Source of the DNA: a virus
Strand: one strand, 5' to 3'
IMG/VR virus record: IMGVR_UViG_3300037185_000097
Coordinates: 1 to 26,167 of that record
Length of the DNA stretch: 26,167 nt
The stretch's first letter is position 1. Each line of letters opens with the position of its first letter. Shown piece after piece: positions 1 through 26,167 of this stretch. Under the pieces are notes generated by a model. It was not told where the DNA came from. It did no database searches and worked only from the letters and a program-made list of their open reading frames with translations. The translations under genes were made by a program, and so were the position numbers.

Positions 1-179
1 GCGGGGTTATAAGAACCGAAGGATTCTGGGCATCTGGAATCGATTATTTCGATGATTATGGTAGACTTACAGAGGAAGGAGATTTCTTGGACGAAGTATT
101 TATAGCAGGGATTCGAAAGATTGGCGACTTATTAGAAGTAGAGAATAGGGAGGGATTCGATTGGCAAGCTTACTTATGA
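1..179 (+). CDS. 3' end of an unidentified protein (5' part outside window)
   Basis: An open frame enters from the left edge and ends in TGA at 177-179. About 58 residues are visible, acidic and aromatic (for example GIDYFDDYGRL). No family is recognised. The stop overlaps the ATG of the next small gene (ATGA), as is usual in this gene string, which supports its being a real coding end. Confidence 0.55.
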   Translation, partial: GVIRTEGFWASGIDYFDDYGRLTEEGDFLDEVFIAGIRKIGDLLEVENREGFDWQAYL

Positions 180-334
180 TGATGGAAGCAGCTATCATAG
201 GCCTCTTTCTTTTAGCAATAGGTTTTATATTATATAGAGACGAGAGTGATCGTGATATAAGAATGATTCAGTTTACTGTAACTCTCATCTTATTCTTTGT
301 AATATTAATAGCAATAAAAATAGGTGCATATTAA
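176..334 (+). CDS. small two-helix membrane protein
   Basis: A 52-residue frame, too short for most gene callers. Two hydrophobic stretches (about residues 4-19 and 33-50) flank a charged loop containing RDESDRD, so it is probably a hairpin membrane protein. It starts in a run of three in-frame ATGs (176, 179, 182); the first overlaps the upstream stop. It ends directly at the ATG of the thymidylate synthase gene. No family is recognised. The function is unknown; small membrane proteins of this kind are common in viral early operons. Confidence 0.55.
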   Translation: MMMEAAIIGLFLLAIGFILYRDESDRDIRMIQFTVTLILFFVILIAIKIGAY

Positions 335-1135
335 ATGAAAGCGAGAACGTTACAAGATTTATGGCCTCGAATGGTTAAACATATCATGAGAGAAGGAAGA
401 GAAATAGTTGATCAAAGAGAATCAACGACAAAAGAAGTTTTGAATATGGTTTGGACAGTAGAAAAACCAGAAGCTTCTGTTATACCTGAAGGTTTTCCAC
501 TAGGTAGGGAGGCAGTTAATGCTTACAAAGACCAGTTACTTAATCCAGATAGACAAGGTTTTGTATATACTTATGGAAATCGTTTAAGAAATTATATGGC
601 TTTTAGTCCATCAGATGCAGAAGAGAATGAAAAAAGATTCCAAAAGACACTTGAAAAGAAAAAGAAAGAATTTGAAGAACATCGCACTGGAAAAGCTGCA
701 AGGTTAACAAAAAAACAATTAAAGAAAAGATTAAATAAAATTAAGTTGGATAAAAAAGAGTTAATTGATATCAAATTAGAAGGCACATATGCTTTCATTG
801 ATCAAATAAAAAGAATTATTCTTGAACTTAAAGAAGCCCCTACAAGTCGTAGAGCTATTGGGGTCACTTGGAGAATTCCAGAAGATCTTTTAACAGATGA
901 AGTTCCATGTATGATATTAGTTGACTTTAAAATAAGAGATGAACAGCTCTTTACAACAGTAGTATTCCGTTCCAATGATATCTTCGGAGCTGCACCAGCA
1001 AACTTCATCGCTATAAGGCAACTCAGTCGTTTCGTCGCTAACGAGCTTTCGATACCAATCGGTCCCATAACTGTTCAATCAATTTCTGCTCACATCTATG
1101 AAGGAAATTGGGACGAAGCAATGAGGATAAAATAA
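335..1135 (+). CDS. thyA: thymidylate synthase, archaeal ThyA type, with a long lysine-rich insertion
   Basis: Makes dTMP from dUMP by reductive methylation, which supplies dTTP for viral replication. Visible ThyA hallmarks are YGNRLRNY (residues 80-87), the paired arginines in SRRAIGVTW (172-173), the nucleophile cysteine in VPCM (C192), the phosphate-binding FRSND (211-215), PAN with Asn223, and SAHIY (251-255). The Asn at 223 corresponds to the residue that selects dUMP; dCMP hydroxymethylases carry Asp there, so I favour dUMP. Archaeal ThyA is normally about 220 residues. The extra length is mostly a Lys/Glu-rich helical insertion at about 92-148, between the YGxRLR strand and the SRR helix. 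The last base of its TAA is the first base of the ATG of a homing endonuclease. The cofactor (a folate or methanopterin) cannot be read from the sequence. Confidence 0.85.
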   Translation: MKARTLQDLWPRMVKHIMREGREIVDQRESTTKEVLNMVWTVEKPEASVIPEGFPLGREAVNAYKDQLLNPDRQGFVYTYGNRLRNYMAFSPSDAEENEKRFQKTLEKKKKEFEEHRTGKAARLTKKQLKKRLNKIKLDKKELIDIKLEGTYAFIDQIKRIILELKEAPTSRRAIGVTWRIPEDLLTDEVPCMILVDFKIRDEQLFTTVVFRSNDIFGAAPANFIAIRQLSRFVANELSIPIGPITVQSISAHIYEGNWDEAMRIK

Positions 1136-1812
1136 TGTATATTAATCCACTTAATAATTTTTTCACAAATGAATTAACTAATAAAGAGGCTTGGTTATTG
1201 GGATGGATATATAGTGATGGACATTTAGATAAATATACATTAAAATTTAAATTGCAAGGAAGAGATGTAGATGTATTGGAAAAGTTTTGTAAAGTTTTTG
1301 GAGTCGAAAAAGAACCTAAATTTTATAAGAATAAATTTGTTGGGATAACATTTTCATCAATAAAAATGATGGATAATATCGAAAAATTTGGAGTTCCTCG
1401 TGGTAAAAAATCTGACATTGTTAAACCTTTAAAATTATCTGATGATCTTATGCCTCACTTCTGGAGAGGTGTTTGGGAGGGAGATGGAAGTATTAGTATT
1501 CATGAAGATAAAAGACGAACTTCACCTTATAGATTCAAGTTTAGAACTACATTAACAGGTAATATAAACACATGTAAAGGTTTTAAAAACCAAGTACTAA
1601 AAACAGATAATAAAATTATAAAGATGGTTTCTGGAGCGTCTCAGACTGCAAAAGAATCTACTCAATTAGAATTTTGGGCAAATCTTTATGATTATTTCTA
1701 TGATGGATATACTTTACATGAAAATATTTACTTGAACCGAAAACATGACAAATTTTTAGAAATTTTTGATAAGATAGGAGATATTTATGAAAAAGACCGC
1801 AAAAATACCTGA
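1135..1812 (+). CDS. LAGLIDADG homing endonuclease
   Basis: A 225-residue LAGLIDADG-family DNA endonuclease, expected to cut an uninvaded allele and copy itself in. The two active-site helices are visible as WLLGWIYSDGHL and HFWRGVWEGDGS, each with its acidic residue. The start is the ATG at 1135, which shares one base with the thyA stop; a TTG 27 bases upstream is in frame but lies inside thyA. It has its own start and stop, with no intein splicing motifs. Its last codons contain GGAG (1776-1779) and, in another frame, the ATG of the next gene at 1787. It is related to the endonuclease at 6447-7148: both share the xFWRGxxxGDGS block and an IYEK tail. Confidence 0.88.
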   Translation: MYINPLNNFFTNELTNKEAWLLGWIYSDGHLDKYTLKFKLQGRDVDVLEKFCKVFGVEKEPKFYKNKFVGITFSSIKMMDNIEKFGVPRGKKSDIVKPLKLSDDLMPHFWRGVWEGDGSISIHEDKRRTSPYRFKFRTTLTGNINTCKGFKNQVLKTDNKIIKMVSGASQTAKESTQLEFWANLYDYFYDGYTLHENIYLNRKHDKFLEIFDKIGDIYEKDRKNT

Positions 1813-2128
1813 AAAAATGGAATCGATAAGAGTACGAATAAGTGCCGACCCGCAAGTGAAATTCTCTTTTGGGTACTTCGATATATACCCAGATGTATAC
1901 GCTGATGTATACCATTACGTATCAAAAAGAGAAAGAAGAGATTTAACGCTGCTCGCACAGCTGGCCATCGAAGAATTTGGATATATCGATACAATATGTG
2001 AGATTAAACAGACTGATTTTGTTCGTGTTCAAAGTGAACTGAATGAAAAATATGCAATAGAATGTAGAAATTTACAAGAAATAATTGTAAACCCAGAAGA
2101 GTTTATAAAGAATGCAATGGAGGAATAA
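1787..2128 (+). CDS. hypothetical protein downstream of LAGLIDADG endonuclease
   Basis: 113 residues, no family recognised. The ATG at 1787 lies inside the 3' end of the endonuclease gene (26-base overlap) and follows GGAG with suitable spacing. The first few residues (MKKTAK) are therefore encoded by endonuclease sequence. The original protein may have begun at the ATG at 1820 (MESIRVRIS), or it may be the second part of a split gene. The middle is aromatic (FGYFDIYPDVYADVYHYV) and the C-terminal half is helical and acidic. It does not look like the C-terminus of thymidylate synthase. Confidence 0.7.
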   Translation: MKKTAKIPEKMESIRVRISADPQVKFSFGYFDIYPDVYADVYHYVSKRERRDLTLLAQLAIEEFGYIDTICEIKQTDFVRVQSELNEKYAIECRNLQEIIVNPEEFIKNAMEE

Positions 2129-2130
2129 AA

Positions 2131-2334
2131 ATGGAAGAAACAGATAGTGATACAGTACAAAGAGTTGCAGTGGCAGCAGCGAAGAAGATGAAAGATTCAC
2201 AGGCAAACCCAACTTATAGGGCTACTTGTTGTGGGGATACATCTTTTACAATCGATCATGAAGGTAAGATATATATTTGTACTCATTGTAATACACAATA
2301 TAAATTAGATATCGACAGGTGGATAAAAGAATGA
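2131..2334 (+). CDS. small zinc-ribbon protein
   Basis: 67 residues. Two cysteine pairs (CC in ATCCGD, then CTHC) around a beta-hairpin sequence suggest a single zinc ribbon. It is preceded by AATGGAGG at the end of the previous gene and overlaps the next gene by ATGA. The role is unknown; nucleic-acid binding or assistance to a replication protein is possible from its position. Confidence 0.65.
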   Translation: MEETDSDTVQRVAVAAAKKMKDSQANPTYRATCCGDTSFTIDHEGKIYICTHCNTQYKLDIDRWIKE

Positions 2335-2561
2335 TTGACACATTGTCAACTTTCTTTCTCACTTTTTCTATTGCGATGGGATTGGTTTTAGCCGCATTTT
2401 TGGGCTTCATTTTAATAGGAATTGCAAATAAGCTTATGGCTTATTTAGAATCTCCAGTAGTTCAACCAGACCCAAGGGATTTTAATCTTAGTTTCCTAGC
2501 AGAGAAGGAGGAAGAAGGAGATGGATCCCGACCTTATCAAGACGAAACTGAAGAATTATGA
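2331..2561 (+). CDS. small membrane protein
   Basis: 76 residues from the ATG at 2331, which overlaps the upstream TGA and follows GGTGG at 2311-2315. A long hydrophobic segment (about residues 5-38, enough for one long or two short helices) is followed by an acidic tail ending in DETEEL. An in-frame start 12 bases upstream is possible but has no better ribosome-binding site. No family is recognised. Confidence 0.6.
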   Translation: MIDTLSTFFLTFSIAMGLVLAAFLGFILIGIANKLMAYLESPVVQPDPRDFNLSFLAEKEEEGDGSRPYQDETEEL

Positions 2562-2724
2562 AGCTCAAGGATGGCTTTGGTGTGGTTTAAGATCTTTGGA
2601 TATGTGCGAAGGATGTGAGGAATGTGTGGATCAAACAGATGATAATGAAATATTGGAACCGACGAAAAATGCAACAAAGATCAAAGACATTGATGGAAGC
2701 ATTACTGAAAGATTCAAAGAATAA
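2521..2724 (+). CDS. small cysteine-rich protein
   Basis: 67 residues. ATG 2521 follows GGAGG (2507-2511) with 9-base spacing; the gene lies mostly beyond the upstream gene but overlaps its last 41 bases. A cysteine cluster (WCGL, then MCEGCEEC) could bind zinc or an iron-sulphur cluster. The stop overlaps an ATG (TAATG) just before the polymerase N-terminal gene. The function is unknown. Confidence 0.6.
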   Translation: MDPDLIKTKLKNYEAQGWLWCGLRSLDMCEGCEECVDQTDDNEILEPTKNATKIKDIDGSITERFKE

Positions 2725-2735
2725 TGAGGGAAACC

Positions 2736-4289
2736 ATGGATCAATTAAATAACGAGATAAGAGAATGTAAATTATGCGAGATATCTCAACAGACCCCAAA
2801 AAAAGTAATAGGAAAAGGTGTAGGTGATCCTAAATATCTTTTTATTGGTCTTAATCCTGGTAAAGAAGAAATGCAAGAAGGTATCCCATTTGTAGGGCCT
2901 TCTGGAAAACTTCTTGATAGATGGATAGAATATCTTGGTATTAAAGAAGATGAATATGCTGTTGTAAATTTAATAAAATGTTTTACAAACAACCAGTCAG
3001 AGTTGAACGGTGAGGAAGTAAAGAATTGTAAACCATTTTTAGAACAACAAATAGAATTTCTAAACCCACAATATTTTATTTTATTAGGTGCAATACCAGT
3101 AAAAACACTAATGGGGCTAAGGGAAATCACTAAAATAACAGGTAAAATCTTTACAAGAAATGATCAAATGAAACCATACCATCATTTTATTACTCTTGCA
3201 CATCCATCATATTATGTGAGACAAGGTGGAAAAGGATGGGATGGGATGTTAGAACCTGTAAAACGATTCATTAATAATCCACAGGGAATAACAAAACCTT
3301 TTAATAAAAGGTGGGATGAAGTAACTCCAATTCAATCACTTGAAGTAGAAATAAAAGAAGTTGATGTGGATAAAAAGATAAAAGAAGTGGCTGCGAAGGT
3401 AGTAAAATATCCAAAAGAACAATCATATGTTCCTATTCATGTACACGATACTTTTTCAATTAAGGATTCGTGTGTACAAACAAAAGATTTAGCAAAGTAC
3501 GCAAAAGAAATGGGATTCAAAGCTATTGGAGAAACAAACCATGGAAGTATATCAGGACTGTATGAATTCCAACAGAATTGTGATAAAGAAGGAATAAAGC
3601 CTATTCTAGGCGTGGAATTTTATGTTCACGATGAAAAATATGGTGATGATAAAGAAAAGAGATATCACATCGTAGCTCTTTGCAAGAATGAAATCGGATT
3701 GAAAAATTTATTTAAACTTGTGGATATTTCATACAGGGAAAAATTCTATCGAAAGCCAAGGATTGAGTTAAAAGATCTCTTTAAATATGGAGATGGCCTT
3801 GTAATTACAACAGCTTGTAGTAGTGGAATAGTAGCAATGCATTACTTAAATGGAGAACCAAATTTTGCTCAACAAGTTCTGTTAGATTTAAAATATAGAT
3901 TTGAAGATGATTTATATGTTGAACTCCAACCTCATTTCGAATATAAAGATCAAAAGAAATTGAATCCTATGTTAATTGAACTTGCAAATAAGTATGACAT
4001 AAAAACGATAATTACAACAGATGCCCATTATTTAAAAATGGAAGATGAAGAAATTCACAAAAGTTTGAAAGCTATCGCATATCATCAAAAATTCGAAGAA
4101 GCAGGTTTTGGGCTTTCTACCAACTATTTAATGAGTACAGAAGAAATAAAAAAATATTCTTTACTTACCAATATTGATAAGGATACTATTGAAAAATCTT
4201 TGCAGAATACAATTTCTATCTCAGATAGATGTAATGCAAGGATCAAAAAATATAATAATGCACTCCCTAAATTTATTATAGAGGATTAA
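2736..4289 (+). CDS. dnaE: fusion of family-4 uracil-DNA glycosylase and the PHP domain of DNA polymerase III alpha (DnaE part 1)
   Basis: 517 residues. Residues 1-185 are a family-4 uracil-DNA glycosylase. They carry four cluster cysteines (C11, C14, C82, C98; spacing CxxC...C-x15-C), IGLNPGKEE and GIPFVGPSGKLLD for the uracil pocket, and the HPS motif at 156-158. After a charged linker (190-230) comes a DnaE PHP domain: HVH (235-237), GETNHGSISGLYEF, PILGVEFYV and TDAHYL. It ends at LPKF, exactly where intact DnaE proteins pass to the palm. The palm and the rest are encoded at 5384-6460 and 7132-8538. The upstream ATG at 2724 lacks a ribosome-binding site; 2736 follows GAGGG. A glycosylase on a replicative polymerase suggests scanning for uracil at the fork. 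Archaea lack DnaE, so the gene is of bacterial or viral origin. Confidence 0.9.
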   Translation: MDQLNNEIRECKLCEISQQTPKKVIGKGVGDPKYLFIGLNPGKEEMQEGIPFVGPSGKLLDRWIEYLGIKEDEYAVVNLIKCFTNNQSELNGEEVKNCKPFLEQQIEFLNPQYFILLGAIPVKTLMGLREITKITGKIFTRNDQMKPYHHFITLAHPSYYVRQGGKGWDGMLEPVKRFINNPQGITKPFNKRWDEVTPIQSLEVEIKEVDVDKKIKEVAAKVVKYPKEQSYVPIHVHDTFSIKDSCVQTKDLAKYAKEMGFKAIGETNHGSISGLYEFQQNCDKEGIKPILGVEFYVHDEKYGDDKEKRYHIVALCKNEIGLKNLFKLVDISYREKFYRKPRIELKDLFKYGDGLVITTACSSGIVAMHYLNGEPNFAQQVLLDLKYRFEDDLYVELQPHFEYKDQKKLNPMLIELANKYDIKTIITTDAHYLKMEDEEIHKSLKAIAYHQKFEEAGFGLSTNYLMSTEEIKKYSLLTNIDKDTIEKSLQNTISISDRCNARIKKYNNALPKFIIED

Positions 4290-4290
4290 A

Positions 4291-4995
4291 ATGGAATCTA
4301 TTCAAAAAGATACAATTTCAGAAAAATTTTCTTTATTACAAGAAACAGAAATTTGTAAATCATATGAAGATGATTTTTTAGATACTTATAAGCTTGGGGA
4401 AATTTTCAATTGTAGTCCTAATACAATTCGAAGAATATTAAAAGGAAACAATATAAGATTAAGAAATCGAGGAGAATGTAAAAAACGATTCACATTAAAA
4501 ATAGAAAAACAAATTTGTGAGTTATATACTACTAAAAATATGAGTTCATATGAATTAGGAGAAAAATTTGATTGTTATCCTTCCACTATTTTAAGAATAT
4601 TAAAACGTTATAATATTGAGAGGCGAGATAACAAAGAGAAAAATAATGGAATGTTTGGTAAAAGAGGAGAAAATAGTTCTAATTGGAAAGGTGGTATTTC
4701 TTTTGAGCCTTATTGTGTTCTTTTTAATAAGGGATTTAAAGAACGTGTAAGAAATTTTTGGGACAGAAAATGTGGGATAAGTGGTATTACTGAAGAAGAG
4801 AATGGTAGAAAATTAGATGTTCATCATGTAAATTATGATAAACAAAGTTGTTGTAATACAACAGTTCCACTATTTATTCCATTAAGTCGGGAATACCATA
4901 CAAAAACAAATCACAATCGTGATTATTGGGAAAAAATGCTTACAAATTATATTATGATTTGGTTCAATGGCGAATGTTATGAGGTGAAAGAATGA
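4291..4995 (+). CDS. HNH homing endonuclease with HTH repeats
   Basis: 234 residues. The N-terminal half holds two helix-turn-helix repeats (YKLGEIFNCSPNTIRRILK and YELGEKFDCYPSTILRILK) for DNA recognition. A NUMOD3-like stretch (MFGKRGENSSNWKGG) follows, then a nuclease domain with the motif DVHHVNYDKQSCCN. That C-terminal domain is nearly the same as that of the endonuclease at 9592-10263, whose N-terminus is quite different. It lies directly after the DnaE PHP part. It ends with GAGGTGA followed by ATGA, giving the next gene its ribosome-binding site and start. Confidence 0.85.
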   Translation: MESIQKDTISEKFSLLQETEICKSYEDDFLDTYKLGEIFNCSPNTIRRILKGNNIRLRNRGECKKRFTLKIEKQICELYTTKNMSSYELGEKFDCYPSTILRILKRYNIERRDNKEKNNGMFGKRGENSSNWKGGISFEPYCVLFNKGFKERVRNFWDRKCGISGITEEENGRKLDVHHVNYDKQSCCNTTVPLFIPLSREYHTKTNHNRDYWEKMLTNYIMIWFNGECYEVKE

Positions 4996-5267
4996 ATGAA
5001 GCTGAGGAAAGGGGAAAAATATTACAACAAGAAGCAGAAGATTTAAAACAAGCGATAGCTGACAAGGAGAAAAAAACTACAGAAGATCTTAAAACAATTG
5101 GAACTTTTCTAGGAACAATAATTGGTCTTGCAATTGCAACACTTGTAGTATTTTATGCATTCCATTTAGGTTGGTACAAATCTTTTATTGCAGCTGCATT
5201 AATACTTATAATGATAAAAGTAAATAGTATAGCTCGAAAAGTAAGTGTGTTATATGAAAAAGTGTAG
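4992..5267 (+). CDS. coiled-coil membrane protein
   Basis: 91 residues. A charged helical N-terminus (residues 1-37, probable coiled coil) is followed by two hydrophobic helices (about 38-56 and 62-77). The ATGA start overlaps the endonuclease stop. It lies, with the small zinc protein after it, between parts 1 and 2 of the polymerase, so that break is not a simple single-gene insertion. No family is recognised. Confidence 0.65.
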   Translation: MNEAEERGKILQQEAEDLKQAIADKEKKTTEDLKTIGTFLGTIIGLAIATLVVFYAFHLGWYKSFIAAALILIMIKVNSIARKVSVLYEKV

Positions 5268-5391
5268 TTGTGGAGGAGAATACCTTCCTCTTAGGGAGGG
5301 GAATGAACTTCTCGGAAGGATTCCAGTTGAATTTAAATGTAATAAATGTGGGAAGATATGGGTCGAATATAGGAGGATAAAACGTGGATAG
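5254..5391 (+). CDS. 45-residue zinc-ribbon protein
   Basis: A short frame with CSCGG near the start and CNKCGKIW near the end, a typical four-cysteine zinc ribbon. It overlaps the previous gene by 14 bases and the next (DnaE part 2) by 8 bases. Its end carries AGGAGG (5371-5376), which serves the GTG start at 5384. The cysteine pattern and tight packing argue that it is real despite its size. Confidence 0.65.
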   Translation: MKKCSCGGEYLPLREGNELLGRIPVEFKCNKCGKIWVEYRRIKRG

Positions 5392-6460
5392 TTCAGAATA
5401 TTTGAAACAGAGATGTCGTGAGAGGGCAGTAAAACTTAACCTTCCAGTTGAGTACGAAGATCGTTTTGATCGTGAATTTGAAGTTATTGAGGGAAAAGGA
5501 TTTGTGGATTATTTTTTAATCCTCGCTGATATTGTGGACTGGGCAAAGAGTCAAAAGATAGAAATCGGGCCATCTAGGGGAAGTGCCGCTGGCTCTTTGG
5601 TCTCTTATTTACTTGGGATTACTCAGATTGATCCTATAAAATATAATCTATTATTTGAAAGGTTCCTTGATCCAAATAGAGATGCATTTCCAGATATTGA
5701 TCTTGATTTTCAAAAATCAAGAAGAGGAGAGGTTCTTGAATACATAAAAGAAAAATATGGAGAAAACCATGTTTGTCAAATAGTAAATTTTGTTACATTT
5801 AAACCAAGACAGACTATTAAAGATGTATGTCGTATATTTGATGTACCTTTCCAAGATGTAAATAGGATGACGAATCTTTTATCTGACAAAGTGAAGACGC
5901 TTGAAGAGGCAATGGAAATTCCAGAGATAAATTCTTTTTTTAAAAAGAATCCTCAGATGAAAAGAATAGCTTTTGCACTTGAAGGAGGTATCCGTCAGCA
6001 GTCGGTTCATGCAGCTGGCATGGTTATTACTCCCGGAGAAATATCAGAATATATTTCAGTAGTAAAAATTAAAGATTCCATTTGTTCTTGCTTTGATAAG
6101 AATGGTGTTGAGGATTTAGGTTTACTTAAACTTGATGCATTAGGTCTAAGGACATTGGATGTAATTGCAACAACAAAAGAATTAATAAAACAAAATCCTT
6201 CCCCAAAAGGAGTAGGAAGAGGGATAGGAATAGATCTTCCTACTGAATTTGATGATCCAGAAGTATATAATGCAATGAAAGAAGATGGAAATCTTGGGTG
6301 TTTCCAAATAGAAACAAAAGGATTGTCAAAATTATTAAAAGATTTAGATGTCCAAGATTTTGAAACTTTATATCATGTAACAGCACTTTATCGACCTGGG
6401 CCTCTGAACTCTGGCCAGACTAAAGAATACATAAGGAGGAGTAAAGATGGGGATAGGTAA
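5384..6460 (+). CDS. dnaE: DNA polymerase III alpha, palm/catalytic part (DnaE part 2)
   Basis: 358 residues holding the polymerase active site. RGSAAGSLVSYLLGIT (65-80) is the DnaE palm signature. PDIDLDF (103-109) carries the two paired metal-binding aspartates, and D251 in LLKLDALGLRTLD is the third. HAAGM and ALYRPGPLNSG are also present. It starts at GTG 5384 with AGGAGG 7 bases upstream, so it is translated independently. It ends at YIRRSK plus a few residues before the stop; in intact enzymes the chain continues to HPxYQxL, which begins the next part at 7132. No residue of the core seems lost between the parts, so assembly of a working enzyme from three chains is plausible. Confidence 0.93.
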   Translation: MDSSEYLKQRCRERAVKLNLPVEYEDRFDREFEVIEGKGFVDYFLILADIVDWAKSQKIEIGPSRGSAAGSLVSYLLGITQIDPIKYNLLFERFLDPNRDAFPDIDLDFQKSRRGEVLEYIKEKYGENHVCQIVNFVTFKPRQTIKDVCRIFDVPFQDVNRMTNLLSDKVKTLEEAMEIPEINSFFKKNPQMKRIAFALEGGIRQQSVHAAGMVITPGEISEYISVVKIKDSICSCFDKNGVEDLGLLKLDALGLRTLDVIATTKELIKQNPSPKGVGRGIGIDLPTEFDDPEVYNAMKEDGNLGCFQIETKGLSKLLKDLDVQDFETLYHVTALYRPGPLNSGQTKEYIRRSKDGDR

Positions 6461-7148
6461 AGGAAATCATGGAAATCAAAAACAATATTATAATTATAAT
6501 AGAAATTTCTTTGAAAAAATAGATAATCCAGTAAAAGCATATATTCTTGGTTTTATAGTAAGCGATGGCCACATTCGAAAAGATTCTAGTGGATATTATC
6601 TTATGTTTAGTATAAAAAAAGAAGATAAATATCTATTAGAATCGTTTTGCGTTGTTTTAGGAGCTTCGATTCATGCACAAAATTTAGTTAAACGAAAAAG
6701 TTCAAATGATGGAAGTTATTATTTACGATTTGCCTCAAAGAAACTTGTGTGTGATTTGTATTCATTGGGAGTTCCTATTAAAAATAAATCACTTAAAGCT
6801 GTTCCAATTGATTGTAAAAAATATAACCAAGATTTTTGGAGAGGAATGTTTGATGGAGATGGGTCAATAGGTAAAGCTAGTAAAAATCAGAAAACTCCTT
6901 CTTTGAGGATAACTTTAACAGGAACTCAAGAAGTTTGTGAAGGATTTGAAAAATATTTAGGATATAATGGTTATATGCAAAAACATAAAAATTGTTATCA
7001 ATATCAAAAAACTGTTTCAAAATTAAAAGATATGGAAACAATTTATTCAAAAATTTATCTAAATTGTTCAATCCCATTTATCTATGAGAAAAAGGATAAA
7101 TTTGTTGAAATAATAAAAGAGAGGGAAATTTATGAAAAAAATAATTGA
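6447..7148 (+). CDS. LAGLIDADG homing endonuclease inside the polymerase gene
   Basis: 233 residues. The LAGLIDADG helices are ILGFIVSDGHI and DFWRGMFDGDGSI. ATG 6447 lies in the last codons of DnaE part 2 (14-base overlap) with AGGAGG at 6433-6438. At its 3' end GAGGG and, in another frame, an ATG at 7132 start DnaE part 3. It is flanked by polymerase sequence that is contiguous in relatives, so it marks an insertion site. No intein motifs (no Cys/Ser junction, no terminal His-Asn) are seen, and the host frame stops inside it. Confidence 0.88.
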   Translation: MGIGKGNHGNQKQYYNYNRNFFEKIDNPVKAYILGFIVSDGHIRKDSSGYYLMFSIKKEDKYLLESFCVVLGASIHAQNLVKRKSSNDGSYYLRFASKKLVCDLYSLGVPIKNKSLKAVPIDCKKYNQDFWRGMFDGDGSIGKASKNQKTPSLRITLTGTQEVCEGFEKYLGYNGYMQKHKNCYQYQKTVSKLKDMETIYSKIYLNCSIPFIYEKKDKFVEIIKEREIYEKNN

Positions 7149-8538
7149 ACATCCTATTTATCAAAAATTAACGAAGGATACCAAAGGACTTGTTATTTTT
7201 CAAGAAACAATGATGCAGCTTTGTAATAAGCTTGCGGGAATTCCATTAGAAGAAGCATATCGAATTGTTAAATTAATTTCTAAATCAAAGAAAGAAGAAT
7301 TAAAAGAATATAAAAAGAGATTTATCGAAGGTTCTATTTTGAATGGGGTAGAAAAAGAAGATGCTCTGAATATTTGGCAATCAATCGAGGAATCAGGTTC
7401 TTATGCGTTTAATAAAAGCCATGCTGTAGGATATTCAGCACTTTCATATCAAACAGCATGGTTGAAATACTATTATCCGAAGCAATTCCTAGTAGCGTTG
7501 ATTCATCACCCAAAACCTCAGAAAGATGAAAAAGAAAAAATGGTTTCTCAAGCTATTCGTGAATTAAGAAAGAATGGTTTTGAAGTAAGGGCACCAAATA
7601 TCAACAAATCTAAAAAAGATATCTATATCGCTGATGATGGAGAAATCTACATGGGCTTGTCGAGTGTTGCGGGGTGTGGAGATAAAGCTGCTGATGAGAT
7701 TATTTCGAACCAACCCTATGAAAGCTTTGATGATTTCCTTGTAAAAGTTCAGAAAAGAAAAGTTAATATTAAGATTCAGAAAAATCTTATTCAAGCTGGA
7801 GCGTTCGATAAATTTGGTAGAAGAGATGAGCTTTATTATTCACTCAGTGATGAAACCTTTGAAAAATGGGATAAAGAAGAGATACTTAAAAGAGAGATGC
7901 TTGTTCTCGATTTACCTTCAAAAGAACCTTTGATTAACTATTATGAGAATAAATACCCTCATATAGAATTAACTGATATTGATCAGATTGATTTTTCAGA
8001 CCCTATCGGTGAGGTTTGGATAAAAGGAATTATAACCAATTTTGTTACAAAGAAGGCATCGACTAAACTCGAAGAAGCAATAGACGTATTAAAAGAAATG
8101 GTCTACTTTGACATCGACGATGGAACAATGAAGGTCAATTGTTTCATGTCTCCTGAAATGTTTGATTTATATAAGCCTTTGATTGGAGATGGAGAAGCTG
8201 TTATTTTGAAAGCTCATACCTTTGGGCAGAAAGTTTATATAGATGGAGTGTTAAACTTAACAAAAGAAAACAATATTTCACTCGAAAAATATTCGATTGA
8301 TCGCCGACAAGATGAGGTCGACAACATGCATAGAAAACCAAGGTGGTCTATCAATGCAGTCCAGTCCATTACATATCATGTTTCAAAGAATGGGAAAAGA
8401 TATGGACGAATAACCTATGATGACGGCAATTTTGGACTATGTTTTAATATGAAAGTAGAAGATATACAACCAGGAGAAATTATTTGTTGGACAACAAGTA
8501 AAAATCCATTTATTAATATTGTAAAGAGGGTGGAATAA
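7132..8538 (+). CDS. dnaE: DNA polymerase III alpha, fingers/HhH/OB part (DnaE part 3)
   Basis: 468 residues. It opens with a short endonuclease-derived MKK and then IIEHPIYQKL and VIFQETMMQL, the DnaE segment that follows the palm. It continues with FNKSHAVGYSALSYQTAWLK, a helix-hairpin-helix (GLSSVAGCGDKAADEI) and an OB fold (residues about 325-370, MVYFDIDDGTMKVNCF). About 80 residues after the OB fold (NAVQSITYHVSKNGKRYG onward) are not recognised. No clear clamp-binding peptide is seen. The start follows GAGGG inside the endonuclease gene; the stop shares a base with the next ATG. It contributes the nucleotide- and DNA-binding parts that must join part 2. Confidence 0.9.
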   Translation: MKKIIEHPIYQKLTKDTKGLVIFQETMMQLCNKLAGIPLEEAYRIVKLISKSKKEELKEYKKRFIEGSILNGVEKEDALNIWQSIEESGSYAFNKSHAVGYSALSYQTAWLKYYYPKQFLVALIHHPKPQKDEKEKMVSQAIRELRKNGFEVRAPNINKSKKDIYIADDGEIYMGLSSVAGCGDKAADEIISNQPYESFDDFLVKVQKRKVNIKIQKNLIQAGAFDKFGRRDELYYSLSDETFEKWDKEEILKREMLVLDLPSKEPLINYYENKYPHIELTDIDQIDFSDPIGEVWIKGIITNFVTKKASTKLEEAIDVLKEMVYFDIDDGTMKVNCFMSPEMFDLYKPLIGDGEAVILKAHTFGQKVYIDGVLNLTKENNISLEKYSIDRRQDEVDNMHRKPRWSINAVQSITYHVSKNGKRYGRITYDDGNFGLCFNMKVEDIQPGEIICWTTSKNPFINIVKRVE

Positions 8539-8882
8539 TGGAATTACATATAATATATAAAGACAATGAAGGGGAACAGCCACAATTAGTTATGGAAGGA
8601 AATAAGGTAAAGGAAATTATAATTAAAGCTCCATTTATTTTAGAAATGCCTTCTGAGAGGATAGAAGATTATGACGATGAAGAAAATAGGTCTTTAACTA
8701 CCTATATTGCAGGAACTAAGTTATGTGGGAAATGTGGTATTGAACGACATAGAGATGAATATCATCCTCATCGAACGAATAAATTAGGAACCCAAGGATA
8801 TTGTATAGGGTGTATGAATAAAATAAGAAGAACATATAATAGAAAGAAAGCAGCCGAGAAAAAAGGAGAGGCTCAAAAATGA
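8538..8882 (+). CDS. zinc-finger protein of unknown function
   Basis: 114 residues. The N-terminal half is beta-rich and acidic. The C-terminal half has CGKCGIERHRDEYHPHR and CIGCMNKIRRTYNRKK, a four-cysteine finger with a basic tail, like the finger that precedes some phage HNH nucleases (compare 16226-16672). No HNH core is present. The gene overlaps the next by ATGA. Confidence 0.65.
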   Translation: MELHIIYKDNEGEQPQLVMEGNKVKEIIIKAPFILEMPSERIEDYDDEENRSLTTYIAGTKLCGKCGIERHRDEYHPHRTNKLGTQGYCIGCMNKIRRTYNRKKAAEKKGEAQK

Positions 8883-9595
8883 GACTCTCTAAATCTGCTA
8901 TTTTAAAATATCTTGCTTGTCCGGCTGATTTCAAATATGATTATATCTTAGATTTCAGACACCAAAGAGAAGCACCAGGTGAAGATTCTGCTTTAACAAA
9001 AGGGACTCGTATTCATCAGATTTTTGAGGATTTTTATAAGTCTCCATTGTTAGAAACATTAGAGGAACCTTATTATGACAACATATTAGAGATATTATAT
9101 ACACTTGAAAATGCTCACAAGTATGAAAATCATATGGAGAACTTTGCTGAATTTAATACACATCAGATCAAAACAAAAGGGATCGACAATTGGATGCCTC
9201 TTGATTTAGAGATGGAAGTGTTTGATAAAGAATTAAAATTCTTAGGTTATATAGATCGAGTCGATTTAGAAGAAAATGGGCTAAGGGTTATAGATTATAA
9301 ATCATCTAAGAAGGATAAACCAGTCAAACATTATTTACTTGAACTTGCTCTTTATGCATTAGTATATGAGAGATTGACAGGCAATAAAGTATATGATGCT
9401 GGTATCTATTTCAGTAATACAGGGAAACTAAGAACAACACCAATCACAGAAGAGGATAAAGAGAAAGCGATGCAAACTATCTTTAATGTAAGAGAAGCTA
9501 TTAAAATGAAACATTTTCCACCAAAGTCTAATTACTTTTGTAGATTTTGTGACAATCAAAATATTTGCACTACTGATATTGAGGCGAGTTTTTGA
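8879..9595 (+). CDS. Cas4/RecB-like PD-(D/E)XK nuclease with iron-sulphur cysteines
   Basis: 238 residues of the RecB/Cas4 exonuclease superfamily. GTRIHQIFEDFY gives the conserved His (H46), GYIDRVD the first Asp (D126), and VIDYKSSK the D-x-K core (D139, K141). Four cysteines in the Cas4/AddB pattern (C14, then C221, C224, C230) should hold a 4Fe-4S cluster. Such enzymes trim DNA ends; in viruses they serve replication or recombination. It lies among the replication genes and its stop overlaps the TTG start of an endonuclease (TTGA). No cas genes or CRISPR array are nearby, so a role in adaptation is unlikely. Confidence 0.85.
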   Translation: MRLSKSAILKYLACPADFKYDYILDFRHQREAPGEDSALTKGTRIHQIFEDFYKSPLLETLEEPYYDNILEILYTLENAHKYENHMENFAEFNTHQIKTKGIDNWMPLDLEMEVFDKELKFLGYIDRVDLEENGLRVIDYKSSKKDKPVKHYLLELALYALVYERLTGNKVYDAGIYFSNTGKLRTTPITEEDKEKAMQTIFNVREAIKMKHFPPKSNYFCRFCDNQNICTTDIEASF

Positions 9596-10263
9596 TTTCT
9601 AGAATTTGTCAAAATCCAAATTGTCAAAAAGAATTTAAAACATATCCTTCTCGAATCAAAACAGGAAAAGGAAAATATTGTTCGAAACAATGTGGAGGCT
9701 TGATGAAAAGAATACGGATAAAAAGAATTTGTCAAAAATGTGGGAAAGAATTTGAAATAATTCCTTCCGAAATTAAGAGAGGAAATGGGAAATATTGTTC
9801 GATAAAATGTAGGGATAATAAGGTAAAAAGAATATGTCAGAATTGTGGAAAAGAATTTGAAATAATTCCTTCTAGAATTAAAGGGAATATAGGAAAATTT
9901 TGTTCTCATTCATGTTCTGCTTCCGGTGAAAACAATCCACTTTGGAAAGGTGGAAAATCTTATGAACCTTATTGTATTCTTTTTAATAACAAATTTAAAG
10001 AAAGAGTTCGTGAATTCTGGGGAAGAAGATGTGGAATAAGTGGAATCACTGAAAAACAAAATGGGCGTAAATTAGACGTTCATCATGTGAATTATGATAA
10101 ACAAAGTTGTTGCAATACAACTATTCCATTGTTTATTCCTTTATCAAGAGAATACCATTCAAAAACCAATGGAAGTCGTGATTATTGGGAAGAAATGCTT
10201 ACGAATTACATTATGATTTGGTTTAACGGTGAATGTTATCTATCAAAGGAGGATTTAAAATGA
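9592..10263 (+). CDS. HNH homing endonuclease with three zinc fingers
   Basis: 223 residues from TTG 9592, which overlaps the upstream stop. The N-terminal half is three repeats of a Cys4 finger of the form RICQxCGKEFEIIPSxIK followed by GKYCSxxC. The C-terminal half (LWKGG, DVHHVNYDKQSCCN, NYIMIWFNGECY) is almost the same as that of the endonuclease at 4291-4995. The DNA-reading end has thus been exchanged while the cutting domain is kept. The last codons include GGAGG (10248-10252), serving the primase ATG that overlaps its stop. Confidence 0.85.
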   Translation: MISRICQNPNCQKEFKTYPSRIKTGKGKYCSKQCGGLMKRIRIKRICQKCGKEFEIIPSEIKRGNGKYCSIKCRDNKVKRICQNCGKEFEIIPSRIKGNIGKFCSHSCSASGENNPLWKGGKSYEPYCILFNNKFKERVREFWGRRCGISGITEKQNGRKLDVHHVNYDKQSCCNTTIPLFIPLSREYHSKTNGSRDYWEEMLTNYIMIWFNGECYLSKEDLK

Positions 10264-11210
10264 ATTATTTTCAGATTGGTTTGCCGCAACGAAAAGCAAT
10301 CCCTTTGAATCCAAGAGGAATTAAATTTGCCAAATCAATCATTAAGCGTTTAAATGGAGTTACAAATCTCTATCGCACAATTTATAATTTTAGTGATAGT
10401 CATATAAATTGGAGGGTGGCTATTATAGATAAATTATTTTTTGATTTTGATGTTGATGAAGAAGGCAAAGAACTCGAACATGCCCGAAAAATGCATGAGT
10501 ATCTACTCGAAAGGAACTTAAAACATACGATCTTTTTCAGTGGACGAGGGTTTCATATTTACCTCTTCACAAAAGAAACACATGCGTCAGAGTTGCAGAA
10601 TCCAATAGTCGCGGTGAAGAATGCACACCGAGAAATAGTTAAGCTTGCAGATGTCGAAGTTGATCCAGTAACCACAGACCTTATGAGAATAAGTAGGATA
10701 CAAAATACAGTTAATATCAAAAGTGGATTATTCTGTATCCCATTAACTGGTGATGAATTATATCGTTCAAAAGGAGAAATAATGCACATGGCGAGAAACC
10801 AGAGAAATGTTGAGCAAGATTTAAGCGGAAATCTTTTAAGCTTAGAGGAATATGACAGGGAAGCAGGATTATATGAATTTGCAGAGACTGAACCAATACC
10901 AATAGAGAATGAATTCTTAGAGAAAATGCTTCCAAGTTGTGTATTAAATTTATTATCAAAAGGAGATTGTGTTCGTGATGAAAGATATTTAATTATCACA
11001 GCAATGAGAGACAACTTAGTTTCCAGAGAAGACGTTCGAAAGACGCTAAAAACTTATCTTACTGAAAAAAAATACAAACACTGTGTCTTTGAAGAAGATC
11101 AAGTAAACTATTTATATGATAATGAACATCTTTTGTTTAAGAATTGTGAAACGATTCAACAAGATGGATTTTGTGTCGAGAATTGCAATGAAAAATTTGT
11201 TTATTTATAG
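10260..11210 (+). CDS. archaeo-eukaryotic-type primase, PriS catalytic domain joined to a PriL-like Fe-S domain
   Basis: 316 residues. The catalytic half shows FFDFDVDE (acidic pair D62/D64), SGRGFHIY (94-101) and TTDLMRISRIQNTVNIKSG (third acid D140 and the RxxxxxNxK block), the PriS pattern. From about residue 230, LPSCVLNLL, KHC, NCETI, GFC and ENC give the spaced cysteines of the PriL C-terminal iron-sulphur domain. One chain thus combines what host archaea split into PriS and PriL. It would make primers for the viral polymerase. The start is ATG 10260 with GGAGG 8 bases upstream; an in-frame start 27 bases earlier lies in the endonuclease gene. Confidence 0.85.
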   Translation: MNYFQIGLPQRKAIPLNPRGIKFAKSIIKRLNGVTNLYRTIYNFSDSHINWRVAIIDKLFFDFDVDEEGKELEHARKMHEYLLERNLKHTIFFSGRGFHIYLFTKETHASELQNPIVAVKNAHREIVKLADVEVDPVTTDLMRISRIQNTVNIKSGLFCIPLTGDELYRSKGEIMHMARNQRNVEQDLSGNLLSLEEYDREAGLYEFAETEPIPIENEFLEKMLPSCVLNLLSKGDCVRDERYLIITAMRDNLVSREDVRKTLKTYLTEKKYKHCVFEEDQVNYLYDNEHLLFKNCETIQQDGFCVENCNEKFVYL

Positions 11211-11221
11211 GAGGAAAAGAC

Positions 11222-11845
11222 ATGAATAAAATTCATCTTGATTCAAGAGAACCAGAAGATGTTCAAGAAGATTGTAAAAAAACTTTCGGAGAAGAAAATG
11301 TTGTAGTTGAATTTATGCTTATAGGAGATTTAATATTTCCAAAAGAAAATTTATGCATTGAAAGAAAACGAATAGGAGATGCTGTTGGAAGTATAATGGA
11401 TCAAAGAATATTTAGGCAAGCCGTAAATATGACAGAGAATTTCCAAACTTGTGTTATAATAATTATTGGTTCATGGAAAGAAATACAAAAAAGTAGATAT
11501 ATAAAATTTAGTGAGAAACAGTTCCTTGGAGCTTGTGCTTCATTGATGACTAAATATAATATGAAAGTCTTTTGGGTAGAAAACAATCGTCAATTTTGGT
11601 TAACATGTAAATATCTTACAGAAAAATGTAATGGAGATCCAATTGAATTAGAAACGATCGAACGAGTAAAGTTCAGTGGAGATAAGCATTTCGATATGTT
11701 AAGAATTTTAGTCGGCCCTAAAAAAGCACATCTTATTTTAGCAGAACATAAATTTAAAGACTTAGTTAAACTTACTAAGAAAGATTTGCAACAGATTAAA
11801 GGAATTGGGCCAGGAACAGCAGCAAGAGTAAAGGAGTGGTTATAA
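11222..11845 (+). CDS. XPF/ERCC4-family nuclease with HhH domain
   Basis: 207 residues. The ERCC4 nuclease signature is clear: HLDSREP near the start, then GDLIFP, CIERKRIGDAVGSI and DQRIFRQ, which match the GDxn-ERKxxxD core. The C-terminal 50 residues form a tandem helix-hairpin-helix ending KGIGPGTAARVKEWL. No helicase part is present, so it is like the nuclease end of archaeal Hef/XPF. It would cut flap, fork or branched DNA in replication or recombination. GGAGG lies just before the ATG. Confidence 0.88.
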   Translation: MNKIHLDSREPEDVQEDCKKTFGEENVVVEFMLIGDLIFPKENLCIERKRIGDAVGSIMDQRIFRQAVNMTENFQTCVIIIIGSWKEIQKSRYIKFSEKQFLGACASLMTKYNMKVFWVENNRQFWLTCKYLTEKCNGDPIELETIERVKFSGDKHFDMLRILVGPKKAHLILAEHKFKDLVKLTKKDLQQIKGIGPGTAARVKEWL

Positions 11846-12216
11846 TGGAAAAACAAGAATTTTTAGAATATGAAAGTTTTAATTCTGATGGAAAATTTAC
11901 TCATATAATATCAATTAGAAAGTTCAAAAGCCCTGCTATGAATAGTTTTTGGGAACAAATAACTTTTATGAATAGGAAATCAGGATGTCGTATGGCAATT
12001 GATAAAAATGGAGTAATAACATTCGATGGGAAATTTTATATTAAAGTTGATGAATATTTCTATGATGTTGATAGAACAGTAATCGAGAGACATGTCTTTA
12101 TTGAGGAAGATAAATATGATGATAGATTAATATTAAGTGGCCATAAAGGTCTTGTTGGTTTCAATTGCTCTTTAATAAAATCTATTGTTATAGAGAGTAC
12201 GGAGAATTTTGAATGA
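11845..12216 (+). CDS. hypothetical protein
   Basis: 123 residues from the ATG sharing a base with the upstream TAA. Beta-rich and acidic, with alternating hydrophobic residues (FTHIISIRKF, GVITFDGKFYIKVDEYF). No family is recognised. It lies between the ERCC4 nuclease and a small HTH protein and overlaps the latter by ATGA. The sequence reads as a compact globular protein with no membrane segment. Confidence 0.65.
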   Translation: MEKQEFLEYESFNSDGKFTHIISIRKFKSPAMNSFWEQITFMNRKSGCRMAIDKNGVITFDGKFYIKVDEYFYDVDRTVIERHVFIEEDKYDDRLILSGHKGLVGFNCSLIKSIVIESTENFE

Positions 12217-12422
12217 AATTTAAACCAACAAAAGAAAAACTCATAGAATGGAAAGATGCTGGATTAAGCTTCGCTGAGATGGGTCAAATCTGCGATTATT
12301 CTAAGTCTTCGATCAATCGCTTTTTTCACGAATATAAACTCGAACCACCGAAAACAGGGCGAAAGAAGGGATTCAAAGTGTCAGAGGAGACTCGAAGGAA
12401 AATGTCTGAGGCAGCAGAATGA
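12213..12422 (+). CDS. small helix-turn-helix protein
   Basis: 69 residues. The first 45 form a helix-turn-helix (LSFAEMGQICDYSKSSINRFFHEY). The rest (GFKVSEETRRKMSEAAE) resembles the NUMOD3-like SxETRxKMS helix found in homing endonucleases. It could be a small regulator or the leftover DNA-binding end of a lost endonuclease. ATGA overlaps on both sides. Confidence 0.65.
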   Translation: MKFKPTKEKLIEWKDAGLSFAEMGQICDYSKSSINRFFHEYKLEPPKTGRKKGFKVSEETRRKMSEAAE

Positions 12423-12682
12423 AACCACGTTTTGCATGGGACGGAAAAGCTATGCTATATGATATACAGAAATTTTATGATATCAATATATCAACAAATG
12501 AAGTTACGATTTTGGGACAAGTAACTCTTTCCTTTAAAGAAATTGAAGAAATTTGTCGTGAAATGAAAAGAGCAAAAAAAACATGGACATGTACCGCAAG
12601 ATCAAAAGCTGGTTGTCGAGAAGATTGTGATAATGAGCTTTGTAGCATACATATTTTTAAAAATAAACCTATAATAGAGTGA
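12419..12682 (+). CDS. hypothetical cysteine-containing protein
   Basis: 87 residues. The N-terminus is WDGKAMLYDIQKFYD. The C-terminal part has four cysteines (TCTARSKAGCREDCDNELC) that could bind zinc. It starts with an ATGA overlap with the HTH gene. No family is recognised. Confidence 0.6.
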   Translation: MKPRFAWDGKAMLYDIQKFYDINISTNEVTILGQVTLSFKEIEEICREMKRAKKTWTCTARSKAGCREDCDNELCSIHIFKNKPIIE

Positions 12683-12686
12683 TAAA

Positions 12687-13034
12687 ATGGACGAATTATA
12701 TGTAACAAATTTTTTAATGACCTATTTTACAGGTGTAACTGAAGTAAATTTCTTTGATTTTGCAAATCAAAGGCATGTATTAGTTCATTTCTTAGATGAA
12801 ACATCTTGGGATGCAAATTTAACAAAAGAAAAAATGCAAGTTCTTGCTCCAATATTTTTACTTGATAAAGAGAATCTTGATATGATGGCAAATCGAGATA
12901 AGGTGGAAACTATCATGTTCTTTACAGCTAGTAGAGGAGCAATAGATCAGTTTATGCAGGAATATACAGAAGAAAATAGACCAAAATATACAGCGGAAGA
13001 TGTCAAGAAAATAAAAGAGGAAGAACATGAATGA
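12687..13034 (+). CDS. hypothetical protein upstream of nrdD
   Basis: 115 residues, mixed alpha/beta, acidic C-terminus. ATG 12687 follows AGAGTGATAAA, the same leader seen before the gene at 17322. The last codons overlap nrdD by 8 bases, so the two are probably translated together. No family is recognised and it does not resemble NrdG (no CxxxCxxC). Confidence 0.6.
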   Translation: MDELYVTNFLMTYFTGVTEVNFFDFANQRHVLVHFLDETSWDANLTKEKMQVLAPIFLLDKENLDMMANRDKVETIMFFTASRGAIDQFMQEYTEENRPKYTAEDVKKIKEEEHE

Positions 13035-14781
13035 ATATATTAAACTAAACAGAGATAAATTATTAGGACTTATCGATGAATATGATAATAATAACGCTAA
13101 TGCTGTTCTAACACCAGGACAATTAGAGTATACTGCATTTGAATATCTAGGAAAAAAATTAGCTGAAACAATGCTATCTCCAGAATGTTTGGAAGCATAT
13201 AAAAATGGATTAATATATCTTCACGATTTATCACAATATCCATTTAAAGGACTTAATTGTATTACAATAGACCCAAGACATGTTCTTGGTAAGGGGATAA
13301 ACTGTTATGGTGATAACAACATTGGGGTAGTTGGTGGACCAGCTAAACATCTTGATACAGCAATGCATCATTTAGGGCAAGCAATGGGATTATCAAGTGT
13401 ATATCAATCTGGTGGTGTTGCATTAGCTTCATTAAACACATTTATCGCTCCATATTGTGTTGATGTTGAAGATGATGAAATTAAACAAGTGATTCAAAGC
13501 TTTGTATATTCAATGAATGAAGCCTTTAAAAATCGTGGAAGTCAAAGTTTATTCAGTAGTGTCAATTTTGATCTTGCTATGCCAAATTTTTTACTTGAAT
13601 CACCAGCTATGGGGCCAGGAGGAGAATATAATGGTGTTTATGGTGACTATAAAAAAGAAGCCATACATTTTGTAAAATTATGGAATGAAGTAGTAATTAA
13701 AGGTGACTATTATGGTAAACCAATATTTTTCCCCAATACCATTTATAATATTGATAATACAGATTTAGATAATTGGGATGATATATTTGATTATTCAGCA
13801 AAATATAGTTTACCTTATTTTAGCAGTGCTAAGAATCATAACGCCAATTACGTGTCTACTATGGGATGCCGTACTTCTCTGCCTTCTAATTGGACAGGCG
13901 ACCCTAACCAAGATTGTATGAGTACAGGGAACGCTGTATACACAACTTTAAATTTACCAATGATTGCACTTAATTCGACAAATATAGAAGAGTTCTATCA
14001 AAATTTGCAAAAATATTGTGATATAATTCATGATTATACGATCGAAAGATTAGAACATATTAAGTATATTTGGAATAAAGATATAGCTACATTCTATACA
14101 CAAGAATTCGAGGGTCAACCATTTTATAATTTAGATAACGCAACATTAGTGATAGGATTTGTAGGGCTAAGTGAAACATGTGAAATATTAACCGGTTCAT
14201 CTATAGTAAACAATACAGAAGTGGGCATAGAGATACTTTCTGCATTAAATTATATAGTAAATAAATATAAAGAAGAAGATGAATTACGATGGGGAATATT
14301 TGCAACCCCAGCAGAATCGGCAGCAAGTAAGTTGGCGGAAAAAACAGTAATGAAATATGGATTTAAAAAATCACGAGCAAAAGGAACTTATGATAGCCCA
14401 TACTATACAAATTCATCCCATGTACCTGTTGATGCAGATATTGATATAATAAAACGAATCAAAATCGAGGGACAATTACAAGAACTTACAAGTGCAGGAA
14501 ATATAATGAATATATATTTGGGAGAAGCCTATAGTGTACCATCAAGTTTGAAGAGTTTATGTAAAAAAATATATGATAATGGTAATGCATTCTTTTGGGC
14601 TTTTACAGGAGAATATAGTATCTGTGACAGTTGTGATACAACCTTCAAGGGTAATGTTAATAGATGCCCTTTGGATGATGGAGAAACAACTGTATTTTCA
14701 CGCGTTACTGGATATATGACAGCAACTAAGACTTGGAATAAAGGAAAATTAGCAGAATTTGAAGAGCGTAAAAGGTATTAA
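13027..14781 (+). CDS. nrdD: anaerobic (class III) ribonucleoside-triphosphate reductase
   Basis: 584 residues; turns NTPs to dNTPs by a glycyl radical in strict anaerobes. Visible features are GLNCITID with C78 and TMGCRTSL with C281 (the two catalytic cysteines), GSQSLFSSVNFD (171-182), and the radical loop RVTGY with Gly562 followed by WNKGK. Before it, CDSC and RCP form three of the four cysteines of the usual zinc site; the fourth is replaced (RCPLDDGE). The N-terminal ATP-cone of cellular NrdD is missing, as in T4 NrdD, so dATP shut-off is probably relaxed. No NrdG activase lies in the window; a host or distant viral one is needed. Confidence 0.92.
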   Translation: MNEYIKLNRDKLLGLIDEYDNNNANAVLTPGQLEYTAFEYLGKKLAETMLSPECLEAYKNGLIYLHDLSQYPFKGLNCITIDPRHVLGKGINCYGDNNIGVVGGPAKHLDTAMHHLGQAMGLSSVYQSGGVALASLNTFIAPYCVDVEDDEIKQVIQSFVYSMNEAFKNRGSQSLFSSVNFDLAMPNFLLESPAMGPGGEYNGVYGDYKKEAIHFVKLWNEVVIKGDYYGKPIFFPNTIYNIDNTDLDNWDDIFDYSAKYSLPYFSSAKNHNANYVSTMGCRTSLPSNWTGDPNQDCMSTGNAVYTTLNLPMIALNSTNIEEFYQNLQKYCDIIHDYTIERLEHIKYIWNKDIATFYTQEFEGQPFYNLDNATLVIGFVGLSETCEILTGSSIVNNTEVGIEILSALNYIVNKYKEEDELRWGIFATPAESAASKLAEKTVMKYGFKKSRAKGTYDSPYYTNSSHVPVDADIDIIKRIKIEGQLQELTSAGNIMNIYLGEAYSVPSSLKSLCKKIYDNGNAFFWAFTGEYSICDSCDTTFKGNVNRCPLDDGETTVFSRVTGYMTATKTWNKGKLAEFEERKRY

Positions 14782-14782
14782 A

Positions 14783-15127
14783 ATGATAGACTTAACAAAA
14801 TACGGTATGAATGAAATAAGAGAAATGAAGTGCATCGTCGTTCCATCGTGTAGTCGATGCGGCTTTTTCGATGCTACTTCGGAGAGTTGTGGATGCACAA
14901 ACCAATTTATTGCCGATACAGATTGTCCTTATCCAACGGTAGATGATACTATTATACTATTAGGAGGAATGGTTGAAATGACTAGGAAAGAAGAATTAGA
15001 AGTGGAAATAAATGAATTGATTAAAGAAGAAACTGAAACGAATGTAAATCCAAAGATAGATATATTAATAGATGAATATCATGAAATTTTAATGGCAGAA
15101 ATGAAAGAGAAGTTTGGGGATAGATAG
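14783..15127 (+). CDS. hypothetical cysteine-rich protein
   Basis: 114 residues. The first half carries cysteines (CSRCGFF, CGC, DCPYP) suggesting a metal site; the second half is a charged helical region. The ATG at 14783 lies 2 bases after the nrdD stop; an earlier in-frame ATG at 14759 is inside nrdD and less likely. No family is recognised. Confidence 0.6.
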   Translation: MIDLTKYGMNEIREMKCIVVPSCSRCGFFDATSESCGCTNQFIADTDCPYPTVDDTIILLGGMVEMTRKEELEVEINELIKEETETNVNPKIDILIDEYHEILMAEMKEKFGDR

Positions 15128-15742
15128 GTGGGTTTAATTTATAAAGCTGAAAATCTTGTTAATGGAAAATGTTATATAGGACAGACTAATCGTAGTTTAA
15201 AAAAAAGAATAAAAGGACATTACCATGATAGAAAATATGGTACTTATCCGTTTATGAATGCTTTGAATAAATATAATAAAAAGGATTTCAAATGGGAAAT
15301 TCTTGAAAATAATATTCAAGGACAATCCCATTTAAATATTTTAGAAAAATTTTGGATACTTCATTTAGATACCAAAAGTCCCAATGGTTATAATCTACAA
15401 AATGGCGGTTATAATTTTAAATGTCATGAATCTACTCGAAAGAAAATGAGTAAATCGAGTATGGGAGATAAAAATCCTATGTTTGGCAAAAGAGGGAAAG
15501 ATTCTCCACATTTTGGGAATAAACATACCAATGAAACTAAAAATAGAATGAGAGAACTAAGCCAAGGGAAATATCCTGGAGCTTCTTATAACAAAAAACA
15601 TAATCCAGAATATAGATGTTGGCTTTCTAGAATTCGTTATAATGGAAGTAGACGATCTTTAGGAGTTTATGAAGATCCAATTTCTGCTTCTTTGGTTTAT
15701 AAGTTGGTATTAGAAGAAATTATTAAATTAGGAGGGATTTAA
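15128..15742 (+). CDS. GIY-YIG homing endonuclease
   Basis: 204 residues from GTG 15128, directly after the upstream stop. The GIY-YIG domain is clear (GLIYKAENLVNGKCYIGQT, then LKKRIKGHY and the catalytic Glu in LEKFW). NUMOD3-like motifs follow (KNPMFGKRGKDSPHFGNKHT), then an AP2-like DNA-binding tail (WLSRIRYNGSRRSLGVYED). The final codons contain GGAGGG (15731-15736), which is placed to start the methyltransferase at 15744. Confidence 0.88.
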   Translation: MGLIYKAENLVNGKCYIGQTNRSLKKRIKGHYHDRKYGTYPFMNALNKYNKKDFKWEILENNIQGQSHLNILEKFWILHLDTKSPNGYNLQNGGYNFKCHESTRKKMSKSSMGDKNPMFGKRGKDSPHFGNKHTNETKNRMRELSQGKYPGASYNKKHNPEYRCWLSRIRYNGSRRSLGVYEDPISASLVYKLVLEEIIKLGGI

Positions 15743-15743
15743 A

Positions 15744-16229
15744 ATTACAAATGATGAATGGTGTACGCCTTTAGATTTTTTCAATGGTGTAAATAAATCT
15801 TTTGGCTTTACTTTTGATGTTTGTGCTTCGAAGAAGAATCATCTTCTTGATAAATATTGGACTATAAATGATAATGCCTTAGATAAAAATTGGGATCAAG
15901 ATGAAAATTATTATATGAACCCTCCTTATTCCAAAGGTATTAAAGACTTTATGAAGAAAGTACATGAGGAATCATTGAATGGTTGTAATTGTGTCGCTCT
16001 AATTCCTGCAAATACAGAAACAAGATATTTCCAAAAATATTGCTTAGATAGAAAAGCAGTTGATTCGATTTACTTTGTCGATGGAAGATTAAAATTTACA
16101 ATAGATCGAGTGTCTCAAGGTTCACCAAGATTTGCTTCGGTTCTTGTTTTTTTTGATAGTTCTTATGATTGGAAGCCCATTGACTGGTTTAAATGCGATC
16201 GAACGTTTAATAAGGTGACTGAGATTTGA
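15744..16229 (+). CDS. dam: phage-type DNA N6-adenine methyltransferase, probable AUU start
   Basis: About 161 residues. The open frame begins after a TAG at 15729 and has no ATG, GTG or TTG before residue 58. ATT at 15744 sits 8 bases after GGAGGG and gives (M)TNDEWCTPLDFF, the normal N-terminus of phage Dam-type enzymes. FDVCAS, the catalytic NPPYS and ALIPANTETRYF follow. Starting instead at the ATG at 15915 would remove the TP and DVxAS motifs and leave half a domain. It probably methylates adenine in viral DNA against host restriction or for timing. Its TGA overlaps the TTG of the next endonuclease. Confidence 0.8.
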   Translation: MTNDEWCTPLDFFNGVNKSFGFTFDVCASKKNHLLDKYWTINDNALDKNWDQDENYYMNPPYSKGIKDFMKKVHEESLNGCNCVALIPANTETRYFQKYCLDRKAVDSIYFVDGRLKFTIDRVSQGSPRFASVLVFFDSSYDWKPIDWFKCDRTFNKVTEI

Positions 16230-16672
16230 AAACTTGTACAAAATGTGGTGAAACGAAACCTGAAAATGAATTTTATTTTAATAAAAAAGGAAATTATTAT
16301 GGAGAATGTAAAAAATGTTATATTAAAAAAACAAAGAAATATCATTTGAAAAATCCACAAAAAAGATGGGCTTCTGGAACATTAGGTAAACATAAGAAAA
16401 GAGGGTTTCGAATTCAAATAACTATCGAAGAATTGGTATCTCTATTTGAACAAACAACTCATTGTATTTATTGTGATCAGAAAATGGAAAGAAATAAGGA
16501 AATATTATCTAGTTCATCACCCACCCTCGATATTTTAGATCCAAAAAATAAAGTGGTAGATATAAATAATATACAAATCATTTGCCATTCTTGCAATAGC
16601 TCAAAGCGAAATCGTACACATCAGGAATTGGTTGATTGGTGTAAGATTGTCGTTCAAAAATTTGACACATAA
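16226..16672 (+). CDS. HNH endonuclease with N-terminal zinc finger
   Basis: 148 residues from TTG 16226 (TTGA overlap with the methyltransferase stop). The N-terminal Cys4 finger is CTKCGETKPENEF plus CKKC. The nuclease part has CIYCDQKM, a TLDILDPKN strand and IICHSCNSSKRNRT, the Cys-framed HNH fold of phage nucleases. It is probably another mobile endonuclease. It is the last gene before the late promoter. Confidence 0.78.
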   Translation: MKTCTKCGETKPENEFYFNKKGNYYGECKKCYIKKTKKYHLKNPQKRWASGTLGKHKKRGFRIQITIEELVSLFEQTTHCIYCDQKMERNKEILSSSSPTLDILDPKNKVVDINNIQIICHSCNSSKRNRTHQELVDWCKIVVQKFDT

Positions 16673-16681
16673 ATTAACCAC

Positions 16682-16695
16682 AACATTTATATATG
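16682..16695 (+). promoter_or_regulatory. archaeal-type TATA-box promoter for the late region
   Basis: AACATTTATATATG in the only clear gap of this half of the window. TTTATATAT (16686-16694) fits the methanogen TATA box, with A-rich bases before it as in BRE. Transcription would start about 25 bases downstream, near 16713-16720. That leaves a leader of about 40 bases with its own ribosome-binding site, and it places the ATG at 16693 inside the promoter rather than in a gene. Confidence 0.65.
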
Positions 16696-16720
16696 ATCAA
16701 TGACTTAACAATAAATAGAG

Positions 16721-16735
16721 TTCGAGAAACTCGAA
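16721..16735 (+). promoter_or_regulatory. 5'-leader stem-loop before ribosome-binding site
   Basis: TTCGAG-AAA-CTCGAA is a perfect 6-bp hairpin followed by an A-run and then GGAGG at 16747-16751. It lies at or just after the expected 5' end of the late transcript, so it may stabilise the message or modulate translation. Confidence 0.5.
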
Positions 16736-16758
16736 AAAAAAATTTGGAGGAGAAAACA

Positions 16759-17169
16759 TTGGTAGACCACACTAAATTAAGTTCAATAATTGCAGGATTA
16801 TTCCTGTTAGTCGTTACACTATTCATAGGTTATATCGTCGCTAATCCGTCGTACCTACAGGTTTTGATGGGAATTCCCTTATGGGTAAAAGCAGGTGCAT
16901 TAATTTTAGCAGTATTAATAGCTCTATATGACTATGCAAACCCATTACTAAACGAAAGTATTCTTGGAGTAACTTTAAGCTTTAAAGCATTCGTTGCTTT
17001 CTTGGCGATCGTTGGTAATATAATAATAGGTGTTATTGTATCCAATCCTATTCTATTACAACCAATTCTAGGAAATGCATTGTATGTGGCTTATATTGGA
17101 ATTATACTTTCAGTTCTAATATCGTTAAGTAAATTGTTAAATGTAGCAAGTGTTCCATCTTCAGCGTAA
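16759..17169 (+). CDS. four-helix membrane protein with internal duplication, possible holin
   Basis: 136 residues from TTG 16759, chosen because GGAGG ends 8 bases upstream and because the earlier in-frame ATG at 16693 lies in the TATA box. Four hydrophobic helices are seen. The protein is a duplication: GYIVANPSYLQVLMG (24-38) matches GVIVSNPILLQPILG (91-105), each followed by a second helix. It is the first gene of the region that holds the wall-lytic enzymes, which suggests a holin, but no holin family is recognised. Its stop lies in the loop of a terminator hairpin. Confidence 0.75.
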   Translation: MVDHTKLSSIIAGLFLLVVTLFIGYIVANPSYLQVLMGIPLWVKAGALILAVLIALYDYANPLLNESILGVTLSFKAFVAFLAIVGNIIIGVIVSNPILLQPILGNALYVAYIGIILSVLISLSKLLNVASVPSSA

Positions 17170-17186
17170 AGCTGAAGATATTTTTT
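17157..17186 (+). terminator. hairpin terminator overlapping stop codon
   Basis: ATCTTCAGC-GTAAA-GCTGAAGAT is a perfect 9-bp stem, followed by A and six Ts. The stop codon TAA of the membrane protein is in the loop. tRNA-Tyr begins on the next base, so the hairpin could instead mark tRNA processing. Confidence 0.75.
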
Positions 17187-17301
17187 CGGCGTGTAGCAAA
17201 GCGGTTTTGCACTCGACTGTAGGAACACGAGGATACTATGGGAACTCTGTAATAAACCAAGCAATCCTCGATATTGCAGATATCGAGATAACAGGGGTTC
17301 A
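17187..17301 (+). tRNA. tRNA-Tyr(GTA) with intron; 3' half incomplete
   Basis: The 5' exon (17187-17222) is well formed: acceptor strand CGGCGTG with the archaeal C1, T8 A9, D-stem GCAA/TTGC around AGCGGTT, anticodon stem CTCGA, and loop CTGTAG with anticodon GTA. After an intron, exon 2 starts at 17282 with A38 and TCGAG, completing the anticodon stem exactly. GGGGTTCA of the T-arm follows, but beyond about 17301 neither the T-stem nor the acceptor complement CACGCCG appears. An HNH-AP2 endonuclease gene follows at once. The gene is thus probably broken by that insertion. Confidence 0.65.
17223..17281 (+). other. archaeal BHB intron in tRNA-Tyr (canonical 37/38 site)
   Basis: 59 bases. Exon bases CTGT (17217-17220) pair with GCAG (17276-17279) as the 4-bp central helix. 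The 3-base bulges are AGG (17221-17223) and ATA (17280-17282), and cutting after the second base of each yields G37 joined to A38. The outer helix is the anticodon stem CTCGA/TCGAG. Inside, CGAGGAT (17228-17234) pairs with ATCCTCG (17264-17270). The inner helix next to the bulge is imperfect. Confidence 0.65.
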
Positions 17302-17321
17302 CAATATTCAAGAGTGATAAA

Positions 17322-17945
17322 ATGAAATGCAGAGAATGTGATGTTAATTTAACTGATGAGAATTGGCATAAATCAAACCAGAAACAAAAGAATTACATTT
17401 GTAAAGAACATTACAACCAATATAAACGAGAATTAAAAAGAGAACATAGTTTAGGAATAAAACGAAGACCTGCCAAAGAAAAAGGATTTATCTTTTATCC
17501 TAATATTAATGGTGAATTAATTGTAAAAATTCCATTAACTCAAGGAAAATATGCAAGAGTAGATATTCAAAATGCAGATAAATTTTCGAAATATCAATGG
17601 CATTTTGATAAAGGTTATGCAAAACGAAAACTTTCACAAAATAAACACATTTCAATGCATCATGACGTAATAGGTAAAATTGATGGTTTAATCATAGATC
17701 ATATAAACGGAAACCGTTTATATAATTGTGAAAATAATTTAAGGCATGTTACATATCGTGAAAATTCACAAAATCATGCGAATGCGAATTATTCTAGTAG
17801 ATATCCAGGTGTTTGTTATGTTAAAAGCAGAGATAAATGGCAAGCATCTATTCGAGTAAATGGAGAGTTTCGAACAATTGGTAGATATGATACCGAAGAA
17901 ATAGCATATGAACATTATTTAGATGAAGTAAATAAAATTCAATGA
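17322..17945 (+). CDS. HNH-AP2 homing endonuclease between two tRNA genes
   Basis: 207 residues. An N-terminal Cys/His finger (CRECDVNL, CKEHYNQY) is followed by an HNH_3 core (MHHDVIG, LIIDHINGNRLYNCENNLR) and an AP2 DNA-binding domain (SRYPGVCYVKSRDKWQASI, RTIGRYDTEEIAYEHY). The leader is GAGTGATAAAATG. It begins about 20 bases after tRNA-Tyr loses its match and its stop overlaps base 1 of tRNA-Gln. It is related to the damaged gene at 21064. Confidence 0.85.
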   Translation: MKCRECDVNLTDENWHKSNQKQKNYICKEHYNQYKRELKREHSLGIKRRPAKEKGFIFYPNINGELIVKIPLTQGKYARVDIQNADKFSKYQWHFDKGYAKRKLSQNKHISMHHDVIGKIDGLIIDHINGNRLYNCENNLRHVTYRENSQNHANANYSSRYPGVCYVKSRDKWQASIRVNGEFRTIGRYDTEEIAYEHYLDEVNKIQ

Positions 17946-18008
17946 GTTTCGTGGTCTGATGGCGGACTTTGAATCCGTCGATCCTGGGTTCGACTCCCGG
18001 CGAAACTA
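17945..18008 (+). tRNA. tRNA-Gln(TTG) with a shortened D-arm
   Basis: Acceptor AGTTTCG pairs fully with CGAAACT (7 bp, A1-T72 as in archaeal tRNA-Gln). The T-arm is CTGGG-TTCGACT-CCCGG. The anticodon arm is GCGGA-CTTTGAA-TCCGT with anticodon TTG, and the variable loop is CGATC. Only 8 bases (GTCTGATG) stand where the D-arm should have about 17, so it is either a decayed or an unusual D-armless-like tRNA. CCA is not encoded. Confidence 0.7.
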
Positions 18009-18009
18009 T

Positions 18010-18036
18010 ACGCTGAACGGCAGCGTCTTATTTTTT
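18010..18036 (+). terminator. hairpin terminator after tRNA-Gln
   Basis: ACGCTG-AACGG-CAGCGT, a 6-bp stem, then CTTA and six Ts. Only four As separate it from the GGAGG (18041-18045) of the protease gene, leaving no room for a separate promoter. Confidence 0.65.
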
Positions 18037-18052
18037 AAAAGGAGGAAAATAT

Positions 18053-19321
18053 ATGGGACATAAATTTGATTTAATTAAGCATTCAGTTGCGATAGCAGCT
18101 GATAATAGTATCTTCCCTCTAACTCAGGAAGATTTAGATAAAGTATATACCTTTGATCATCCTGAAATTCAGAGCAGGCTATCGAAAATATCGCCAGAAA
18201 AAGCAACAGTTACCTCTTATTTACTTCCAAGTGTTTCATTACCACCTGTAATGAACCAAGGAGATCTAGGAGAATGTTTCGCATTTGCTGGTTGCGGTAT
18301 AGAAATGTTCTTTGATAGATTAGCTGATAATCTTCAGACAATGCTATCCCCGATGTTCTTAGGATATTGGAGTCGTTACATTTGTGGAGGGAATATTCCA
18401 CCAACAGGCGACGATGGATCGACAATTATCGCTACAATGCAAGCAATGCAGCTTTATGGTCTTTGTTTAGCAGCTACTTGGCCTTACATTGATGCAAATG
18501 AAAATATAGCACCATCACCAGCAGCTGATACTGAAGGTAAACTTTATGAAGTAGGTAAGTATTTTGCTATAAAAGATGATGATCCGAACAAAATAGCCAA
18601 CATGAAGCAGGCTCTTCAATCTAATCTTCCACTCATGGGTGGTTGGGATGTTGATGAGACTATAGAAAATGTAGGAGCAAGTGGAATTGAACCTTATGTA
18701 ACAAATCCACTTATAAATGGGCAACCAGCAGGACATGCAAGATGGATTATAGGATTTGACAATAGTATTGTTATTCCTGGAGCACCTATTCCTGGAGCAT
18801 TTAGAGTTCGTAACAGCTGGGATATAACCTGGGGAGATAAAGGCGACTCATGGGTTTCATATCAGACCTTTATAGACCAAGAGACAAACTGTATGGGTAT
18901 TACTCAGGCAACGGCGGGTTCAAACAATCCGCCTGCACCTGTAGTAACCTCAGATACAACAGTCTTAACAGTACCTGAAGTAGGAGCAATAGCAGGAAAA
19001 GCATTTACTATTACCGCAAAACTAGTTGATACAACCAAAGGTCTTGCTGTTCCAAATCAAACAATAATATTTGGTATTGACGGAACTAACATAGGATCTG
19101 CAAAAACAGATAGCACAGGAATAGCAACCTATATAACATCGCAAGTTAATGTTGGAACATATACAATAACAGCAGTATTTGTAGCAAACGGAAATTTCCA
19201 GAGTTCAGCAGGGAATAATTTGTTAGAAGTTACAGTAGCTCAACCAAGTGACGTTAAGACTCTTTTAGTAGAGGTTGAGAACTTTTTAAAAGTAGTCGAA
19301 AATTTTTTAAAAAACTTATAG
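18053..19321 (+). CDS. papain-like (C1A) cysteine protease with Ig-like domain
   Basis: 422 residues. The protease has the oxyanion glutamine and nucleophile in NQGDLGECFAFA (Q69, C75), the histidine in GHARWIIGFDN (H228) and the asparagine in VRNSWDITWGDKGDSW (N254), so the papain triad is complete. A proline-rich linker (NNPPAPVV) leads to a bacterial/archaeal Ig-like domain (about 300-397, TVPEVGAIAGKAFTITAKL) and a short amphipathic helix with a repeated VENFLK. There is no signal peptide. It may cleave host surface proteins, act on the virion, or take part in lysis with the lysin that follows. C1A proteases with surface domains are common in methanogens. Confidence 0.85.
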   Translation: MGHKFDLIKHSVAIAADNSIFPLTQEDLDKVYTFDHPEIQSRLSKISPEKATVTSYLLPSVSLPPVMNQGDLGECFAFAGCGIEMFFDRLADNLQTMLSPMFLGYWSRYICGGNIPPTGDDGSTIIATMQAMQLYGLCLAATWPYIDANENIAPSPAADTEGKLYEVGKYFAIKDDDPNKIANMKQALQSNLPLMGGWDVDETIENVGASGIEPYVTNPLINGQPAGHARWIIGFDNSIVIPGAPIPGAFRVRNSWDITWGDKGDSWVSYQTFIDQETNCMGITQATAGSNNPPAPVVTSDTTVLTVPEVGAIAGKAFTITAKLVDTTKGLAVPNQTIIFGIDGTNIGSAKTDSTGIATYITSQVNVGTYTITAVFVANGNFQSSAGNNLLEVTVAQPSDVKTLLVEVENFLKVVENFLKNL

Positions 19322-19341
19322 GGTAATTCTTACCCTTTTTT
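19321..19341 (+). terminator. hairpin terminator between protease and lysin genes
   Basis: GGGTAA-TTC-TTACCC followed by six Ts. The stem begins at the last base of the protease stop TAG, and the T-run touches the GGAGG of the next gene (19342-19346). Confidence 0.7.
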
Positions 19342-19354
19342 GGAGGTAGAAATT

Positions 19355-20062
19355 ATGGGACAAATAACAAGTGGGTCAATTGCAGTAGCAATGTTCCAGG
19401 ATATGCGAAATAGATATAATATATGGGTTAAAGCAAATCCTGGTAAATTACCATCAATAATTCGTACAATTAAAAATGGTCCAAACTTTGTTGCATTACA
19501 TACGTTCGATATTATGGTAGCTTGGTTCGATAAACAAGATCCTAAACCTACGATGATACCTATCAATCCTACAAATCCACAGAAGCCAACAGCAACAGTA
19601 GGCACAGATTTGTGGGTTAAACAATCTTTAGAATATCATAGAGGTACTTTTATAAATAACAAAGAAGATTTATATACTACCAAAAATATGGTTTATGCAG
19701 ACTATCCAAATCTAAAACACAGTAAAATTGATGCTGTGAATACTTATATTTGGTCTGGTGGTATAAATTGTGCTGAATTTTGTGAATATATAATGAAACC
19801 TATTTTTAATTGCTTAGGTCTTGTTATAGGTAAAGACTATTGGATAGCACATGGATATGTAACCTGTTCGAATGGTAAAGCTTACGGCCATTATTGGGGT
19901 GTGTTTAGTAATAAATTTGCTTTAAATGTTAAAATGTCTCCAGTGAATTCTGAATTTTATGATTTAGCTGGTGATGCCGAAGAAAAAAGACCACAAGGAA
20001 CACTAATTTGTAATGAAGGATCGTGTTACATAGATCGTTATGAAACAGATATTCCTTCTTAA
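19355..20062 (+). CDS. putative pseudomurein-degrading lysin (binding repeat plus cysteine peptidase domain)
   Basis: 235 residues from ATG 19355, 8 bases after GGAGG; an earlier in-frame TTG overlaps that site. Residues 8-55 look like a pseudomurein-binding repeat (VKANPGKLPSIIRT). A proline/threonine linker (62-82) follows, then a domain with Cys139 in INCAEFCEYI and His179 in YGHYWGVF. These are spaced as in transglutaminase-like peptidases such as the methanogen-phage endoisopeptidases PeiW/PeiP (family C71). The third (Asp) residue is not clear. It probably cuts the peptide bridges of the host wall. The family is assigned from motifs only. Confidence 0.6.
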   Translation: MGQITSGSIAVAMFQDMRNRYNIWVKANPGKLPSIIRTIKNGPNFVALHTFDIMVAWFDKQDPKPTMIPINPTNPQKPTATVGTDLWVKQSLEYHRGTFINNKEDLYTTKNMVYADYPNLKHSKIDAVNTYIWSGGINCAEFCEYIMKPIFNCLGLVIGKDYWIAHGYVTCSNGKAYGHYWGVFSNKFALNVKMSPVNSEFYDLAGDAEEKRPQGTLICNEGSCYIDRYETDIPS

Positions 20063-20082
20063 ATATTTTTTGAGGTGATTGA

Positions 20083-20445
20083 ATGGAGAAAATACCCCTT
20101 GTTTATGTTGCTGGAGCGTTAAGTGATCCCGATTGTTGCATGTATTTACAAAATGTAAATAAGATGAATGCTTTTGCAGCAGATTTACAGCTTGATTATG
20201 AATGTGGTGTATATATCCCTAGCAATGATTTGATCTATGGGATATTTTGTGGGTATTTAGAATACGAAGATTATGTTAAAAATAGTATGTGTATTCTTTT
20301 ACATTCAGATGCTGTTGCAATAGTCCCTGATTCAGAGGAAAGCGATGGAACAAATGCAGAAATAGATGAAGCAAAAGCTAATTCGATTCCTGTTTTAGAT
20401 AACACATTTAAAATAGAAAAATTTTTTAGGACGTGGTTAAAATAA
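20083..20445 (+). CDS. nucleoside 2-deoxyribosyltransferase-like protein
   Basis: 120 residues of the small Rossmann-like fold shared by deoxyribosyltransferases and DUF4406/DUF1937 phage proteins: VYVAGALSD at the N-terminus, VYIPSNDL, HSDAVAIVPD, and TNAEIDEAKANSIPV, where the Glu is the usual nucleophile. It may handle nucleosides or nucleotide-like signals; the real substrate cannot be told. AGGTGAT lies before the ATG. The gene overlaps the Ntn hydrolase that follows. Confidence 0.65.
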   Translation: MEKIPLVYVAGALSDPDCCMYLQNVNKMNAFAADLQLDYECGVYIPSNDLIYGIFCGYLEYEDYVKNSMCILLHSDAVAIVPDSEESDGTNAEIDEAKANSIPVLDNTFKIEKFFRTWLK

Positions 20446-21020
20446 CATGTATTGTCGGGTTAGTAGAAAATGGAACTGTTTATCTTGGAGGAGATAGTGC
20501 TACAAGTCGTGGAAATCGCAGGATTATCAAGAATAAAAGTAAGGTTGTTAAACGTGGTGAATTTATTATGGGTGGATCAGGGCTTGCAGTTGTTTCACAG
20601 TTGATGCATCATACAACGACATTGCCACCATTATATGAAAATCAAGAATGTTTAGATTATATGGTGAATACATTTTTACCAATGTTTAGAAAAACTATCA
20701 AAGAAGCAGGCCAAATGACAATTGAAGATCATAGAGAAACTACTCAAAATAATTTTTTAATCGGTTTTAGAGGACATTTATTTTCAATTGGTATTGATTT
20801 AAATGTAATAGAATGTATTGATAATTATGATAGTATTGGTTCTGGAGAAGAATTTGCATTAGGAGTATTATATGCTACAGAAGATAGTAAATTAAAACCA
20901 GAAGAACGCCTAATGAAAGCTCTTGAATGTGCTGCATATCATAATCATTACGTTTATCCTCCTTTTGAGATTGAAAGTATTAGTTATGAGATCGATCAAA
21001 AGAAATCGAAACATTTATAA
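20433..21020 (+). CDS. proteasome beta/HslV-like Ntn hydrolase
   Basis: 195 residues from GTG 20433. Counting from the threonine of KITCIVGL as Thr1, Asp falls at 17 (GGDS) and Lys at 33 (NKSKV), exactly the proteasome/HslV catalytic set, and GSGEEFALG matches the Ser-Gly segment near 130. The GTG would leave a four-residue propeptide and has its AGGA only one base away. An ATA at 20442, overlapping the upstream stop as ATAA and 10 bases after AGGA, would place Thr directly after the initiator Met, as in HslV. The target is unknown: host proteins, virion maturation or self-assembled degradation are options. No unfoldase is in view. Confidence 0.75.
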   Translation: MVKITCIVGLVENGTVYLGGDSATSRGNRRIIKNKSKVVKRGEFIMGGSGLAVVSQLMHHTTTLPPLYENQECLDYMVNTFLPMFRKTIKEAGQMTIEDHRETTQNNFLIGFRGHLFSIGIDLNVIECIDNYDSIGSGEEFALGVLYATEDSKLKPEERLMKALECAAYHNHYVYPPFEIESISYEIDQKKSKHL

Positions 21021-21063
21021 ATGAAGAGAAATAGAACATATTTTTCGAACGAGAGGATCATAA

Positions 21064-21542
21064 ATGAAAGAACATTGTAATATAGCAGCTATTCCATTAA
21101 CTAGAAATCAATATGCAATTGTTGATATCTGGAATTATGAATGGTTGAACCAGTGGAAATGGAATGCTAATAGAGATAGTCGTTACAAACATAAAGAGAG
21201 GTTTTATGCTGTTCGAAATATTCCAAAAGACAAAAATGGTAAACGTAAAAAAATTAATATGCATAGATTAATTACTAATTGTCCAAAAGAATTAGAAGTC
21301 GATCATATTAATGGGAATACTCTTAAAAACACTGAAAACAATTTAAGAAATCTAACACATCGTCAAAATTTACAAAATTTACATATTGAAAAAAAAGTAA
21401 ATACCCAGGCGTTACGTGGCATAAAGGTTCACAGAAATGGATGGCTCAAATTACCATTAAAGGAGAATATAATTATTTAGGATATTTTGATTCAGAGAAA
21501 AAAGCACATGAAAAGTATATGAAAAAATGTAAAGCGGGGTGA
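21064..21542 (+). pseudogene. HNH-AP2 homing endonuclease broken by a frameshift
   Basis: The first frame (21064-21480) has the HNH_3 core (NMHRLITNCPKELEVDHINGN, LRNLTHRQN) and the start of an AP2 domain (LRGIKVHRNG). It then runs out of family pattern and stops. The rest of the AP2 domain continues in another frame from about 21433: KWMAQITIKGEYNYLGYFD and SEKKAHEKYM, ending in TGA at 21540-21542. A small insertion or deletion near 21428-21438 explains both. It is related to the intact gene at 17322-17945. Confidence 0.8.
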
Positions 21543-21554
21543 TCAAATGCATAC

Positions 21555-21707
21555 ATAGTCTTGGAAGACTTTAAACTTATCCATTTAGTGCCAGTGGCTA
21601 CAACAAATTTACGCAATGCGGATTTTGTTGTGTATGAACAAAACACTCATGGAGATGATTTTATATTAGAAACTATAAACTTTATTTATTATTACTGGTC
21701 GCATTAA
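21555..21707 (+). CDS. possible 50-residue protein with non-AUG start
   Basis: A frame with no ATG and protein-like composition (LIHLVPVATTNLRNADFVVY, HGDDFILETINF). The end of the broken endonuclease carries GGGGTGATC (21536-21544), a strong archaeal ribosome-binding site. The ATG right after it (21547) stops after three codons. ATA 21555 or TTG 21561 could start this frame. Alternatively it is the second part of a gene split by the endonuclease, whose first part would be the short frame at 21021. It overlaps the next gene by 43 bases. Confidence 0.35.
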   Translation: MVLEDFKLIHLVPVATTNLRNADFVVYEQNTHGDDFILETINFIYYYWSH

Positions 21708-22156
21708 GTACTCTATCCTTTGGGATTGGAGATTTAGGAGCCGTGTCGGCTTCCTCAGCAATAAATGTACACATAACACCTACCACTGTAACTGCAACAG
21801 GATACAATAGTGCAAGCGGTGGTTATTATTGGACAACAGGTACATTTAAAAATTATAATCCAGTAACCGGTCATTGGGGAGTTTTAAAGTGGAACCCGAA
21901 AGGTACTGCGGAAGGCGAATGGACGGCCTCTGACAATGACATGGATTTTTCAATTAATGGAAAATGTAAGATGAGCACTGGCTGGCAAAAGAATATTTGG
22001 CTAGTTAAATCTTCGGGCGTGGTTACAAAAAAGTCTCAAGCTCAACCAGTAAGCTCACCAAGCACTGGTACAAACACTGGTACAGATATCACCACCGATG
22101 GTACTATACTTGGAGATATTATTGGACAACTAAATAACCCTTTCTGGTCATTATAA
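21665..22156 (+). CDS. secreted or surface protein with signal peptide, probable AUU start
   Basis: 163 residues if begun at ATT 21665. GGAG (21651-21654) lies 10 bases upstream and the resulting N-terminus is a classic signal peptide: RNYK, then LYLLLLVALSTLSFGI, then a cleavage-like AVSAS. A start at GTG 21743 would discard it. The mature part is aromatic and glycine-rich (SASGGYYWTTGTF, GHWGVLKWNPKG), with a Ser/Thr-rich linker and a hydrophobic end (ILGDIIGQLNNPFWSL). No family is recognised. The stop is followed by a terminator. Confidence 0.65.
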   Translation: MRNYKLYLLLLVALSTLSFGIGDLGAVSASSAINVHITPTTVTATGYNSASGGYYWTTGTFKNYNPVTGHWGVLKWNPKGTAEGEWTASDNDMDFSINGKCKMSTGWQKNIWLVKSSGVVTKKSQAQPVSSPSTGTNTGTDITTDGTILGDIIGQLNNPFWSL

Positions 22157-22174
22157 ATGACCATTTTATTTTTT
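22145..22174 (+). terminator. hairpin terminator overlapping stop codon
   Basis: TGGTCA-TTATAAA-TGACCA followed by TTTTATTTTTT. The TAA stop of the secreted protein is in the loop. AGGAGG of the next gene begins 7 bases after the T-run. Confidence 0.7.
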
Positions 22175-22194
22175 ATAATAAGGAGGAATTAAAT

Positions 22195-22557
22195 ATGTAT
22201 GGTACAAACAATAATATAACTTATACCTCTCAACAATTAAAATCAGAAGAAGATAAAATAAAAAGATTAGAAAAAGAAGTTAAAGAAAAAACAGAAGAAG
22301 ATAAAATAAAAAGATTAGAAAAAGAAGTTAAAGAAAAAACAGAAGTTTTAAGATTAATGAAAGAATTAAAAAAATTAAAAGAAGATATTAAAACAGAAGA
22401 AAATGAACCAAAACAATGTTGTTGCCCATGGGTACAATGTCCTTATCGAATAGATTATACTTTTACTTGTGGCAGTGCAAATACTGATTCTTCACAAGAC
22501 CCTAAAAATATATTATTTAATATATCAACTACTAATATGGCGGCTAAGAATGAATAA
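22195..22557 (+). CDS. coiled-coil protein with duplicated heptad block and cysteine cluster
   Basis: 120 residues. Residues 16-65 are a highly charged coiled coil containing two identical 16-residue copies of EEDKIKRLEKEVKEKT. After it comes CCCPWVQC plus a further cysteine, possibly a metal site or disulphide knot. AGGAGG precedes the ATG. No family is recognised. It could be a virion or host-surface component, judged only from its late position. Confidence 0.65.
   Translation: MYGTNNNITYTSQQLKSEEDKIKRLEKEVKEKTEEDKIKRLEKEVKEKTEVLRLMKELKKLKEDIKTEENEPKQCCCPWVQCPYRIDYTFTCGSANTDSSQDPKNILFNISTTNMAAKNE
22244..22339 (+). repeat. perfect 48-bp tandem duplication
   Basis: Two identical 48-base units (22244-22291 and 22292-22339) with the first six bases of a third. 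They keep the frame and add 16 residues, little more than four helix turns, to the coiled coil. Perfect identity shows the event is recent or held by recombination. Confidence 0.9.
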
Positions 22558-22711
22558 ATCTGCTGCTCTTGTAGGAATGATTATGGGAACATTAAGTGTA
22601 ATATCACTTTTTATATTCTTTCCTAATGGCCCTACCAATCAATTAGAAGTTGCAATTGTATTATTTGCAGGAATGTCTATAGGCTTATGTTTAGGAAGTA
22701 TTAGTCCTTAA
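22549..22711 (+). CDS. small two-helix membrane protein
   Basis: 53 residues. Two hydrophobic helices (about 4-22 and 34-51) are joined by FPNGPTNQLE. ATG 22549 overlaps the previous gene by 9 bases. The gene ends convergently with the CDF transporter (11 bases shared on opposite strands). No family is recognised. Confidence 0.6.
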
Positions 22712-23552
22712 CACAAACATGAACTTCTGCTATTTCGACGTTTTCGATAGTAAGAAGTTTCTCTTCTACCCTTTCTGCTATTTCGTGTGCTCGTCGAATT
22801 GATGTCGTCGATGGTACTTCGATGTGTAGCTCAATCGCTGCATAACTTCCCATATTATTTATTTTTATATCATGACATCCAGGAAGATTTAAATCCAGTA
22901 TTTCTTTTTTTAAACCTTTGGGTACTGTACCCATTAAAATATGTAGATTATTAATCCCGACTTCAATCGCTGTTTTTAATATAAATAACGAGACAACAAT
23001 TCCGAGTACAGGATCTAAAATAGGGAATCCTAATATTGCACCGCAGACACCAAAGAAAACCGCAACGTTAGATATGATATCTGTTTTTTTATTTGCAGCT
23101 ACCGATAATATACTGGGACTATTAAGCTCATTTCCAGCCCTCTTTAAATAAGAGGCGAGATAGATGTTTGCAAAGATCCCAATAAATGCCACAAAAGCGG
23201 CTGCTGGGCTAGGGGAAATAGCACCAGAAATGATCTTATTGTAACTCCCTAAAGCTATCTCTGCTGCAATTAATAGCAATATTCCAACTATTAATAGTCC
23301 AACTAGAGGCTCTATTTTTCCGTGTCCATAAGGGTGTTCTTCATCTGGTGGTTTGTGTCCAATTTTAAGACCGATAGCCATAGCTATCGTCATTAAAATA
23401 TCACTGAATTGGTCGGCTGCGAAAGAGATCAATGCGGAGCTGTTCGACGACAAACCGACAACAAAGTTTAGTATGGTGAGGACGACGTTTCCAATTAGCG
23501 AAACCTTTATTGCTCGGTTGGAAATTTTGTCTCTCTTATTTTTATCTATCAT
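22701..23552 (-). CDS. cation diffusion facilitator (CDF) metal transporter
   Basis: 283 residues of the FieF/YiiP/MamB family, normally a dimeric proton-coupled exporter of divalent metals. D47 and D51 (AADQFSD, helix 2) and N154 and D158 (ANKKTD, helix 5) form the transport site; HPYGHGKIEPL (73-83) is the family loop. The C-terminal cytoplasmic ferredoxin-like domain (ILMGTVPKGL onward to VEIAEVHVCV) is present. The Dx3D/Nx3D pair, rather than Hx3D in helix 5, resembles manganese-type members more than zinc ones. It is the last gene of the minus-strand operon and overlaps the gene before it by ATGA. Metal transporters are rare in viruses, so it is probably an acquired host gene. Confidence 0.9.
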   Translation of the reverse strand: MIDKNKRDKISNRAIKVSLIGNVVLTILNFVVGLSSNSSALISFAADQFSDILMTIAMAIGLKIGHKPPDEEHPYGHGKIEPLVGLLIVGILLLIAAEIALGSYNKIISGAISPSPAAAFVAFIGIFANIYLASYLKRAGNELNSPSILSVAANKKTDIISNVAVFFGVCGAILGFPILDPVLGIVVSLFILKTAIEVGINNLHILMGTVPKGLKKEILDLNLPGCHDIKINNMGSYAAIELHIEVPSTTSIRRAHEIAERVEEKLLTIENVEIAEVHVCVKD

Positions 23553-23797
23553 AGTATATGGTAATAAAAGGTTATTAAGATAAGACTCGAAATGATAGAA
23601 TAAGAACCGAAAACAATTGCAATAACTGTAGTAACATCAAATTGTCTATTTTGGGTTATATCATCTTGAACATTATCTTCGGTCATTTCAGCTTGCTGTA
23701 ACCTAGCAACTTCAACACTGTGTATAATATCTGATTTATATTGTTCAGTCTTTAATTCCCATAATTTTTCTAAAAAAAATCGTTCATCCTCGTCCAT
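23549..23797 (-). CDS. small protein with C-terminal membrane helix
   Basis: 82 residues from ATG at 23797, preceded by GGTGAT; the in-frame GTG at 23806 is part of that ribosome-binding site. The N-terminal 50 residues are charged and helical (MDEDERFFLEKLWELK). The end is a hydrophobic helix (VTTVIAIVFGSYSIISSLIL). No family is recognised. It is in operon with its neighbours and overlaps the CDF gene. Confidence 0.65.
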   Translation of the reverse strand: MDEDERFFLEKLWELKTEQYKSDIIHSVEVARLQQAEMTEDNVQDDITQNRQFDVTTVIAIVFGSYSIISSLILITFYYHIL

Positions 23798-23806
23798 ATT
23801 AATCAC

Positions 23807-24352
23807 CTAGGCAAATCCAAAGAAATGTGCCAATGGATATAACCATGTAGAAGCGTGGAAACCATTTATACTAGGAAGTGAGAATACAACTGTTAGAATA
23901 GCAATTATAAGCATAGCTATAAATCCCCATTTTGCAAATTTAATACTTTTTTTATTCCAAAAATGGGTTTCTCTCTTATCTTGTCCTTGCAGAAGACCTT
24001 TGATTGTAGCTAATTCAAGGTTTGATGTTTCCTGACTATTACTTACGTCTTTAAGTTCTTTTCTAACTTCTTTTATTTCAGCTAATTCAAGGTTTGTTTG
24101 GGTTTGGTTAATTTTTATTTCTTGTATCTCTTCTCTAATACTTTTATCTTCTTCTTCTGTTCTATCACCAATGGTTTGAATGCGTCTATCTCTTTCACCG
24201 TTTCTGTAATCTTTAATTCCTAATTCAGCTTGGAATAAATTTAATTTTTTTACAACTTCTTGTAAAATTGTTCTTCTCTCTTCTCCTTGTTTTTTTAAGG
24301 TTTTTAATTGAACTTCGTGTTCAATAATTAACTTGTCATCACTGTGTGGCAT
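23807..24352 (-). CDS. coiled-coil protein with membrane anchor
   Basis: 181 residues. Residues 10-125 are a long charged coiled coil with a repeated TNLELAEIKE / SNLELATIKG block, probably an internal duplication. Next is a membrane helix (KWGFIAMLIIAILTVVF) and an aromatic tail. GGAGA precedes the ATG. It resembles the coiled-coil/transmembrane proteins near phage tail and lysis genes, but no family is recognised. Confidence 0.65.
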   Translation of the reverse strand: MPHSDDKLIIEHEVQLKTLKKQGEERRTILQEVVKKLNLFQAELGIKDYRNGERDRRIQTIGDRTEEEDKSIREEIQEIKINQTQTNLELAEIKEVRKELKDVSNSQETSNLELATIKGLLQGQDKRETHFWNKKSIKFAKWGFIAMLIIAILTVVFSLPSINGFHASTWLYPLAHFFGFA

Positions 24353-24391
24353 ATCATGGTTCTCCTTCTAGGTTATGTAAATAGTAGTGCC

Positions 24392-24697
24392 CTATTGTTT
24401 TATTCGCCTTTCAATTCTATCCTTGATTGTTGCACTTATAAATTTTTGACTATCGAAATTAACTTCAACTTCCATATAAAGAAAACCATCTTGAGTTAAG
24501 TCTCCCTCTTGAACGATATATGAAACAAGACCTTTATTTTCATCTTCTATCGCACATTCGCCTTCTATAACATCGTCCATGTCTGAAGCCATTGCCATAT
24601 AAAGTTTGACACTTGTAGCACCAGCTAAAGTCAAAGGTGTATTGTTTTCATCTAAAAGTGTGAAAAAGAGTTTTATTCCGAAATCACCTTGTTTCAT
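24392..24697 (-). CDS. BppU-like baseplate protein, N-terminal domain
   Basis: 101 residues, matching the N-terminal domain of phage baseplate upper proteins: KQGDFGIKLFFTLLDENNTP, the TLAGATSVKLYM strand, GLVSYIVQEGDLTQDGFLYM and a final strand. In siphophages this domain holds receptor-binding tips to the baseplate. It appears complete as a one-domain protein. AGGTGAT precedes the ATG, which overlaps the stop of the fibre-like gene upstream. It is evidence that the minus-strand operon encodes virion parts of a tailed virus. Confidence 0.7.
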   Translation of the reverse strand: MKQGDFGIKLFFTLLDENNTPLTLAGATSVKLYMAMASDMDDVIEGECAIEDENKGLVSYIVQEGDLTQDGFLYMEVEVNFDSQKFISATIKDRIERRIKQ

Positions 24698-26167
24698 TTA
24701 ATCACCTTGTATAATTCTCTTATTTTTATAATTATATCTCTGTACCTTTCAATATTAAGTTGAGAATTATAATCTTTTCTAAGTGTAATCTTACCAACAA
24801 AATTATCTATTTTTTGTATCACAATATTTAAATCCTTTTCTGAATCTATTATTGTATCTATAGATTTATTTATTTCTACATTACCATTAAATTTTTGTTC
24901 TTTTATAATGTGTAAATTAAAACAATAAATATATAATATTCTTAGTAATTTATCCAATCCATAACCAATATCATCGATTGTTAAATAATTAGAAATAGAA
25001 ATTTCTTCAACTGTTTGACTTAGTTCTGATAAAATAACTTTTATATTAGTTATAATTTCGTCATTACCAATTCCAGAATCAGTCTTATAAAATTTACGGA
25101 TAATATTTATTGAATCTAATAATAATTGTAAGTCTTCAATTTTAAGACCTACCATAATTTTAATATGTTCATTAAAGTTTACTTGATCACTAATGTATAT
25201 CTGTTGGCTTTTTATAAATGTATTTATTTGATCTATCGCTGACGAGAAATCATATATTTGTAATTTTTTAACTGTTAAAAATACATTTACCCAGTCGATT
25301 GACCTTGATTCTTGCCTGATAATGTTTTTCACCAGAATCTTCAGTTCCTCGTCTATATACATCTGGTCTAATATTGATATATATTCTTTTTTCAGTACAG
25401 ATTCTAGCGTTGTAGTTGTATCCCATATATTTCGTCCTCCTGAAATAAAAATTCTTTCTAGTGAATGTTCTGTATCATGTGTTGATAAAGCTATGAATAA
25501 GTTAAAAAGATCAAGTGATGTTCCTATATCATTAAGTAACATTTTTATTTCATAAGATATATTATCTAAAGCTATCATATGATCTGATGTTAAAATAGAA
25601 TGTTTTGTTGAAATATTTTCTAGATCATGTGCTAAATCAACCACTTTCATACTTGCGGTAAAATTTTTTACAACATCTGTTGTATTTTCTATATCATATA
25701 TTGAAAGACCTATTTTTGATGATATATTATCATATGAAGTGGTTAAATCCATTAATTTATAAGAATTGGTTAAAGATACAAGTTCATTTCTTGCAATAGA
25801 ATCATCTATCATAGAAAGTGTTGTTTTTATGTCTGTTACATCTATACCAAGCGAGTAATCTATGAGTGAAAAACGATTTCTTAAAATGAGCGATTCTAGT
25901 CCTGAAGCATTTTCTATTAATTTTATAAATTCTTTTGGTATTGCAACTAAGTCATGTCCGATTCCATAGTCCGAAAGACTGAATTTATTTTTAATATTTA
26001 AAAATTCTGTTCCAAGGCTTTGATCATTAATACCAAATCTATTTTGAATGTGAATGATGTCACTTATGAGTGTATCTGTATCAGTAATTGCAAAACCAAT
26101 ATTGCTTTTTATTTGATCATTTGAATAGCCACTGTCTTCAATTTGAAACTTATTACTTAATCTTATT
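24694..26167 (-). CDS. fibre-like protein of 18-residue repeats (5' end outside window)
   Basis: At least 490 residues, open to the right edge; the ATG at 25812 is internal, since the frame stays open beyond it. Most of the chain is a degenerate repeat of about 18 residues centred on a hydrophobic-x-D-x-G-x-G-x-D-x-hydrophobic pattern, for example NRFSLIDYSLGIDVTDIK and YKTDSGIGNDEIITNI. Related D-S-G-x-G-x-D repeats occur in tail and fibre proteins of tailed viruses. It lies directly before the BppU-like gene, which supports a tail-tip role. Composition is rich in Ile, Asp, Ser and Asn. Confidence 0.7.
   Translation of the reverse strand, partial: IRLSNKFQIEDSGYSNDQIKSNIGFAITDTDTLISDIIHIQNRFGINDQSLGTEFLNIKNKFSLSDYGIGHDLVAIPKEFIKLIENASGLESLILRNRFSLIDYSLGIDVTDIKTTLSMIDDSIARNELVSLTNSYKLMDLTTSYDNISSKIGLSIYDIENTTDVVKNFTASMKVVDLAHDLENISTKHSILTSDHMIALDNISYEIKMLLNDIGTSLDLFNLFIALSTHDTEHSLERIFISGGRNIWDTTTTLESVLKKEYISILDQMYIDEELKILVKNIIRQESRSIDWVNVFLTVKKLQIYDFSSAIDQINTFIKSQQIYISDQVNFNEHIKIMVGLKIEDLQLLLDSINIIRKFYKTDSGIGNDEIITNIKVILSELSQTVEEISISNYLTIDDIGYGLDKLLRILYIYCFNLHIIKEQKFNGNVEINKSIDTIIDSEKDLNIVIQKIDNFVGKITLRKDYNSQLNIERYRDIIIKIRELYKVIK
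25440..26167 (-). repeat. array of degenerate 54-bp (18-residue) coding repeats
   Basis: About thirteen units can be aligned by eye in the visible N-terminal part. Examples are NRFGINDQSLGTEFLNIK, NRFSLIDYSLGIDVTDIK, NSYKLMDLTTSYDNISS and TKHSILTSDHMIALDNIS. DNA identity between units is low, so the array is old and kept by protein structure. Looser copies go on towards the C-terminus. Confidence 0.6.

Follow-up and report, generated by a model that had tools for sequence, protein, structure and literature searches.

The window considered here is the whole of a 26,167-nucleotide stretch of viral DNA (IMG/VR record IMGVR_UViG_3300037185_000097), and one of its loci raises the question of whether a virus whose genes hint at an archaeal host encodes a proteasome-type peptidase and, if so, where such a peptidase came from and what it may do. 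The coordinates and reading of the open reading frame were confirmed (Table 1), and its product is a proteasome-fold Ntn hydrolase in which Thr1, Asp17, Lys33 and a Gly-Ser-Gly segment are correctly spaced. In the numbering of the listed protein these residues are Thr5, Asp21, Lys37 and Gly136-Ser137-Gly138, the last being positions 132-134 when counted from Thr1. This canonical spacing had been remarked upon in an earlier, sequence-only reading of the locus, and goes beyond chance given the existence of homologues and a nearly full-length match to the phrog_1040 'peptidase HslV family' profile (E 2.1e-18, residues 3-192). Thr1, Asp17, Lys33, Gly43 and Gly132 are identical across all 81 aligned proteins, namely the window protein and 80 relatives. 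The fold model, the profile match and the catalytic residues agree on the predicted proteasome/HslV-type peptidase that the same reading had proposed.

Table 1. Positions of the peptidase gene, its predicted active-site elements, its candidate start signals and its upstream neighbours in the window.
Feature	Position	Strand	Remark
Papain-family C1 peptidase with bacterial Ig-like domain, probable lysis/cell-wall gene	18053..19321	+	
Pseudomurein endoisopeptidase (PeiP/C71-like), host-range marker	19355..20062	+	above Pfam cut-off
DUF4406 / nucleoside deoxyribosyltransferase-like gene	20083..20445	+	overlaps peptidase start
Shine-Dalgarno-like AGGACGTGGT	20428..20437	+	placed for start at 20442; overlaps GTG at 20433
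HslV/proteasome-like Ntn hydrolase	20433..21020	+	195 aa from GTG; 192 aa if AUA at 20442 starts
ATAA, candidate AUA start overlapping TAA stop of upstream gene	20442..20445	+	
Thr1 codon (catalytic nucleophile, predicted)	20445..20447	+	invariant, 81 aligned proteins
Asp17 codon	20493..20495	+	invariant, 81 aligned proteins
Lys33 codon	20541..20543	+	invariant, 81 aligned proteins
GGSGLAVVS, oxyanion loop and first turn of helix 1	20571..20597	+	replaces family GFTSSFRMG
Gly-Ser-Gly, active-site region	20838..20846	+	same place as HslV GSG in profile comparison

The structure was modelled with AlphaFold as a monomer only, from the alignment with 80 relatives, giving a mean pLDDT of 92.9 and a pTM of 0.88. 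The Ntn fold, on which the earlier claim had been made to depend, is predicted. Among solved structures the top match was BPH (Z 22.2, rmsd 2.0 over 172 residues), with residue 5 of the model aligned to chain residue 1 of BPH. HslV came next (Z 21.1) and 20S subunits scored Z 19-20.5, in a comparison where Z differences under 1 are ties and where fold alone separates the proteasome groups poorly. HslV and BPH also ranked best when a profile of the 81 members was compared with the PDB. BPH (PDB 5ovs/5ovt/5ovu; PMC5777263) has the closest fold, at about 17-22% identity to the window protein, but possesses a longer acidic pore loop (PMC8665760). HslV (ClpQ) has the fold, the Thr1 site and the GSG segment in common with the window protein. 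No HslU was recognised among the genes looked at in the window and its sister contig, both of which are fragments, and no ATPase partner was recognised in the window fragment.

For assignment to a group, sequence does better than fold. The product scored 20.8 bits with the NCBIfam HslV equivalog, short of the cut-off of 157.75, and matched Pfam Proteasome only below the Pfam cut-off. Relatives were found by tblastn in 163 phage records (best E 6e-25), on 24 plasmids, mostly rhizobial (best E 1e-32), and in at least 118 viral contigs. A genome pattern scan returned 20 bacterial genomes with relatives, many of them actinobacterial chromosomes, and no archaea among the 20, this being a single scan that detects only part of the family. 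Identity to relatives was about 24-42% among the matches listed, with a single near-identical contig. A 102-protein tree placed the window protein amid viral contigs, on a long branch (1.21). The gene is a member of the bacterial/phage 'peptidase HslV family' and not an archaeal 20S beta subunit. The suggestion that its product is akin to, or mixes with, host beta subunits is not supported, since the nearest relatives are bacterial and phage proteins, the nearest structures are BPH and HslV, and the score with the NCBIfam archaeal model arc_protsome_B was 18.6 bits, which did not reach the cut-off of 224.

Group I of Fuchs et al. 2021, comprising HslV, BPH, AAH, CPH, PPH and others, is described as exclusively bacterial and bacteriophage (PMC8665760). 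Within that scheme the window protein best fits the AAH-like group, on the basis of its size and the host range of its relatives, and this group has been reported from bacteria and phages only (PMC8665760). In keeping with AAH, the window protein has homologues of similar size in phages, in Actinobacteria and on plasmids of rhizobia, and both pairs of flanking helices of the AAH-type compact fold are also present in the window model. The window protein differs from AAH in belonging to a virus with archaeal host signs, in the unusual codon before Thr1 and in the absence of Arg49 and the SSFRMG motif. PPH (Fuchs 2021), which has about 140 residues and lacks helix 2, was excluded, the window protein having 195 aa with helices at 52-60 and 73-91. 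Connectase, with a two-helix insertion between strands 3 and 4 (PMC8665760), was also rejected, the model having no helix among its first six strands (residues 6-49). The phage proteins of phrog_1040 (such as Geobacillus virus E3 gp65 and Moorella phage MTATph1) have 36-37% identity over 91% of the window protein and the same catalytic residues, but the window gene differs in having ATA before Thr1, in having lost the Arg49/SSFRMG motif and in its place in a virus with archaeal host signs. Such genes are already known to be widespread in bacterial phages and bacteria. What is new is the setting: among the sequences checked, no other copy lies in a virus that shows archaeal host signs, and the open-access literature yielded no publication describing a proteasome homologue from an archaeal virus.

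The host signs come from the neighbouring genes. As had been noted earlier, lysis genes adjoin the peptidase gene, with the PeiP-like C71 peptidase and the papain-like C1 peptidase with its Ig domain lying upstream. Pseudomurein endoisopeptidase genes have been described as specific to viruses of methanogenic archaea (PMC9800368), and because the virus carries one, its host is likely to belong to the Methanobacteriales. A comparison of the C71 peptidase with 50,697 phage records matched Methanobacterium phage psiM2 and no other, and none of the 79 other viral relatives carries a C71 peptidase. The primase gave weak matches to archaeal PriS (NCBIfam, PHROG), and these make up all of the primase evidence, a PF01896 search having found no match in the near-identical or the sister contig. 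When the lysis genes and the primase served as queries, only near-identical contigs were retrieved. From the C71 peptidase with its psiM2 match, together with the weak PriS matches, the archaeal host that had previously been supposed appears likely.

PTH2 was considered as an archaeal marker and dropped, as the sister contig has it but so does L064, a contig with another relative of the peptidase. In L064 the peptidase gene is followed by a gene for a 622-aa protein read as a bacterial-type NAD-dependent DNA ligase. The sister contig (L143, 36,471 bases) overlaps positions 230-16366 of the window and encodes the PTH2 peptidyl-tRNA hydrolase, an SNF2 helicase and an IS605-type OrfB/TnpB-like protein (9888-10250, 4919-6685 and 13254-14420, respectively). 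The window itself holds, at 2724-8538, a bacterial-type DNA polymerase III alpha in pieces (PHP, NTPase, finger and HHH domains), with a uracil-DNA glycosylase domain fused N-terminally and with the pieces split by an HNH-type-like ORF (4291-4995) and a LAGLIDADG ORF (6447-7148). Homing-endonuclease-like ORFs are found at 1108, 4291, 6447, 9592, 15128, 16226, 17322 and 21064, some having LAGLIDADG, HNH or GIY-YIG/NUMOD3 matches and others being recognised by reading. An anaerobic ribonucleotide reductase NrdD, above the NCBIfam cut-off, lies at 13027-14781, and a cation diffusion facilitator (CDF) transporter gene is present in this viral record at 22701-23552 on the minus strand. Positions 17189-18021 have no alignment to the near-identical contig (L141).

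The manner in which Thr1 becomes N-terminal depends on the start codon. Among 111 relatives, the near-identical contig included, 109 have ATG, GTG or TTG immediately before Thr1; the window and that contig have ATA there. The prevalence of a usual start codon directly before Thr1 agrees with the literature, in which propeptides are restricted to proteasome beta subunits and HslV (PMC8665760). The duplex formed by GGACGTGGTT has an energy of -10.0 kcal/mol, with a spacing of 3 before ATA, and the listed GTG, three codons upstream, is without a Shine-Dalgarno sequence (-1.8 kcal/mol). Pairing of this strength was reached at 1.1% of random positions. It was also reached at 14 of the window's 955 ATA triplets, and at no in-frame ATA codon within a gene (0 of 140). 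Translation from GTG would place a four-residue leader, MVKI, before Thr1, with Ile directly preceding the nucleophile; in 20S autoprocessing, Gly precedes Thr1. A leader of this length is possible in the family, because the relative in L064 (8001-8567) has MKNL before Thr1 (ATG AAG AAT TTA ACT). Translation would thus begin either at AUA or at GTG with a MVKI leader needing removal, and the AUA start is somewhat favoured.

A second departure from the family lies beside the active site, where the SSFRMG motif of the relatives is GLAVVS in the window protein. In numbering from Thr1, position 49 is Arg in all 80 relatives and Val in the window, position 47 is Ser in 78 of 80 and Leu in the window, and the window differs from the family at every position from 47 to 51. 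The presumed oxyanion position 46 is Gly in the window and Ser or Thr in most relatives. SSFRMG and Arg49 are regularities of the present alignment and do not come from a published definition of the family. We take the 47-51 stretch, whose 20S numbering is offset by about one, to follow the oxyanion Gly and to include S1-pocket residues. Our reading is that loss of the motif may reflect a changed specificity.

The loss of Arg49 and SSFRMG could alternatively mean lost rather than altered activity, and the gene product might then be a proteasome-fold protein without peptidase activity. It might serve as a binding protein, or it might be a poison subunit interfering with protein degradation in the host. 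We regard this explanation as unlikely, although it is the strongest of the rival explanations. It draws on the disappearance of an otherwise invariant Arg, on the uncertainty that the start codon casts over exposure of Thr1, and on BPH, which assembles with free Thr1 and is yet inert in standard in vitro assays (PMC5777263), so that peptidase activity in a relative of BPH is not guaranteed. Nevertheless, Thr1, Asp17, Lys33 and both key Gly positions have been kept, and the gene in the near-identical contig differs at two sites only, both synonymous, which is weak evidence given so few changes. No tie to archaeal beta subunits is seen either.

A role in head maturation, with cleavage of scaffold or capsid proteins during virion assembly, is very unlikely. 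The gene does adjoin terminase or portal genes in several related viral contigs (e.g. L023, L025, L040, L051, L057, L058, L076 and L092), and portal genes were found near it at 22 of 82 loci compared with 2 of 20 control stretches, a difference that is not clear-cut. However, a prohead-type protease is also present in 20 of the 35 relatives with head genes nearby (S78 in 16, S14 in 4), the other 15 having neither of these two families, the only ones searched for, and several of them being fragments. This co-occurrence weakens the idea that the peptidase replaces an ordinary prohead protease and speaks against the virion-maturation role suggested earlier. In addition, several large phages have the gene in the company of thymidylate synthase, ribonucleotide reductase or NAD genes, and in the window it comes after the lysis genes, where no adjacent head gene was recognised. 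Nucleotide-metabolism neighbourhoods were set aside as a functional clue, thymidylate synthase lying near the gene at 5 of 82 loci against 0 of 20 distant control stretches, too few for a claim. The varied settings of the gene, together with the retained catalytic residues, suggest an accessory role for the protease, with host or viral proteins as its targets. That it forms a functional unit with the DUF4406 gene, as a nucleotide-pool module or toxin-antitoxin-like pair, is most improbable: the overlap is real (13 nt from GTG; 4 nt, ATAA, from AUA) and some large-phage relatives lie near nucleotide-metabolism genes, but among the loci compared the two-gene pair once proposed is confined to the window and the near-identical contig, the sole locus among relatives where phmmer finds a related neighbour, and a DUF4406 family search of 47 of 80 viral records turned up, in one further contig, a single weak match that fell short of the cut-off.

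The locus is probably best explained as encoding a small self-compartmentalising Thr peptidase of the bacterial/phage HslV-like type, which a virus of pseudomurein-walled methanogens took up from the gene pool of bacterial phages. Its translation would be coupled to that of the upstream DUF4406 gene. With an AUA start, removal of Met would expose Thr1, as in nearly all relatives; with a GTG start, the four-residue leader would have to be cut off to free it. The subunits may assemble into a homo-oligomeric ring, as a double ring in the manner of HslV and of the tetradecameric BPH and separate from the host 20S proteasome, in which Thr1 would attack peptide bonds of host or viral proteins through an S1 pocket altered relative to the phage family. 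A fuller version, in which a bacterial-type proteasome homologue operates beside the host 20S in an archaeal cell, from an AUA start coupled to the upstream stop and with a remodelled pocket directing what was a phage protease towards archaeal targets, is rather doubtful as a whole.

The prediction of a proteasome-type peptidase from a known phage family is well supported, and the likely host group is one from which this type had not been reported. If the virus does infect a methanogen, a second proteasome-type machine would enter the archaeal cytoplasm. The contrast between catalytic residues that have been kept and a motif of the relatives that has been lost makes the function of the phage protease testable, and the candidate AUA start offers a simple, checkable claim on translation in an archaeal virus.
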